This document shows, in pieces, positions 1 to 64,000 of a DNA stretch of 64,000 nucleotides (positions are counted from its first letter, which is position 1; every line of letters begins with the position of its first letter). The DNA lies in assembly GCA_003480425.1 (NCBI GenBank), contig QUJA01000003.1, positions 1 through 64,000 of the forward strand, given 5' to 3'. The notes below the pieces were generated by a model, which did no database searches, was not told where the DNA came from, and saw only the letters and a list, made by a program, of their open reading frames with translations. The DNA comes from Firmicutes bacterium AM31-12AC. GTDB lineage: Bacteria; Bacillota; Clostridia; Lachnospirales; Lachnospiraceae. Made by a program: the position numbers and the translations under genes.

Positions 1-68
<68 letters not shown>

Positions 69-243
69 AGTGTTTGTTCTAGTCAAGATTAACTCTAGCT
101 AATCTATCCCTTTACTGTTGTTTGGTTTGTTATAAACCATTCTTAAAAATGTTTCTCTTAAAGAAATTTTCAAGGATCTGTTGTCTATTGTTTAGTTATC
201 AATGTTCTTTGTTTTTGTTGTCGTCTCAAGCGACAGCTTTAAT

Positions 244-272
244 AGACTATCACATCTTTTGTCGTTTGTCAA
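244..272 (-). promoter_or_regulatory. rrn promoter P2 (proximal), candidate
   Basis: On the reverse strand TTGACA (267-272) is followed by a 17-nt spacer and TAGTCT (244-249). The -35 is perfect and the -10 is poor. It lies about 175 nt upstream of the 16S 5' end and in tandem with a better promoter further upstream, the usual rrn arrangement. The A/T-rich stretch from 69 to 243 would be the transcribed rrn leader; I see no credible coding region in it. Confidence 0.5.
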
Positions 273-338
273 CAACTTTTTTATTTTTCTTTATCGCTTC
301 ATTTCAGTGCCTCTCGGTCTGTCTCAGCGACGAAGACT

Positions 339-367
339 ATATTATCATTCCTATTTGTAATTGTCAA
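339..367 (-). promoter_or_regulatory. rrn promoter P1 (distal)
   Basis: The reverse strand has TTGACA (362-367), a 17-nt spacer and TAATAT (339-344), a near-consensus sigma-A promoter aimed at the 16S gene. The sequence upstream of the -35 (368-430) is A/T-rich and could act as an UP element. No other gene lies downstream on this strand before the rRNA. Confidence 0.75.
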
Positions 368-441
368 CGTTTTTCTTGCTTTTTATTTATTTCGCACAAT
401 TCAGACAATTCACGCAATTCTGACTAAAAAAGTATTCTCTA

Positions 442-583
442 GTTGCTGTTCACTCCCGTGTCAATCACTACGCTGATTGACACGGAGGATGCACGTTTTA
501 TCTTGAACGGCATCTCGACCATCGCCAAAGGCGATTTAAAATGGCGAGATGCGTTACTGGTCACAGGTACTGTGAACAGTAAC
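442..583. repeat. Family A palindromic repeat, full copy (MITE-like)
   Basis: The ends are a 12-bp inverted repeat, GTTGCTGTTCAC at 442 and GTGAACAGTAAC at 572-583, with one mismatch. Inside are further hairpins: GTGTCAATCA paired with TGATTGACAC (about 459-481), and CGCATCTCGCCATTTTAAA paired loosely with the CATCTCGACCATCGCC part. Shorter relatives lie at 8177-8226, 15123-15205 and 63660-63690. No coding content is credible. It sits between the rrn promoters and the next gene. Confidence 0.75.
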
Positions 584-704
584 CTTCTCTTAAATCTCAT
601 TTTTAATCATACGTTTATACAGTGCGTTTTTTCTTTACTTATGATATAGTTATATCAGATGTGAGATGTCTGAGCTTTATATTTTTAACAAAGGAGAATT
701 CTTT

Positions 705-1487
705 ATGAAAATGAATGAACTAGGTCTGGTCTACTTCAGCCCAACCGGAACAACAAGAAAAGTTATTATAGAGACCGCCAGAAACATCGATTTAAAATCG
801 GTATCTTACGATCTCTCTATTCACAAAGAAAAGAAACCAAATCTGCATTTCAAAAGCAACGATTTTGTTCTTTTCGGAATTCCTGTTTATGGTGGCCGTG
901 TTCCTGCCACATTTCTGGAATACTTTGAAACATTAAAGGGTGATAACACTCCTGCTGCACTGATTGCTACATACGGATGCCGCGAATACGAAGACGCGCT
1001 TTTGGAATTAAAAAACGAGGTTGAAAGTCGCGGATTCAAAGTAATCGGAGCCGGTGCCTTCCCTGTACAGCACTCCATCGTGCGCCAGATTGGAATGAGC
1101 CGACCGAACAAGGCAGACTTGAAAGTCATTGCGGATTTCGGAATCCAGTTAAACCGTAAACTTCGCAACGCTGTAGATTTTGATAATGTGGATATTCAGG
1201 TTCCAGGGAACAATCCTTATAAAAAATATGGAACAATTCCGCTCGTTCCAAAAACAGATGTGAATCTTTGTACCGAATGTAAGGCATGCGCTAAATCCTG
1301 TCCTGCCGGTGCTATTTCCATGGAAAATCCTAAAAAAACTGATAAGAAAAAATGTATTTCCTGTATGAAGTGCGTCTACTCCTGTAGAAAGAAAGCCCGC
1401 TATGTCAGCAACATGAAACTGAATATGGCACAGAAGAAACTGACTAAAATCTGCAAAAGCGATAAACAGGCAGAGATTTTCATATAA
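705..1487 (+). CDS. EFR1 family flavodoxin-ferredoxin fusion protein
   Basis: A 260-residue protein with an N-terminal flavodoxin-like domain and a C-terminal two-[4Fe-4S] ferredoxin domain, probably a cytosolic electron carrier. The FMN phosphate loop is seen in YFSPTGTTRK near residue 10. Two cluster motifs follow: CTECKACAKSCP at about 190 and CISCMKCVYSC at about 215. The start at 705 is chosen because AAGGAGAATT lies just before it; an in-frame ATG at 666 lacks a ribosome site. It appears monocistronic, with an intrinsic terminator after it. Such proteins are common in anaerobic Clostridia, but the partner is not evident here. Confidence 0.88.
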   Translation: MKMNELGLVYFSPTGTTRKVIIETARNIDLKSVSYDLSIHKEKKPNLHFKSNDFVLFGIPVYGGRVPATFLEYFETLKGDNTPAALIATYGCREYEDALLELKNEVESRGFKVIGAGAFPVQHSIVRQIGMSRPNKADLKVIADFGIQLNRKLRNAVDFDNVDIQVPGNNPYKKYGTIPLVPKTDVNLCTECKACAKSCPAGAISMENPKKTDKKKCISCMKCVYSCRKKARYVSNMKLNMAQKKLTKICKSDKQAEIFI

Positions 1488-1492
1488 CATTA

Positions 1493-1541
1493 AGTTCCGA
1501 AAAAAGAGATTAATACTCTCTTTCTTCGGAACTCTTTTTAT
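1493..1541 (+). terminator. Intrinsic terminator after the EFR1 gene
   Basis: AGTTCCGAA and TTCGGAACT pair, extended by an AAAGAG/CTCTTT inner stem, followed by a T-rich tail (1534-1541). A-rich sequence on the other side may let it also stop the convergent reverse-strand gene ending at 1598. Confidence 0.8.
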
Positions 1542-1597
1542 TTCAGCTCAAGATGATTTTACTTTAATTGCTTTTATTTTATAAAATTTTTTAGTAA

Positions 1598-3136
1598 TTA
1601 TCTTTTCACAAAGTATTCCTCATACCAAACAAGAAATGTATAGATTGTCCACACTTTTCTCCAGTTATCTGAATTTCCGCCAACATACTCATCGAAAATA
1701 GCCTGTATCTCCTCCATGTTAAAGAATTTCTCAGCTATATCGCTCTGGAATTTTTCACGCACATCTTTATTATATCTGTCATCCGCCATCCAAACACGAA
1801 TAGGTACGATAAATCCTAATTTCTTACGGAAAGCAATTTCCTCCGGAAGAACTTTTGCTGCTGCTGTACGGAATGCAACTTTATTCTGTTCTTCGTTCAC
1901 TTTGTAATGAGATGGCATTCTGGATGCAATGTCAAAAATTCTTCTATCTGTCAATGGCATACGAACTTCCAGACCTGCAGCTGTACTCATCTTATCTACA
2001 TTAAGATAAATATCTCCCTCTAACCAAATCTGAATATCAACATCTGACATTTTTGTAAGCGGATCCAGTCCTTCTGTTTCTTCATAAATACCTGCTGCCA
2101 GTTCGATTGGAAGTACATCTGGATCATATTTCTTCAGAATACGCTTTTTCTCATCCTCTTTCATAATGTTCGTATTTCCAACATAAAATGTTTTCAGATT
2201 GTCGCCATATCTTTCCGCATTACGATACATATTGTATCCGCCGAAAAATTCATCCGCTCCTTCTCCTGAATAACAAATATCTGTATGTTCTGCTGTTGCT
2301 CTGCATCCAAGTGCAAATGCAATTGCTGAAGCATCTCCAAGCGGCTGCTCCATATTATACATTACCCAAGGTACAATATCAAAATATGCCTCCGGTGTAA
2401 TTCTGCAACGGCTGTTTTCTCTTCCTAAAATATCTGCTGTTTCTTTCGCTAATGGTGACTCATCAAAACGTGCTTCATCATATCCACAAGAATCCGACAT
2501 TTTTACATCCGACATTGCAAGTACATAAGAAGAATCCACTCCGCCCGACAAAAATGACTCTGCTTTTTCATCTGCTGTTTTTACTTCCGGCATAATTTCT
2601 TTCAGCGTAGAATGAATCTCATTTGCCCAATCTTCCAATGATTTACTCTCATCCGGATGGAATTCTGGTTTCCAATATCTCTCTATTTTCATTTTTCCGT
2701 TCTGCCAGATTAAATATCTTCCAGGCAGCAATTTCTTAACACCTTTGAAAAATGTATTCTCTCCTGCAACATAAGTCAGAGATAAATACAATTGTAACAT
2801 TTCTTCATTCAATTCTTTTACAAAACCAGGTTTCTCCATAATCTGACTGATCATTGTACCATACAGAAGTTGTCCGTCTGCTGTCTCATAATAGTAGAAT
2901 GGTTTTGTTCCAAACTGATCACGAAGACAGAATAATTTTTTCTCTTCTTCATCCCACAATGCAAATGCGAACATTCCATGCATATGATCGGCCATCTCAC
3001 ATCCCCATGTCTGATATGCACGAATTAAAATTTCTTCCTCTCTTGCCTCTCTTTTTAATGAAGCATCGATATTCAGTTCTTTGCACAGAGCCTCCCAATT
3101 ACGGATATGTCCTCTGTATTCTTTTACGATTATCAT
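1598..3136 (-). CDS. Asparagine synthase-like protein with truncated glutaminase domain
   Basis: A 512-residue AsnB relative. The synthetase half is intact: the PP-loop SGGVDSS lies at residues 197-203 and the conserved SGEGADEFFGGY at about 300. The amidotransferase half is incomplete. It begins where normal AsnB proteins are already about 80 residues in, so the catalytic Cys after the initiator Met and the RGPD region are absent. The start at 3136 follows GAAAGGAGAGG at good spacing; an in-frame ATG at 3157 precedes that site. About 60 nt upstream separate it from radA, with no leftover coding sequence. It may use free ammonia or activate another carboxylate. Function beyond ATP-dependent amidation is uncertain. 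Confidence 0.8.
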   Translation of the reverse strand: MIIVKEYRGHIRNWEALCKELNIDASLKREAREEEILIRAYQTWGCEMADHMHGMFAFALWDEEEKKLFCLRDQFGTKPFYYYETADGQLLYGTMISQIMEKPGFVKELNEEMLQLYLSLTYVAGENTFFKGVKKLLPGRYLIWQNGKMKIERYWKPEFHPDESKSLEDWANEIHSTLKEIMPEVKTADEKAESFLSGGVDSSYVLAMSDVKMSDSCGYDEARFDESPLAKETADILGRENSRCRITPEAYFDIVPWVMYNMEQPLGDASAIAFALGCRATAEHTDICYSGEGADEFFGGYNMYRNAERYGDNLKTFYVGNTNIMKEDEKKRILKKYDPDVLPIELAAGIYEETEGLDPLTKMSDVDIQIWLEGDIYLNVDKMSTAAGLEVRMPLTDRRIFDIASRMPSHYKVNEEQNKVAFRTAAAKVLPEEIAFRKKLGFIVPIRVWMADDRYNKDVREKFQSDIAEKFFNMEEIQAIFDEYVGGNSDNWRKVWTIYTFLVWYEEYFVKR

Positions 3137-3222
3137 TTGTACCTCTCCTTTCAACATCTGATATCTTTTGATCTATATTCTAATGCGTTTCACTGACTCT
3201 TCACCCTTTATATACAATCAGC

Positions 3223-4584
3223 CTAAATCAGATTCATAGCATCATTGATTGTTTTCACTCCTATAATCTTGATTCCTTTTATTCCTTTCACCATATCTAA
3301 TGATACTTCTGGAACAACACATGTTTCAAACCCTAATTTTTTTGCCTCTGCCACTCTTTGTTCCGGCATATTGACCGCACGGACTTCTCCGCTAAGCCCT
3401 ACTTCTCCAAAAACAATCATCCGCTCATCTACCGGACGATTTTTATAGCTTGATACAATCGCCATCACAATACCAAGATCGATTGCAGGTTCATTCATCC
3501 TGATTCCACCTGCAATATTGACATATGCATCGCAATTAGCTAGGTGCAATCCTATTCTTTTTTCCAAAACAGCCATAAGCAAATTTACTCGGTTATAGTC
3601 CGTTCCTGTCGCAGTTCTTCTCGGCATTCCGAAATTGGTATCACAGACCAGTGCCTGAATCTCTATCAACAATGGACGAGTACCTTCTATTGAACATGCC
3701 ACTACTGACCCTGATGCATTTTCCGGTTTCCCGCTCAACATATATTCCGATGGATTCTCTACTTCCACCAGACCATTCTGCCGCATCTCAAAAACTCCGA
3801 TTTCGTTAGTCGAACCAAATCTGTTCTTCACTCCTCGTAAAATACGATAGGATGCATGTCTGTCTCCTTCAAAATACAGTACGGTATCCACCATATGTTC
3901 CAACACTCTCGGTCCTGCCACCGTTCCTTCTTTTGTTACATGTCCTACAATAAATATTGTAATGCCAAGACCTTTTGCCAACTGCATAAATACATTCGTA
4001 GATTCACGAACCTGCGATACACTTCCCGGTGCCGATGACACCTCTTCGCTATACATTGTCTGGATAGAATCAATCACTACAAATTCCGGTTGTTTTTTTT
4101 CGATAACATTCCTGATTGTTCCAAGATTTGTCTCACAAAACAACTTCATGTTATCTGAAAAATTCCCCATTCTGTTTGCTCTAAGTTTTATCTGCGACAG
4201 AGATTCCTCACCTGAAATATAAAGTACCTGTCTCTCCTTAGCAAGCTTCTGACAAACCTGTAATAATAATGTTGACTTTCCAATTCCCGGGTCCCCGCCG
4301 ACCAGAACAAGTGAACCCGGTACGATACCACCACCAAGCACCCTGTCAAGTTCTTTCATGCCAGTTTGAAAACGTTTCTGTTCATCTGTATTGACCTGCG
4401 ACAAAGCTACTATTTTTTTCTCTATATCCCTATCTGTCTTTACACTTGCAGACACCGATGATGCGATTACCTTTTCTTCTACAAATGTATTCCATTCTTT
4501 ACACATCGGGCATTGTCCGAGCCACTTTGTCTCTTCATGTCCACAATTTTGACAGAAAAATACTGTCTTTTTTCCTTTTGCCAC
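3223..4584 (-). CDS. radA: DNA repair protein RadA
   Basis: A 453-residue RecA-like ATPase that promotes branch migration during recombinational repair. It has the family's order of parts: an N-terminal zinc finger (CQNCGHEETKWLGQCPMC), Walker A GGDPGIGKST at about residue 95, the RadA signature KNRFG at about 250, and a C-terminal Lon-protease-like domain. Length is standard. It is followed by the asnB-like gene after about 85 nt. The gene before it ends in a terminator, so it probably has its own promoter. Confidence 0.96.
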   Translation of the reverse strand: MAKGKKTVFFCQNCGHEETKWLGQCPMCKEWNTFVEEKVIASSVSASVKTDRDIEKKIVALSQVNTDEQKRFQTGMKELDRVLGGGIVPGSLVLVGGDPGIGKSTLLLQVCQKLAKERQVLYISGEESLSQIKLRANRMGNFSDNMKLFCETNLGTIRNVIEKKQPEFVVIDSIQTMYSEEVSSAPGSVSQVRESTNVFMQLAKGLGITIFIVGHVTKEGTVAGPRVLEHMVDTVLYFEGDRHASYRILRGVKNRFGSTNEIGVFEMRQNGLVEVENPSEYMLSGKPENASGSVVACSIEGTRPLLIEIQALVCDTNFGMPRRTATGTDYNRVNLLMAVLEKRIGLHLANCDAYVNIAGGIRMNEPAIDLGIVMAIVSSYKNRPVDERMIVFGEVGLSGEVRAVNMPEQRVAEAKKLGFETCVVPEVSLDMVKGIKGIKIIGVKTINDAMNLI

Positions 4585-4601
4585 ATTTAACCTCTCTTAC
4601 C

Positions 4602-4638
4602 GAAAAAGACCGGCAAGTATTTTTCACCCGCCGGTCTC
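4602..4638 (-). terminator. Intrinsic terminator after the 137-aa gene
   Basis: On the reverse strand AGACCGGC and GCCGGTCT enclose a loop and are followed by TTTTTC. It sits just past the stop of the gene ending at 4652 and before radA. Confidence 0.8.
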
Positions 4639-4651
4639 TCCTCTTTTTATG

Positions 4652-5065
4652 CTAGCGTTTTACAACCTTCACAGCTGCACTTTCATTCGCATTCAATTCA
4701 ATACTCACGCTAAGTTTACCACTTAAATTTGTTGTCATCTTACCTGCTGAAGCTTCATCAATAAATACTTCATACTCACTATCCGGCTCAAGCTCCAATG
4801 TAAACTGTACATCTTCCGGTGCTGAAACTTCAAATTCCACTTCACGGTCTGTCTCTTTGAAATTCTCTACCGCACTTCCTGGAACTGATTCGTATACAAA
4901 CATTCCATTCTTCTCAAGTTTTGTAATCTCTGCAAATGTTTTAACTTTATAAAGATCTCCTTCAAATTCAAAATTGTCTAACTTTGTCTTTGATGTAAGT
5001 GTATAATCTCCAAAACTTAATGTTCCGTCACTTTCTGCACGTAATAATTCTTTTACTGTTGCCAT
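4652..5065 (-). CDS. Conserved Lachnospiraceae protein (often labelled endosialidase)
   Basis: A 137-residue, acidic, soluble protein without signal peptide or membrane segment. Its first part (MATVKELLRAESDGTLSFGDY) and the EKNGMFVYESVPG stretch match, from memory, a family conserved in Lachnospiraceae that databases often name endosialidase with no experimental support. The second half looks beta-rich. A good ribosome site (AGGAGGACAG) precedes the ATG. It follows clpC by about 80 nt and ends in a strong terminator. The function is unknown. Confidence 0.75.
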   Translation of the reverse strand: MATVKELLRAESDGTLSFGDYTLTSKTKLDNFEFEGDLYKVKTFAEITKLEKNGMFVYESVPGSAVENFKETDREVEFEVSAPEDVQFTLELEPDSEYEVFIDEASAGKMTTNLSGKLSVSIELNANESAAVKVVKR

Positions 5066-5143
5066 CGTTACTGTCCTCCTACGTATCTCAGATCTTCTCT
5101 GTAGTATTGCTATCTTTAGTATAATATAAGTATCGTTTTTTTT

Positions 5144-7588
5144 CTACTTTTTTGTTTCTTTTCTCTCGACTTTTATGGAATTTTTAGAAACGCCTACTGC
5201 AACCATATCACCACTTTGAATGTCTCCATTCAAAATTGCCTCTGCAAGCTTATCTTCTAATTCTGTCTGCATCGCACGTCTCAATGGTCTTGCCCCATAC
5301 TTAGCATCCGTTCCTTTTTCAACAATTAAATCCTTTGCTGAATCACGTATTGTCAAACTAATATTCAACTGTCTTTTCACACGGGCAGTAAATTCTTTGC
5401 AAAGCAATGTCACAATCTGCTTCATATCTTTCTTTTCCAATGCATGAAATACGATTACTTCATCAATTCGATTCAAAAATTCCGGACGGAAGATCATTTT
5501 CACTTCATCCATCACATTCTGTTTCATTTTCTTATAATCACTTTGTGGATCTTCTTTTGTAGCGAACCCCAGTTTCTTAGGATCAATAATAGATTTTGCC
5601 CCGGCATTAGATGTCATAATAATAACCGTGTTACTAAAATCAACCATTCTTCCCTGCGAATCTGTAATATGCCCATCATCCAACACCTGTAATAAAATGT
5701 TAAATACATCCGGATGTGCTTTTTCAATCTCATCAAAAAGAATTACTGAATATGGTTGTGTACGAACCTTGTCACTAAGCTGACCGCCTTCTTCATGTCC
5801 TACATATCCCGGAGGTGATCCAATCATCTTTGACACTGAATGCTTCTCCATATATTCTGACATATCTACACGAATCATTGCTTCTTCTTTTCCAAATAGC
5901 GCTTCTGCCAATGCTTTGGATAACTCTGTTTTTCCTACCCCGGTTGGTCCTAAGAATAAAAATGAACCAATTGGTCGTTTTGGATCTTTCAATCCAACTC
6001 TTCCTCTTTTTACTGCACGAGCTACCGCATTGACCGCTTCATCCTGGCCGACCACTCTGTGATGCAGTTCTTTTTCAAGATTATTCAATCTCTGTGTATC
6101 GCTTTGCTGTAATTTCTGTACCGGAATCTTAGACCACGATGATACAATGGCAGCAATATCTTCCACCGAAACTTCCGGATTGCTTGATGCCATCTTTTTA
6201 TCAAATCTTTTTCTTGTAGATTCAATCTTTTTCTTAAGTTCCTGCTGCTTTTTTTGAATCTTAGAAGCTTCTTCGAAGTTTCCTTCTTTAATTGCACTTT
6301 CTTTCTGAAGACCCAATTGCTTCTTCTCATCTTCCATCTCTGTCAAATGTGCCGGAACCTTATAACCTGTCAGACTTACATGTGCACAAGCTTCATCCAA
6401 TACATCAATTGCCTTATCCGGAAGATTTCGATCTGTAATATAACGTTCCGAAAGCTCCACTGCTGCCTTCAACGCTTCTTCTGTAAGCTTCACTTTATGG
6501 TGTGCTTCATACTTCGGTTGAATTCCTTTTAATATATCCAGGCACTGTTCTTTTGAAGGCTTCTCGACTGTGATCGGCTGAAATCTTCTTTCCAAAGCTG
6601 CATCTTTTTCAATGTACTTGCGATACTCTGCGATCGTAGTTGCTCCGATCAACTGCAATTCCCCACGAGCCAGTGCCGGCTTTAATATACTAGATGCATC
6701 AATTGCACCTTCTGCTCCACCAGCTCCGATCATCGTATGTAATTCATCCAAAAACAAAATAATATCTCCGTCCGCTTCGACTTCAGATATCAGCCCTTTC
6801 ATACGTTCCTCAAATTCGCCTCTGTATTTTGAGCCTGCAATCAGCCCTGGAAGATCCAATGTATAGATACGTTTTCTTTTCATCGTTTCCGGCACAATCC
6901 CTGAAGCAATCCGCTGTGCCAGGCCTTCCAGAATAGCTGTTTTACCAACTCCCGGTTCTCCAACCAGGCATGGGTTATTCTTTGTTCTTCTGCTTAATAC
7001 CTGCATAAGACGAAAAATTTCTTCTTCTCTTCCTATAATAGGATCTAATTTTCCTTCTTCTGCTTCCGCAGTCAGGTCTTTACAAAATTGTTCCACGGCT
7101 CCGCCATTTCCACGAAGTCCATCCTGCAATTCATCCTGATATGCTTTCGGGTCAACCCCTGCTGCCACAAAAATGTCTTGCATCAGCTTCTGCAAATTTA
7201 CATTCAACGTAATCAGCATCTTTGCTGCAACACAATCTAAGTCTCGTATGATCGCCACAAGAATATGTTCTGTCCCTACTATATCCATATGAAAATGTGC
7301 CGCTTCACGCGCACTGTCTTCCAATATATATTGAAATCTTGGACTTTCTTTTGGCTTCTGTCTCTTTTCTGTCTTTTTATTTGGTGCTACGAGCTCATCC
7401 ATTAATTTTAAAAGCTTCTCTTCATCTACTCCATGACCTGCCAGCACCTGCCCTGCTACACTTGCAAATTCCTGCCGCAATCCAAGAAGCAAATGTTCTG
7501 TTCCTACATAAGGATGATTTAATTTCTTTGCTGCTTTTTCTGCATTGCTAATTGCATGCTGTGCCTGTTGTGTAAATTTAATCTGCAT
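5144..7588 (-). CDS. clpC: ATP-dependent Clp protease ATP-binding subunit ClpC
   Basis: An 814-residue class I Hsp100 unfoldase that feeds substrates to ClpP. Visible parts, in order: two Clp-N repeats (1-145), first AAA+ domain with GEPGVGKT at about 215, a UVR-type coiled middle (about 415-450, [18 protein letters not shown]), and second AAA+ domain with GPTGVGKT at about 550, then the D2-small C-terminus. The usual ctsR-mcsA-mcsB genes are absent; a GntR regulator lies immediately upstream in the same direction. Length and motifs are complete. Confidence 0.96.
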
Positions 7589-7658
7589 ATAACCTCCGTC
7601 TGCTTATCTATTATCTGTCTGATTCCCAGTTATCAATGTTATCCGTTACTGTCAAATT

Positions 7659-8030
7659 CTACGACTCATATTCATCCAGAATCTCATCCACCAGTTCATG
7701 GATCTCTTCTCTTGAAATCGCACGACAGCATGCTTTTGCCAAAACAATCTGCAATTGCTGACGCATCTCTTCTACTGCACGGATTTTATTCTCATCCAAA
7801 GCAATAACTGCTCCACGTCTTTTATCCAATGTAATAAAGCCTTCCTGTTTCAAAACATTATATGCCTTATTCACCGTATGCATATTAACGCCAATCGTTT
7901 CTGCAAGCTGACGCACGGAAGGAAGTGAATCCCCCTCATGAATATTCGCAGTTGCAATTCCCAGTATAACCTGATTGCGAAGCTGAATATAAATCGCTTC
8001 TTCACTGTTAAAATCAATTTCTATCAGCAT
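7659..8030 (-). CDS. GntR family (YtrA-like) transcriptional regulator
   Basis: A 123-residue regulator with an N-terminal winged helix-turn-helix (YIQLRNQVILGIATANIHEGDSLPSVRQLAETIGVN) and a short C-terminal helical tail, the architecture of the YtrA subfamily. It lacks an effector domain. It precedes clpC by 70 nt on the same strand, so the two may form an operon. YtrA-type regulators usually control adjacent ABC transporters, but none is here; the neighbour is a heat-shock unfoldase. Role in clpC control is inference. Confidence 0.85.
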   Translation of the reverse strand: MLIEIDFNSEEAIYIQLRNQVILGIATANIHEGDSLPSVRQLAETIGVNMHTVNKAYNVLKQEGFITLDKRRGAVIALDENKIRAVEEMRQQLQIVLAKACCRAISREEIHELVDEILDEYES

Positions 8031-8118
8031 CTTTCTACCTCTTTTTCTTTCGTGATATTACTGCTTTTCATATACTACGCACAGTAACTGCACAATTCTG
8101 TTATAGAAATACTAGCAC

Positions 8119-8167
8119 AAAGAGAGAATCTCTGCAAGCAATTATTCTCCTGCAGGACTCTCTCTTT
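8119..8167 (-). terminator. Stem-loop after the dapF homologue, probable terminator
   Basis: AAAGAGAGA (8119-8127) pairs with TCTCTCTTT (8159-8167), with a smaller CTGCAG-type inner pairing. The reverse-strand tail is TTTGTGC, so the U-tract is short. It lies between the dapF homologue and the gntR gene and probably separates them. Confidence 0.5.
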
Positions 8168-8176
8168 ATCCCCACT

Positions 8177-8226
8177 GTTACTGTTCACAGTTCTGTGACC
8201 AGCAACGCATCTCGCCATTTTAAATT
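8177..8226. repeat. Family A repeat, left-end fragment
   Basis: GTTACTGTTCACAG, then TGTGACCAGCAACGCATC and CTCGCCATTTTAAA, match the inner end of the 442-583 copy almost base for base. The other terminus is missing. It lies directly downstream of the dapF homologue. Confidence 0.7.
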
Positions 8227-8269
8227 AAACTTTTTTCACATAATTTTAGAATTATCCACAATGTCTTTC

Positions 8270-9121
8270 TTATACTCTCAACATTTCCGAAAATTCTGTA
8301 CTCAGCTTAATCTCTGCAATATAGAAGACATCTCCTGTGATATACACATTCCAGTCATCTGCAATTTCAACCTGAAGATCTCCACCCGGCATATGCACAA
8401 GCATCTTGTTTTCTGTCAATCCCAATTTATATGCCACTGCTGCTGCCGCGCACGCACCTGTTCCAGTCGCCATTGTATACCCCGCACCACGCTCGTATGT
8501 CTCAATTGCGATGTTATTGCGATCTGTCACCTTCATAATCTCTGTATTCACTCGTTCCGGGAAATATCTTGCACTCTCAGAATGTACACCGATTTTACAA
8601 ACCAGCTCTTTTGAAATTTCCTGCATTGGAATAACGCAATGCGGATTTCCTACTGACACACATGTTGCCGGATACAGATTGTTGCCAAATACCATATCCT
8701 CATTGATGACCTCTCTTCTTTCTCCTATTACCGGGATTTCCTCACTCACAAAGGATAATTTTCCCATAGAAATACGCAGTCTGCTTCCCTCTTCATTCAA
8801 ATATGTAATCTCTACAATACCGCCATCTGTCATCAATTCATAATTCTTTTTCTGTACATATCCTGCGTCTTTTAAATATTTTGCAAAAATACGAACTCCG
8901 TTTCCGCTCTTTTCTGCAACACTTCCGTCCGGATTCCAGATTTTCACAGCCAGATGTTCTCCCAGTAACGGGCCTTCCAAAATACCATCTGAGCCGAGCC
9001 CTACATTTCGATTACAAATCATCTTGACATTCGCTTCATTTAATTCTAATTCATTTTTATTTGGATCAAATACAAGATAATCATTTCCCAATCCGTGATA
9101 TTTTTCTAATACAATCTGCAT
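8270..9121 (-). CDS. Diaminopimelate epimerase homologue lacking both catalytic cysteines
   Basis: A 283-residue DapF-fold protein. Family landmarks are present: GLGSDGIL (41-48), NPDGS (63-67), VGNPHC (157-162) and ERGAG (210-214). DapF uses two cysteines as acid and base, in AEMCGNG and in LACGTGAC. Here these read AEKSGNG (Ser72) and MATGTGAC (Thr219). The codons AGC and ACT are clear, so it is not a frame error. It may epimerise or otherwise act on another substrate, or be impaired. No lysine genes are nearby; its divergent neighbour is an AraC regulator (157 bp apart). Confidence 0.8.
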   Translation of the reverse strand: MQIVLEKYHGLGNDYLVFDPNKNELELNEANVKMICNRNVGLGSDGILEGPLLGEHLAVKIWNPDGSVAEKSGNGVRIFAKYLKDAGYVQKKNYELMTDGGIVEITYLNEEGSRLRISMGKLSFVSEEIPVIGERREVINEDMVFGNNLYPATCVSVGNPHCVIPMQEISKELVCKIGVHSESARYFPERVNTEIMKVTDRNNIAIETYERGAGYTMATGTGACAAAAVAYKLGLTENKMLVHMPGGDLQVEIADDWNVYITGDVFYIAEIKLSTEFSEMLRV

Positions 9122-9278
9122 AATCTACTCCTCCCACATTAATATACTATTTTTCCCATGATATTTTTATTATACATAGCATTATATTTGAATAATACAA
9201 AATAACTGCTTTCTATATTGCAAATAATGCTATTTTTGTTTAATATCATATTATCGGAACATATAAAGGAGGGATGTT

Positions 9279-10112
9279 ATGGAATCATATCAGAAACGAG
9301 GGTATTTAAACAGTGATTTTCGGATTTTTCATTTAAAAGATCAAGTGGATACCGAGTTTGATTATCATACGCACAATTTCCATAAAATCACTATTTTTAT
9401 CAGTGGAAATGTACAATATTTTATTGAAGGAAAGACTTATACTCTAAACCCTTACGACATTGTCCTCGTCAATCGAAACGACATTCACCGTATTCAGGTA
9501 GACTCTTCCATTCCGTATGAAAGAATCATCGTTTATATTTCCCCCGGATTTATGGAAGCTTACCGGACTACAGAATATAATCTCGCTTATTGCTTTGAAC
9601 AGGCCCGCGAGAAGCAGTCTTATGTGCTTCGAATACCTTCCTTAGAAACCAGCTCACTATATAAGACTACCCAGCGCTTAGAACGCTCGTTCCACGATCA
9701 TGAATATGCAGGAAGCTTATACCGCCAGATTTTATTCCTGGAATTTATGATTCAATTAAATCGTGCCACATTAAAAGAGGGCATCGAATACCTTGACACC
9801 AAGCTTTATAATAAAAAGGTTCTGGATATTATGAATTATATTCAAGATCATTTAACAGAGACAATAAGTATGGATTCCCTCGCATCTGTCTTTTATCTGA
9901 GTAAATATCATATGATGCGGTTGTTCAAAGCAGAAACCGGTGTTACTATCGGTCATTATATTACTTATCGCCGGCTGTTGCTTGCCAGACGTTATATTCA
10001 CTCCGGCATGCCTATTACAGATGCATGTTTTGCCTGCGGTTTTCAAAGTTATTCCGCATTTTCCAGAGCATATAAGCAAGAATTCAAAGAACCACCAAGA
10101 AAATTAAAATAA
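9279..10112 (+). CDS. AraC family transcriptional regulator
   Basis: A 277-residue regulator with an N-terminal cupin ligand domain (His-rich YHTHNFHK at about residue 32) and a C-terminal double helix-turn-helix (about 180-277, ending in the GFQSYSAFSRAYKQEF signature). AAAGGAGGGATGTT before the ATG sets the start. It is divergent from the dapF homologue, which is the best candidate target. The ligand is unknown. Confidence 0.9.
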   Translation: MESYQKRGYLNSDFRIFHLKDQVDTEFDYHTHNFHKITIFISGNVQYFIEGKTYTLNPYDIVLVNRNDIHRIQVDSSIPYERIIVYISPGFMEAYRTTEYNLAYCFEQAREKQSYVLRIPSLETSSLYKTTQRLERSFHDHEYAGSLYRQILFLEFMIQLNRATLKEGIEYLDTKLYNKKVLDIMNYIQDHLTETISMDSLASVFYLSKYHMMRLFKAETGVTIGHYITYRRLLLARRYIHSGMPITDACFACGFQSYSAFSRAYKQEFKEPPRKLK

Positions 10113-10137
10113 TCTTCCTGGTGGTTCTTCTCTTCCC
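10087..10137. terminator. Bidirectional stem-loop between convergent genes
   Basis: AAGAACCACCA (10087-10097) pairs exactly with TGGTGGTTCTT (10119-10129). The left arm lies inside the last codons of the AraC gene. The forward tail is CTCTTCC, so termination strength is uncertain. Confidence 0.55.
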
Positions 10138-10152
10138 TATCACATTTTCATA

Positions 10153-11097
10153 TTAATTAAAATATACCATCTCTTCAATCGGTTCAGCCGGCTCAATATT
10201 TTCCGCTGTCAACACCGGACCAACTCCTCGATACATTGCCAGTTTCTCATACCCTACTTTTGCACGCACTTTTACCCACTGTCCTGCTTTTAATTTTGGT
10301 GCATAAGAACTTTTACAAATATATCCTAAAAATGTTGTATCATCTGCGCAGCAAGTCATTGCCATTCTTCCCGGGAAAAATAATTTACTTGGAAAGCTTC
10401 TTGGTTTCATAACTCTGGCTGTATATTCTACAACTTTTCCATCGTAGCGTTCCTGATTTTCCATCATATCCACATACCAGATTCCATAATCTTCCGGAAG
10501 TATTTCAATAACATCCGCTTTCAAATCATATGGTACCTCATCTTCGAAAATATTTTCCACTTCGCCATTCTCATCCTCAAAAATAACTTCTGCCTGAGGA
10601 CTTACAACTTTTACGCTTCGACGATATCCTGCAAGTGGTTTTACGTCACTGCAACGATTAAATAATACCATCTCTGAATTGCGGACCATTTCCACAAACA
10701 ATGGTTTCATATTTGCAAGATATATCTGAAATGTGCTCGCATCTACTGTTGTGATCTTTTGTTCGATTCCCCAGCCTTTTGGCAGTTTCAAACTTTCAAA
10801 ATCACTGACCTTCCACATTCCATTGTACTCAATAACAACTCGTTCTGGATGATATTTTTCATCTAGTTTTTCCAGCCATTCCTCTGTCAAAGCTTCTGGA
10901 TCGTCAATTGTTTCCATTACAATACGATGCTCTTTTAACATCTCCGGACTATATTCTTCCTCCCCTTCTTCACAAAGGATCAGAAGTGTTGTCCCATCAA
11001 TCTGAAAATATTCCTGCTCTAATGTAAATTTCAAAAACTGTGTCTTTCCGCTATCAAGAAATCCAGTCATAAGATAGACCATAACATCTGGTTCCAT
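10153..11097 (-). CDS. COG0523-type GTPase with C-terminal TIGR03943-like domain
   Basis: A 314-residue protein. Its N-terminus (MVYLMTGFLDSGKTQFL) has a P-loop of the CobW/YjiA/COG0523 metal-chaperone GTPases, although the CxCC metal motif is not evident. The C-terminal part (about 195-310, with PRSFPSKLFFPGRMAMTCCADD) resembles the domain found in TIGR03943/YcgQ-type proteins that often accompany zinc-responsive loci. It directly follows a His-rich COG0523 gene (18 nt gap), so they probably form one operon for metal homeostasis. The metal is not determined by sequence. Confidence 0.75.
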   Translation of the reverse strand: MEPDVMVYLMTGFLDSGKTQFLKFTLEQEYFQIDGTTLLILCEEGEEEYSPEMLKEHRIVMETIDDPEALTEEWLEKLDEKYHPERVVIEYNGMWKVSDFESLKLPKGWGIEQKITTVDASTFQIYLANMKPLFVEMVRNSEMVLFNRCSDVKPLAGYRRSVKVVSPQAEVIFEDENGEVENIFEDEVPYDLKADVIEILPEDYGIWYVDMMENQERYDGKVVEYTARVMKPRSFPSKLFFPGRMAMTCCADDTTFLGYICKSSYAPKLKAGQWVKVRAKVGYEKLAMYRGVGPVLTAENIEPAEPIEEMVYFN

Positions 11098-11115
11098 AAT
11101 ATTTTCTCCTTTTAA

Positions 11116-12278
11116 TTATTTTGCAATGCCAAATAACTCTTCCAGCTTATGCTCATCCAATTTTGAGCCAATAACACAGATTCTTCCTGTATACTCTGCT
11201 GCTCCTGTTCTGACTTCATGCTCTTCCGGTACCATATCGAAATAAATCCATTCTCCATCAGCTCCCGCAACCATACCTTTCGCACGAAGAATTGTACCAT
11301 ATGAAGAATCTGACTCTAATGTTTTCAAAATATTGCTGATTTCTTCTTTTGTATAAGTCTGGATTGTTTCTTTACCCCAACTTGTGAATACTTCGTCAGC
11401 ATGGTGATGGTCATGATGATGATCGTGTCCACATCCGCATCCACATTCTTCACCATGATCATGGTCGTGGTGGTGCTCGTGCTCATCATGATCATGGTGG
11501 TGGTGCTCGTGCTCATCGTGGTCGTGATGGTGGTGCTCATGCTCGTCGTGGTCGTGGTGGTGCTCATGCTCATCGTGGTCGTGGTGGTGGTGCTCATGTC
11601 CACATCCGCACTCCTCATCGTGATCATGATGTCCGCCGCATTCCGGGCAAACAATCTCAGCCAGAAGTTCTTCTTCCAGAGACTTGCTTCCTTCCATTGT
11701 TTCAGCAATTTCTCTCCTGAAAGCTGCTCGATTGGAGTTGTGATGATTGGTGCTTTCTCATTTAATCCACGTAAAATAGCAACGCTTTCTTCAACCTTCT
11801 CATGTTTTGCTTTATCTGTTCTGCTTAAAATAATTGCTCCTGCATACTCAATCTGATTGCTGAAAAATTCTCCAAAGTTTTTACTGTAAATTCTACATTT
11901 AGTCACATCAACAACTGTTGTAAAGCTGTTCAACTGTGCATCAAGATTAACCTGTGCATCCTGTATTGCTTTGATAACATCTGAAAGCTTTCCAACTCCC
12001 GATGGCTCGATCAAAATTCTATCCGGATGATATGTGTCGATTACTTCTTTTAAAGATTTCTCAAAATCACCTACCAGTGAACAGCAGATACAGCCTGAAT
12101 TCATCTCTTTAATCTCAATTCCGGCTTCTTTTAAAAATCCACCATCAATACCAATTTCTCCAAATTCATTTTCAATCAGAACAACCTGTTCTCCTTCAAA
12201 TGCTTCCTTTAAAAGCTTTTTAATAAATGTTGTCTTTCCAGCTCCTAAAAATCCAGAAATAATGTCAATTTTAGTCAC
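11116..12278 (-). pseudogene. His-rich COG0523 GTPase (zinc chaperone type), frameshifted
   Basis: The first part, from a GTG start at 12278 behind AGGAGGCGGT, has Walker A GFLGAGKTT, the metal motif GCICC (about residue 62) and the SRTDK guanine site. Near 11695-11703 the frame shifts. The intended reading continues in another frame as KTMEGSKSLEEELLAEIVC, then a CPECGG and a long His/Asp/Glu tract, and the CobW C-terminal domain ending at 11116. One missing A in the AAACAATGG stretch explains it. A full product would be about 387 residues. If the error is technical the gene is intact. It belongs with the following GTPase gene. Confidence 0.8.
11455..11601. repeat. Tandem repeat coding for the His-rich metal tract
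   Basis: Four to five imperfect units of 27, 30 or 33 bp (core GTGGTCGTGGTGGTGCTCAT) encode HHHHDHDEHE-like decapeptides on the reverse strand. Unit length varies in whole codons, consistent with slippage kept in frame. The tract would bind several zinc or nickel ions in the chaperone. Confidence 0.85.
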
Positions 12279-12297
12279 GATGACCGCCTCCTATTAT

Positions 12298-13056
12298 TTA
12301 TTTGTCTTTTAATTCCAATACAATTGGACAATGGTCTGAACCCATTACATTTGTTAGAATCTGTGCATCCTGCAATCTGTCTTTCAGACATTCTGATACG
12401 CAAAAATAATCAATTCTCCATCCGGCATTCTTCTCTCTTGCTTTAAAGCGATAAGACCACCAGGAATATACTCCTTCCTGCTCCGGATAAAAATATCGGA
12501 ATGTATCGATAAATCCTGCATCTAAAAGCTCTGTAAACTTCTGTCTCTCCTCATCTGTAAATCCTGCATTCTTACGATTTGTTTTCGGATTTTTCAAATC
12601 AATTTCCTTATGAGCAACATTCATATCCCCAGTCACAATAACCGGTTTCTTCATTTCCAGAGACTTTAAATACGCACGAAAATCGTCTTCCCATCGCATA
12701 CGATAAGCCAGACGTTTCAACTCATTTTGAGAATTTGGTGTGTACACCGTAACAAAATAAAAATCCTCAAATTCACACGTTATTACACGACCTTCCTGAT
12801 CATGCTCCTCTATCCCGATTCCATAGCTTACTTGAATTGGTTCTTTCTTGGTAAATACCGCAGTTCCAGAATATCCTTTTTTCACTGCATAGTTCCAATA
12901 TTGATTATACCCCTGCAAGTCAAGTTCTAACTGTCCGGACTGCATCTTTGACTCCTGAATACAAAAAATATCTGCATCGATCTCATTAAAAAAATCAAGA
13001 AATCCTTTTTGCACACATGCCCGGATTCCGTTTACATTCCATGATACTAATTTCAT
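12298..13056 (-). CDS. xth: Exodeoxyribonuclease III
   Basis: A 252-residue AP endonuclease/exonuclease of the ExoIII family for base-excision repair. Catalytic motifs are visible: WNVNGIRA at the N-terminus, IQESKMQ (metal-binding Glu), [13 protein letters not shown] in the middle and the terminal [10 protein letters not shown] (Asp-His pair). Length is normal. Its ATG overlaps the truA stop by 4 nt, so the two are translationally coupled. Confidence 0.95.
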
Positions 13057-13793
13057 TGTTTATAAAACACCTCTTTCAAGCATAGTCCACTTGCAGGTAC
13101 TAAAAATCCCGCATCTGCACGTTGACCGGACTCAATTATCTCATTTATGCTTTCCGGACTTCTTCTCCCACTACCAATTTCCAGCAGTGTTCCTGTTAAA
13201 ATTCTTACCATATGATACATAAATCCACTTCCGGTATACTCAATTCTAAGTCTATGTCCGTCTTGCCTAACTATTATATCATAAATTCTTCTTGTTGTGG
13301 ACTTTTCATCCGGTCGATCTGTAAATCCTGCAAAATCATGACTTCCTCGCAAATATTCGATTGCTTTCTCCATCTTTTTCACATTAATTATTTCCGGATA
13401 ATGAAATGAATATTTTCTCAGAAATACATCTGCTTTTTCTGCGGTATCAATCGTATATTCATATCTCTTACCTCTTGCACTGTGACGTGCGTGAAACCCG
13501 TTCCTTGCAAGTTCCATATTCACAATACGGATGTCCTCCGGAATTTTCTCATTTATCTCTGTAAGAAATACTGGCTCATCCACCTTACCTGATAGAATAA
13601 TACTGGCTGTCTGCCCGGACGCATGTACTCCGCCATCTGTACGCCCGGAGCCATTCACCTCTACTTTATATCCCACATACTCACTAATATCACGCTCCAA
13701 AATTCCTTGAATTGTCAGTTCCGTGTCCGGCTGTCGCTGCCATCCTCGAAATCTGGAGCCATCATATGCAATTGTTAATTTATATGTTCTCAT
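13053..13793 (-). CDS. truA: tRNA pseudouridine(38-40) synthase TruA
   Basis: A 246-residue enzyme that converts uridines 38-40 of the tRNA anticodon arm to pseudouridine. The active-site stretch [14 protein letters not shown] contains the catalytic Asp. [11 protein letters not shown] and [10 protein letters not shown] are further family marks. It is the first gene of a two-gene unit with xth. Confidence 0.95.
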
Positions 13794-13951
13794 AGCCTTT
13801 CACCATTTATCCCTTCTTGTCATATGATTGTATATAAAATTTCATGAAAAGACAAGTGGGAATAAAGCTCGTCCTCTATTATTACAGCTTCATTGATTAT
13901 TTCAATTAAGCGACTATTTCTATAAGAAAGTTGATTGACTTTGCTATTATT

Positions 13952-14890
13952 TTATTCTCCAATTATTTGCTCAACTTCTTCAACTGACAGCTGAAGTTCC
14001 TTAGCTATTTCTTGAACACTTGCATCTTGCTCTTTCATTTTGAAAACCTTCCGCGCTAATTCTATGCCTTCCGCTTTCCCGCGTTCTTCTATTCCATCAC
14101 TTAAATTACACATTACTTTCACATCCTCCTCTATTGATTTTTCCATCGGTATATGATATTCGTTTTTGAGTATATCTAGTTTTTCCTCTTCTCTTAGTGT
14201 TTCTGACAATAACGCCCCTAATAATCGGTGAAGTTCATGTTTTTCTTCTTTGGGAGAAATTTCCTTTGCCAGTCCTATCATAACAATATTCACCAAGTCC
14301 TCTCTTCCTTTCCAGATTTGATTTCCTATAATCATATCATTTGTCAGATGTATATGGTTCATACTGTCTTCTGACATGTTCATACATATCCAAATAGAAT
14401 AGACTTTCTTGATATCGTTATAATTGCTATTCACAAACTCCCGATTTTTCTGAGATGAAATTTCACGACTAATGTAAAAGACAGCTCGGTTAAGAATATC
14501 ATATTTTGTCGGTTCTTTTCTCTGCGCTTCTACATTTATGATAATCTTCGAACGTCCCTCTTTCAAGCGCACGTAAAAAATAATATCAAATAAAATGTAT
14601 CCGGCATTCACTTCTTCATTTACCGTATTCATTCCTATAATTTCTTTGCCGTTTTCATCCACTCCGACAACTGTATTTGTAAGTCCCGGGTCAACCGGAA
14701 CCTTTCCGATTTGTATGTCATCTTCAATCAATGACTTCACTTCTTCCGGTGATATTCCCCGGAACTCCTCGACTGCCTCTATCAAAATTCGTGCCAGTAT
14801 GTCTTTGTAGCCAAGCAATTTTTTTGCACACGCATCATACTGTGCTTTGAGGTCTGTCGCTAATACAGCATTTTTCAACTCAGTATTCAT
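13952..14890 (-). CDS. Rpn/PD-(D/E)XK nuclease family transposase-like protein
   Basis: A 312-residue member of the PD-(D/E)XK recombination-promoting nuclease family abundant in gut Firmicutes. The core is seen as FDIIFYV followed by IIINVEAQR (the D and ExQ elements) at about 125-150. A C-terminal helical segment with a small helix-turn-helix-like tail (about 285-310) follows. The start at 14890 is set by AAAGGAGG five bases before ATG; an earlier in-frame ATG at 14929 is unsupported. It appears to be a single-gene unit. Mobility is not shown by any flanking repeat. Confidence 0.8.
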   Translation of the reverse strand: MNTELKNAVLATDLKAQYDACAKKLLGYKDILARILIEAVEEFRGISPEEVKSLIEDDIQIGKVPVDPGLTNTVVGVDENGKEIIGMNTVNEEVNAGYILFDIIFYVRLKEGRSKIIINVEAQRKEPTKYDILNRAVFYISREISSQKNREFVNSNYNDIKKVYSIWICMNMSEDSMNHIHLTNDMIIGNQIWKGREDLVNIVMIGLAKEISPKEEKHELHRLLGALLSETLREEEKLDILKNEYHIPMEKSIEEDVKVMCNLSDGIEERGKAEGIELARKVFKMKEQDASVQEIAKELQLSVEEVEQIIGE

Positions 14891-15122
14891 TTTTCCTCCT
14901 TTTGCAGAAGGAACTTCCTCTATCTTCACTCTCTTCCAGCCCTCTTCTGCTTTTTTACATGTTTTGTGGTATCAAAGCATAGATTTCTGAAATGTTATTA
15001 GAATATAGATGGTGCGATGCCCCTTAGATTTCGTATAGAAATATGCTTTTCTATACTTTAGCATATGCTGGGAATAGATTGCAAGATAGATTTTTAGTTC
15101 ATTAGATGACTATATGGCTCTG

Positions 15123-15205
15123 GTTACTGTTAACACTAACTGTGACCAGCAACGGCATCCTCCGTGCCTATCAGCGTAGTGGTTGTCACGGAAGTGAATA
15201 GTAAT
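15123..15205. repeat. Family A repeat, internally deleted copy
   Basis: GTTACTGTTAAC at the left and GTGAATAGTAAT at the right form the family's terminal inverted repeat. Between them TGTGACCAGCAACGGCATCC joins directly to CCGTG...CACGG, so the middle of the long copy is missing. The rest of the 485-bp gap (14891-15375) is A/T-rich and holds a small TATAGAAA/TTTTCTATA hairpin near 15030 and the promoter of the next gene. Confidence 0.7.
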
Positions 15206-15291
15206 CTATTAAATTCTGAATAACAAACTTATGAAACCAGCGCCCTAAAATATGCAAAACATAGAATTCTGAAACAATTTTCAAAAGAGGA

Positions 15292-15320
15292 TTGAAATTT
15301 ATTAAAGCAGTGACTATAAT
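15292..15320 (+). promoter_or_regulatory. Promoter of the lone PTS EIIA gene
   Basis: TTGAAA (15292-15297), a 17-nt spacer and a perfect TATAAT (15315-15320). Transcription would start near 15327, about 50 nt before the start codon. Confidence 0.75.
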
Positions 15321-15375
15321 TAAGAATTTGTAAAATGAGGAAAAGAACATATATTATCTAGCGGAGGATTTAGAT

Positions 15376-15846
15376 ATGAAGAATCAAGGAAAAACACAAG
15401 AAGTAATTTTAGCACCAATGACTGGTACAGCAGTTGCAATTACAGATGTACCAGATCCGATATTTACAGAAAAAATACTTGGAGACGGCATTGCAATCAT
15501 CCCAACTGACGGAAAGATTGTAAGCCCAGTTGACGGAGTCGTATCCAAAGTGGTAGAAACAGGCCATATCTATGAAATAACTTCAGAAAGTGGAGTGATA
15601 ATTTTAATACATATGGGGCTTGAGACAGTTGCACTGAATGGAAAATGTTTCCACATTTATGCAAAGATTGGAGATAAAGTAAAAGCCGGAGATTTGATTG
15701 CAGAAGCAGATTTGGAATTCATCAAAGAGACCGGACGCAACTCCATTACTCCTGTTCTGATTAGTTCAGATTTAGACGGAAAAGAGCTCGTATGTGAAAA
15801 AGGCGAGGTCCAGGCTGGAAAAAGTGTTATCATGACATTAAAGTAA
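15376..15846 (+). CDS. PTS glucose-type EIIA component
   Basis: A 156-residue single-domain EIIA of the Glc family. The phosphorylated His lies in ILIHMGLETV (about residue 78) and the other conserved His is replaced around the VDGVVSKV region as usual for the family fold. GGAGGATTTAG precedes the ATG. It stands alone without an EIIBC, so it probably serves permeases encoded elsewhere. A second EIIA of the same family lies at 49840-50328. Confidence 0.9.
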   Translation: MKNQGKTQEVILAPMTGTAVAITDVPDPIFTEKILGDGIAIIPTDGKIVSPVDGVVSKVVETGHIYEITSESGVIILIHMGLETVALNGKCFHIYAKIGDKVKAGDLIAEADLEFIKETGRNSITPVLISSDLDGKELVCEKGEVQAGKSVIMTLK

Positions 15847-15875
15847 TTTTATAATGATAAATTTTTCGTAAGAAA

Positions 15876-15941
15876 CGACTATGCATCCTGCGGGAGCTTC
15901 GTCGGGCAAGCCCGACTCCAATTCGCTGGATGGCATAGTTA
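15876..15941. repeat. Family B palindromic repeat, copy 1
   Basis: GACTATGCATCC and GGCATAGTT form the outer stem; GTCGGGCAAGCCCGAC forms an inner hairpin; TCCAATTCGCTGGA follows. The same core recurs at 28249-28333. A T-run follows (15942-15948), so it may act as a terminator between the convergent EIIA and dehydrogenase genes. Confidence 0.75.
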
Positions 15942-15945
15942 TTTT

Positions 15946-16820
15946 TTATTCCTCCATTTCTTCTTCATAGTATTTAATAAGCGCCTGCGTTCCTAATTCC
16001 CCATAACCTTCTGCTTGCAATAATTCATAATTTGCAAGCACCTGACTTAAAACGTCTAAATTAATATTACTCATATTTGCTTCTGTAAGTGCCAATTTCA
16101 TATCCTTAATAAAATGTTTCATAAAAAATCCCGGAGCATAATCACCCTCTAAAATCTTAGGTCCAAAAGTATCTAACTGCTTACTTCCAGCTGCCCCTGT
16201 CGACACGGAATCAAGCAATGTCTGAAGGTCCAGTCCTTTTGCTTTTGCATAAGTAAATGCTTCGCATACTCCTGACAACGTTCCTGCTATCATAATCTGA
16301 TTAGCAAGTTTTGCATGCTGTCCGCACCCGATACCACCTTGATAATTAATGTTTGTCCCCATTGCCTCAAACAATGGCATACAAGCTTCATAATCTGCTT
16401 TTTCACCACCTACAAGAATAGAAAGTGTTCCGTTTTTTGCTCCTATATCTCCACCCGTAACAGGTGCATCCAAAACATGAAGCCCTTTCTTTTTTCCCTC
16501 TTCTGCAATTTTCTGATCCAGCATCGGACTTGTAGTTGTCATATCAATCAAATATGTGCCTTGTTGAACACTATCTAAAATATTTCCTTTATCAAAATAA
16601 ACTTCTTCGACATCGACAGGAAATCCTACTATTGTAATAACAGCCTCACATTCCTTGACGCACTCTGCAATGCTATCATGAAAAATAGCCCCTTCGTTAA
16701 TAACATCTTCTACTTTCGATTTTGTACGAGCATAAATGTGCAGCTCGAATCCTGCTTTTATAAGATTTCGCACCATGGATTTTCCCATGATTCCAACTCC
16801 GATAAATCCAATTTTTTCAT
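15946..16820 (-). pseudogene. Beta-hydroxyacid dehydrogenase (GarR/MmsB type), frameshift after the start
   Basis: A NAD(P)-dependent 3-hydroxyacid dehydrogenase or 2-hydroxy-3-oxopropionate reductase of about 291 residues. The Rossmann loop GFIGVGIMG, the substrate motif DAPVTGGDIGAKNGTL (about 120) and catalytic GCGQHAKLANQ (about 170) are present. The ideal start (GAGGAGG, then ATG at 16818-16820) is followed by six A residues (16812-16817); seven are needed to enter the Rossmann frame as MKKIGFIG. As written only an internal ATG at 16788 is in frame, which would lose the nucleotide-binding loop. Substrate cannot be assigned. Confidence 0.8.
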
Positions 16821-16890
16821 CTTTTGCCTCCTCAAATTATAACTACTGTAATTATAATTCTTTTTATAAAAATGTACCATATTAAAATTA

Positions 16891-17307
16891 TCAATGCATC
16901 AGGAAAAAATATATCACACCTCCGACTCCCCTTCCCAATGCCATTGCACATATCAATCCAGCAATATATTTTGTTATTTTTAATCTACGGATAAATATCG
17001 GAAAAACATTTAGAATTTCTGCCAGTGCCATCGCCCAACACCCGACAAAAATCCCGATTAGCAGCCCTATCGGAATAAGCAAAATTTTGCCATAAGGAAT
17101 CGGTATCGAATATACAAAAATAACATTCCCTATAATTCCTCCTAAAGCGGCACAGTCTTCATACAAATGAATTTTATTTCCTGTATGTGTCCGATCTGCA
17201 AAATCAGCGATGACACCTAATTCAACAATAAATCCAAACAGTCCTCCCGCTACTAATATTCCTGCGCTAAGACCGATTACTGCCATTAGAATTTGACGTA
17301 TCAGCAT
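16891..17307 (-). CDS. spoVAB: Stage V sporulation protein AB
   Basis: A 138-residue integral membrane protein with four to five hydrophobic segments. It follows spoVAA as in Bacillus. Start at 17307 (MLIRQILMAVIGLSAG) aligns with the short N-terminus expected of SpoVAB; a longer reading begins at 17334. The SpoVA proteins help move dipicolinic acid into the forespore. The gene overlaps the spoVAA 3' end by about 40 nt. No spoVAC-AF genes are in the window. Confidence 0.85.
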   Translation of the reverse strand: MLIRQILMAVIGLSAGILVAGGLFGFIVELGVIADFADRTHTGNKIHLYEDCAALGGIIGNVIFVYSIPIPYGKILLIPIGLLIGIFVGCWAMALAEILNVFPIFIRRLKITKYIAGLICAMALGRGVGGVIYFFLMH

Positions 17308-17932
17308 CCAGTTCTTTTCCCTTTCTTGAAGCATTTTCTACAAGGGTTGTCTGTATTTCATTTTCATAAGTTCGCATCTGTACCTCCAACGGTGTAGGGT
17401 CCACTGAAAACTTTTTCTTTCCAAAATGATTAAAAAACAATAGTATTCCTATCGTAAGTCCGATGGAATAACTTAGTTCTAAGATTGTAGAACCCTGTGG
17501 TTTTATTCCAGTCATCAATTGATAGATTTGAGAAAATAATTTTCTAACTGATACATCATTGTTAAATGTCATGATTGCAAATGCCGCACCTGTAAATGTC
17601 AATACTGCGGTAAACCCGGTTTTGATCAGATGGCTTATCATCCCTGTTGATTTTTGCTCTTCGTAAGTTACGATAATATCTGTCTCGCCCAAATTTTGGA
17701 CATCCATGTTCGGATATATTTCATGTATTAATTTTATAATTTTTAAAATAGATATGACTTTGCGCTGTCCCTCTTTCTCCTGCATTTTCATAACCTTAAT
17801 CGTTTTAATCCTCGGAATTACATTTTGATTACTACATTCCATAGACAAAATATCCCCCAGCGTTACCTCTGGCTTTGTCACTTCTATATTTTTATCACCC
17901 TTTATATATAGCGTTTCCTGCTTAACAGCCAT
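17267..17932 (-). CDS. spoVAA: Stage V sporulation protein AA
   Basis: A 221-residue protein with a soluble N-terminal domain (1-120) and two membrane segments (about 125-145 and 165-185). The TLYIKGDKNIEVTKPEVTLGDI opening is typical of SpoVAA. GAGGAGAAATGCA precedes the ATG. Its position after sigF and before spoVAB matches the conserved sporulation order. Confidence 0.88.
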   Translation of the reverse strand: MAVKQETLYIKGDKNIEVTKPEVTLGDILSMECSNQNVIPRIKTIKVMKMQEKEGQRKVISILKIIKLIHEIYPNMDVQNLGETDIIVTYEEQKSTGMISHLIKTGFTAVLTFTGAAFAIMTFNNDVSVRKLFSQIYQLMTGIKPQGSTILELSYSIGLTIGILLFFNHFGKKKFSVDPTPLEVQMRTYENEIQTTLVENASRKGKELDADTSNSNGSNRS

Positions 17933-18155
17933 TGCATTTCTCCTCAGAATTTACTAACATCTCTTCTGATTCGTAACGCTCAGCCTTCCCGGCAGCACTA
18001 TAGTAATAGCAAACACCAGATATCACCGCAGCTATCAACATAATTGTCAGGCATATTCTTATTTTTCTTCTTCCATCTTCCAAACTTTTCATCTCCATTT
18101 CATGTACTTTTATGATATGCTCTTTAGTATTTTCTCTTCTCTTTAAAATATACAT
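17922..18155 (-). CDS. Small membrane protein of the sigF cluster (unknown)
   Basis: A 77-residue protein with a basic N-terminus, one membrane segment (about residues 34-52, IRICLTIMLIAAVISGVCYY) and an acidic tail ending in CNGC. I do not recognise a family. Its 3' end overlaps the spoVAA start by 11 nt and it lies 26 nt after sigF, which supports it being real and co-transcribed. The start is weakly marked; Met20 or Met22 are alternatives. Confidence 0.6.
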   Translation of the reverse strand: MYILKRRENTKEHIIKVHEMEMKSLEDGRRKIRICLTIMLIAAVISGVCYYYSAAGKAERYESEEMLVNSEEKCNGC

Positions 18156-18181
18156 AACTTGATCAAATGGCTTCTCTGATT

Positions 18182-18898
18182 CTATGTTCCAATTTTCCTT
18201 AAATTTTCCATAATCTTCTTCTCCATTCTGGAAACCTGTACCTGCGATATTCCTAATTCTTTTCCTACTTGTGACTGTGTCTTATCTTGAAAATACCTCA
18301 TATAGATCAATGTGCGTTCTTCTTTTTCTAATGTCCCAAGCAACTGCTGCAACAACATGTGATCCAGTATCTTTTCTTCTCTGTGTTCTTTTTCTTCCAG
18401 CTTATCCATCAGCCGGATCTCATTTCCCTCTTTCTGATGTATTGGTTTATAAATGGATTCTACTTCACTTCCGGCCTCCAGTGCTTCTACTATTTCTTCT
18501 TTGTCTATCTGCATTTTTTCTGCAAGCTCTTCAATGGTTGGTTCCCGTCCCAATAAATCCAGTAATTTTTCTCTGGTTTGAAATATTTTATAAGATAATT
18601 CTTTCAGTGTACGACTCACTTTTATCATCCCGTCATCTCGCAAAAATCTCTTGATTTCCCCTGAAATCATCGGAACTGCATAGGTTGAGAATTTCACATC
18701 ATATGAAAGATCAAATTTATCAATAGCTTTAAGAAGTCCAATGCTTCCTATCTGAAATAAATCTTCACTTTCAAGTCCTCGTCCATAAAAACGCTTTACC
18801 ACACACCAGATCAGCCCTACATTTTCCTCTACCAATTGTTCTCTTGCCGCTTTATCTCCTTCGTGTGATTTTTGAATTAAAGCGATTGTGTGGTCCAT
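18182..18898 (-). CDS. sigF: RNA polymerase sporulation sigma-F factor
   Basis: A 238-residue sigma factor with region 2 (LIWCVVKRFYGRGLESEDLFQIGSIGLLKAIDKFD), region 3 and region 4 helix-turn-helix (SQVGKELGISQVQVSRMEKKI). It is the forespore-specific sigma held by SpoIIAB. Its start overlaps the spoIIAB end by 22 nt. The order spoIIAA-spoIIAB-sigF-spoVAA-spoVAB is conserved. Confidence 0.95.
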   Translation of the reverse strand: MDHTIALIQKSHEGDKAAREQLVEENVGLIWCVVKRFYGRGLESEDLFQIGSIGLLKAIDKFDLSYDVKFSTYAVPMISGEIKRFLRDDGMIKVSRTLKELSYKIFQTREKLLDLLGREPTIEELAEKMQIDKEEIVEALEAGSEVESIYKPIHQKEGNEIRLMDKLEEKEHREEKILDHMLLQQLLGTLEKEERTLIYMRYFQDKTQSQVGKELGISQVQVSRMEKKIMENLRKIGT

Positions 18899-19331
18899 GC
18901 ATTTCTTCCTTTACCAATTGTTTTTTTCATTTTCACTTCGGTTCCTTCTCCCGGTATAGATTTCACTTCTACCTGATCCATAAATGCTTCCATAAACGAA
19001 AATCCCATACCAGACCGATCTGCTTCTGGTTTTGTGGTATACATAGGCAGCATTGCCTGCTTTACATCTTCAATTCCTTTTCCTTCATCTCTGACTGACA
19101 CATAAAATGTATGTGCATTAATTTCACAGCGTATGTAAATCTTTTTTATTTCATTTTCATATCCATGTATAATACAATTCGTAACTGCTTCCGATATTGC
19201 TGTTTTTACATCTGACACCTCTTCCACAGTTGGATTAACTGCGTTAAAAATGCCGCAACTGCGACTCTTGCAAAGCTTTCATTTGCAGAACGGCTGTCAA
19301 AGATCACTTCCATTTCATTTGTGTTCCCCAT
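18877..19331 (-). pseudogene. spoIIAB: Anti-sigma F factor SpoIIAB, frameshifted
   Basis: The GHKL kinase that binds sigma-F and phosphorylates SpoIIAA. ATP-binding motifs are seen: EAVTNCIIHGYEN, DEGKGIEDV and RSGMGFSFMEAFMD. The true start is the ATG at 19331, overlapping the spoIIAA stop, and gives MGNTNEMEVIFDSRSANESF. The frame breaks at about 19234-19237: TTAATCC stands where TTAAATCC (LNP) is needed. As written only the last 116 residues read through, from MEEVSDVK. The missing A is probably a sequencing error, because the strain keeps all sporulation neighbours intact. Confidence 0.85.
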
Positions 19332-19644
19332 TTTCCTGTTCCTCCTCATATATCTGCATTATTTTCGTCATTCCTGACAATGTTAATATTTTTTTAATTC
19401 TTGCATTTGTATGTACCGCCCACACTTCTCCATTTATAAGCTGTATCATCCGATATCGCCCCATTATTGCTCCGATTCCTGAACTGTCCATAAACTCCGT
19501 ATCTTTAAAATCAAAAATCACATATTTGATATGATTTTTTTCAATAACTGAATCTGCACTTTTCCGAATTTCTTCCGCATTATGATGATCTACTTCTTTT
19601 GGAAGAAATATTGTCAGACAATTTTCCTGCACTTGATAATCCAT
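19315..19644 (-). CDS. spoIIAA: Anti-anti-sigma factor SpoIIAA
   Basis: A 109-residue STAS-domain protein. The phosphorylated Ser lies in FMDSSGIGAIMGRY (about residue 57), the family hallmark. Dephosphorylated SpoIIAA frees sigma-F from SpoIIAB. AGGAGGTAAAACAAG precedes the start, and it is first in the sigF operon. The gap before it (19645-19814) has an A/T-rich stretch where a sigma-H/sigma-A promoter would be expected; I do not see a clear one. Confidence 0.92.
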   Translation of the reverse strand: MDYQVQENCLTIFLPKEVDHHNAEEIRKSADSVIEKNHIKYVIFDFKDTEFMDSSGIGAIMGRYRMIQLINGEVWAVHTNARIKKILTLSGMTKIMQIYEEEQENGEHK

Positions 19645-19814
19645 CTTGTTTTACCTCCTGTCATATTTTTTCGTATTACAATCTTCCATCTGCAGTATTT
19701 CATACCTTCTTTTATTCTTTGTAAAAGAAAAAAAGAGGAAATTATGCATCTTCTACATAATTACCTCTTTTGTATATTTTGTTCTTCCTTATATTTCAAA
19801 TATCCGAAAACTTA

Positions 19815-21172
19815 TTATTCTGTTTTCTGTGTTTCTTCAGTATTCTGTGAAATCATATTCAGATTGTTTGTTGCTTCTTGTGCATAATCTGTATCTGGAT
19901 ATTCCTGAACTACAGCTTGGAAATTGGCAATTGCATTGTCATTATCTCCGCTTCTTAGATATGCAATACCTAAATTAAGTCTTGCGCCTCCGTCATCGTA
20001 ATCAGCATTCATTCTTACGACTTTAGACAAGTTGTCTATCGCAGAGCTATAATTTGCAACATTCAGTTCCTCTATTCCGGCTTCGTATTTAATCTCACAG
20101 GCAGATGGATAAACCTCTCCTGTCATCTCATCATACATCTCCTGGCCGGATGCTCCAAGCAGATCACGGTTAACATTCAAAAGTGAATCTGCAATCACAT
20201 CATACGTATAGTTTCCTGAATTATATTGTGTTGATGCAGACATCAGATTCTCATAGCTGTCTGAAGTACTTGCAGCATTCTGCGCTGCTGCCTCTGAATC
20301 GCTACCTGCTGTACGATAATTGTCCAGCGTTCTTGTCATTGCACTGATTTGTGCCTTCATGGCATTAATCTGCTCACTGTATTCAATAATCTGCTTATTT
20401 GTCTTCTCTGATTTCGACTGATTGACAGACGGAACAACGAGATACCATACAATCATCGCTCCGATCAATGCTCCAATTATAATATTCATAATTGTGAATT
20501 TTCCTGCAATTGTCTTTACTATATGATATGCCGGCTGAATAATTGTTTCATTGCCATCCTTATATTCCACAGAATTTTTCTTTTTTCTCTTTTCTTTTTT
20601 CTTCTCTGACCTTGCAGGCACCTTACTTCGATGCAGTTCGAGTTCATGCATATAACGCAACGTAGTTGCATTGGTTGTATCCAGTTTGGATGCAGTGCGA
20701 AGCATGAATTTGCTTTCGGATATTGTCCATCCTGAATATAGATCAATGCCAGCAATTGATATGCTTTGACAAAGGTCGGATGACCTCCGATAACCTGTCT
20801 CAGTTTCAAAATTGCCATATCAATGCTTCCCTGTCTGCATAACTGCAGACATTGATTATACACCTGAATTGCATGATCCATAGCCTCCAGTCGTCTGGAT
20901 GAATCCTGAACACGCTGTATATATTCATTTGCAATATTATCACGTGGTTTCAAATTCTTACTGATAATCCACTCTACCAGTGCCTCTGCTACTTCTCCCC
21001 TGCCATAATAAACTAATCCAAGTAGATTTCTGGCAGCAATATTCCCCTTATTATATTGTAAACTTTGTCGAAGTGAGAGAATCGCTCCCGATAAATCCCG
21101 AATCTGCGCTTTTCTCAGGCCATCATTGTACCAATAATTGGAACAATGCATGATTTTCTTCGTATAGTCCAT
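19815..21172 (-). pseudogene. TPR-repeat membrane protein, frameshifted
   Basis: About 452 residues when the two frames are joined. The N-terminal part (21172 down to about 20710) has TPR-like helix pairs. It is followed by a Lys-rich linker, one membrane segment (IMNIIIGALIGAMIVWYLVVP), a coiled region and a C-terminal TPR block (SAIDNLSKVVRMNADYDDG...). The frames meet at 20706-20712, where GCAAATTC should be GCAAAATTC to give YPKAKFMLRTASKLD. The upstream frame otherwise runs on as nonsense to 20519. Likely a cell-envelope scaffold; the function is unknown. Confidence 0.75.
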
Positions 21173-21192
21173 CTATGCTCACCATAATCTTT

Positions 21193-21330
21193 CTAATTTT
21201 TCTGTTGATCCATTACCTTATTCAGGAGGTCCATCACATCTGTCATCTCTTCCTGATAAACGGCATCTTCAATATCTTCTACTTCCAGACTTGGTTTAAA
21301 CTTCTTCAGTTCTTCTTCAAAATCTAGCAT
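21193..21330 (-). CDS. 45-residue acidic small protein coupled to folC
   Basis: A 45-codon reading frame, MLDFEEELKKFKPSLEVE to MDQQKN, with a strong site GAGGAGGAGTCAA before its ATG. It begins 14 nt before the folC stop and ends 20 nt before the TPR gene, so it lies snugly between them. It is acidic, amphipathic and helical by eye. I do not recognise a family with a known role. Confidence 0.65.
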   Translation of the reverse strand: MLDFEEELKKFKPSLEVEDIEDAVYQEEMTDVMDLLNKVMDQQKN

Positions 21331-22612
21331 TTGACTCCTCCTCTATCAAAGCTTTGACCATCCCCACCAGATACAACGATCCCAGACAATAAATTGTCCT
21401 GTCTTTCTGATTGGATGTCACATAGTTCCATGCAGCCTTCAACGAATCCTGCACGATAACTGGTTTTTCTGTATATTGACGAAATATCTCTGCTAACTTT
21501 TCTGTATCTGCAGCACGCTTATCTGCTATATGTGTGATCACAAAAAAATCTGCATCCACATGCTGACAAAGACAAGCAATCATTTCCTCATAATCTTTAT
21601 CTTCTACCACAGAAAATAAAATTCCAATTCCTGTAGTATCCTTTGGAACACTCTCAACAAATCTTTCAATCGCACTGATATTATGTGCCCCATCAATGTA
21701 AATATGTGGGAGGACTTCTTCCATTCGCCCGCCTACTTTACATGCACTAAGTGTTTCCTGCCACTTTTGTAATTCTCCTTCAGTGCCAAACAGATAACGC
21801 ATTACCTCCAACGCAAGCATTGCATTCTCTGCCTGATATCGTCCGATGTTGTTTAGTTTCCATGTAACATCTCCATAATACGCATTTGCACATGAAAATG
21901 CAATATATTTCTCGTCATTTTCAAGAATTTCGAACGCATTTTTCGAGACTTTTTTACATGGAATCCCAAGTTCTTTTGCACGTTTTTCAATCACCTGATT
22001 GCTTTCTTTTTGCCCTTCAATGTAAAAAGCCGGCACAGCATTTTTTAAGATTCCAGCCTTTTCCGTGGCAATTTCTTCCAATGTATTGCCAAGATACTGC
22101 ATATGATCCATTCCAATTGATGTGATTACTGAACAGATTGGATGTTCAACACAATTCGTCGCATCCAGTCTTCCTCCAAGACCCGTTTCAAGCACTGCAT
22201 ACTCCACCTTCGCTTGTGCAAATGCTATCAGTACCATGCCAAATAAAAACTCGAAAAAAGTAGGATGTGGAAGACCATCTTCCACCATCCCTTCTACTTT
22301 TTCTTTGACCTGTTCAAATACATTTAGAAATGTATCATCATCGACCATTTGATGATTGATTACAATTCTTTCATTCATTTTTACTAAATGAGGAGACAGT
22401 GCAAGACCAACTGTCTTCCCCTGGGCACGAAGCATTGCATCCAGATAGGAACTTGTGGAACCTTTTCCATTTGTTCCTGCAACATGGATCACTTTTAAGC
22501 TATCCTGTGGATTTCCAAGTCTCTTTAAAAACTCTTTCGTATGCTCCGGCGTATTTTTTTTTGTAAATTTTGGAATCTCATTAATGTATTCCACTGCCTT
22601 ATCATAGGTCAT
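21317..22612 (-). CDS. folC: Folylpolyglutamate synthase / dihydrofolate synthase
   Basis: A 431-residue Mur-ligase-like enzyme that adds glutamates to folates. The ATP loop HVAGTNGKGSTS (about residue 42), the FFEFLFGMVLIAF stretch, ETGLGGRLDATN and IGMDHMQYLGNTLEEIA are all family marks. The start overlaps the preceding stop as TAATG, with GGAG upstream, so it is coupled to the sulfatase gene. Confidence 0.95.
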   Translation of the reverse strand: MTYDKAVEYINEIPKFTKKNTPEHTKEFLKRLGNPQDSLKVIHVAGTNGKGSTSSYLDAMLRAQGKTVGLALSPHLVKMNERIVINHQMVDDDTFLNVFEQVKEKVEGMVEDGLPHPTFFEFLFGMVLIAFAQAKVEYAVLETGLGGRLDATNCVEHPICSVITSIGMDHMQYLGNTLEEIATEKAGILKNAVPAFYIEGQKESNQVIEKRAKELGIPCKKVSKNAFEILENDEKYIAFSCANAYYGDVTWKLNNIGRYQAENAMLALEVMRYLFGTEGELQKWQETLSACKVGGRMEEVLPHIYIDGAHNISAIERFVESVPKDTTGIGILFSVVEDKDYEEMIACLCQHVDADFFVITHIADKRAADTEKLAEIFRQYTEKPVIVQDSLKAAWNYVTSNQKDRTIYCLGSLYLVGMVKALIEEESNARF

Positions 22613-24828
22613 TATTGTTCTCCTGCGTCTTTTCCTACAAATGCATTTCTTCCTGTTTCCGGGTCATTCGGATCTGTCGGAAGTTCTTTTAATGCTCCGT
22701 CTTTATACTCATATTTCTTAGAAGTCCTGAAAATCGTATTACTTGAACCAACCTGCGCCACATAAACCACATCACCATCTTGTAATTCTGCTTCCTTTAG
22801 GTCAATTCGTGTATTATTTAAAAATGAACTTGTCTGTTTTTCATCATTGATATAAATCTTACTATATTTTGTAAAATTCTCTCCATAAAGGCTATAAGTT
22901 CCATCCAACTGTTCTACAATATCCGAAATAGATGTGTCTTTCACACCCATGACCATATGACCTTCTGTGATCGGCTTGCCTGTATTTTCATATACATACT
23001 GATTTCCATATAAAACGTCATACTGGAGCAGTTCAAGATCTGCCAGATAATTCTTTGTATCTTTTCTCTGCTGATGATAATTAAAAAATGTTCCTGTATG
23101 GATATCTAAACGATCAAACACTTCTGCCATAATCTGATATGCTGCATAGTTTCCGTCTTTCTTTTCCAATCCAATGTTATCCCAAATAACATAATTTGTA
23201 TTATAAAGATATTTGCTCTTCATATCTTTTGCTTCAAGTCCCATTGTAGGAAGATGATCTCCATAAAATACAACTACTGTCGGTTCTCCGCGTTTTTCTA
23301 ATGCTTCAATCAACTGACCTGCAAATTTGTCCATCTCATGAACTTCATTTACATAATATTCCCATGCATTTCGCTTTCCTTCGTCTTCCACACCACTGAC
23401 AATAATTTCAGGATCATCCAAAACTTTTTCTGTCGGATAATCTCCATGTCCCTGCACACTGATTGTCATAACAAAATCCTGTTGCTTCGTTGTATCCATT
23501 GACTCTAAAATATGTGGAACAAGAATATCGTCTGTTGCCCATCCTTTCGGTGTTGTCTGAAGCACATTCATAAATTCCTTGCTTGTGTAATGGTCAAATC
23601 CCATATGATTATAAACTTGTGCACGACTATAGAAATTACCTGTATTATTATGAAGTGCCTCTGCACCATATCCCAATTTTTCCAGTGATGATGCCGCACT
23701 TTCAATTATTTTTGTCTTTGCATAAGTTTTATATGGATACTCTCCAGGTCCGAAGAAACGCATACTCATTCCTGTAAGCACTTCAAACTCTGTATTTGCA
23801 GTTCCTGCTCCTACAGACGGCACCTTAAAATAGCCTGATGAATATTCACTATATAATTTGCGCAAATTCGGAATTGGATCTTCTGAAAACTGCAGCCATT
23901 CTACTTCTGTCGGATCAAAATAAGACTCTAACTGCACAAATAGAATGTTCGGTTTGTTTTCATCTGACAGACTTGTCTCACTTACATTCAGCGCACCATC
24001 TTTATTGATAGCTTCCATCGTCTCTTTGCTGTAACCTGCCGGTTCGGATATTCCCGTATTAAATACACTCGCTGTAAAACAGTATGGGAATCCATAATCT
24101 TCATAAGCAAATGCAATATTTCCAAAATAATTTGAAATCACACGTTTATCAATTGCCACATCCGTAAGTACAACATATCCCAGTAAACTTACAATCAAAC
24201 CACAAAGTGCAGCAACCCTATGCATCTTACCGGTATACTGTCCACCACGTCTCCACATTGAAATCACCCATATTACTACTGCAATGATTCCAATGATCAA
24301 CATGATCAATTCCATTTTTCCAAAATAATTTCCTGTCAACGAAATGGCATCTGACAATACTTTTAAATCCTGTGCATTAAATGGTGTTACACGTTTCATT
24401 AACATATACCCATTTGTAATACCCAGTATCAGCCAGAATACACTAATCAGAATACGGGCAAATACCCGTCGCCTCACCAGATATACAATCATCAATGTTG
24501 CAAATATCAGATAAGCATTGAATAAAAATACTTTTGGCGTCTCTATCATATAGAGCCATGCCTGAATCAACGAATGTCTTGAAATCCCCTCTATAAAGAA
24601 ATTCAAAATACATGCTAAAAGGAAATGAAATACCAGCGAAAATCGATTCATAAATCGGTACACCGGCTGCATCTTCTTTGCAAATTTGCTGTTTCTTCTT
24701 TCCTCAAGAATTCGTTGTCGTCGTGCTTTACTCTCTTTCCAATGTGCCTTGATATCTTCCTTTTTCAAATTTTTTATCTTATGAAATGTACCTTTGATAT
24801 CCGGCTTTTTTATATGCACCTTCTTCAT
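22612..24828 (-). CDS. LTA synthase family sulfatase-fold membrane protein
   Basis: A 738-residue protein with a basic N-terminal tail, about five membrane segments (residues 65-260) and an extracellular sulfatase-like domain (about 290-640). Metal and catalytic features include FVQLESYFDPTEV, VGAGTANTEFEVLTG (nucleophilic Thr) and VVFYGDHLP. LtaS-type enzymes transfer glycerol-phosphate from phosphatidylglycerol to lipoteichoic acid or related polymers. A C-terminal extension (about 640-738) lies beyond the usual length. The exact polymer is unknown. Confidence 0.9.
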   Translation of the reverse strand: MKKVHIKKPDIKGTFHKIKNLKKEDIKAHWKESKARRQRILEERRNSKFAKKMQPVYRFMNRFSLVFHFLLACILNFFIEGISRHSLIQAWLYMIETPKVFLFNAYLIFATLMIVYLVRRRVFARILISVFWLILGITNGYMLMKRVTPFNAQDLKVLSDAISLTGNYFGKMELIMLIIGIIAVVIWVISMWRRGGQYTGKMHRVAALCGLIVSLLGYVVLTDVAIDKRVISNYFGNIAFAYEDYGFPYCFTASVFNTGISEPAGYSKETMEAINKDGALNVSETSLSDENKPNILFVQLESYFDPTEVEWLQFSEDPIPNLRKLYSEYSSGYFKVPSVGAGTANTEFEVLTGMSMRFFGPGEYPYKTYAKTKIIESAASSLEKLGYGAEALHNNTGNFYSRAQVYNHMGFDHYTSKEFMNVLQTTPKGWATDDILVPHILESMDTTKQQDFVMTISVQGHGDYPTEKVLDDPEIIVSGVEDEGKRNAWEYYVNEVHEMDKFAGQLIEALEKRGEPTVVVFYGDHLPTMGLEAKDMKSKYLYNTNYVIWDNIGLEKKDGNYAAYQIMAEVFDRLDIHTGTFFNYHQQRKDTKNYLADLELLQYDVLYGNQYVYENTGKPITEGHMVMGVKDTSISDIVEQLDGTYSLYGENFTKYSKIYINDEKQTSSFLNNTRIDLKEAELQDGDVVYVAQVGSSNTIFRTSKKYEYKDGALKELPTDPNDPETGRNAFVGKDAGEQ

Positions 24829-24988
24829 TGATATCCTCTCTGTTCTAATCTGTCACGTTATCTCTTACATGTTTTTTTAGTCTATAAGACATTGTTCCAA
24901 AATGTCCAAAACGGGGATAATCAACATATGCTGTCAATCCATCCCCATCTCAGATATATCATTTACAGACATTTTAAATCTGTATATT

Positions 24989-27645
24989 CTATCGCTTTAA
25001 TCCTTCCAGACGTTCCTGAACCTGTGCCAGCATCTGTGTGTATTTTTCCAGTTTTTCTTTTTCTTCCTGTACTTTTGCTTCTGGTGCTTTGCTTACAAAA
25101 CGTTCATTTGAAAGCATACCTTTCGCTCTTGCGATTTCTTTTGTGAGCTTCTCTTCTTCTTTTTTCAGACGCTCTAATTCCTGCTCAAAATCAACCAGCT
25201 CTTCCATTGGAAGATATACAGTTGCTCCTGGAACTACAATAGATACTGCATCATCTGCAACATCTTTCTTTTCGTAGTGAAGAATAATGTCACTTGCAAG
25301 CATCAGTGGTTTTACAGAATTTTTAAATACTTCCAGAGCTTCCATTAAGGATTTATTACTGCTAACAATATAACTTTTGTACGTTTATTGTTTGGAACAT
25401 TCATCTCTGCACGCATATTTCTGATTCCGCGTGTAATTGCTTTTACATGCTCCATTACCTCTGTTGCTCTTGGGAATTCCCATTCCGTTTTATACTCAGG
25501 CCATTTTGACATCATCAAAGATTCTTCTTCCGGTACAAGTGCGCCATAAATCTCTTCTGTGATAAATGGCATAAATGGATGAAGTAATTTCAATGCCTGT
25601 CCAAGAACTGTCTTAAGTACCCACAAAACACACTGTGCTGACTGTGAATCCTCTTCTGCATGATAAATACGATATTTTGCAATCTCTACATACCAGTCAC
25701 AGAACTCATCCCAGATGAAATCATGTACTTTCTGAACTGCGATTCCGAGTTCAAATTTGTCCATGTTCTCTGTCATTTCTTTTGTCAGACTGTTTACTTT
25801 TGAAAGAATCCATCTGTCTGCCGGTTTTAACAAGAAATCTTCTGGCTCTTCTACTACATTTTTCTCCATATTCATCATAATGAATCGAGATGCATTCCAT
25901 ACTTTATTTGCAAAATTACGGCTTGCCTCAACACGTTCATTATAGAAACGCATATCATTACCAGGTGCATTACCTGTAACCAGTGTCAGACGAAGTGCAT
26001 CTGCACCATACTGATCGATAATCTCCAGTGGATCGATACCATTTCCAAGAGATTTACTCATCTTACGTCCCTGTGAATCACGAACCAATCCATGGATCAA
26101 TACTGTATTAAATGGACACTTGCCTGTATGCTCAATTCCTGAGAATACCATACGGATTACCCAGAAGAAAATGATGTCATATCCTGTTACAAGTACATCT
26201 GTTGGATAGAAGTAATCCAAATCTTCTGTTTTCTCCGGCCAGCCAAGTGTAGAAAATGGCCACAATGCTGAACTAAACCATGTATCCAGAGTATCTTCAT
26301 CCTGTGTGAAATGTGTACATCCACAATGTGGGCATTTCTCCGGTGCTTCTTTTGCAACTACAAATTCACCGCATTCATCACAATAATATGCAGGGATTCT
26401 GTGTCCCCACCAGATCTGACGTGAAATACACCAGTCTTTGATATTCTCAAGCCAGTGCAGATAAATCTTATCAAAACGTTCCGGAACAAACTTTAATTCT
26501 CCGCTCTTCAAAGCTTCAATCGCTGGTTTTGCAAGTTCTTCCATCTTTACAAACCACTGCTGTTTGATCAATGGCTCTACTGTTGTTCCGCAACGGTCAT
26601 GTGTTCCTACATTGTGAGAATGTGGAACTACTTTCACAAGATATCCCTGTGCATCCAGATCTGCTACGATTGCTTTTCTTGCTTCATAGCGGTCCATTCC
26701 TGCATATTTGCCACCTTTATCATTAATTGTAGCATCATCATTCATGATATTAATCTCTGGAAGATTATGACGTTTTCCAACTTCAAAGTCATTCGGGTCA
26801 TGTGCAGGTGTGATCTTAACCGCACCAGTTCCAAACTCTTTATCTACATAATAATCTGCAACGATTGGAATTTCTTTGTTAACTAATGGAAGCAATACAT
26901 TCTTACCAACGATATCTTTATATCTCTCGTCATCTGGATGTACGGCGATCGCACTATCTCCAAGCATTGTCTCTGGACGTGTTGTAGCAATCTCAAGGAA
27001 TCTGTCTGTTCCTACGATTGGATACTTAATATGCCAGAAATTACCATTCTGCTCTTCATGTTCTACCTCTGCATCAGACAACGATGTCTTACACTTCGGG
27101 CACCAGTTAATGATACGAGAACCTTTGTAAATATATCCTTTTTCATACAGATTAATAAACACTTCCTCTACAGCTTTAGAACATCCCTCATCCATTGTAA
27201 AACGTTCTCTGTCCCAGTCGCAGGAAATACCCAGTTTCTTCAACTGATTTTCAATTGTTCCCGCATACTCTTCTTTCCATTGCCATGTACGCTCCAAGAA
27301 TCCTTCACGTCCAAGTTCTTTCTTATCAATTCCTTCTGCCTTTAACTGATTTGTTACTTTTACTTCTGTAGAAATGGCAGCATGGTCTGTTCCAGGAATC
27401 CATAATGCATTGTATCCCTGCATTCTCTTATAACGGATCAGAATATCCTGTAATGTATTGTCTAACGCATGTCCCATATGAAGCTTACCAGTAATATTCG
27501 GTGGTGGCATTACCGTTGTAAATGGTTTCTTACTGCGGTCTACTTCCGCATGAAAATATTTGTTCTCACACCATCTTTCATATGTCTTTTGCTCAATTGC
27601 TTTTGGATCATAAGTTTTTGCCAGTTCTTTACTCACAATTTTCAT
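24989..27645 (-). pseudogene. valS: Valyl-tRNA synthetase, frameshifted near the C-terminus
   Basis: Class I synthetase for tRNA-Val. The HIGH motif is [16 protein letters not shown], the second signature is KMSKSLGN, and the editing domain lies between. The main frame ends at 25345 with VILLAVINP. The last 118 residues, including the C-terminal coiled coil (EELVDFEQELERLKKEEEKLTKEI), continue in another frame to 24989. Reading GTAAATAAATCC instead of GTAATAAATCC at 25351-25360 would join them as [10 protein letters not shown]. Because valS is essential and no other copy is visible, a sequencing error is the likeliest cause. Full length would be about 885 residues. Confidence 0.93.
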
Positions 27646-27738
27646 GATGTCCTCCTTTTGTTTTCATATTATTTTATTTTTTTTGATTTGTCACTATGAG
27701 TCACAATTTTTTCACATAAAGTGGAAATTGTCTATATA

Positions 27739-27831
27739 TTCAAGTCGAACGTCCGTGAGACTTGACGCGTGATTCTGGTCAGCAAAGCTGACATATTCCT
27801 ATCAGAATCACTGCGCATCCTAAGCGGAGCG
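27739..27831. repeat. Family C structured repeat, copy 1
   Basis: About 93 bp with AAGTC/GACTT, GTGATTCTG/CAGAATCAC and GTCAGC/GCTGAC pairings. It is close to identical with 52670-52763; most differences lie in loops. It sits between the valS T-box terminator and the valS ribosome site, so it is transcribed in the valS leader. Confidence 0.75.
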
Positions 27832-27832
27832 T

Positions 27833-27872
27833 TTTTTATATATTAGGAAAGGACTTTCCTAATATATAAAAA
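27833..27872. repeat. 19-bp perfect palindrome next to the T-box terminator
   Basis: Two 19-nt arms, starting TTTTTATATATTAGG and ending CCTAATATATAAAAA, are separated by only two bases. The right arm overlaps the U-tract of the T-box terminator. Confidence 0.85.
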
Positions 27873-28159
27873 TACGCCCTTCATATACTTCCGTACATAA
27901 AGGGCGAATCATCGCGGTACCACCTTAAGTTCATATACAGACAACTCTTCTGTATACCTCTTTGTTCTATAACGTAAACAACCACGAGATATCCTACTTA
28001 ATTTCAAATATCCAATTCCAAAGCTACCTTCCACAACCCTTTTTCGAAATCATCTCACAGCCTTTGGATGATTCTCTCTGACGATAGTAATTATGTACTC
28101 CTCTTTTTCATTATCTTTATATCTTATTCATATTGATTAGAATACTATCTTCTAACGCA
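27866..28159 (-). promoter_or_regulatory. T-box riboswitch leader of valS
   Basis: The reverse strand contains the T-box sequence AGGTGGTACCGCG (27913-27925), which pairs with the uncharged tRNA acceptor end in the antiterminator. It is followed by a terminator hairpin CGCCCTT/AAGGGCG (27875-27906) and a T-rich tail. About 200 nt upstream form stem I. A GGTAGC stretch near 28026 may carry the GUA/GUN valine specifier, but I did not fold it. Uncharged tRNA-Val would turn valS on. Confidence 0.93.
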
Positions 28160-28165
28160 CATTAT

Positions 28166-28194
28166 ACTATAGCTTTCAATGGAGGTTTTGTCAA
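28166..28194 (-). promoter_or_regulatory. Promoter of the valS T-box leader
   Basis: TTGACA (28189-28194), a 17-nt spacer and TATAGT (28166-28171) on the reverse strand. It starts transcription about 7 nt before the T-box leader. Confidence 0.85.
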
Positions 28195-28248
28195 GATATT
28201 AAAGTGTATTTGATTCATGAAATTGCTATTTAGTTCACGACAGCCCCA

Positions 28249-28333
28249 AGCAAGAAAAAGACTATGCACTCCTGCTCAGCTTCGTCGGGCAAACCCGACT
28301 CCAATTCGCTGGATTGCATAGTCTTTTCTTGCT
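28249..28333. repeat. Family B palindromic repeat, copy 2
   Basis: A near-perfect outer stem, AAGCAAGAAAAAGACTATGC with GCATAGTCTTTTCTTGCTT, encloses GTCGGGCAAACCCGAC and TCCAATTCGCTGGA, which match copy 1 at 15876-15941. It lies just inside the left end of D1. Confidence 0.8.
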
Positions 28334-28389
28334 TTGTGGTGTATCGTGATTGAAATAGGTGGGGCGATGATGGATTTACTTTTCTGGTG

Positions 28390-28600
28390 CCTGATGTATC
28401 TATATCATGAGGTTATTTGCTTGTACAGATGTCTTTGTGGCAACTGATGTATCTGCACTAGCTTGATATTCGCTGTTGCAGATGCTCTATTGACAACTGA
28501 TGTATCTGCACTGCCTAGATATTCACTGTTGCAGATGCTCTTTTTTGGCCCACCGTATCTGCAACTTGCTTTTCATTGAACTTGCAGATACTTTTCAGCC
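28390..28600. repeat. Array of ~53-nt hairpin units (D1)
   Basis: Units begin with TGTATCTGCA and end with TGCAGATGC or TGCAGATAC, so each folds on itself. Starts are near 28395 (degenerate), 28449, 28501 and 28554. A matching array lies at 31513-31665. Confidence 0.7.
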
Positions 28601-28821
28601 TGCCTGTCATGTACAATTGCATCTGCATCTTGCCTTTTCTGGGATTTGAGGATACTGCCTTCGCAAATTTTGCATCTACATCTCACATTTTCGATAACGT
28701 GCGGATGCTCCCCATCAAAATTTTGCATCTTCAATTTCCGAAAATCCACTATCGCAGATATCGTCGCTCGATATCCTTTGAGTTCTATTTACTTCACAAC
28801 TTGAGCCAATACATTACTAAA

Positions 28822-29032
28822 AAAAAATTGATATAAGAAATTCGAGCGAATATGGAGTGAGCGTTGGAGACACTTAGAGCGTAAATTTTTGTGTTAATAA
28901 ATTTGAACGAACGTGTTTGAAGCTGCGTAGCAGAAAGTTTGAGTTCAAATTCATTTGCTTTTAGCAAAAATTTACGCTCTTATGTGTCTCCCGCTCATGG
29001 AATCTGAGCAAGAATTCTTATATCAATTTTTT
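28822..29032. repeat. 211-bp imperfect palindrome (D1)
   Basis: The outer arms read AAAAAATTGATATAAGAA and TTCTTATATCAATTTTTT; inner arms include GAGCGTAAATTTTTG with CAAAAATTTACGCTC and GGAGACAC with GTGTCTCC. The loop lies near 28915-28955. Transcribed from either side it would form a very long hairpin. Confidence 0.8.
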
Positions 29033-29059
29033 GTAAGGAACGTATTGTCACCCGGTGAA

Positions 29060-30580
29060 CTAAATAGCAAGCCTCACATATGGACTTACAATTGTATTCC
29101 CCTGCGAATCAACTCCTCCTGTTCCACTAAAGAACCACAAGTACATCTGATCCACCTGATCTTCATCTATGACATAAATCAATGTATAATCCAGTTCTTC
29201 TCCTGCTGCAAGTGGGTGCCACAGAGCTTGTTTTAAACGCTGATTTCCATCTGTATAGCACATCTTATCAAAGTAAACCGGAAAACTGCTGCCATCTGAT
29301 GACATCCATTGTAATGAATAATTCTCGTTCACTGATACATAAGAATCATCCGCTTTTACTATTGTGCCATCCTCCATAGAAGCTAATGTTGTCAAATCCG
29401 GTGCGATAGGTACTCCATCTTCTTTGTTCCATTCACTTTGTGTATCTCCGCAATTTTTTGCTGTCATGCGAACGATTACATACTTCGAATTTACTTTTTC
29501 TATTCCTTCAATTTCACCATTTTCATTCAAGACACCTCTGTCATGTGATTTTAATGTTCCATCTTCATTCATCCATGGTGCCATTTCATTTTCATAGTCG
29601 ATAAAATTTTCTTTTGGATATTCAGCTAATGAAATGCTATCTGCCACCTCTACCGAATTTACAACAAAGCGAATATCTTCTACCTCGTTTTTTAACGCTT
29701 CATCTTCTAGCATTGGATCTGTTATTTCGTCACCAATCTCATAAATGCGTTCTGCTGCAATTTTCTTTAAACCAGCTTTTTCTTTTTCCAATTGCTCCTG
29801 CTCTGCCTTCGCTTCTTTGATTTCTTCCTCTGTTGCATATGGAACCACTTCGTCAAGCACTGTCACTTTTAAACCTTCGGCAACCTTCAATATCTCTTCA
29901 TATGGCAAATCACTTCTGCTCCATATCTGGATCGCATACCCTTCATTTTCATCATACAGATAAATATTTTTAACTGTATCATCACTATCAATATAAAAAT
30001 CTTCACTGACATATACATCGACCTGCTGTTCTCCAAGGTTCATAACCTTCTGCTGCTGGCTTCTTTTATAATTCATAAATTCTTCTGTCTGTCCCATTCG
30101 TTCGATATAATCCAGCTCTGATGCATTCATCGGAATAATACTAATTCCGCCATCTGTTTTATCATTATGCCATTTTCCATAATTCGCAGTATTTTCACCT
30201 CCACATTCATACCCTTCCGGCATATAAGTCGGCTCTACGGAAATTGCATGTGCTTCTTTTGTACGGTCTACCTGGAATGTATATTGAATCGAATCACCTT
30301 TCTCTGTTTTCAATACAGCCATATACTTATTGGCTGCAAATCCAGCAACACTAAGGCCTGCTGTTACTACAATCGCTGCCACTGCAATTTTCCAAGTATG
30401 ATATTTACTTGTGGATTTCTTATTATGATGAATCCCAAGACATTCATACGTATCCTTGATACGCTGATTTACGTATTCCGAAGTTTCTATATCTTCTGAT
30501 AAAATCTTTTTAATTTCCTGATCTGAATATTCTCTTTTCACACTATTTTCGTTTTTATTATTCATAAAATCCTTAGACAT
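29060..30580 (-). CDS. Membrane anti-sigma factor-like protein with DUF4367 domain
   Basis: A 506-residue protein with a cytoplasmic N-terminal segment (1-62), one membrane helix (about 64-83, IAVAAIVVTAGLSVAGFAA) and a large extracytoplasmic part. The first outer domain (about 100-245) resembles DUF4367 (PEGYE..., YAIQIWSRSDLPYEEILKVAEGL). A charged coiled stretch (250-285) leads to a second beta-rich domain (300-506). It starts 4 nt after the sigma gene stop, with AAGGAGATGAG upstream. It probably holds the ECF sigma at the membrane and releases it on an envelope signal. Its TAG stop lies in the end of element D1. Confidence 0.8.
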   Translation of the reverse strand: MSKDFMNNKNENSVKREYSDQEIKKILSEDIETSEYVNQRIKDTYECLGIHHNKKSTSKYHTWKIAVAAIVVTAGLSVAGFAANKYMAVLKTEKGDSIQYTFQVDRTKEAHAISVEPTYMPEGYECGGENTANYGKWHNDKTDGGISIIPMNASELDYIERMGQTEEFMNYKRSQQQKVMNLGEQQVDVYVSEDFYIDSDDTVKNIYLYDENEGYAIQIWSRSDLPYEEILKVAEGLKVTVLDEVVPYATEEEIKEAKAEQEQLEKEKAGLKKIAAERIYEIGDEITDPMLEDEALKNEVEDIRFVVNSVEVADSISLAEYPKENFIDYENEMAPWMNEDGTLKSHDRGVLNENGEIEGIEKVNSKYVIVRMTAKNCGDTQSEWNKEDGVPIAPDLTTLASMEDGTIVKADDSYVSVNENYSLQWMSSDGSSFPVYFDKMCYTDGNQRLKQALWHPLAAGEELDYTLIYVIDEDQVDQMYLWFFSGTGGVDSQGNTIVSPYVRLAI

Positions 30581-30584
30581 ACAC

Positions 30585-31100
30585 TCATCTCCTTCCTTGC
30601 GCCAGTTCCATTGTATACATTTTCTTAACTTCTTTTCTTCCTCTGGACAACCTTGTTTTTACTGTGTTTTCTTCCATCTCAAGTAGTTGTGCAATTTCCC
30701 TTACCTTAAATCCTTCGGCGTAATACAGAATTAAAACTGTCCGGTATTTTTCATCCAATTGATTCATCAATTCTTCGAATTCATATCTTGCTGTACTCAT
30801 TCCTGCGTCTCCCTGCTCTGAAATCACATCATATGAACATTCTCGTTTTCCTTTTCGTAAAATATCATTACACTTATTTATCAAAATCCGTATCAGCCAG
30901 GTTTTAAAATATTTTCTTTCTTTTAAACTCTCTATTTTTTCGTAGCATACAATAATGGTATCCTGTATTGCATCCGCAATATCTGCTTCGGAATCAAGAT
31001 AACTTCTTGCTACTTTATATAAATCTCCCTTTACCATTTCAATCAATTGCACAAATGCCTGATCATCTTTCTTTTGTGCCCGTTTCACAAGATATTCCAC
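30585..31100 (-). CDS. ECF-type RNA polymerase sigma factor
   Basis: A 171-residue sigma-70 family factor with region 2 (DLYKVARSYLDSEADIADAIQDTIIVCYEKI) and region 4 (YRTVLILYYAEGFKVREIAQLLEMEENTVKTRLSRGR). The GTG at 31100 is chosen because AAAGGAGGG lies six bases before it; the ATG at 31118 includes part of that site. It forms a two-gene operon with the membrane anti-sigma and has a matching ECF promoter upstream. Confidence 0.9.
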   Translation of the reverse strand: MEYLVKRAQKKDDQAFVQLIEMVKGDLYKVARSYLDSEADIADAIQDTIIVCYEKIESLKERKYFKTWLIRILINKCNDILRKGKRECSYDVISEQGDAGMSTARYEFEELMNQLDEKYRTVLILYYAEGFKVREIAQLLEMEENTVKTRLSRGRKEVKKMYTMELAQGRR

Positions 31101-31161
31101 ACTACTCCCTCCTTTCAATTATTTGTAAATTGAAAATCGATTTTCCTTTTTTCACTTATTA

Positions 31162-31188
31162 GACGTTTCAGTATCTTATTTCGTTTCA
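31162..31188 (-). promoter_or_regulatory. ECF-type autoregulatory promoter of the sigma operon
   Basis: TGAAAC (31183-31188), a 17-nt spacer and CGTC (31162-31165) on the reverse strand match the common ECF consensus. Autoregulation by the encoded sigma is inferred. Element D2 ends about 20 bp upstream of the -35. Confidence 0.65.
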
Positions 31189-31207
31189 TTATTTCTGCGG
31201 AATTTCT

Positions 31208-31894
31208 ATTTAATTCACTAAGTTGGATAAGCATCCCTTAGAAAAATATTTGATATGAATTTCTGTTCAGACTCCGTCAGCGGGAAATACATAAAGGTCA
31301 GAATTATTACTAAAAACAGAGCTTAGAAACCAGCAACTCGGGCTGTGCCCTCAAACAGCAAGTTTCTAAGCTCTAACGTAAAATTCTGGCCTTTTACTAT
31401 TTCCAATCGCTTCCTTTGTATTCGCAGAAATTCATATCAAATATTTTTTCTCAGTACGTTATCGCAAATCTAATGAATTAAAAAGCAGAGCTTTACTGAA
31501 CAGGCACTGGTATCTCATGTATCTACACATCTCGCTTATTCAATGTTGTAGATATCTTTGTGGTAATCGTTGTATCTGCAAGGCTTGATATTCGCTATTA
31601 CAGATGTTCTTTTCTTGACCAATGTATCTGCAACTTGCTTTTCTTTGAGCTTGCAGATACTTTTAAGCCTGCCTGTCATGTACAATTGCATCTGCATCTT
31701 GTCTTTTCTGGTATTTGAGGATACTTCCTTCACAAATTTTGCATCTTCAATCCCCAAAAATTCACTATCGCAAATATCGTCACTCAATATCCTTTAAGTT
31801 CACTCACTTCACGGACTGAGCCAATACATTACTTACCCAAGAATTCTTATATCAATTTTTTGTAAGAAACGTATTGCCATTTAGTGAACTAAAT
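31208..31894. mobile_element. Composite repeat element D2, relative of D1
   Basis: The ends are ATTTAATTCACTAA (31208-31221) and TTAGTGAACTAAAT (31881-31894), an inverted repeat with one mismatch and the same core as D1. Inside are a 207-bp palindrome (31242-31448), three 53-nt hairpin units (31513-31665) and about 200 bp shared with D1, ending AGAATTCTTATATC then AATTTTTTGTAAG. The right end touches the TAA stop of the glucosaminidase gene. A reverse-strand frame at 31536-31787 (83 codons) overlaps the shared part; I treat it as probably non-coding. Confidence 0.6.
31242..31448. repeat. 207-bp palindrome (D2)
   Basis: The outer 24-bp arms are perfect complements (31242-31265 with 31425-31448, beginning AAAAATATTTGATATG). 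Inner arms include AAAGGTCAGAATT with AATTCTGGCCTTT and GAGCTTAGAAAC with GTTTCTAAGCTC. Its sequence differs from the D1 palindrome although the size is nearly the same. Confidence 0.85.
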
Positions 31895-32679
31895 TACATC
31901 TTCCCAATCATACTCACAATTGAATATCCATACTTCTCCGCAGTTGCCCATCCGGTTCCTGCCGGATTTTCTTTTTGCCCCAGCCATTCTACATATGGAG
32001 CACATCCTTTTAAAACATATTCATACCTCTCATCCACACATTCCTGATTCAATGGTTCTGTCGTAGCATATGCTTTCAGATGCTGAACCTGTGCACGGAT
32101 TCCAGTTCTCACATCGGGATAGGAATTTCCTGGAACGCCGCCTCCGGTTGTTCCTAGTCCTGCAAAATTAAACTGATTCACAGAAACATCTCCGCCAAAC
32201 TGAAGCCATCCTGTTTCTTTCATTGTCTGCACAAATGCAACCTCCGGGCGAACCCCTTCGGCAACCGCTTCTTCACAATACATCGTTGCAAATGTCTCGA
32301 TAGAATCAGCACCGCCTTTTTTCAATTCTTCTGTTGGATATGCTACACCGGCCGATTTAAAATAAGAAACAAGTTGTTCGACTGTGACCGGACTTTCTCC
32401 CATAATTGGATATTGTCCATTTGCGGTAGTTTCCTGAACAGAATCATTTTCGTTTTTTTCTTCTGATTTTTTCGTTTTTGATTCTTGTTTTTCCTTAGCA
32501 TTCTGATTTTCAACTTCTACCTTATGTATCATCTCTGCTTCTTTTGCAATAACGACAGATTGATGTCTTTTCCATCCTCCGATTCCTGCCATTGTGATAA
32601 TCAATATGACTGCAAGTCCGATTTCCAGATATCCGGGTGTCTTTAATTTATTCCACTCTAAATGCATATCCAACCTCAT
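31894..32679 (-). CDS. Membrane-anchored glucosaminidase domain protein
   Basis: A 261-residue peptidoglycan hydrolase. A single N-terminal membrane anchor (about 16-32) is followed by a Lys/Glu-rich linker (45-80) and a C-terminal endo-beta-N-acetylglucosaminidase domain (about 110-261) with the likely catalytic Glu in QTMKETGWLQFGGDV and the conserved NFAGLGTTGGG. It would cut the wall outside the membrane. It appears to be a single-gene unit. Substrate specificity is assumed from the family. Confidence 0.85.
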   Translation of the reverse strand: MRLDMHLEWNKLKTPGYLEIGLAVILIITMAGIGGWKRHQSVVIAKEAEMIHKVEVENQNAKEKQESKTKKSEEKNENDSVQETTANGQYPIMGESPVTVEQLVSYFKSAGVAYPTEELKKGGADSIETFATMYCEEAVAEGVRPEVAFVQTMKETGWLQFGGDVSVNQFNFAGLGTTGGGVPGNSYPDVRTGIRAQVQHLKAYATTEPLNQECVDERYEYVLKGCAPYVEWLGQKENPAGTGWATAEKYGYSIVSMIGKM

Positions 32680-32762
32680 CTCAATTCTTTGGAACTTACT
32701 TTTCTATTTCACACTATGATAGTTTACCATAAGTTATTACTTTTTGACAGACAAAGCAACCG

Positions 32763-32806
32763 CAAAAAGGCAGCGCCAAAGTATTTTCTACTCTGACTCT
32801 GCCTTT
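32763..32806 (-). terminator. Intrinsic terminator of the fuc operon
   Basis: On the reverse strand AAAGGCAG and CTGCCTTTTT pair around a 25-nt loop. It lies 70 nt past the fucU stop. Confidence 0.75.
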
Positions 32807-32877
32807 CGAATCTTTTTTGGATTCTATATTTTTAGGAGAAAAAAATATTAATTACTTTTTCAACAACTCGTAACTGA

Positions 32878-33324
32878 TTACTCAGTTACAACACCTTTCT
32901 GAAGCATTACATTTGCATAAACTGCTGACTCACCTGTTGCAATGATTGCATAAGCTGTTTTAGCTTCATCATAAAATGCAAATCTCTCGATATTGCCAAC
33001 TGCTGCTTCGCCTCTTTCATCGTGTTTCTTCACGATTGCTTTGTACTCGTCCCAGATTGGTGTGTCGATTTTGCCGATATCACATGGCATAAGTTCCATC
33101 AAATTAACTGGTTTCTCTACATATGCATCCAATGGCATAACTGTAAGAATTGCATCCAAAATTTCTGGTACGCCATGTCCGTCACAACGGATTACGATAG
33201 CATCTTTTCCCATTGATTCACATGGAAAGTTTCCGTCTGCAATAACAATACGATCACTATGTCCCATCTCGCATAATACTTTTAATAATTCTGGTGATAA
33301 AATTTTAGGAATTCCTTTTAACAT
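32878..33324 (-). CDS. fucU: L-fucose mutarotase
   Basis: A 148-residue RbsD/FucU family protein that interconverts alpha- and beta-L-fucose so that FucI receives its anomer. The start at 33324 (MLKGIPKILSPELLKVLCEMGHSD) follows GGAGGATGAGAAG; an upstream ATG at 33339 is the site itself. The conserved His in GHSDRIVIADGNFP lies at about residue 22. It is the last gene of fucK-fucI-fucU. Confidence 0.92.
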   Translation of the reverse strand: MLKGIPKILSPELLKVLCEMGHSDRIVIADGNFPCESMGKDAIVIRCDGHGVPEILDAILTVMPLDAYVEKPVNLMELMPCDIGKIDTPIWDEYKAIVKKHDERGEAAVGNIERFAFYDEAKTAYAIIATGESAVYANVMLQKGVVTE

Positions 33325-33448
33325 CTTCTCATCCTCCATGAAACTTTTTTATTTTTCTAAAAAGGACGCATACCATTTCGGCATGCGCCCTATATTTTAT
33401 AAGGGATTAATTATTTTTCGATTGCATGCAATCAGTGTTATTTGTTAA

Positions 33449-35245
33449 TTATTTTTTGAACTGTGGTCCAAAGTTAGCACATGCTCTGTAGTCTGCACCT
33501 TCTTTATCCATTCCAAATGCATTCCAAGCTGCTGGTCTGAAGATCTTCTCTTCTGGTACGTTGTGCATGCAAACTGGAATTCTCAGCATAGAAGCCATTG
33601 TAATCAAATCTGCTCCGATATGTCCGTAGCTGATTGCACCGTGGTTAGCTCCCCAGTTGTTCATTACATCGTAAGCTGTCTTGAATGCACCTTCTCCAGT
33701 TGTTCTTGGAGCGAACCATGTACATGGCCATGTGTAGTCTGTTCTCTTCCAAAGTTTATCAGAAACTTCTGCCGGAAGTCCTACTGTCCATCCTTCTGCA
33801 ATCTGAAGAACTGGTCCAAGTCCTTTTACAATGTTCAGACGGATCATTGTTGCAGGCATCTCTACTTTTGTTTCAAATCTTGAAGAGAATCCACCTCCAC
33901 GGAAGTATCCAAGGTCTGCATAGTTCCATGTAGTAGCTTTCATGATTGCATCCTGATCTTCTTCTGTTACTTCATACCAAGGTTTCATAACTCCGTTGCC
34001 GTTCTCATCTTTTGCTTCACCACAAGCATCCAGACAAGCTGCTCCAGAGTTGATCAAGTGGATAAATCCGCCTGCTTCTTTAGCAACACCTTCCAAATCA
34101 TATCCTGTAGCTTTCTTAACAGCCTCTGGGCTCCAGTATGTACGAACATCAGCGAAGATCTGTGCACGGTTTGTTAACAGTTTCATGAACAACATACTTG
34201 TTGCGTTCAATGTATCATTCTCTGTTCCGAGAACGTATGGCTCTCTTGCTCCATTCCAGTCAAATGATGTATTCAAGAGTGCTTCTGGATAGTCACAGTT
34301 TGGATAGAAGTCTGTCCACTGTCTCTGTCCCTGGAATCCTGCAACGATTGCATTGTGTCCAACCATCTCTTCTTCGCATCCTGCTGGAAGTTTATCGTTA
34401 CCATTCATTAAGTCTTTGATGATGCACATCATCTTAACTACGAATTCCCACTCAGAATCTTTCTGATCACGAGTTTTCTGAAGTTCTTCTGGGTTCTTAT
34501 CGAATCCTTCGATACATTTTTCTTTTGTCCATGCAAGTGCTTTCTGGTATTCTTCTTCATCATAGATACCTTCTGTCATACGACGGATGATTTCTACTTC
34601 GTCTACAGATTCTACACGCATTCCAAGATAATCTTCGAAGAAGTCTGTGTTGATGATAGAACCACCAATACCCATTGTTACAGAACCGATCTGTAAGTAA
34701 GATTTTCCTCTCATTGTTGCACAAGCAACTGCAGCACGTCCGAATCTTAACAGCTTCTCTTCTACGTCAGCTGGGATAGATGTGTCATCTGCTTCCTGAA
34801 CATCATGTCCATAAATACCAAATGCCGGAAGTCCTTTCTGTGCATGTGTAGCAAGTACTGATGCAAGATATACAGCTCCTGGTCTTTCTGTTCCGTTGAA
34901 TCCCCAAACAGCTTTGATTGTGTTAGGATCCATGTCCATTGTCTCAGCTCCGTAGCACCAGCAAGGTGTAACTGTAAGAGTAATATCTACACCTTCTTTT
35001 CTAAATTTGTCTGCGCAAGCTGCTGACTCTGCAACACGTCCGATTGTTGTATCAGCGATAACAACTTTAACTGGCTCTCCATTTGAATATCTGATGTTCT
35101 CCTCAAATAATTTTGCAGCGGATTTTGCCATGTTCATTGTCTGGTCTTCCAATGACTCACGAACTTTAAGAACTCCTCTTCTTCCGTCGATTGTAGGTCT
35201 GATTCCAATTACAGGATAGTCCCCAATAAGTCTTGATTTTGCCAT
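33449..35245 (-). CDS. fucI: L-fucose isomerase
   Basis: A 598-residue enzyme converting L-fucose to L-fuculose in the cytosol; it uses Mn2+. The opening [30 protein letters not shown] and the [15 protein letters not shown] stretch match FucI. Metal-binding residues are expected in the conserved [10 protein letters not shown] and GHIGADL regions. Length is normal. It lies 18 nt after fucK and 125 nt before fucU. Confidence 0.96.
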
Positions 35246-35263
35246 GATACATTTCCTCCTTGA

Positions 35264-36739
35264 TTAATGAATAAATGTTTTAAATTTCTCATATGCAGCA
35301 TCCCACTTCTCTGTATCCTGTGGAAGATACTCATATGTAGTTTCTGAATCTGCGATGATCTGTCTTGCTTCTTTTACATCTTTGATTTCTCCAAGAGCCA
35401 TCAACTGTACAGCAATATTTCCAAGTGCTGTTGCTTCGACAGGTCCTGCGATAACTTTACGACCGTTTGCTCCTGCTGTCATCTGACAAAGAAGTTTACT
35501 CTGGATTCCTCCACCGATCATATTGATTACAGGATAATGTTTACCTGTACATGCTTCAATCTGTTCCAGTGCATAACGATATTTTAATGCTAAACTCTGG
35601 TTGATACAGCACATAATCTCTCCGATTGTCTCCGGCACTTTCTGTCCTGTTTTACGGCAGAATTCACGGATACGCTCCGGAATATTACCTGCAGCAACGA
35701 ATTCTGGTGAATCCGGATCGATAAAGCTCTGGAATGGCTCTGCTTTTACTGCCATCTGTTCCAATTCGCCGAACGAATATTCCTGACCTTCACGAATCCA
35801 TTGTCTACGGCTTTCCTGTGCAAGCCAAAGTCCAATGATATTTTTCAACAATGTTGTTGTATTACCATAACCACCTTCATTACTTACATTACACTCCAGT
35901 GATTTTTCTCCAATAACCGGTCCTTGTAACTCTGTTCCGAACAGGCTCCATGTTCCACAACTAATGAAAATAAAATCTTCATTCTGTGTTGGTACAGATA
36001 CCACTGCACTCTGTGTGTCATGTCCTGTGATTGCAATTACTTTTGCCGGGTCTACGCCAAGCTCTTCACAAATTGCAGGCTGCAATGTACCGATTACAGT
36101 TCCACTTGGAACGATCTCCGGTAAAATATGTTTTGGAATCTGAAGTGCCTCCAGAATCTCTTCTGACCATTCTTTCTTCTTTGCATCCAAAAGCTGTGTT
36201 GTAGCAGCCATTGTATACTCTGCTTTCTTCTCTCCTGTAAGGAAATAGTTGAATAAATCAGGAGTTAATAACATCTTGTCTGCTTTTTCCAATAACCATG
36301 GTCTTTTCTTAACCAATGAATATAATTGGAAAATTGTGTTGAAATTTTCAAACTGTAATCCAGTTAACTCGTACACTCTTTCTTTTGGAATTGCTTTGAA
36401 CACTTCTTCCTGCATGCCAAGTGTACGATCATCTCTGTAGTGAACCGCACTTTCTAACAATGCTCCATGTTCATCCAAAAGTCCGAAGTCAACTCCCCAT
36501 GTATCAATTCCGATACTTTCGAAGCCACCCTCCTGTTTTGCTTTTACAATTCCCTGTTTAATTTCAAAAAAATGTCTCAGTGTGTCCCAATACATTGTTC
36601 CGTTGATTATAACCGGATCATTTGAAAAGCGATATACTTCTTTCATCTGAATCTTTCCGTCTTCCAGACTTCCGAGAATTGCTCTTCCGCTTCCGCCACC
36701 AAAATCAAATGCCAGAACTTGTTTTTTGTTGTTGCTCAC
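35264..36739 (-). CDS. fucK: L-fuculokinase of the RhaB (rhamnulokinase) type
   Basis: A 491-residue FGGY-family kinase. The N-terminal AFDFGGGSGRAILGSL phosphate loop, GIDTWGVDFGLLD and the C-terminal GGGIQSKLLCQMTA ATP site are clear. By sequence it resembles rhamnulokinases rather than classic E. coli FucK, but its place before fucI and fucU indicates phosphorylation of L-fuculose. It may accept rhamnulose too. It is first in the operon and divergent from an AraC regulator. Confidence 0.88.
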   Translation of the reverse strand: MSNNKKQVLAFDFGGGSGRAILGSLEDGKIQMKEVYRFSNDPVIINGTMYWDTLRHFFEIKQGIVKAKQEGGFESIGIDTWGVDFGLLDEHGALLESAVHYRDDRTLGMQEEVFKAIPKERVYELTGLQFENFNTIFQLYSLVKKRPWLLEKADKMLLTPDLFNYFLTGEKKAEYTMAATTQLLDAKKKEWSEEILEALQIPKHILPEIVPSGTVIGTLQPAICEELGVDPAKVIAITGHDTQSAVVSVPTQNEDFIFISCGTWSLFGTELQGPVIGEKSLECNVSNEGGYGNTTTLLKNIIGLWLAQESRRQWIREGQEYSFGELEQMAVKAEPFQSFIDPDSPEFVAAGNIPERIREFCRKTGQKVPETIGEIMCCINQSLALKYRYALEQIEACTGKHYPVINMIGGGIQSKLLCQMTAGANGRKVIAGPVEATALGNIAVQLMALGEIKDVKEARQIIADSETTYEYLPQDTEKWDAAYEKFKTFIH

Positions 36740-36987
36740 TGATGAACCTCCTTTCTCACTTCCATCCCATCATATATTGACAGTTATGAAGCAGTTCATA
36801 ATGGAGTAAATACGCACTTCTCTTCACTCCCTTGATCTCATGTAATCATTTTACCATTGTTTTCTACAATTTACTTGTGTTATACTGGTAAAAAATATAA
36901 CAATATTCACATTTGTTATTTTGTTTTGAAAATCAACCAATCTTATTTATAATAATCTATACAAATGAAAAGGAGTACAAAAATACT

Positions 36988-37833
36988 ATGCAATATATAA
37001 ACTATCGTGAAAGCCGACAACGAGGAACTGTTGATTTTCCATTGGAATACCATCATGTTTCTCCCTCTCATCCGCAATATGAGATGGCTCTGCACTGGCA
37101 TGTAGAATTTGAATTAATCCGTGTTTTAAAAGGTGTTTTACAGATAACAATTGATGAACGGACTTTCCATGTCTCAGCCGGTTCATTTATATTTATTCCA
37201 GCCGGTTCTCTTCATTCCGGCACCCCGCTTGGCTGTGAATATGATTGTCTGGTATTTGACATGAATGTCTTAATGAATAAGAATGATGACTGTTGTAAAT
37301 TCGTGCGTAAAATTACCGACCGAGAAGTCTCTTTTAATTATGTTTACACCGGAACTTACAATGATATCCACCAGATCGTATGGCATATGTTTGATTCAAT
37401 TTCCTCTAAAAAACCTGGTTATCAGCTCATTGTACTTGGTTCCTTATACCAACTGATCGGAACTATTTTTTCTGAAAATTATTATAATCCAACTCCTGAC
37501 AAACCACCTCGTGATCATCGAAGGATTGTCCAGCTTAAGCAGGCTTTGGAATTTATCGAATCTTCCTATAACAAACCGATCAGTTTACAGGAAATGGCAG
37601 ATTCTGTGCAGATGTCTCCGAAATATTTTTGCCGCTTTTTTCAGGAGATGACACATCGTTCACCTGTCGATTATTTGAACTATTACCGTATTGAGCGTGC
37701 CTGCTATCAGCTACTTACGACAAATGATACGATTACAGAAGTGGCTTATAATGCCGGTTTTAATGATTTGAGTTATTTTATAAAAACATTTAAAAAATAC
37801 AAAGGAACAACTCCAAAGCAATATTTGAAATAA
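36988..37833 (+). CDS. AraC family regulator of the fucose operon
   Basis: A 281-residue regulator with an N-terminal cupin sugar-sensing domain (ALHWHVEFELIRVLKG) and a C-terminal double helix-turn-helix (about 185-281, SPKYFCRFFQEMTHRSP). The ATG at 36988 is preceded by AAGGAG; a longer frame from 36913 begins in the promoter region. A likely promoter TTGTTT-N18-TATACT lies at about 36858-36887. Divergent from fucK by about 250 bp, it probably activates fucKIU in response to fucose. Confidence 0.88.
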   Translation: MQYINYRESRQRGTVDFPLEYHHVSPSHPQYEMALHWHVEFELIRVLKGVLQITIDERTFHVSAGSFIFIPAGSLHSGTPLGCEYDCLVFDMNVLMNKNDDCCKFVRKITDREVSFNYVYTGTYNDIHQIVWHMFDSISSKKPGYQLIVLGSLYQLIGTIFSENYYNPTPDKPPRDHRRIVQLKQALEFIESSYNKPISLQEMADSVQMSPKYFCRFFQEMTHRSPVDYLNYYRIERACYQLLTTNDTITEVAYNAGFNDLSYFIKTFKKYKGTTPKQYLK

Positions 37834-37873
37834 TACTTTTTCTTCTATTTTTAATATTCACTCTCCTATTTAA

Positions 37874-37936
37874 GAAAGAACAAAAAAGAGATGCTTATGA
37901 AACAAAATTCACATGCATCTCTTTTTCGTTCTTATT
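37874..37936. terminator. Bidirectional terminator between convergent genes
   Basis: An AAGAACAAAAAAGAGATGC arm pairs with GCATCTCTTTTTCGTTCTT, giving T-runs on both strands between the AraC gene and the 146-aa gene. Confidence 0.75.
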
Positions 37937-37966
37937 TGTATTCATCCTCTTTTTTATGTTTTCGCA

Positions 37967-38407
37967 TTAAAAAATACCAAATATTTTTTCACGGAATGAA
38001 TCATATAACGAATCATAGTCTGTATAACCGATATCACTATTAGCAAAACTGCTTTTCCATACCTCACATACACCATCCGCAATTGTCTTAGCATATTCGC
38101 TTCCGCTGCTAAGAATTGTTGGAAAGACATAGTATATCATAAAGAAATTGAGATCAGACTGGGTACGCGCTCCAATCTTCCCCTTCTTATTTACAAATGT
38201 CTTCTTTACTGCTGATGCAAGACATTCTCCGATTTCTTTTGCCGCTGCTTCTTTGTCTTTAGCACCTTCTACATATGTTGTCATCTCTTCAAAATAATGG
38301 CCATGGTTTTGAATAAAGTTTTCTGTATATTCCTTATAAGTTTTCTTTTTCAAATGAGCCATCATTTTATCTCTGTCTTCGAAAATTATTTCTATCCCTT
38401 GAAGCAT
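37967..38407 (-). CDS. Conserved hypothetical protein, 146 aa
   Basis: A soluble, mostly helical protein with no signal peptide. AGGAGGATGATTAG sets the start. I do not recognise the family. It has its own terminator downstream and stands alone between the fucose regulator and the ABC transporter, so context says little. Confidence 0.7.
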   Translation of the reverse strand: MLQGIEIIFEDRDKMMAHLKKKTYKEYTENFIQNHGHYFEEMTTYVEGAKDKEAAAKEIGECLASAVKKTFVNKKGKIGARTQSDLNFFMIYYVFPTILSSGSEYAKTIADGVCEVWKSSFANSDIGYTDYDSLYDSFREKIFGIF

Positions 38408-38525
38408 CTAATCATCCTCCTATGTCTTTCATGTTCTTCCGACTTAGATCTTTTCCTGCCAAAATCTACTATTATTATACCGAGATGATATCTTTATAGC
38501 AAGGAAAAGATATTTCCATTAAATA

Positions 38526-38554
38526 GAAAAACCGAGGTTTTATCCCCGGTTTTC
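38526..38554 (-). terminator. Terminator of the sugar ABC transporter operon
   Basis: On the reverse strand AAAACCG and CGGTTTT pair around GGGATAAAACCT, with a T-tail. It lies 35 nt after the binding-protein stop. Confidence 0.8.
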
Positions 38555-38588
38555 CTTATTTTATGCTTTTCAGATTGTTATTCTGAAA

Positions 38589-39716
38589 TTAGTCATACAA
38601 GTTTGGAGAGATGTCAGCATCATCCATGTTTGTTGAATCATACCAGTAACCATCTGTCTGAACGTCTTTAACTTCTTTTCCTTCGCAGATGTCATACAGT
38701 GTTTCGATAGAAATTTTACCCTGCATTAATGGAGACTGTGTAACAGCACCGATGAGTGTTCCGTCTTTAACAGCTGCTTTGATTGTAGATCCAGCGTCGA
38801 ATCCAGCTGCGATGATGTTTTTCTCAACATCTGATCCCAATACATTCAGGTTCTGGTTAGCTGTAAGAAGACCTTCAGCTGAAACCTGGTTAGAACCGAA
38901 CATAGCGATTGTATCGTTTTTGTTCATGATGTTAGATGCCTCTGTAGCGCACAGCTCAACTGTTGTCTGTGCAGGTACAGCTACTTCGATGATGATATCA
39001 GCTTTTTTAGCATCTCCGTTGTCCTTTACAAGGTTAACATAGTAGTCATTTCCAACTACTGCACATGTTTTTCCATCTTCTTTAGCAAGTTCGATAAATC
39101 TGTTTACGAATCCCATTCCACGCTCTGTGATGTTAGCAGATGTAGCATCCTGGTTAACTTCACCTACACGAACCTGTCCGTCAGCTTTTGCGATTTTATC
39201 TTTAACTGCTTCGTAAATTTTGTCTGCTGCGATAGCACCAGCACCACCGTTGTCTGTAACTACTGTAGCGTATACAGATCCTTCTGGAGCATCAGGTACA
39301 CCTGAGTCGAAACATACTACTGGGATACCTTTGTCTTTTGCTGACTGAAGTGCTTCAAGAACTGAGTTCTGATCACAAGCAGCAAGTGCGATTCCGTCTG
39401 GGTTCTGGTTGATTGCGTTGTTCAGCATGTTTACCTGGTCAGCGATATCAGACTCTGCGTTAGGACCTGTTGTATTTGTTGTTACACCCAGTTCTTCCTG
39501 TGCCTGTTCGATTCCCTGTACAGCTGCCTGCCAGTATGAAGACTGGAAGCTCTTTACAACTACTTCGAAGTGATATCCTTTTCCTGAATCTCCGTCAGAT
39601 TTTGCGCTGTCTGATGGAGAATCACTTGAGCTTGAAGATGAGCTTCCGCCACATCCAGCAAGAAGTCCTGCTACCATACATCCACCAAGTAATACTGCTA
39701 AAACTCTCTTTTTCAT
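38589..39716 (-). CDS. Sugar ABC transporter substrate-binding lipoprotein
   Basis: A 375-residue periplasmic-binding-protein type I lipoprotein. The signal MKKRVLAVLLGGCMVAGLLAGC ends at the lipobox Cys and is followed by a Ser/Gly-rich linker. The mature part resembles RbsB/MglB-type pentose/hexose binders. The start at 39716 is set by AAGGAGGAC. It is the last gene of permease-ATPase-permease-binder. Fucose is the likely ligand by context; this is inference. Confidence 0.9.
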   Translation of the reverse strand: MKKRVLAVLLGGCMVAGLLAGCGGSSSSSSSDSPSDSAKSDGDSGKGYHFEVVVKSFQSSYWQAAVQGIEQAQEELGVTTNTTGPNAESDIADQVNMLNNAINQNPDGIALAACDQNSVLEALQSAKDKGIPVVCFDSGVPDAPEGSVYATVVTDNGGAGAIAADKIYEAVKDKIAKADGQVRVGEVNQDATSANITERGMGFVNRFIELAKEDGKTCAVVGNDYYVNLVKDNGDAKKADIIIEVAVPAQTTVELCATEASNIMNKNDTIAMFGSNQVSAEGLLTANQNLNVLGSDVEKNIIAAGFDAGSTIKAAVKDGTLIGAVTQSPLMQGKISIETLYDICEGKEVKDVQTDGYWYDSTNMDDADISPNLYD

Positions 39717-39868
39717 AATTTTTGTCCTCCTTGACATGAAAATGTTTTTTTCTTTTTCTATAGTAACAATCAGTCATTTCCCTCGTCTCTGATTGCTATC
39801 TATCTTTTTTAGGGGTGGCGGATTTTTTCCGCCACGATTGAATATTAATTATTTTTTCTTTTGTGAAA

Positions 39869-40873
39869 TTAGTTGTTTTCACCTTTTCTCTTCATGATAT
39901 CAACCAATACAGCTGCGATTAATACAAATCCTGTAATGATCTGCTGCCAGTTAGCCGTCAATCCGATGAATGGAAGTCCTGTCTTTAACAGACAGATTAC
40001 GAATACACCTGCAAGTGTTCCTGTGATACTTCCTGCGCCACCTGACATTGATACACCACCGATGATAGCTCCACCGATTGCTTCAAGCTCGAATCCGGCA
40101 CCACTACCTGGCTGAACTGTTGCGAAGATAGCTGAGTAAGAAATTGAAGCTAATCCTGCGAAGAATCCACAAATCACATAAGCCATAATGTGATAGAATG
40201 TTACGTTTACACCAGATAATTTTGTTGCTTCTTTATTACTTCCGATTGCAAGTGTATAACGTCCGATTTTTGTATGATTCAATACAAATGACATTAATAC
40301 TACTAACAAGATAATCCATATGAATCCGATTGGAATATTTGTTCCACCAACCTGAATCTTGAAGATTTTTCTGAACCATCCGCCTGCTGCTCCAGCTGCC
40401 GGCCATGAAATTCCGAATCCACCTGAAATAATAGATCCAAGTCCTCGAGTAATCATACATGTACAAAGTGTAGCTAAGAATGCAGGTAATTCCATAATTG
40501 CAACTAAGCATCCGTTTAAAACACCTACTGCCATACCCATTAAGATACTAATCAGAATACCAACTCCTGTAGGAAGTCCCTGATGCACGATCAAATATCC
40601 ACCTACAAGTGAGTAACAAATAAGTCCTGTACCAATGGAAAGGTCTACACCGCCTGTCATCAATGTAAATGCAACTCCAATTGCCATCAATGAAATATAA
40701 TATGAGAAATCAAGGATGTTAACAATTGTTGTATATTTTCTAAAGTTCGGGCTCATTATGCAGAAGAAGATAAACAATGCAATTACTACGAGAAGAACGA
40801 TTACTTTCTGTCCTCCAAGTCTATCGATTGTCGACTTCTTCGTACCAGCCGTTTTCGTCGTTGTTTTTGCCAT
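39869..40873 (-). CDS. Sugar ABC transporter permease (RbsC family) 1
   Basis: A 334-residue permease with about ten membrane helices and the family loop GGVDLSIGTGLI plus the EAA-like stretch GGAIIGGVSMSGG. The start at 40873 follows GGGAGG. It differs in sequence from the second permease at 42435, so the transporter is probably a heterodimer. Confidence 0.9.
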   Translation of the reverse strand: MAKTTTKTAGTKKSTIDRLGGQKVIVLLVVIALFIFFCIMSPNFRKYTTIVNILDFSYYISLMAIGVAFTLMTGGVDLSIGTGLICYSLVGGYLIVHQGLPTGVGILISILMGMAVGVLNGCLVAIMELPAFLATLCTCMITRGLGSIISGGFGISWPAAGAAGGWFRKIFKIQVGGTNIPIGFIWIILLVVLMSFVLNHTKIGRYTLAIGSNKEATKLSGVNVTFYHIMAYVICGFFAGLASISYSAIFATVQPGSGAGFELEAIGGAIIGGVSMSGGAGSITGTLAGVFVICLLKTGLPFIGLTANWQQIITGFVLIAAVLVDIMKRKGENN

Positions 40874-40886
40874 TACTTTTTCCTCC

Positions 40887-42383
40887 CTAATCAATCTCTC
40901 GTGTAGCCATGTTCATGATATTTTCCTGTGTAGCCTCGGAAATATCCAGCTCACCAGTTTTCTTTCCTTCACACATTACGACGATTCTATCACTCATACG
41001 TAATATTTCTGTCATCTCTGAGGAAATCATAATAATGGCTTTTCCTTCTGCTGCCAACTGATTCATCAGTTTGTAAATCTCATTTTTAGCTCCAACGTCG
41101 ATACCTCTTGTAGGCTCATCGAAAATCAGAATCTCTGAATCTCTTGTCAGCCATTTAGCGATAACAACTTTCTGCTGGTTACCACCTGACAGGTTTACTA
41201 CCAGCTGATCTACTGTTGGTGTTTTTGTTGCAAGAGATTCTACATATTTCTTAGCAACTTCTTTCTCTTTCTTCTTATCGATAAAGATACCCTTCATGAA
41301 CTGTTCCATTGTTGCCATTGTTGTATTCTCAGCAACTGATTTCTGAACAACAATTCCGTATCTCTTTCTATCTTCTGAAAGATATCCGATACCACATCTA
41401 ACAGCATCTTCCGGACTCTTGATTGTAACTTTTTTACCATTAATGTAAATGTCACCACTGTCGATTGGGTCAGCTCCAAATAAAGCTCTTGCTGTCTCTG
41501 TACGTCCGGCACCCATAAGTCCTGAGAATCCAAGGATTTCACCTTTTCGTAATTCAAAACTTACATCCTGAACCATCTTACCTGCATTGAGGTGTTCTAC
41601 CTTCAGAACAACCGGTGCATCTTTTGGTACTGTACTTTCAGTCTTAGGATCTTCATAGATAACACGACCAACCATCATGTTGATGATATCGTCTTTTGTA
41701 CTATCTTTTGTGATCAATGTTCCAACATACTGACCATCTCGCATAACTGTAACACGGTCTGTAATGACTTTAATCTCATCCATACGATGTGAGATATAAA
41801 CAATACCAAGCTGTTTTTCTCTCAAATCACGAATGATTTTAAAGAGTTCCTGAATCTCTGTCTCTGTTAATGCAGCAGATGGTTCGTCAAAGACGATTAC
41901 TTTTGCATCATGAGAGATTGCTTTTGCGATCTCACACATCTGCTGTTTTCCGACTGTCAGGTTCGCCATTTTTTCTTTTGGATCAATATCGATGTTCATT
42001 CTGTCGAACAGCTTCTTAGCTTCTTCATTCATCTTCTTATCATCAATGCTAAGTCCTTTTTTGAACTCACGTCCGATAAAAATGTTCTGTGCAACAGTCA
42101 GATCACCTAACATGTTCAACTCCTGATGTACGATGATAACACCTGCATCCTGAGCTTCTCTTGCGTTTGTAAATTCTACTTCTTTTCCTTCATATGTAAT
42201 TGTACCGGAATCTTTTTTGTAAATACCTGTCAACACTTTCATCAATGTTGATTTACCGGCACCGTTCTCTCCCATAAGTGCAAGGACTTCACCTTTTCTC
42301 ACTTCCAGGTTTACATGATCCAAAGCATGTACACCAGGGAAAGACTTGTCAATATCTTTCATCGTTAAAATAACTTCGCCCAT
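40887..42383 (-). CDS. Sugar ABC transporter ATPase (RbsA/MglA type)
   Basis: A 498-residue fused ATPase with two nucleotide domains. The first has Walker A GENGAGKST and signature LTVGKQQM; the second has the usual degenerate GLMGAGRTE loop and intact NLSGGNQQKV signature. It powers import of a monosaccharide. It lies between the two permease genes with short gaps. Confidence 0.93.
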   Translation of the reverse strand: MGEVILTMKDIDKSFPGVHALDHVNLEVRKGEVLALMGENGAGKSTLMKVLTGIYKKDSGTITYEGKEVEFTNAREAQDAGVIIVHQELNMLGDLTVAQNIFIGREFKKGLSIDDKKMNEEAKKLFDRMNIDIDPKEKMANLTVGKQQMCEIAKAISHDAKVIVFDEPSAALTETEIQELFKIIRDLREKQLGIVYISHRMDEIKVITDRVTVMRDGQYVGTLITKDSTKDDIINMMVGRVIYEDPKTESTVPKDAPVVLKVEHLNAGKMVQDVSFELRKGEILGFSGLMGAGRTETARALFGADPIDSGDIYINGKKVTIKSPEDAVRCGIGYLSEDRKRYGIVVQKSVAENTTMATMEQFMKGIFIDKKKEKEVAKKYVESLATKTPTVDQLVVNLSGGNQQKVVIAKWLTRDSEILIFDEPTRGIDVGAKNEIYKLMNQLAAEGKAIIMISSEMTEILRMSDRIVVMCEGKKTGELDISEATQENIMNMATREID

Positions 42384-42434
42384 TCTATTACCCTTGCCTT
42401 TCTGTTCTCAATCTCAATTTCCCATGTATCATTA

Positions 42435-43409
42435 TTAGTTCTTTCTACGTCTTGCAACAACATCACTGAATACTGCAACGATAACAATAATACCTGTAAT
42501 AATAAGCTGATAATCTTTTCTTAAGCCAAGAGCCAGAATTCCTTCCTGAAGTAAAGCGATGATAAACACACCGATTACAGTACCGCTGATAGAAGCAAGA
42601 CCTCCTGCCATGGAAGTTCCTCCCATTACACAACCAGCAATTGCTTCGTTGTTGTACTGATCACCATATCCAGGCTGAACTGTTGTATAAGCAGCTACAT
42701 AGAAGAGTGCGCTGATTCCTACAAGGAGTCCACAGATAACATATGCTGCCATCTCCCATTTTTTAACATTTACACCTGAAAGTCGAACAGCTTCTTTGTT
42801 GCTTCCAAGTGAAAGAATGTAACGTCCGATTCTTGTCTTGTTCAAAATCACTGCACAAATAACTGCAACAGCCAAGAAAACAATCAAACCTACCGGAATA
42901 TCCCCAACTTTGATAAGGTTTCTGTACCATCCACCTTCCTGTGATGCCTGTGGCCAGCTGACTGACTGTGTCTTTGTGTATACAGATGCAATACCTTTTG
43001 CAATGTTCATACTTGCCATTGAAGTGATGAATGAAGGTACTGACCAATATGCTACAAGATATCCGTTAAAGACACCAAACACAAGTCCTACAAGTAAGCT
43101 GATTATCATTGCTGCTGCCATAGGTACACCATGTGCTGTCAGGCTGTAACCTGCAACCAATGCACAACAGAACATAACTGGTCCGATAGAGAAGTCGATT
43201 CCGCCTGTTGCGATTACGAATGTAACTCCCAATGATAAGAACCCTAAAAAGTATGCATAGTTGAGAGCGCTCAGAATACGAGTTGTTCCAGCGAATCTGC
43301 CCTGTGTCATTACACAGAAAAATCCGTACAAGAGAAGCAAAACACCGCATAACACGATTCTGTTAAACCCTACCTTTTGTACAAAAGGATTTTGTTTAAT
43401 TTTTCCCAC
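42435..43409 (-). CDS. Sugar ABC transporter permease (RbsC family) 2
   Basis: A 324-residue permease with about ten membrane helices and motifs GGIDFSIGPVMF and GTSMAGGLASISG. It begins at a GTG (43409) behind AGGAGGAAG. It is the first gene of the transporter operon. Upstream, TATACT near 43468 has no good -35, as expected of an activator-dependent promoter. Confidence 0.9.
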   Translation of the reverse strand: MGKIKQNPFVQKVGFNRIVLCGVLLLLYGFFCVMTQGRFAGTTRILSALNYAYFLGFLSLGVTFVIATGGIDFSIGPVMFCCALVAGYSLTAHGVPMAAAMIISLLVGLVFGVFNGYLVAYWSVPSFITSMASMNIAKGIASVYTKTQSVSWPQASQEGGWYRNLIKVGDIPVGLIVFLAVAVICAVILNKTRIGRYILSLGSNKEAVRLSGVNVKKWEMAAYVICGLLVGISALFYVAAYTTVQPGYGDQYNNEAIAGCVMGGTSMAGGLASISGTVIGVFIIALLQEGILALGLRKDYQLIITGIIVIVAVFSDVVARRRKN

Positions 43410-43504
43410 GTTTCTTCCTCCTAGTTCTTTAATCTTATCTTTTCCCTTAAGACTTGTACTAAGTATAAACTTTATTAAATAATTATGAAATTGAATATCT
43501 TACT

Positions 43505-43550
43505 AAAAAAGGTTAAAAATTTCCTATTTGGAAATTTTTAACCTTTTTTT
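43505..43550 (-). terminator. Strong terminator after the sensor operon
   Basis: A 20-nt stem AAAAAAGGTTAAAAATTTCC paired with GGAAATTTTTAACCTTTTTT around TATTT. It ends the sensor operon and separates it from the transporter promoter. Confidence 0.9.
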
Positions 43551-43564
43551 GAATACAATTTACC

Positions 43565-44560
43565 TTATTGTCCCGAGAACGGATAAAGCAATCTTTGATT
43601 TTCTTCTTCATACATATTGTCTCTGGTAATAAGTTTACAGCCGGAATCAAGTGTTTTTTCTACTGTTTTCCCTTCTAACAGGGCAATTGCCTGTTCCACC
43701 CCCATATACCCCATATTAAATGGTTTCTGAATGATGATTCCATCAAAAACCCCTTCTTCCAAAAGTTGAATTTCTTCTACCGAATTATCAAAGCCAACCA
43801 TTTTAATCTTTTTTTCCATCCCCATATCCTTTATTGCTCTTGCAGTTCCCACTGCTGCATATTCATTTGTTCCAATAAGCAACCGAATATCCGGATTTTT
43901 CATCAACATTGTTTTGGTCTGACTGTATGCTTTTTCATATGAAGAATCGCAATACAAAATATCTACAATATTCGCTTTGTAATTTTCAAGACCGTCTCTT
44001 ATTCCATTTTCACGCTCTATCTCTGTAGATGTTCCTTTTACATGCCCCATGATACCAATTTTTATGTCCTCATCAATCAACGTCTTTGCATATTCCCCTA
44101 ATTCTTTACCAGCTTTATAATTATCTGTAGAGACTTCGCAGTCAGCAATATCATTTTCTGTAGTAGAATCAATATAGATCAAGGTAATTCCAGCATCCTT
44201 CACTTTCTGAAGCACATCATGCAGCAATGAATAATCCGACGGTGCAACCAGAATTGCATCCGGATTTTTCTGAATACTTTCTTCAATTGTTTTTATCTGT
44301 GTCTCAACATCATCTTCTGAACGGCCACCCAAAACTTCAATTTCTGCTCCAAACTCTTCTGCTCCCAGTTCTGCACCTTTTATAAGTGCCGTCCAGAAAT
44401 CATTTGCAGAATCTATCGTCTTAGGGACAAAAATCAAATGATATGTCTTTTCCTTTTCCTGCTCTTCCTGCACCTGGATTCCGAAAGTTACCAGAATAGT
44501 CGCAAGAAGTATAAACAACACTATCCTGGTCCCTACTTTTCTACTCATCTGTCTACTCAT
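43565..44560 (-). CDS. Membrane-tethered periplasmic sugar-binding protein of the sensor operon
   Basis: A 331-residue type I binding protein with an uncleaved-looking N-terminal signal/anchor (VLFILLATILVTFG) and no lipobox Cys. The fold marks FVPKTIDSANDFWTALIKGAE and LIGTNEYAAVGTARAI are clear. Its start overlaps the histidine kinase stop by 8 nt. It probably presents the sugar to the kinase, like ChvE-type helpers; ligand unknown. Confidence 0.85.
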   Translation of the reverse strand: MSRQMSRKVGTRIVLFILLATILVTFGIQVQEEQEKEKTYHLIFVPKTIDSANDFWTALIKGAELGAEEFGAEIEVLGGRSEDDVETQIKTIEESIQKNPDAILVAPSDYSLLHDVLQKVKDAGITLIYIDSTTENDIADCEVSTDNYKAGKELGEYAKTLIDEDIKIGIMGHVKGTSTEIERENGIRDGLENYKANIVDILYCDSSYEKAYSQTKTMLMKNPDIRLLIGTNEYAAVGTARAIKDMGMEKKIKMVGFDNSVEEIQLLEEGVFDGIIIQKPFNMGYMGVEQAIALLEGKTVEKTLDSGCKLITRDNMYEEENQRLLYPFSGQ

Positions 44561-46364
44561 GGTTTTCTCCTCCGTCTAACGGAATTGTAACTGTCGCCAC
44601 TGTTCCTTCTCCTTGTCTGCTGATATATGAAATCCCATATTCCGGTCCATAATATAATTGCAGTCTTTTTTGTACATTTGGCACACCTACACCATTTGAT
44701 TTTGGCTTTTTCTCTTTTTTCTGTTTTTCATCAAAAATATATTTCAAAGTTTCTTCGTCCATGCCTACGCCATCATCTGTAATTGTAATATATCCTTTTT
44801 TGCCCCTTACATATCCGCGTATGCTGATTTTTCCTTTTGTATCTTTATATTTTAATCCATGGTAAATCGCATTTTCTACCAATGGCTGAATTGCAAATTT
44901 TATAATGGACACACTACATATTTCAGGATCCACATCAATTGTATATTCCAGTTTATCTTTGTAGCGCATTTTCTGAATGGTCAGATAACTTTGCACATAA
45001 TTCATTTCCTCTTCTACTCTTACTTGTTCTTTGTCATTACTGATACTTTGTCGTAATAATTTAGCCAGAGCTGAAGTCATCAGTACTACATCGTCATTTT
45101 GTCCGGCTTCCGCCATCCATATGATTGAATCTAACGTATTATATAAGAAATGAGGATTGATCTGTGCCTGCAAAGCTTTCATTTCACTTTTTCGTTTTTC
45201 TTTCTGTGCGGCAACATTTTGCTCCATCAACTCCTGGATTCGTTTTGTCATCACATTAAATGATTTCGTCAAGCTTCCAATTTCATTCATTGTTGTCACT
45301 TCTACATTTGCCTGTTGAAATTTTCCTTCTTCGACTTTGCTCATCGAATCACGTAAAAGTAAAATTGGTCGTGTGATTTCTTTTGACAACAAACTTGAAA
45401 TCACAATAACTGCCAACAATAGTATTGCAGCGACCATAATGTAATTCAACTGTGTCTGTTTGCTGTTTTTCAACAATTCCTTTGTATCCATTGCCCCAAC
45501 AACCGTCCAACCGGTTTTTGTTGATTTGGACATTGTATACAGTTTATTTTCTCCATCACGCTTTATTTCCAGATAATCTGCTTTACAATCCATGATTTCC
45601 CGAATGTTCTCTACCATCAGTCCGCCATACATCAACTGCTGCTTTGGATGATAGATTATATTTCCATCTTCATCTAAAATAAAAATATAACCTTTTTCTC
45701 CAATATTATTTTTATTACACAGATCACTAATTGCACTATAGTTCAAATCCATGAAGAAAACGCCTTCTCGCTTTCCTGATTGATTATTCACCAATGCACG
45801 GCTTAGCGTGATAACCCATTTATAACTTGTAGGAATTGCATTCTGCACATGTGAAGATGACACAGCAATTCCACTTTTAGATTGCATTGCCTCCTGATAC
45901 CAATCCAATGACTGCACATCTATATAGTCTGTCAGGCTTCCGTCTTCATCATTTACAAGATATTTTCCATTTTCTGCCACTGCTGCAACATTCGAAATAT
46001 CATTTCTACTTTCCTTGATTGTTGCAAACTGTGTTAAGATACGTTTTTTCTCTTCCTCAAACTCTTCTTCTGTTTGATGTTCATCAAAGAAATATTTTGC
46101 TACGTCTGTACTTTTTGCCATCAATGAAGACGTATTCTCCATGTAGTCGATATAATTGTCTATATCTGAATTTACCTGTTTGATGATCTGTGTAGAATAA
46201 TCAATCGAATTTTCATAAATTGTTTTCTTTGTAGAATTCATAGCAATCACCAAAAAGATAACTACCGCGATTACCATTAACACAGAAAATGAAACCAGCA
46301 TCGTATTCTGAATACTTTTGAATCTTCCGAAAAATGTTCTGGAATGTTCTTTTTGCTTTCTCAT
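44553..46364 (-). CDS. Sensor histidine kinase, YesM type
   Basis: A 603-residue kinase with a membrane helix (about 20-42), an extracytoplasmic dCache-like domain (45-290), a second helix (about 300-322), HAMP (325-377), a His_kinase domain with the phosphorylated His in LQAQINPHFLYNTLDSI (about 400) and a GHKL ATPase (ITDDGVGMDEE). It pairs with the response regulator just upstream (ATGA overlap). Confidence 0.92.
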   Translation of the reverse strand: MRKQKEHSRTFFGRFKSIQNTMLVSFSVLMVIAVVIFLVIAMNSTKKTIYENSIDYSTQIIKQVNSDIDNYIDYMENTSSLMAKSTDVAKYFFDEHQTEEEFEEEKKRILTQFATIKESRNDISNVAAVAENGKYLVNDEDGSLTDYIDVQSLDWYQEAMQSKSGIAVSSSHVQNAIPTSYKWVITLSRALVNNQSGKREGVFFMDLNYSAISDLCNKNNIGEKGYIFILDEDGNIIYHPKQQLMYGGLMVENIREIMDCKADYLEIKRDGENKLYTMSKSTKTGWTVVGAMDTKELLKNSKQTQLNYIMVAAILLLAVIVISSLLSKEITRPILLLRDSMSKVEEGKFQQANVEVTTMNEIGSLTKSFNVMTKRIQELMEQNVAAQKEKRKSEMKALQAQINPHFLYNTLDSIIWMAEAGQNDDVVLMTSALAKLLRQSISNDKEQVRVEEEMNYVQSYLTIQKMRYKDKLEYTIDVDPEICSVSIIKFAIQPLVENAIYHGLKYKDTKGKISIRGYVRGKKGYITITDDGVGMDEETLKYIFDEKQKKEKKPKSNGVGVPNVQKRLQLYYGPEYGISYISRQGEGTVATVTIPLDGGENHE

Positions 46365-47971
46365 GATTTTCTTCCTTTAGCATATTCTTTCGGTGACATC
46401 CCTGTTGCCTTCTTGAAGGCAATACCAAAATAGTGTGGATCACTAAAACCAACTTTTTCTGCAATTTCGTAATTTTTCATCGTTGTCTTTTGTAGCATTT
46501 GTTTTGCTTTTTCCATTCGGACACTTGTCAATACTTCCAGAAATGTTTTTCCAGTCTCTTCTTTAAAGATTGTACTGAATCTGCTTGTACTAATATTTAA
46601 ATATTCGCATACACTGTTCAAACTCAAATCGGGATTTCCGTAATTATCTTTTATATACTCCATTGCCTGTGCTGCTTGTCTTTCTCCGCTGGTCTGGCAT
46701 GCTTCCTGTACTGCTTTTAATCCGGATAGTGCATATTCTTTTGTAATCTCCATTGCCTGGTCCAGATTTCTTGCCTCTGTAATACTTGTAAGGGCAGAAT
46801 CCGGTAACACAAATGATTCCTGCGTTTCACGCCCCACCTCGTATACAATCTGTAAAACATGCTGAAGATATGCAATTGACTTTCTTCTATTAATATAGCC
46901 TGTTTTCAACCAGCTTCTCATGTGTTCCATAGCATCGTCCAGGACTTCTCTATCTCCTCCTCTGATAGCTATAGCAATATCACGATAATCCATCTCTAAT
47001 TCCATGGGATTTTCTTTTTGTTTTTCCTCTTCACAGTCAAACATGATTCCAGAACCTTTGGTATATCGATATTGAAGCACTTCGCTTGCACTCTCATATG
47101 ATTTGGAAAGCTCCTCAAGTGAATCCACATAGCATCCCATTCCCATGGAAATGCTCAGCTGCATAGCAGAATATACATTTTTCTGAATATCCTTGCATAT
47201 TTCAACAATTTCTTTTCTAAATTCCTGCGGGCGGTTCGTCCAAAGCAAAAGACACACTCTGTTATCTGCATCACGAAATGCGATTCCGGCATTATACTCT
47301 GAAATAATCTCACTGCTTATATTTTCTACAACAAATGCCATCAATGCACTTTCTTTTTTCTGCTCTGGATTTATCTCATATAATCCTGAATAAACATCAA
47401 TATCTATCACAACTGTTCTGTATAAACTTCCACTGATTTCAATATCAAATTCTTTCAACTCATCCAGACTTCTTTTTACTTCCTGCGTTCCTTTTACAAG
47501 ACGAGACAATATTCTGGAAATAATCACCGCTTCATTTTTTGTATAACTATGATACACTTTCGTCAACTGATCGATTTTTTTCTCTTCTTTTCTTTTGGAA
47601 TCCAGCTTTTCACGAATCCGAATCAAAACCTCTGACAGTTCTTTCGCTGTTACCGGCTTTAATATATACTCTGACACTTTATATTGTATTGCCTGTTTTG
47701 CATATTCAAAATCGCTATAACCGCTGAAAATAATAATTGCCGTCTGAGGACAATTTTCACTTAAATATTTGCTCAGTCCCATTCCATCTATGTATGGCAT
47801 ACAAATATCTGTCAGCACAACATCAACCGGATGACTTTTTACAAATTCAATAGCATCTTTTCCGTTTTCACAGTCTCCGACCAACTCATACCCCAGTTCA
47901 TTCCATTCTATTTTTTTGCTGATTGCTTCTCTGACAAGTATCTCATCATCTACCAGTAATACTTTATACAC
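46361..47971 (-). CDS. Response regulator with AraC output, YesN type
   Basis: A 536-residue regulator with a receiver domain (1-120; phospho-Asp in VDVVLTDICMPYIDG), a long middle region and a C-terminal AraC helix-turn-helix (about 435-536, FSDPHYFGIAFKKATGMSPKEY). It is first in the regulator-kinase-binder operon. The adjacent sugar ABC transporter is the probable target. Confidence 0.92.
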   Translation of the reverse strand: MYKVLLVDDEILVREAISKKIEWNELGYELVGDCENGKDAIEFVKSHPVDVVLTDICMPYIDGMGLSKYLSENCPQTAIIIFSGYSDFEYAKQAIQYKVSEYILKPVTAKELSEVLIRIREKLDSKRKEEKKIDQLTKVYHSYTKNEAVIISRILSRLVKGTQEVKRSLDELKEFDIEISGSLYRTVVIDIDVYSGLYEINPEQKKESALMAFVVENISSEIISEYNAGIAFRDADNRVCLLLWTNRPQEFRKEIVEICKDIQKNVYSAMQLSISMGMGCYVDSLEELSKSYESASEVLQYRYTKGSGIMFDCEEEKQKENPMELEMDYRDIAIAIRGGDREVLDDAMEHMRSWLKTGYINRRKSIAYLQHVLQIVYEVGRETQESFVLPDSALTSITEARNLDQAMEITKEYALSGLKAVQEACQTSGERQAAQAMEYIKDNYGNPDLSLNSVCEYLNISTSRFSTIFKEETGKTFLEVLTSVRMEKAKQMLQKTTMKNYEIAEKVGFSDPHYFGIAFKKATGMSPKEYAKGRKS

Positions 47972-48065
47972 ATTTTTCTCCTCCGTGTAATTTGCTCTTT
48001 ACGAGATTAATATTCTCTCAAAAATCTGTTATTAGTATACCTCAATTTACAACAAAAAACCACAA

Positions 48066-48183
48066 TCAGATGCTAAGCAATTGTGCTTTTTTATTAAAAC
48101 TAAGAATGTGCCTTGCACATTCTTGCGCCTGCGGCGGTCGCTTTCGATACCTACAGAGGTGGGAGTCATCTCACATCTGATCT
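48066..48183. repeat. Structured repeat sharing the GAGGTGGGAGTC end
   Basis: ATCAGATG (48066) and CATCTGAT (48175-48182) form the outer pair; GAATGTGCCTTGCACATTC makes an inner hairpin. The right part, CAGAGGTGGGAGTCATCTC, matches GAAGAGGTGGGAGTCTTCTC at 52820-52840. It sits between the sensor operon and the PTS operon. Confidence 0.6.
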
Positions 48184-48184
48184 A

Positions 48185-48212
48185 TCAAAAAAGACCGCAT
48201 AAGCGGTCTTTT
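48185..48212 (-). terminator. Terminator of the GlcNAc PTS operon
   Basis: AAAAGACCGC and GCGGTCTTTT pair around ATAA, with a T-run on the reverse strand. It lies 26 nt after the EIICB stop. Confidence 0.9.
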
Positions 48213-48237
48213 CGAAAAGGGATTTTTTATGTTTTAA

Positions 48238-49710
48238 TTATTTACACAGTTTTTTGAATTCGTCTGCTACAAACTGAACCTTTGTACCAACAACAACCTG
48301 TACTGCATTCTTTCCAGGTCTGATTACTCCTGCAACACCTGCAGATTTAATCTTTTTCTCATCAACTGCTGTATAATCTTTGATTTCCAGACGAAGTCTT
48401 GTAATACAGTTATCAATAGATGTAACGTTTTCTTTTCCGCCAACACCTTCTAAGATAATTTTAGCAACTTCTGTATAATCATTGTTTGCCAGAGTTACTT
48501 TTGTTTCATCTGTATCGTCATCATCGTCTTCTCTACCTGGTGTTTTCAGATCGAATTTTGTAATTGCAAATCTAAATACAACGTAGAATACGATAAATGC
48601 TGCGATTCCAAGAGGAATGATCAACCATGTTTTCTGTGCTGCTGGAAGTGATGCTGAGAACAGAAGGTCTGTTGCTCCAGCTGAGAATGAGAATCCTGCA
48701 CGGAATCCAAGTAATGTAGTAATGACTGTAAAGATACCATATAACAATGCATATACTACATAAAGTCCAGGAGCAAGGAACATAAATCCAAACTCGAATG
48801 GCTCTGTAACACCACAAACAAATGCACAAAGTGCTGCTGATGCTACAAGACCGATTGCAACTTTTTTCTTGTTATCTTTAGCACACTGAATCATTGCCAA
48901 TGCTGCTCCAGGGATACCAAACATCATACATGGGAAGAATCCTGACATGTACATTCCAAGGCTCCAGTTAACATCTGCTGATGTTTCTCCAGCCCAGAAG
49001 TGTGTCAAATCTCCAAGTCCGATTGTGTCGAACCAGAATACGTTGTTCAATGCATGGTGCAATCCTGTTGGGATTAACAATCTGTTCAAGAATGCGTAGA
49101 TACCAGCTCCGATAGCTCTCATACCTGCAATTCCTTTACCAACTGAAATCAACAGTCCAAAGAGAATTGGCCATACGAACAATAATACTACTGATACAAT
49201 AATTGAAACCACACCAGCTACGATTGCAACGCAACGTTTTCCACTGAAGAATGAAAGCCAATCTGGTAATTTTGTGTTTTTGAATTTGTTGTAACATGTA
49301 GATCCGATAACACCTGCAAGAATACCGATAAATGGGTTTGCGATTTTATCGAATGCTAATGTTTTGTCTACATTATCTGCAATTGAAGGGAACAGAGTTG
49401 TTACAAAACCTGTACTTAATAATGTTGTGATCATTAACCATGATGCAAGTGCTGCAAGACCACCTGTACCATCATTATCTTCTGACATACCAACACCAAC
49501 ACCAATTACAAATAACAGTGCCATGTTATCAATTAATGCTCCACCTGCTTTTACCAAAAAGATACCTACTAATGGTCCAAAACCTGTGATATCTCCACCC
49601 TGCATACTAGCTGGACATAAGAGATATCCAATACCCATCAGGATACCACAAATTGGAAGACATGCTACAGGCAGCATTAAAGCTTTTCCTAATTTCTGTA
49701 AATACTTCAT
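48238..49710 (-). CDS. nagE: PTS N-acetylglucosamine-type EIICB
   Basis: A 490-residue permease. The EIIC domain (1-390) has about ten membrane helices and the GMYMSGFFPCMMFGIPGAAL stretch typical of NagE. The EIIB domain (415-490) carries the phospho-Cys in DNCITRLRLE. It lacks a fused EIIA; a separate EIIA gene precedes it by 129 nt. Adjacent nagA supports GlcNAc; glucose cannot be excluded. Confidence 0.88.
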   Translation of the reverse strand: MKYLQKLGKALMLPVACLPICGILMGIGYLLCPASMQGGDITGFGPLVGIFLVKAGGALIDNMALLFVIGVGVGMSEDNDGTGGLAALASWLMITTLLSTGFVTTLFPSIADNVDKTLAFDKIANPFIGILAGVIGSTCYNKFKNTKLPDWLSFFSGKRCVAIVAGVVSIIVSVVLLFVWPILFGLLISVGKGIAGMRAIGAGIYAFLNRLLIPTGLHHALNNVFWFDTIGLGDLTHFWAGETSADVNWSLGMYMSGFFPCMMFGIPGAALAMIQCAKDNKKKVAIGLVASAALCAFVCGVTEPFEFGFMFLAPGLYVVYALLYGIFTVITTLLGFRAGFSFSAGATDLLFSASLPAAQKTWLIIPLGIAAFIVFYVVFRFAITKFDLKTPGREDDDDDTDETKVTLANNDYTEVAKIILEGVGGKENVTSIDNCITRLRLEIKDYTAVDEKKIKSAGVAGVIRPGKNAVQVVVGTKVQFVADEFKKLCK

Positions 49711-49839
49711 ACCTTTACCTCCTCTAAATCACTCTCGTCTGTAAATCCCTTTATTTATTTTAACCCGGACATTACCAGGCAAAATACATTGATTAAGTTG
49801 TTCTTTCTGATATTCTGTGCTTTCTTTGAATATCGTTTA

Positions 49840-50328
49840 CTATTTTTCAGTGATAATGATTACATCGTCTCCAGCCTGTACATCTTTTCCGTCCAGACCA
49901 TTTACTGCGGCATAATCATCTGTATTGCAAATCAGCATTGGTGTGATTGTATCATAACCTGCTGCTTTTACCTTGTCTAAATCTACTTCTAAAAGTAAAT
50001 CACCTTTTTTTACAGTATCGCCTGCTTTCACATAACCTTTAAAACCTTCTCCATCCATCTTTACTGTATCAAGTCCGATATGGATAAGTATCTCAACACC
50101 TTCTTTTGTAGTCAAACTAACTGCATGAAGCGTATTAAACACCATTCCGATCGTTCCGTCTGCCGGAGCGTATATCTTACTGTCTTCAGGGCAAATTGCT
50201 ATTCCCTGTCCAAGCATTCCTTCACTAAATGTTGGATCGTTCACACTTGAAAGCGGTACTGCTTTTCCTTTTACTGGTGAACCGATAATCAATTCCAACT
50301 GCTTTTTCTTTTTAAAAAAATCAAACAT
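49840..50328 (-). CDS. PTS EIIA component, Glc family
   Basis: A 162-residue EIIA. The phosphorylated His is in ILIHIGLDTVKMDG (about residue 90). It lies 13 nt after the antiterminator gene and before the EIICB that lacks this domain, so it is the cognate donor. Confidence 0.9.
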   Translation of the reverse strand: MFDFFKKKKQLELIIGSPVKGKAVPLSSVNDPTFSEGMLGQGIAICPEDSKIYAPADGTIGMVFNTLHAVSLTTKEGVEILIHIGLDTVKMDGEGFKGYVKAGDTVKKGDLLLEVDLDKVKAAGYDTITPMLICNTDDYAAVNGLDGKDVQAGDDVIIITEK

Positions 50329-50341
50329 GTTCTTAGCCTCC

Positions 50342-51187
50342 TTATTTTTCCACCGCAGTAACTCTGCGAATATGAACTGATAAATACATAACTTCCTCGT
50401 CTGAAAGTGTACATCCTGTTGCTTCTTTTATATATGCTGCAACTTTCTCGCTGCAGTTATACTCTTTGGGATACTTTCGCTGCATCATCTGTGCTAATTC
50501 TTTATCTTCACTAGAAAGTAATTCCTTACGATAAATTCTCTGAAGCAAAAACTTCACATGTGTAACAAAGCGTTCATAATGCAATGATCCTTCATCTAAT
50601 TCCAGCCCCAGCTCTTGTTCCACGATCCTCACAATATCATTCATCTGATTAGGAAATTTTAATGCATCATGAATATCTGTTCCATACTCAGCATTTACAA
50701 AATGCAGTGCTATAAAACCTGCTTCATCCTCTGGTAATTTAATCCCCAGTCTTTCATATATCAGCTGTAATGCATATGTTCCAAGTTGAAACTCATGTGA
50801 ATAAAATCGTTTAATCTCCCACAATAACGCATTCTCCGGTTCGATTCCCTGGCTTACTCTCTCAATTGCAAAATTAATGTGATCAGTTAAAGTCACATAT
50901 ATACTCTGATTTAATTTTAACTTCAATTGATCTTTTGCATACGCAATAATCTCTGCTGAAATCTCCACGCGCTCCAACGGCATATCAGCGAGTAATTCTT
51001 TTAATTGTTCAGCAAGTGTTTTACTTTTCATTCTGAATATCTTTTCCACCTGCTCACTCGGTACAGTCTGTCCTGGTTTCTTCTTAAAACCAATCCCTCT
51101 GCCCATCACAACAACTTCTGTCCCCGACTCCTCAAACGCAGAAATTATATTATTATTGATCACTTTATCAATTATAATTTCTCCCAT
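50342..51187 (-). CDS. BglG/LicT family PRD antiterminator
   Basis: A 281-residue RNA-binding antiterminator: CAT domain (1-55, KVINNNIISAFEESGTEVVVMGRGIGF) and two PRDs (about 65-170 and 175-281) with conserved His in FALHFVNAE and LSVHIRR. The PTS phosphorylates the PRDs and so sets activity. A near-perfect RAT lies in its own leader, so it controls its own operon. Confidence 0.93.
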   Translation of the reverse strand: MGEIIIDKVINNNIISAFEESGTEVVVMGRGIGFKKKPGQTVPSEQVEKIFRMKSKTLAEQLKELLADMPLERVEISAEIIAYAKDQLKLKLNQSIYVTLTDHINFAIERVSQGIEPENALLWEIKRFYSHEFQLGTYALQLIYERLGIKLPEDEAGFIALHFVNAEYGTDIHDALKFPNQMNDIVRIVEQELGLELDEGSLHYERFVTHVKFLLQRIYRKELLSSEDKELAQMMQRKYPKEYNCSEKVAAYIKEATGCTLSDEEVMYLSVHIRRVTAVEK

Positions 51188-51207
51188 ATTATTCCTTTTC
51201 TATTACA

Positions 51208-51281
51208 TAAAAAAAGCCAGAACTACAGACTGAGACCCTCAGCCATAAATTCTGGTTTTGCCTGCCTTACAGTAACAATCC
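51208..51281 (-). promoter_or_regulatory. RAT antiterminator site overlapping an intrinsic terminator
   Basis: The RAT is at 51254-51281, starting GGATTGTTACTG and ending GCAGGCAAAACC, close to the E. coli bgl consensus. It overlaps the left arm of a terminator: CCAGAA (51250-51255) with TTCTGG (51217-51222), inner CTGAG/CTCAG, and a T7 tail (51209-51215). Binding of the antiterminator would block the terminator. Confidence 0.95.
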
Positions 51282-51304
51282 TCATAACTTCAATTGATAT
51301 TGTT

Positions 51305-51333
51305 ATTATAACAAATTCTCTTTTTATCGTCAA
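51305..51333 (-). promoter_or_regulatory. Promoter of the licT-type/PTS operon
   Basis: TTGACG (51328-51333), a 17-nt spacer and TATAAT (51305-51310) on the reverse strand. Transcription begins just before the RAT. Confidence 0.88.
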
Positions 51334-51452
51334 GCGTTCGTTTATTTTTTGTTAATAATGTTTATATTTCTTTTAGTTTATTGGTAATTCTGCTGATTAA
51401 TTATTTTTTGTTTCAAAATGTTTTTCATGCAATATTAACATTTTAATGTACT

Positions 51453-51481
51453 TTGACATATCTCACCAAAAAAGGTATACT
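51453..51481 (+). promoter_or_regulatory. Promoter of nagA
   Basis: TTGACA (51453-51458), a 17-nt spacer and TATACT (51476-51481). It is divergent from the PTS operon promoter. Confidence 0.88.
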
Positions 51482-51514
51482 TTTTATAAAAATAAATGTA
51501 GGGAGGTATATTTT

Positions 51515-52654
51515 ATGCTGATTCAAAGTAAAAAAGTTTGGATTGCGGATCAGTTTGTACCAGCAGTGATTGAAATCCATGAAGGTAAAATCACCGATGT
51601 TCTTCCATATGAAAGCAGAACACCTGATGTTGACTACGGGGACAAGCGCATTGTACCGGGTTTCCTCGATATTCATTGTCATGGTGCTTTCAAATTTGAC
51701 ACCAATGATGCAAACGAAGAAGGTCTTCGTAACTGGAGCAAACATATTGTTTCTGAAGGAGTAACTGCATTTCTTGCTACAACGATTACTCAAAGTGAAG
51801 AAATCTTAACTAATGCTGTTGCTAATGTCGCTAAAGTTATGGAGGATGGATATGAGGGTGCTGAAATCCTTGGCATTCACTTCGAGGGACCTTATCTTGA
51901 TATGAAATATAAAGGAGCACAGCCGGAGCAATTTATCGCAAAACCAACAATTGAACAGTTTGAAAGATATCAAGCTGCCGCTAAAGGACATATCAAATAT
52001 GTTACTATGGCTACCGAAACTGATGAAGATTTTACCTTGACACGTTATCTGGCTTCACATGGCGTAGTTGTCAGTATCGGACATTCTGCTGCAACTTATG
52101 AACAGGCAGTCATGGCATACGCACATGGTGCACGTTCTATGACACATGTATACAACGGCATGAGTCCGTTCACTCATCGCGCGAATGGTCTTGTAGGTGC
52201 AGCTTACCGTCTTCGTACTATGTATGGTGAGATTATCTGTGATGGCAATCACTCTACTCCTGCCGCCTTAAATAATTACTTTATGTCTAAAGGACCTGAT
52301 TATGCGATCATGATATCCGACGCATTAATGGCAAAAGGAACACCTGTAGGAAGTAAATTTATTTTCGGTGGAAATGAAATTGAGATTTATCCTGATGGAA
52401 GTGCGCATCTGACCGAAAGTGGTACACTTGCCGGTTCTACACTGAGATTAAACGAGGGACTTCGCATACTTGTCGAAGAGGCGCTTGTTCCATTTAACTA
52501 TGCGATCAACTCTTGTACTATCAATCCAGCGCGTTGCCTCGGCGTTGATGATCGAAAAGGTGCTATCGGAGTCGGAAAAGACGCTGATCTGGTTGTGTTG
52601 GATTCAGACTATAGCGTTTTACAAACCTATTGCATGGGAAATGCCAAACTTTAA
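51515..52654 (+). CDS. nagA: N-acetylglucosamine-6-phosphate deacetylase
   Basis: A 379-residue amidohydrolase that deacetylates GlcNAc-6-P made by the PTS. The GFLDIHCHGAFKFDTND metal site, GIHFEGPYL, GHSAATYEQA and MISDALMAKG motifs are present. The start at 51515 follows AGGGAGGTATATTTT; an earlier frame from 51446 overlaps the promoter. No nagB is in the window. Confidence 0.95.
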   Translation: MLIQSKKVWIADQFVPAVIEIHEGKITDVLPYESRTPDVDYGDKRIVPGFLDIHCHGAFKFDTNDANEEGLRNWSKHIVSEGVTAFLATTITQSEEILTNAVANVAKVMEDGYEGAEILGIHFEGPYLDMKYKGAQPEQFIAKPTIEQFERYQAAAKGHIKYVTMATETDEDFTLTRYLASHGVVVSIGHSAATYEQAVMAYAHGARSMTHVYNGMSPFTHRANGLVGAAYRLRTMYGEIICDGNHSTPAALNNYFMSKGPDYAIMISDALMAKGTPVGSKFIFGGNEIEIYPDGSAHLTESGTLAGSTLRLNEGLRILVEEALVPFNYAINSCTINPARCLGVDDRKGAIGVGKDADLVVLDSDYSVLQTYCMGNAKL

Positions 52655-52669
52655 GTATTAATATATTCT

Positions 52670-52762
52670 ATTCAAGTCGAGCAGTCGCGAGACTTGGCGC
52701 GTGATTCTGGTCAGCGAAGCTGACATATTCCTATCAGAATCACTGTGCATCCTCGCGGAGCG
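52670..52762. repeat. Family C structured repeat, copy 2
   Basis: Matches 27739-27831 closely, with the same GTGATTCTG/CAGAATCAC and GTCAGC/GCTGAC stems. Here it follows the nagA stop directly. Confidence 0.75.
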
Positions 52763-52852
52763 TTTATCTCAGTCGGAGATTGGACTCCCACTGGGACAAA
52801 TTTGCTGTTACTCACCACCTGAAGAGGTGGGAGTCTTCTCGACTGAGATAAA
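52763..52852. repeat. 90-bp two-stem hairpin after the family C repeat
   Basis: TTTATCTCAGTCGGAGA pairs with TCTCGACTGAGATAAA at the base, and GACTCCCAC pairs with GTGGGAGTC further in. A CCACCT/AGGTGG alternative hairpin is possible. The right half recurs near 48145-48172. Confidence 0.7.
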
Positions 52853-52892
52853 AAAATGAGGTGAAACCCAAGTAAGTTTCACCTCATTTTTA
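52851..52892. terminator. Bidirectional terminator between nagA and the BMC operon
   Basis: AATGAGGTGAAAC and GTTTCACCTCATT are exact complements with A- and T-runs on the two sides, suiting both the forward nagA and the reverse operon ending at 52907. Confidence 0.9.
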
Positions 52893-52906
52893 TTGGAATA
52901 TATTTC

Positions 52907-54052
52907 TTACCACAAATTCTGATACATTTTCACAACATCTTCCTTAGTTGGAACACGTGGATTTGTAGCTGTACATGCATCTGCAAGTGCTGCATCTGCC
53001 ATACGATCAATTGCGTTAAAATACTCTTCTTTTGAAATCGTTCCCATCTGTGAAATTGACAGCGGAATATCCATTTCTTTCAACATAAACTGTACCCAGT
53101 TTACAAGTGAACGAACAGTCATAATTTTGTTATAACTGCTAAGTCCTAAAATCTGAGCAACAGTAGCATAACGTTTTACAGCCGGCAGATATTCTTTCTG
53201 GCTCTTGCTGTGTTTGTTAATATCACTGTTAAACTCAATAATATGTGGAAGCAGCATTGCATTCGCACGTCCATGTGGAATATGGAATGTTGCTCCTAAC
53301 TGATGTGCCATACCGTGATTTAATCCGAGTGAAGCTGTATTGAAAGCAAGTCCTGCCAGACAAGATGCAGAATGCATTTTCTGACGTGCATGTGTATCAT
53401 TTCCATCAAGATACGCTCTCAATAAAAATACTCCACAAATTTCAATTGCCTTCTCAGCCAAAGCGTTCGTAAAATCACTTCTATTTGTACTTACGCATGC
53501 CTCTAATGCATGTGTAAATACATCCATACCTGTATCTGCTGTAATTGCCGGCGGCACACTCTTTACTAATTCTGCATCCAGAATTGCTTCATCCGGTGTT
53601 AAGTGTTCAGATACAAGAGGATATTTCATTTTTTCTTTTGGATCAGAAACCACTGCAAAAGATGTAACCTCAGAACCTGTTCCGCTTGTTGTTGGTATTG
53701 CAATCAATCCAACTTCAGCATACGGCTCTACTCGCAATGCAAACTCACGGATAGATTTTGATGAGTCAATTGCTGAACCTCCACCAACTGCAACAAGTAC
53801 ATCTGGTTTGTATTCCAGCATCTTTTTAACACCTTCTGAAATCTTCTCAATCGGAGGATCCGGAACAACATCTTTAAAAACCTCAAATTCTTTATTTGCA
53901 CGTTTAAGCGGATCTGTTACCAAATTGAACATACTGCTCTGTGCCATAAATGGATCTGTGATAATCAACACTTTGTTGTACGGGATCTCTGCCAATCTAT
54001 CTAAAGCCTGATCTCCAAAAAATACTTTTGTCTTTATTTCAAAGCTTCTCAT
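52907..54052 (-). CDS. Iron-containing alcohol dehydrogenase (PduQ/FucO type)
   Basis: A 381-residue group III dehydrogenase. GGGSAIDSSK binds the nucleotide; Asp and His metal ligands lie in DTGMDVFTHALEA (about 190) and LNHGMAHQLGATFHIPHGRA (about 255-275). As last gene of the microcompartment operon it probably reduces propanal to propanol (PduQ role), recycling NAD+; lactaldehyde reduction (FucO role) is possible. No targeting peptide is visible. Confidence 0.88.
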   Translation of the reverse strand: MRSFEIKTKVFFGDQALDRLAEIPYNKVLIITDPFMAQSSMFNLVTDPLKRANKEFEVFKDVVPDPPIEKISEGVKKMLEYKPDVLVAVGGGSAIDSSKSIREFALRVEPYAEVGLIAIPTTSGTGSEVTSFAVVSDPKEKMKYPLVSEHLTPDEAILDAELVKSVPPAITADTGMDVFTHALEACVSTNRSDFTNALAEKAIEICGVFLLRAYLDGNDTHARQKMHSASCLAGLAFNTASLGLNHGMAHQLGATFHIPHGRANAMLLPHIIEFNSDINKHSKSQKEYLPAVKRYATVAQILGLSSYNKIMTVRSLVNWVQFMLKEMDIPLSISQMGTISKEEYFNAIDRMADAALADACTATNPRVPTKEDVVKMYQNLW

Positions 54053-54064
54053 ACTATTCTTCCT

Positions 54065-54829
54065 CTATTCGGGATAAATACATTCAATTCCATACTCTTT
54101 AAATGCCTGAAGCCAAACTTCGTCTGGTTTCGCATCTGTAACTACCATACTAATATCTTCTAATGTACCAATCTCTGTAAATGCTGTCTTTCCAAACTTT
54201 GAACTATCTACAGCAAGAACTTTTTCTCTTCCTGCGTGTAGCATCGTTTTCTTATTGTTTGCATGAAGTTCCTCTGTATCTGTCAGCCCTGTCTCGAGAT
54301 CAAATCCTTTTGCTGAAACAATTGCCATATCCACATGATAAGAATTTAACATCTTATCAGTCTGCGGACCTACCAGTGCAAATGATCCTTCTCTCATTGC
54401 TCCACCTGTTGACAGTACATTAACATTAGGCGTATCAAACATTTCTATCAAAATCTCGATTGAATTTGTTATCAATGTCAGATTCTTTCTCTCTTTCAAT
54501 GCTTTTGCAATATACACAGCTGTTGAACTCGCATCAAGCATAATACTGGTACCATCTTTAATTCTGGAACTGATCACTTCCGCAATTTTCTGTTTGCTGA
54601 TCACATTCCTCTTTTTACGGATATTAAATGGCAAATCTACATTTGCATTTTCATTAATTACTGCTCCGCCATAACTTTTTATCGCGAATCCATCGTTCTC
54701 AAGCTTTTCCAGATCTCTTCGAATCGTTTCCTCCGATACCTTGTAAATCTGACTCAACTCGCTTACGACCACCCGACGTTCAGCCTGCAGTTTTTCTAAA
54801 ATAGCATTTCTTCTCTCTATTGCAAGCAT
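54065..54829 (-). CDS. DeoR family transcriptional regulator
   Basis: A 254-residue regulator with an N-terminal helix-turn-helix (RRVVVSELSQIYKVSEETIRRDLEKLE) and a sugar-phosphate-sensing C-terminal domain (DASSTAVYIAKAL, DSSKFGKTAF). The start at 54829 follows GGGAGGCAAAGGG; the upstream in-frame ATG at 54907 lacks a site. It lies inside the BMC operon between pduT and the dehydrogenase and may sense fuculose-1-phosphate or DHAP. That is inference. Confidence 0.9.
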   Translation of the reverse strand: MLAIERRNAILEKLQAERRVVVSELSQIYKVSEETIRRDLEKLENDGFAIKSYGGAVINENANVDLPFNIRKKRNVISKQKIAEVISSRIKDGTSIMLDASSTAVYIAKALKERKNLTLITNSIEILIEMFDTPNVNVLSTGGAMREGSFALVGPQTDKMLNSYHVDMAIVSAKGFDLETGLTDTEELHANNKKTMLHAGREKVLAVDSSKFGKTAFTEIGTLEDISMVVTDAKPDEVWLQAFKEYGIECIYPE

Positions 54830-54934
54830 CCCTTTGCCTCCCAGCCATTTTTTTGAGTTATGTAACTGTTTGGCACTTACACAACAAACTGTGTATCGCA
54901 GCACCAAACAGCCACTGAATCTCTATTTATTCAA

Positions 54935-55483
54935 CTACAGAATCGCATTGCGAATCTGTGCATCTGGATGTGCAATAACAGAAGAATCAAGGAACATTCC
55001 ATCCTCTGCTACTACGCTTTTAGCACGTTCGATCGCTGCTTCTACAGCTGCCACCTCGCCTGTGAGCATCATGTATGACTTACCACACATACCTCTTGCG
55101 ATTCTAAGCTCAACCAAATCAACAATTGCTGTTTTTGCAGCTTCATCTGCTGCTACAATAATCGATGTAGCATCATATGTTTCTACAATACCAAGTGCGG
55201 ATACATCCTCAATTGCTGTGGCACCATAGATTGCCGGAAAAATGGATTCGTGTGGGTTACCGAGCACAAAACTGTTGATCAAGTATCTTCCGTGCAGATT
55301 CTTTGCATTATCAACTGCTGCACGAACAGCACTCAGATCTCCTGAAATGATTACGATATATTTTCCCGGACATACGGTCTGTGCTTCAATGATATCGACT
55401 TCTGAGGTCTTTACCATAGCATCTGCTGCCACAACACCTGAAGCAACAGTCTTATATTCTACCATTCCAATTGCCTTACTCAT
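54935..55483 (-). CDS. pduT: Tandem-domain BMC shell protein, PduT type
   Basis: A 182-residue protein with two BMC domains (1-90, 95-182) that forms pseudohexameric trimers. AQTVCPGKY near residue 38 carries the Cys that in PduT binds a [4Fe-4S] cluster at the pore. Its start overlaps the pduS stop, so the redox pair PduS-PduT is coupled. It may pass electrons through the shell. Confidence 0.92.
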   Translation of the reverse strand: MSKAIGMVEYKTVASGVVAADAMVKTSEVDIIEAQTVCPGKYIVIISGDLSAVRAAVDNAKNLHGRYLINSFVLGNPHESIFPAIYGATAIEDVSALGIVETYDATSIIVAADEAAKTAIVDLVELRIARGMCGKSYMMLTGEVAAVEAAIERAKSVVAEDGMFLDSSVIAHPDAQIRNAIL

Positions 55484-56826
55484 TTACCTGCACGTCCTTC
55501 CTGAGTTTCTATAATTACATACTTGTCAGTAACTTCACTGACAACTCCATCTATAGATGCGTGGATTCCAACGCTCAATCCCTTAGCTGGTTCTGCAATC
55601 ATCTGTCCTTTTGTTACTTTATCGCCCTGTTTTACGATTGCTGCTGCCGGAGCACCAATATGCTGGCTCAGCATAATTTTAACTTTTGAAACAGGAACTA
55701 CAGACTCATCAAGCGGAGCCTCTTTATTGTATTTTGTCAGATCCAGTCTCGCCATCAGACGTTCCATAGGAACTTTACGATATTCACGTTCCGGTCCAAC
55801 CGGTTTTGCTTCTACCTTTGGCGGTCTGAGTCCATTTGCTCTTAAGCCAGCTTTATATTCTGCCATTAATGTTCTTGGTGATAATCCCTGCATGCAAGAA
55901 TACATCTCGCAAAGACCACAAGAAGAACAGAACATTGTATTTACAAAAATATTCGGTTCCTGAACATCTTTACATGTAGCAGCACGCATAAATAAATGTG
56001 GCTGGATTGGATGTCCCAGTCTGTTTCTTGGGCAAAGATCTGTACACATTGAACACTGACAACAACAAGCTGCTGCACGTTTCAGATCGATACTCGTTTT
56101 CTTTCTCTTTTTCTGAATGATCAAATGCTCTTCTGGAAGAACCAGTACTGCATTTGTTGTTTTTGTTACAGGAAGTGAACCACTTCCAATGAATCCCATC
56201 ATTGGTCCTCCAATAAAGTATACTGGATTCTTTGTTGTAATTCCACCTGCAAGTTTTACTGTATCTTCGATTGTAGTTCCAATAGGAACTCTGACTGTTA
56301 CCGGGTGATCTACCTCGGCAACAACAGATACCAGTTTATCTACAACCGGAGTACTTTGATTAATTGCTCTATATGCATTGTATACGGTCTCTACATTAAA
56401 TACGGCAACTCCCTGTTCAATCGGAAGTCCTCCCGGACGTACCACTTTCTTTGTAACTTCATAGATCAAAACAACTTCATCACCGGCTGGATACACTTCA
56501 TCCAGCAGTCCCAGTCTTACTTCCGGGTATGCTCCGATTACACCATTCAGTGCATCGATAGTCTTTGTATAAGCTTTTTTGATACCAATTACGAGTTCTT
56601 TTGCACCAACTGCCTGACCAATCAAATGAAATGTCTCAACAATCTCCTGTGCATATTTTTCCAGTAATTGTCTATGTAATCTCAGTAGTGGTTCACACTC
56701 TGCACAGTTAAGAATCAATGTCTCAGCATTTTCATTTAACTTTGCGTATGTAGGGAATCCGGCACCACCTGCACCAACAATACCATTTTGTTGCAATATG
56801 TTGCTTAATTCTTTCATATCCATCAT
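55480..56826 (-). CDS. pduS: PduS/RnfC-like flavoprotein with two [4Fe-4S] clusters
   Basis: A 448-residue protein with the RnfC-like N-terminal NGIVGAGGAGFPTYAKL, an SLBB region (about 165-230), ferredoxin motifs CCQCSMCTDLCP (about 260) and CSSCGLCEMYSC (about 300) and a C-terminal barrel. ATG at 56826 is preferred over a GTG at 56832 because GGAG is better spaced. In the Pdu system it reduces cobalamin, but no B12 enzyme is seen here, so a role in electron transfer through PduT is likelier. Confidence 0.92.
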   Translation of the reverse strand: MMDMKELSNILQQNGIVGAGGAGFPTYAKLNENAETLILNCAECEPLLRLHRQLLEKYAQEIVETFHLIGQAVGAKELVIGIKKAYTKTIDALNGVIGAYPEVRLGLLDEVYPAGDEVVLIYEVTKKVVRPGGLPIEQGVAVFNVETVYNAYRAINQSTPVVDKLVSVVAEVDHPVTVRVPIGTTIEDTVKLAGGITTKNPVYFIGGPMMGFIGSGSLPVTKTTNAVLVLPEEHLIIQKKRKKTSIDLKRAAACCCQCSMCTDLCPRNRLGHPIQPHLFMRAATCKDVQEPNIFVNTMFCSSCGLCEMYSCMQGLSPRTLMAEYKAGLRANGLRPPKVEAKPVGPEREYRKVPMERLMARLDLTKYNKEAPLDESVVPVSKVKIMLSQHIGAPAAAIVKQGDKVTKGQMIAEPAKGLSVGIHASIDGVVSEVTDKYVIIETQEGRAGK

Positions 56827-56831
56827 TTTCA

Positions 56832-57104
56832 CTACTCCAGTCCTGTTCCGTCATCAATAATTCCAACGATTGCAGCATCGATAGGTGCGTCCTCCATATC
56901 AGTTCCTACTCTGGCTGCACTTCCCTGTGCCACCAATACATAGTCTCCAATCCCGGCACCAATCTTGTCGATCGCAATGATCTGATCAGCTCCTCCGGTC
57001 TGTACATGCTGCTTCAACACTTCTACAATCATGAATTTATTTCCAACTAATCTTTCGCATTTCCGTGTTGATACAACACTGCCTTTCACTTTTCCTATCA
57101 GCAT
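56832..57104 (-). CDS. BMC vertex protein, EutN/CcmL family
   Basis: A 90-residue pentamer-forming protein that caps compartment vertices. MLIGKVKGSVVSTRKCERLVG and VAQGSAARV are family marks. The start at 57104 follows GAGGAGAAGATT; an earlier ATG at 57122 is unsupported. It lies between pduL and pduS. Confidence 0.93.
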   Translation of the reverse strand: MLIGKVKGSVVSTRKCERLVGNKFMIVEVLKQHVQTGGADQIIAIDKIGAGIGDYVLVAQGSAARVGTDMEDAPIDAAIVGIIDDGTGLE

Positions 57105-57134
57105 AATCTTCTCCTCTTGCAACCTGTAAGAAAT

Positions 57135-57782
57135 CTATTTGATAATTCTTACTGTATCTCCTGTCGCAATCTTCGCTGCATTCGCTTCATCTGTATCGAT
57201 ATGCATCTCAAGCGTAAAGCTGTCATCTACACGAATCTGTACATTGTTAAATGTTGTTCCGCGTTCATTATCTGCTTTAACCGAAACGATATCTCCATCA
57301 TGTACACCTGCTGCCATTGCATCTTGTGGTGCCATATGAATATGTCTTTTGGCTACAATACATCCTTCATTCAGGTAAATCGCACCTTTTGGTCCAACTA
57401 CCGCAATTGCAGCGGATCCTGCAATATTACCGGACTCTCTTATTGGAGCTTTTACTCCGAGACGAAGTGCATCTGTAGCAGAAATCTCTACCTGTGATTT
57501 ACTTCTGACCGGTCCCAGGATTCTAACATTCTCGATTGCTCTAAGCTTCAGACCAACAATTGTGACTGTCTCATTTGATGCAAATTGTCCGCCCATAAGC
57601 CCTTTTTTCTTTGTAAGCTGGTATCCTTCTCCGAATAAAGCTTCTACATGCTCCTGTGTCAGATGAATATGTCTTGCGGACACACCAACCGGAACCACAT
57701 AACCATTTTCAGAAGAAGCTTCCTGTTTCTGAATTGACTCCAGCACCATTCTTGTGATTAATTCTATACTTTGATTATCCAT
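57135..57782 (-). CDS. pduL: Phosphate propanoyltransferase PduL
   Basis: A 215-residue enzyme converting propionyl-CoA to propionyl-phosphate inside the compartment. Zinc-binding His are seen in VSARHIHLTQEHVEALFG and KRHIHMAPQDA. The N-terminal SIELITRMVLESIQKQ is an amphipathic helix like other encapsulation peptides. The start at 57782 follows AAGGAGACG. Confidence 0.94.
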   Translation of the reverse strand: MDNQSIELITRMVLESIQKQEASSENGYVVPVGVSARHIHLTQEHVEALFGEGYQLTKKKGLMGGQFASNETVTIVGLKLRAIENVRILGPVRSKSQVEISATDALRLGVKAPIRESGNIAGSAAIAVVGPKGAIYLNEGCIVAKRHIHMAPQDAMAAGVHDGDIVSVKADNERGTTFNNVQIRVDDSFTLEMHIDTDEANAAKIATGDTVRIIK

Positions 57783-57843
57783 AATACGTCTCCTTGTATT
57801 ATGCGGATTCTCCACATTTGGAAAATCATATCATTTTATGACA

Positions 57844-57883
57844 TGACAGCCTTACAGTTTTTATCCTGTAAGGCTATCTGTCA
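57844..57883 (-). terminator. Intra-operon stem-loop between a BMC-H gene and pduL
   Basis: On the reverse strand TGACAG plus AGCCTTACAG pair with CTGTAAGGCTGTCA. No T-run follows, so it may be an attenuator or RNA processing/stability site rather than a full terminator. It separates four shell genes and the enzymes upstream from pduL and the redox genes downstream. Confidence 0.5.
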
Positions 57884-57898
57884 CCCTGATCGCATTTA

Positions 57899-58393
57899 TT
57901 AGTCGATATGTGGAAGGATTTTTTCTACATCATTGTGTGGTCTTGGGATTACGTGTGTTGCTACTAATTCTCCAAGTCTTCCAGCTGCGTCTGCACCTGT
58001 TTCAACTGCTGATTTAACAGCTCCTACGTCTCCACGTACCATAACTGTTACAAGACCAGATCCGATTTTCTCTGTTCCTACTAATACTACGTTAGCAGCT
58101 TTTAACATTGCATCTGCTGCTTCGATTGATGCTACAAGACCTCTTGTTTCAACCATTCCTAATGCTTCCTGTGCCATTCTTTTTTCCTCCTTATGAATTG
58201 TTTCTGTTATCTGCTCTGCTTTTTGTGTTGTTTTTCTTACACGTTGCACTGTCTTAGCCGGTGCTTTTGCAGTTGCCGTTTTTGTTGTTTTCTTTGTGGA
58301 TGCAGCTTTTGTTGTACTCTTCTTAGCCGTACCAGCTGCTTTAGAAGACGCTTCTTTCTTCTCTTGACCTGTCGGCTTCTTTTCCTCTGCCAT
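57899..58393 (-). CDS. BMC-H shell protein with Lys/Thr/Ala-rich N-terminal extension and internal start
   Basis: The full frame is 164 residues from the ATG at 58393 (site AAGGAGGGCAG). Residues 1-72 are low-complexity and basic, with about 17 Lys and many Thr/Ala, like a histone-H1 tail. Residues 73-164 are a PduA/EutM-type BMC domain. A second strong site, AAGGAGG, lies eight bases before the ATG at 58177 (Met73), which alone would give a normal 92-residue BMC-H. Two products are therefore likely. The domain is nearly identical to the gene at 58770. The tail may bind nucleic acid, cargo or the shell lumen; this is unknown. Confidence 0.85.
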
Positions 58394-58407
58394 CGTAACT
58401 GCCCTCC

Positions 58408-58692
58408 TTAACAAACTCGATTCGCACTGTTCTCAATCAGTTTCAGAATCTCTTCATGGGGACTTGGGATTACAACATGAGCAACCGGGTCTTTGATTCC
58501 ATTGGCCGTAGCTGCTTCAATGGCCTGTGTTACCGATGATACATCTCCGCGGATGATAACCGTTACAAGTCTTCCACCTAACTTTTTTTCCCATGTAACC
58601 AGCTCTACTTCAGCTGTTTTGCACATAATATCAATTGCGACTACTGCTGCTGTTACACTTGGGATTTCAAAAAATCCATATGCCTGTCCCAT
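58408..58692 (-). CDS. BMC-H shell protein (divergent)
   Basis: A 94-residue single BMC domain ([27 protein letters not shown] ... [10 protein letters not shown]). It is clearly different from the PduA-like paralogues on either side, so it probably has its own pore. It is 14 nt upstream of the tailed BMC-H. Confidence 0.92.
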
Positions 58693-58769
58693 GAGACTGC
58701 TCCTTTACTTCTCTACATCCGCAGTCTGTTCTAACCCAAACTGCGGATATTTATCATTATATTAGTTAA

Positions 58770-59045
58770 TTATACAGTAGGAAGGATTTTCTCAACGTCG
58801 TTGTGTGGTCTTGGGATTACGTGTGTTGCTACTAATTCTCCAAGTCTTCCAGCTGCGTCTGCACCTGTTTCAACTGCTGCTTTAACTGCTCCAACGTCTC
58901 CACGTACCATAACTGTTACAAGACCAGATCCGATTTTCTCTGTTCCTACCAATGTTACCTCTGCTGCTTTAGTCATTGCATCTGCTGCTTCGATTGCTGC
59001 TGTAAGTCCTCTTGTTTCTACCATTCCTAATGCTAACTGTGCCAT
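58770..59045 (-). CDS. BMC-H shell protein, PduA/EutM type
   Basis: A 91-residue major-shell type protein ([20 protein letters not shown] ... [15 protein letters not shown]). It has the pore-region [19 protein letters not shown]. At DNA level it is almost identical to the end of the tailed gene at 57899, including an 80-bp identical block, which suggests recent duplication or conversion. Confidence 0.95.
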
Positions 59046-59089
59046 TATTATTTCCTCCTAAAATCTTATATAAATACTATGTTTGATGT

Positions 59090-59401
59090 TTATTTATCTA
59101 AACCACTAATTTTCAGCATCTTCTCTGTATCCTCTGTAGGTCTTGCGATTTCATATTCAGCGACAATTCCCGCAAGTTCATTTGCTCTTTTTGTTGCTGC
59201 CTCCAACGCTGCCTTTACATCTGATACACTTCCACGAAACTTAACCATTACGATCAATGGTACCGGTAATTCGTCTGCATTTGCCGGTTTATTCTTATCA
59301 AAAGTCTCCAGTCTTACATTACCTGCTTTACATCCCGCATCTGCTGCTGCAAATGCAGTTGCCAGCCCGAAGACTTCTAACATGCCTACTGCTTCTCCCA
59401 T
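59090..59401 (-). CDS. BMC-H shell protein with loop insertion
   Basis: A 103-residue BMC domain (GMLEVFGLATAFAAADAGCKAGNV). An insertion, DKNKPANADELPVP at about residues 36-49, precedes the pore strand, a form seen in shell proteins of glycyl-radical compartments. It lies first among the shell genes, after the Zn dehydrogenase. Confidence 0.9.
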   Translation of the reverse strand: MGEAVGMLEVFGLATAFAAADAGCKAGNVRLETFDKNKPANADELPVPLIVMVKFRGSVSDVKAALEAATKRANELAGIVAEYEIARPTEDTEKMLKISGLDK

Positions 59402-59427
59402 ATCATTTCTCCTTCAAGGGGCAGTTA

Positions 59428-60645
59428 TTATTTATTCACAATCGCAATTTTAAGACCCTTCTGCTCTAAGTTTGTAATATGAGCTTCGTTGATCTCTTCC
59501 AATGGGAATTTGTGTGTGATAAGTTTTTCCATTGGAAGTCCGATTCCTTTTGCTCTCTTCAAGAAATCAAATGTTGTTGCATAATCTCTCAGTGTGTATA
59601 CCCAAGATCCTACCAATGTGATCTCTTTTGAACAAAGATCAAAGTGTGGGTTAATTGTTGCATCTCCACCATTGATGAAGAATCCAAGTTCACAAAGTCC
59701 TCCACCATTGCGGATGAATTTGTAAATATTAGCATGAGCTACAGGAGATCCTGTACACTGGAATGCAAAATCTGCTGCATGTCCGCCAAATGCTTCTTTT
59801 ACAGCACCTGCAAGTGCATCAATGCCTTTATGATTCATGAAGTTAACTGACTTCTCTGCTCCCATTTCTTTTGCGAATGCAAGTCTCTGCTCGTTACCAT
59901 CAACTGCCACAATATTCTCAATACCCATTGTACGCAAAACAGCGATACAAATCAAGCCGATTGGTCCACATCCCTGAACAACAACACGACTATTGAATCT
60001 TAAGATTCCAGTTGTTTTAGCTCTTTCTACTGCATGAACCAATACTGCACATGGCTCGATGAGGATTCGAGAATCCAGATCAAGATCACTTACATTAAAG
60101 ATTGAAGATCCTTCTCTGACTAAGATGTAATCTGAGAACCATCCATTCAAATGGATATCATCATCTGGAAGTAATCCGTATACATCAGCTCCACCGATAT
60201 TCTTCTTGTTCAAATCGAACATCTCGATCTCCGGATCATCTTTAAAAATCATACATGTTACAACTTTGTCTCCGACTTTCAGTGGTTTTCCTGCACTGTC
60301 AACTTTGACATTTTTACCCATTTTTACGATTTCTCCTGTACCCTCATGTCCAAGAGCAACTGGGATCAATCCAAATGGATCTCTCTTGAATTCGTGTGCG
60401 TCTGTTCCGCAGACTCCACAACCTTCTACTTTAACAAGAATATCTCCGTCACCAACTTCTGGGATTGGGAATTCTTTGATATCATAATGCTCCAGAGATG
60501 TCAGCATAGCTACGCGTGCTGTCTTTGGAATTGCCTGGCTTGCTGGTGCCGGCGCACTTGCTGCAGGTGCTGCAACAGGTGATTTTAACATATTTTCAAG
60601 TACCTGTTTTACAACTTCTTCTACGTTTGCAGAATTCATTTCCAT
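59428..60645 (-). CDS. Zn-dependent MDR alcohol dehydrogenase with encapsulation peptide
   Basis: A 405-residue medium-chain dehydrogenase. An N-terminal helix (NSANVEEVVKQVLENMLKS) and a Pro/Ala linker (to about 40) form a typical targeting signal. Catalytic zinc ligands are in GCGVCGTDAHEFK and GHEGTGEI; the nucleotide loop is GCGPIGLICIAVL. The four-Cys structural zinc lobe is absent. The start at 60645 follows GGAGGG. It probably interconverts lactaldehyde and 1,2-propanediol or propanal and propanol inside the compartment. Confidence 0.88.
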   Translation of the reverse strand: MEMNSANVEEVVKQVLENMLKSPVAAPAASAPAPASQAIPKTARVAMLTSLEHYDIKEFPIPEVGDGDILVKVEGCGVCGTDAHEFKRDPFGLIPVALGHEGTGEIVKMGKNVKVDSAGKPLKVGDKVVTCMIFKDDPEIEMFDLNKKNIGGADVYGLLPDDDIHLNGWFSDYILVREGSSIFNVSDLDLDSRILIEPCAVLVHAVERAKTTGILRFNSRVVVQGCGPIGLICIAVLRTMGIENIVAVDGNEQRLAFAKEMGAEKSVNFMNHKGIDALAGAVKEAFGGHAADFAFQCTGSPVAHANIYKFIRNGGGLCELGFFINGGDATINPHFDLCSKEITLVGSWVYTLRDYATTFDFLKRAKGIGLPMEKLITHKFPLEEINEAHITNLEQKGLKIAIVNK

Positions 60646-60664
60646 TGTGTTACCCTCCATATTA

Positions 60665-62053
60665 TTATCTGATACACAAGCTGTCTGTCATAACACATCT
60701 TCTTCTCTTAGTAAATGTGCTTGCGCTTGTCAGTCCTTCTCCTGTACGGCTTGCGATTGTGAAAGTACAGAATCCTTCACCACCAAAGCCAAGTGCTGAA
60801 TACGAAGGTCCATTCTTTACAAGAATAGCTGTATCAATTGCTTTTGCATATTTTGTAATGTTATCCACATTCTTTGAATGGATATGTGCAGAATGTCTGT
60901 TGCCATGCTCCAGCCACACTGCCTGCTCTACTGCATCATCAAAATCTTTTGCTCTGACAACACCGAGAATTGGCATCATCAATTCTTCTGCGATCAATGG
61001 ATGCTCCTTTGGTCCTTCAAATGTGATACATCTGATATTGTCCGGAACCTGAACTCCGATCATACCAAGTAATGTTTTAGCATCTCTACCTACACATTTA
61101 CGATTTAATTTTCCACCTTTGAGAACCACTTCTGTCAGTGCATCCTGCTCTTCTTTTGATGCAAGATAACATCCCTGTTCACTTACCATGTAGTGCATCA
61201 ATTCATCTGCAATAGAATCTACTGCAACGATTTCTTTTTCTGCGATACATGGGAGGTTGTTATCAAATGTACATCCGTTAACAATATCTTCTGCTGCTTT
61301 ACGGATGTCTGCTGTCTCATCTACCAGTGCCGGTGGGTTACCTGCTCCGGCTCCGATTCCTCTCTTACCAGAAGAAAGTACTGCTGTTACTACACCAGGA
61401 CCTCCTGTAGCTGCAATCAAAGGAATATCTTTATGTTTCATCATGACAGCACTTGTTTCCATCGTAGGTTTTTCAACAGTAACTGCGATATTATCTGGAC
61501 CGCCTGCTTCGATGGATGCTTCATTTAACATATTTACTGCATAAATAGAAGTCTTAATTGCCGCCGGATGTGGGTTGAATACAACTGTATTACCGCCTGC
61601 CAGCATTCCGATTGTATTACACAGAACTGTTTCACTTGGGTTTGTACAAGGAGTAATTGCTCCAATAACTCCAAATGGTCCCATCTCAATCAATGTAAGT
61701 CCTCTATCACCTGACCATGCAGTTGTTGTAATATCTTCTGTTCCAGGTGTTTTTTCAGCAACGAGCTGATGTTTTAAAATTTTATGTCCAACATTTCCCA
61801 TGCCTGTTTCCTGCACACCCATATGTGCAAAAGTTTCAGCATTTTCTTTAATTTTTGTTCTAATGTTAGAAATGATCTTTTCTCTCTGATCCATAGACAT
61901 CTTAGCAACGATTTTCTGTGATTTCTTCGCAGCTTCAATTGCTTCGTTCATGTCTTTGAATACTCCATGATTACCAGTCACATCGGCAGAAATCTGCATC
62001 TTTGCAACAACTTCTTTAACGATGTCCTGAATCATCTGTTCATTTACAGACAC
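60665..62053 (-). CDS. CoA-acylating propionaldehyde dehydrogenase, PduP type
   Basis: A 462-residue aldehyde dehydrogenase. The N-terminal helix MSVNEQMIQDIVKEVVAKMQ is an encapsulation peptide. The catalytic Cys is in FDNNLPCIAEKEI (about residue 270), and the nucleotide site in the GNTVVFNPHP region. It makes propionyl-CoA from propanal. Its start overlaps the preceding stop by 10 nt. Confidence 0.94.
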   Translation of the reverse strand: MSVNEQMIQDIVKEVVAKMQISADVTGNHGVFKDMNEAIEAAKKSQKIVAKMSMDQREKIISNIRTKIKENAETFAHMGVQETGMGNVGHKILKHQLVAEKTPGTEDITTTAWSGDRGLTLIEMGPFGVIGAITPCTNPSETVLCNTIGMLAGGNTVVFNPHPAAIKTSIYAVNMLNEASIEAGGPDNIAVTVEKPTMETSAVMMKHKDIPLIAATGGPGVVTAVLSSGKRGIGAGAGNPPALVDETADIRKAAEDIVNGCTFDNNLPCIAEKEIVAVDSIADELMHYMVSEQGCYLASKEEQDALTEVVLKGGKLNRKCVGRDAKTLLGMIGVQVPDNIRCITFEGPKEHPLIAEELMMPILGVVRAKDFDDAVEQAVWLEHGNRHSAHIHSKNVDNITKYAKAIDTAILVKNGPSYSALGFGGEGFCTFTIASRTGEGLTSASTFTKRRRCVMTDSLCIR

Positions 62054-62565
62054 GCTAATACCTCCTTAAAAGCTTCTTTTCCATAAGCAGCAAGCTCTGT
62101 GTCTTCTTTGGCACTGCCACCGCTTACACCTAAAGCTCCGATTATTTTGCCATCTGCTTCCAGCACCTCTCCACCGCCGAAGATTACAATCTTACCTTCA
62201 TTAGTGAACTGAATACCATATAACTCTTTACCCGGCTGGCTTAGTTCAGCCAGCTTTGCGGTAGACATTTTTAAGCTTGCCGAAGTAAATGATTTGTTCA
62301 ACGCAATGTCGAAACTTGCTATATAAGCACCATCCATACTCTGGACTGCCACCGGTCTCCCAGCAGCATCCGCAACCGCAATTACTACATTTAATCCCAT
62401 CGTCTCTGCCTTTGCCTTCACTTTATCGATCAGACTATTAGCTTTATCCAATGTCATCTTGTTCTTTTTACATTTACAGACATGTCCTTGTGCATGGTGA
62501 GAACCGTTCGCATTCATCCCTTCCAGCACAGCCTTCACTGCATTGGAAATATCCTGTTCGTTCAT
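62044..62565 (-). CDS. GlcG/HbpS (PduO C-terminal-like) protein with encapsulation peptide
   Basis: A 173-residue protein: N-terminal amphipathic helix (MNEQDISNAVKAVLEGM), a His/Cys linker (HHAQGHVCKCKK) and a GlcG/DUF336 domain (about 40-173, IAVADAAGRPVAVQSMDGAY ... IFGGGEVL). Relatives bind heme or cobalamin; the His/Cys linker may bind metal. The start at 62565 follows GAGGACTGG. Confidence 0.87.
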   Translation of the reverse strand: MNEQDISNAVKAVLEGMNANGSHHAQGHVCKCKKNKMTLDKANSLIDKVKAKAETMGLNVVIAVADAAGRPVAVQSMDGAYIASFDIALNKSFTSASLKMSTAKLAELSQPGKELYGIQFTNEGKIVIFGGGEVLEADGKIIGALGVSGGSAKEDTELAAYGKEAFKEVLACL

Positions 62566-62591
62566 ACCAGTCCTCATTTCTTATATATAAA

Positions 62592-63395
62592 TTATTTTCC
62601 TAACTGATCCATAACTTTCTTTGTGATAGAAGCAATCAGGTCTGCATCTACTGTTGCTGCTTCATGTGATCCACAGTTTCCTCCACATGAGTGGCAGTTT
62701 GGTTTACCAGCTTTTGCATTTGGGCAAAGGTTTGCAGGATGTTTTCCCGGAAGTCCCATCTGTCTTCTGATTTCATAAAGTTTTTCAACCTGCTCTTTGT
62801 TCAGTTCCTGTGGTCCACCGATCTGCATTGTCTGCCATAACAGACGAGCGTAGAACTCTACTGACTCCATCTTGTGGTATGCATTTAATAAAGAATCAGA
62901 ATATGTTAATGCTCCGTGGTTCTCAAGAAGAACTGCATCGAAATACTGAAGATATTCAGAAACTGCATCTGGAATCTCCATTGTAGAAGGTGTACCATAT
63001 TTAGCAACCGGAACACATCCAAGAGCGATAACTGCCTCTGGCATGATTGGCTGTGTCAAAGGAATACCTGCAATTGCAAATGTTGTTGCATAAAGTGGAT
63101 GAGCATGTACTACAGAATTAACATCTGGTCTCTCTTTGTAAACACGCATATGCATTTTGATCTCTGATGATGGTTTGAATCCTGGGTTAGCCTGGATTAC
63201 ATTACCATTAGCATCTACTTTACAGATATACTCTGGTGTCATAAATCCTTTACTTACTCCTGTTGGTGTGCAAAGGAATTCGTTGTCGTTCAATTTTACT
63301 GAAAAGTTACCATCATTTGCTGCAACCATTCCACGATTATAAACGCGTCTACCGATCTCACACATCTCTTTTTTGATTTCATACTCGTTAACCAT
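62592..63395 (-). CDS. Class II aldolase (L-fuculose-1-phosphate type) with C-terminal encapsulation peptide
   Basis: A 267-residue Zn aldolase that cuts fuculose-1-P to DHAP and L-lactaldehyde. Zinc ligands are in VVHAHPLYATTFA and LENHGAL, the active Glu is near IMPEAVIALG. After the enzyme domain comes a Cys/Gly linker (CHSCGGNCG) and the helix DADLIASITKKVMDQLGK, a targeting signal. The start at 63395 follows AAGGAGGAAAC; an upstream in-frame ATG at 63479 precedes the promoter -10. It opens the operon. Confidence 0.93.
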   Translation of the reverse strand: MVNEYEIKKEMCEIGRRVYNRGMVAANDGNFSVKLNDNEFLCTPTGVSKGFMTPEYICKVDANGNVIQANPGFKPSSEIKMHMRVYKERPDVNSVVHAHPLYATTFAIAGIPLTQPIMPEAVIALGCVPVAKYGTPSTMEIPDAVSEYLQYFDAVLLENHGALTYSDSLLNAYHKMESVEFYARLLWQTMQIGGPQELNKEQVEKLYEIRRQMGLPGKHPANLCPNAKAGKPNCHSCGGNCGSHEAATVDADLIASITKKVMDQLGK

Positions 63396-63450
63396 TCTTG
63401 TTTCCTCCTTGGATTTTACAAAAAATTTGTTTTTTGTTATTTCTAACTTG

Positions 63451-63479
63451 ATTCTACCACACAACCCCACAACAGTCAA
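63451..63479 (-). promoter_or_regulatory. Promoter of the microcompartment operon
   Basis: TTGACT (63474-63479), a 17-nt spacer and TAGAAT (63451-63456) on the reverse strand. CAACA (about 63491) and TGTTG (about 63470) flank the -35 and could be part of a regulator site. Farther up, CAGGATATAATCCTG (63624-63638) is a perfect 6-bp-arm palindrome. The rest of 63396-63689 is A/T-rich. Confidence 0.8.
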
Positions 63480-63659
63480 TCAGATCTTGTGTTGTTTTTG
63501 TTGGTTTTCACCCTTTACTTTTACTGTTTTTCAGTTTACTCTTATCTGTTCCTGTTGTATCGGAAATGTTTTTTCAAGTTATTCACATATCGTTTTATTT
63601 TTTGATATTTTTTTGTGAAATATCAGGATATAATCCTGTCTTCTTATACAACATATATC

Positions 63660-63690
63660 GTTACTATTCACACTTCGTGTGACCAGCTAT
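63660..63690. repeat. Family A repeat fragment after the activase gene
   Basis: GTTACTATTCACAC and GTGTGACCAGCTATC match the family A left end; TCACAC/GTGTGA form a short hairpin. It touches the stop region of the activase gene. Confidence 0.55.
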
Positions 63691-64000
63691 CATCCGCCGA
63701 TCTGACACTCGATTCCCGATGTCACCTCAGCTACTTTCAATAGCTTTTCCATATGTTCATTTGTCGGAGGTTTTACATCCCCCATCAAATACTCTCGATT
63801 CAATCCGGTGTATTTATCCTGTCCTAATCTATGATATGGCAACAAATGCATACGTTTCACATTAGGAAGTGTCGCTGTATAAGCTGCAATCTGACGGATT
63901 TCCTCTTCTGTATCATTGAACCCCGGTATAACCGGAACTCTTATGCTAAGTTCTGTCATTCCAGACTTTGCAATCTTCATCGCATTTTCTATCATCAGTT
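63690..64000 (-). CDS. Glycyl-radical enzyme activating protein, C-terminal part
   Basis: At least 103 residues of a radical-SAM activase; the CxxxCxxC end is beyond the window. The visible part, IRVPVIPGFNDTEEEI and MHLLPYHRLGQDKYTGL, is the conserved C-terminal half of PflA-like activases. It would install the glycyl radical on a B12-independent 1,2-propanediol dehydratase, expected next to it outside the window. Confidence 0.9.
   Translation of the reverse strand, partial: LMIENAMKIAKSGMTELSIRVPVIPGFNDTEEEIRQIAAYTATLPNVKRMHLLPYHRLGQDKYTGLNREYLMGDVKPPTNEHMEKLLKVAEVTSGIECQIGG

Follow-up and report, generated by a model that had tools for sequence, protein, structure and literature searches.

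A single BMC-H gene in a metabolosome operon appears, judging from its sequence, to yield two shell tiles, one plain and one bearing an N-terminal tail. The gene has a strong ribosome site before each of two in-frame starts, and the same arrangement was found in the same slot of many related operons.

Gene structure and operon context

The gene occupies 57899..58393 on the minus strand of the window, by which we mean the whole 64,000-nucleotide stretch of DNA that was analysed. The first-pass annotation gave its coordinates and sizes correctly, without a strand. Translation from the first ATG (58393-58391) to the stop codon, which ends at 57899, gives a long form of 164 aa. An internal in-frame ATG (58177-58175) opens the short form, a plain BMC-H protein of 92 aa (57899..58177). 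The 72 codons between the two starts (58178..58393) encode a tail that is rich in K, T and A, has a net charge of +12 and is predicted to be mostly disordered. Two strong ribosome sites in one frame had been claimed, and the Shine-Dalgarno (SD) sequence TAAGGAGG indeed precedes each start. The first copy (SD1) lies at 58403..58410, 9 nt 5' of the ATG at 58393, and the internal copy (SD2) at 58186..58193, 8 nt 5' of the internal ATG and within the codons for HKEEKR. The TAA of SD1 also terminates the upstream BMC gene (58408-58692), which suggests translational coupling. In the window, pairing with the anti-SD was about equal for SD1 and SD2 (-12.6 versus -12.2 kcal/mol), so the long form may not be a minor product there.

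The neighbouring operon genes given here with coordinates also lie on the minus strand. The operon has four BMC-H genes in all, and the other three, identified from the ORF list and Pfam, lie upstream of the tailed one: the first of the shell cluster (59090..59401), a plain 91-aa, tail-less paralogue of the tailed gene's domain in a conserved slot (58770..59045) and a 94-aa protein in the PduK slot without a long C-terminal extension (58408..58692). On the downstream side are a PduL-type phosphate propanoyltransferase (57135..57815; PF06130, with NF011652 over its cut-off), an EutN/CcmL-type BMC-P vertex protein (56832..57104; PF03319; its listed ORF opens at 57122), a PduS-like Fe-S flavoprotein (55480..56832; PF01512, PF13375 and PF13534) and a PduT-like BMC-T with two BMC stretches (54935..55483; TIGR02526 below its cut-off). 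Beyond the shell cluster, in the upstream direction, are a Zn-dependent alcohol dehydrogenase (59428..60660; PF00107 and PF08240), a CoA-acylating aldehyde dehydrogenase of the metabolosome type (60665..62053; PF00171, with NF011927 over its cut-off), an HbpS-like protein (62044..62577; PF03928), a class II aldolase of the fuculose/rhamnulose-phosphate type (62592..63422; PF00596, with the 25 NCBIfam matches listed all below their cut-offs) and a glycyl-radical-enzyme activase of which the window contains only a C-terminal part (63690..63998; partial TIGR02494 match at 4.5e-21, below its cut-off, and no Pfam match). A DeoR regulator and an Fe-alcohol dehydrogenase also belong to the operon. 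Judged by this set of enzyme and shell genes, in which the class II aldolase, aldehyde dehydrogenase, PduL, PduS and PduT are present and the activase is partial, the locus is of the GRM5 type (fucose/rhamnose) as a section of PMC6325248 describes it. The Zn-dependent enzyme is a putative lactaldehyde reductase, a name suggested by descriptions of GRM5, and its N-terminal extension resembles an encapsulation peptide. In a tree of this alcohol dehydrogenase, the nearest to the window was that of M. catenae, at 92%, which makes the host a relative of Mediterraneibacter.

The placement of the gene in a glycyl-radical compartment was borne out by the activase fragment at the window edge and by the relatives. 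A glycyl radical enzyme (PF02901) adjoined the locus in all six tailed relatives searched, two of which (L034 and L018) had their contigs assigned from coordinates; none was found inside the window itself. Beside the metabolosome operon lies an N-acetylglucosamine cluster (window 48238-52654), with a PTS IIBC gene (TIGR01998 just below its cut-off), a LicT-type antiterminator and nagA (over cut-off) and, assigned by eye, an IIA-like ORF at 49840-50328.

Selection on the internal start and conservation of the tail

A motif applied to 185 loci plus the window, which missed some plain relatives (e.g., in L072), gave 318 distinct PduA-like BMC-H genes. Every gene bearing the motif had a Met at the domain start. 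A gene counted as tailed if an in-frame start further upstream had an SD match of at least 4 nt, a filter passed by 100 genes. The tail of L067 was judged to be a chance frame and was dropped, leaving 99 tailed genes, whose proteins were all distinct on recheck. Evident tails in L007 and L015 had no start passing the filter; these two stood outside the 99 and were counted as tailed in the tree label and PduV tests below. The 99 tails were 19 to 114 residues long (median, 46), and their net charge was positive in 90, zero in 2 and negative in 7.

The internal site was compared with expectation by redrawing the final seven codons of each tail among their synonyms, according to the codon usage of the gene concerned, in 20,000 draws. 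The results showed an internal SD match of at least 6 nt in 97 of the 99 tailed genes, which include close relatives and are not independent, against 22.4 expected (maximum, 37). For matches of at least 7 nt, 86 were observed and 14.0 expected. The spacing between SD2 and the ATG was 8 in 96 of the 99 genes, and the first Glu of the site was encoded by GAG in 91 of 93 cases, compared with 385 of the 1,204 other Glu codons of these genes. As a control, an SD of at least 6 nt was found at 47 of 4,813 internal in-frame ATGs (about 1%) in 514 ORFs of neighbouring enzyme genes, and an SD of 6 nt was found at none of the 18 other Met codons inside the tails. Because 97 of 99 genes had the site where about 22 were expected, and because it occurs at about 1% of ordinary internal ATGs, these sequences point clearly to selection on the internal start. 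Pairing with the anti-SD was stronger at SD2 than at SD1 in 95 of the 99 genes (mean, -11.7 versus -7.7 kcal/mol), and SD2 was on average more accessible (0.73 versus 0.57). We infer that both proteins are made, and these values predict an excess of the plain form.

The tail and the internal site are found beyond this genome: the tailed gene was present in 97 of the 149 GRM5-type shell clusters that could be located between an alcohol dehydrogenase gene and a BMC-P gene, a tail-enriched figure rather than an unbiased frequency, since the loci were gathered by similarity to the tailed protein. It is therefore not a single-genome oddity. Among the 149 clusters, L141 and L148 have the same pair of neighbours, which leaves 148 distinct pairs, and 50 clusters are tail-less (52 by the filter, minus L007 and L015). 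Wherever a tailed cluster had two canonical BMC-H genes (88 cases), the tailed gene was the second. Its domain was as close to the plain gene of the same locus (median identity, 85%) as to other tailed domains (84%). A cluster without the plain paralogue was found only in L030 (labelled Lachnoclostridium phytofermentans) and L109, which form one lineage; there, the internal start may be the sole source of that type of plain tile. Among the genomes drawn from the family and from the class of M. catenae, any match to the protein was found in 117 of 397 and 112 of 391, respectively.

Close relatives kept the tail, as the first-pass reading implied. Among the 120 best-listed matches, which were ranked by similarity and include fragments, 116 had one BMC domain and 4 had two, and all 116 one-domain proteins carried a tail of at least 15 residues with a net positive charge. 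A second search, started from a distant relative, listed 118 new matches, of which 14 had two domains, 16 were untailed and 88 were tailed; these 88 tails were positive in 66 cases, neutral in 10 and negative in 12. On a tree of 124 rows, the tail label was clustered, with at least 15 changes against a shuffled mean of 38. Although L144 and L146 are nearly identical in the neighbouring alcohol dehydrogenase, the cluster of one has a 23-residue tail and that of the other has none, which is a recent gain or loss of the tail.

The tail is also constrained as a protein. With the last seven codons excluded, tail dN/dS was at most 0.27 in 14 of 17 close pairs, which are not independent of one another; the exceptions had values of 0.41, 0.57 and 0.97. 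In an alignment of 37 rows (the window plus 36 hand-chosen from the 120 best-listed matches), K43, P45, K47 and R51, around a 12-residue lineage motif, were invariant. F, W, Y, L and C together made up 0.8% of the residues of 97 tails, the last 10 residues excluded. Glu made up 13% of tail residues, a content in which histone H1 is unlike these tails.

Tails were also found outside GRM5. A further 40 loci were picked mostly from weaker matches; 33 of them were without the alcohol dehydrogenase marker, and three of the 33 were tailed (L193, L207 and L209), each with an internal SD of 6 to 8 nt at a spacing of 8. The BMC-H tails of the Mahella-type lineage (L193, positions 5486-5926, and L207, positions 4691-5131, minus) have an AT-hook-like core, KRRGRPRKSD. 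Both tails contain YKRRGRPRKSDSEKKN, with 16 of 16 residues identical despite five synonymous codon changes, whereas 19 of 34 residues were identical before this conserved core. The Pfam AT_hook profile (PF02178) gave 13.4 bits for L193 and 13.3 for L207, below its cut-off of 17.4. Two of three genomes searched in the order of this lineage have the core. AT-hooks bind AT-rich DNA, and we take the core, from its sequence, as the strongest single pointer to a DNA partner, within this one lineage. Tails of this type are net negative in their database copies (-7 in P0121 and -4 in P0122), so that any binding would have to come from a local motif rather than from overall charge. The operons of L193 and L207 also encode an aldehyde dehydrogenase, an acetate kinase, a PF01116 aldolase, PduL, BMC-P and a PduS-like protein. 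The third locus, L209, has a tailed Lys/Glu-rich BMC-H with an internal ribosome site (positions 3998-4414) and, in addition, a PduV-EutP GTPase and a PilM/FtsA-like gene; no aldolase was found among the nine ORFs scanned.

Orientation and possible role of the tail

The tailed protein was modelled with AlphaFold2. A first model was set aside as poor, with the start of the domain pulled into a long helix, probably owing to a narrow alignment. In the second model, which was used, the block pLDDT was mostly 91 to 96 for the BMC domain and 47 to 59 for tail residues 1-70. Foldseek returned EutM (4axj) as the top match (E value, 4.8e-13), with PduA chains also matched, and a sequence search of the PDB confirmed the kinship to PduA/EutM. 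The BMC profile PF00936 matched one stretch, residues 77-152 of 164, with 103.5 bits against a cut-off of 24.5, and was the only Pfam match; the EutK-type PF16365 was absent, and no PduB model matched the protein, which has one BMC domain, not two. A low-confidence helix was predicted at residues 50-74 (window 58172-58246), overlapping the end of the 12-residue motif; on the strength of the model, it could be a candidate binding site for some partner.

The window tail comprises 17 K, 3 R, 14 T, 12 A, 8 E and no D. Its description as histone-like stands for composition only. Neither a histone nor any other family of Pfam and NCBIfam matched it significantly (best E value, 1.1 or worse, to unrelated families), the AT-hook PF02178 gave no match, and homology of the tail to such families was rejected. 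Its composition and low pLDDT would be compatible with a disordered Lys/Ala-rich tail of the PhaF/AlgP type, provided that it lies on the organelle surface, where it is predicted to be.

Canonical BMC-H proteins have both termini on the concave face (a passage of PMC5534457), and that face is described as cytosolic (a passage of PMC10902431). The tail should therefore point outward. Loss of PduK moves Pdu compartments to the poles, and its flexible extension was suggested, in a section of PMC9132943, to act on the outer face. The histone-like tails of PhaF, PhaM and AlgP can attach granules to the nucleoid or influence how they are spaced (passages of PMC13052382, PMC3574117 and PMC9239181). 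On account of the face literature, the positioning by PduK and these precedents, we favour an outward tether, tentatively and as a whole at somewhat less than an even chance. From one GRM5 BMC-H gene, two initiation events would produce mainly the plain form, with the tailed form as a minor product. Both would fold as PduA/EutM-type subunits and mix in the shell, with the N terminus on the concave cytosolic side, so that sparse disordered tails would project from the organelle. By analogy with PhaF, PhaM and AlgP, the tails may bind polyanions of the cell, chiefly the nucleoid, which would spread the organelles and share them at division, and internal initiation would keep most tiles plain. 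Either RNA, as had been suggested, or DNA is a possible partner.

The positive charge of 90 of the 99 tails, the known histone-like tethers and the AT-hook-like core of the Mahella type speak for this tether. Against it, 9 of the 99 tails and 22 of the 88 listed tailed matches of the second search had zero or negative charge, and about a third of the clusters, 50 of 149, are tail-less, so the tail is not essential. The idea that the tail replaces PduV, a proposed positioning GTPase, was not upheld. In a first look by hand, a strong PduV match lay within 10 kb of the locus in 4 of 17 tailed and 11 of 19 untailed genomes, a hint of exclusion. In a larger test, restricted to clusters with at least 3 kb of flank, it was found in 21 of the 50 tailed clusters and in 22 of the 38 untailed ones (Fisher p 0.20), with no mutual exclusion, and short flanks may conceal some PduV. 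Taken together, the neutral or acidic tails, the untailed clusters and the lack of PduV exclusion weaken a universal positioning role. We consider doubtful the broader proposition that compartments are placed without a ParA-type motor, by shell tails that attach to the nucleoid at a density set by two ribosome sites, with lineages swapping the DNA-binding module (an H1-like stretch or an AT-hook) and keeping the two-start device.

A generic surface brush, or a funnel at the pore mouth, would be compatible with much of the data. In the former, polyampholyte bristles would prevent shells from stacking or sticking, and partner and charge would matter little. The tails do vary freely in sequence, length (19 to 114 residues) and charge, some of them neutral or acidic, and yet stay hydrophilic; the brush is nonetheless unlikely, and the positive bias in 90 of 99 tails and the conserved lineage motifs, namely, the four residues invariant in 37 rows and the AT-hook-like core, speak against it. 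Anchoring of cargo or an assembly scaffold had been proposed by the first-pass annotation; placed on the lumen side, in the style of the PduB N terminus, it is quite unlikely. PduB is a different protein, a BMC-T with two BMC domains, whereas the tailed gene has one. The operon does encode an enzyme core, and the first 37 residues of PduB do join shell and core (a section of PMC9132943), but a cargo anchor inside the shell is not supported, because the canonical BMC-H termini are on the concave, cytosolic face (PMC5534457 and PMC10902431, in the passages noted above). We regard as improbable an electrostatic funnel, in which Lys-rich tails at the outer pore mouth would attract anionic fuculose- or rhamnulose-phosphate imported for the internal aldolase. 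Such a funnel would account for the concentration of tails in clusters of GRM5 gene order (97 of the 100 that passed the filter) and for the finding of only three tails in the 33 loci without the marker, two of them beside a PF01116 aldolase, and positive concave faces are described in part of PMC10902431 as bicarbonate funnels; the neutral and acidic tails, the untailed GRM5 clusters and the tailed non-GRM5 locus without an aldolase among its nine scanned ORFs (L209) argue against it. Finally, an annotation artefact, in which translation gives the short form alone and the frame of the tail is either a relic or open by chance, is highly improbable: the stronger internal SD in 95 of 99 genes and the 92-aa database entry from Mahella (P0125) would fit it, and the upstream SD of at least 4 nt, having itself been a filter, gives no independent evidence for a real tail, but a chance frame was rejected because 14 of 17 close pairs show constraint on the protein and because K/A/T/E-rich tails recur at this operon position in many Clostridia.

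Comparison with known shell and granule proteins

The likeness to PduB/PduB' noted in the first-pass annotation holds in its logic only, namely that a further in-frame start is preceded by a ribosome site. The CcmM58/CcmM35 pair of the beta-carboxysome also arises from an internal start. These are two forms of one BMC component, according to a passage of PMC10902431, but CcmM is a luminal scaffold, whereas the tailed BMC-H is a shell tile. PduB and PduB' have overlapping in-frame starts, and the longer form carries an N-terminal extension (the relevant section of PMC9132943); that extension, of 37 residues, binds the enzyme core, whereas the tail here is K/T/A-rich and expected outside.

EutK and PduK combine a BMC-H domain with a flexible or putative nucleic-acid-binding extension, and PduK affects positioning. 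Unlike the unfolded N-terminal tail described here, their extensions are C-terminal with folded elements (PF16365 and a Cys motif, respectively), and the passages that describe them mention no second start. The neighbour in the PduK slot of the window is only 94 residues long. In general, BMC-H extensions reach 200 residues and are mostly C-terminal (a section of PMC8217296). PhaF, PhaM and AlgP resemble the tailed tile in being organelle-bound, with a histone-like DNA-binding part that influences granule position; they differ in coating polyester or polyphosphate granules, and the window tail has no detected homology to a family, its DNA binding being our proposal. A published counterpart is Cphy_1182 of Clostridium phytofermentans, in the same slot before PduL, of which only residues 73-161 match PduA (PMC3557285, in a footnote). 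Judging from this span, Cphy_1182 evidently carries a tail; the passages that report it make no comment on a tail or an internal start. Among the papers listed by full-text searches of an open-access library, none was recognised as a description of such a tail or of its internal start.

According to a passage of PMC8262871, it is unclear how metabolosomes are positioned and passed on at division, and a passage of PMC13052382 calls for more work on non-carboxysome compartments. A shell gene whose two starts are conserved and whose tail points outward would offer a simple genetic handle on positioning in Lachnospiraceae and related Clostridia, and a natural route to shell decoration at a set density, useful in shell engineering. 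Genome annotation chooses one start and conceals the other form. In four of the best-listed matches (P0015, P0025, P0027 and P0120) and 14 matches of the second search, the BMC profile found two stretches per protein; from their sequences, these proteins near the BMC-H query are possible tandem BMC-H fusions.
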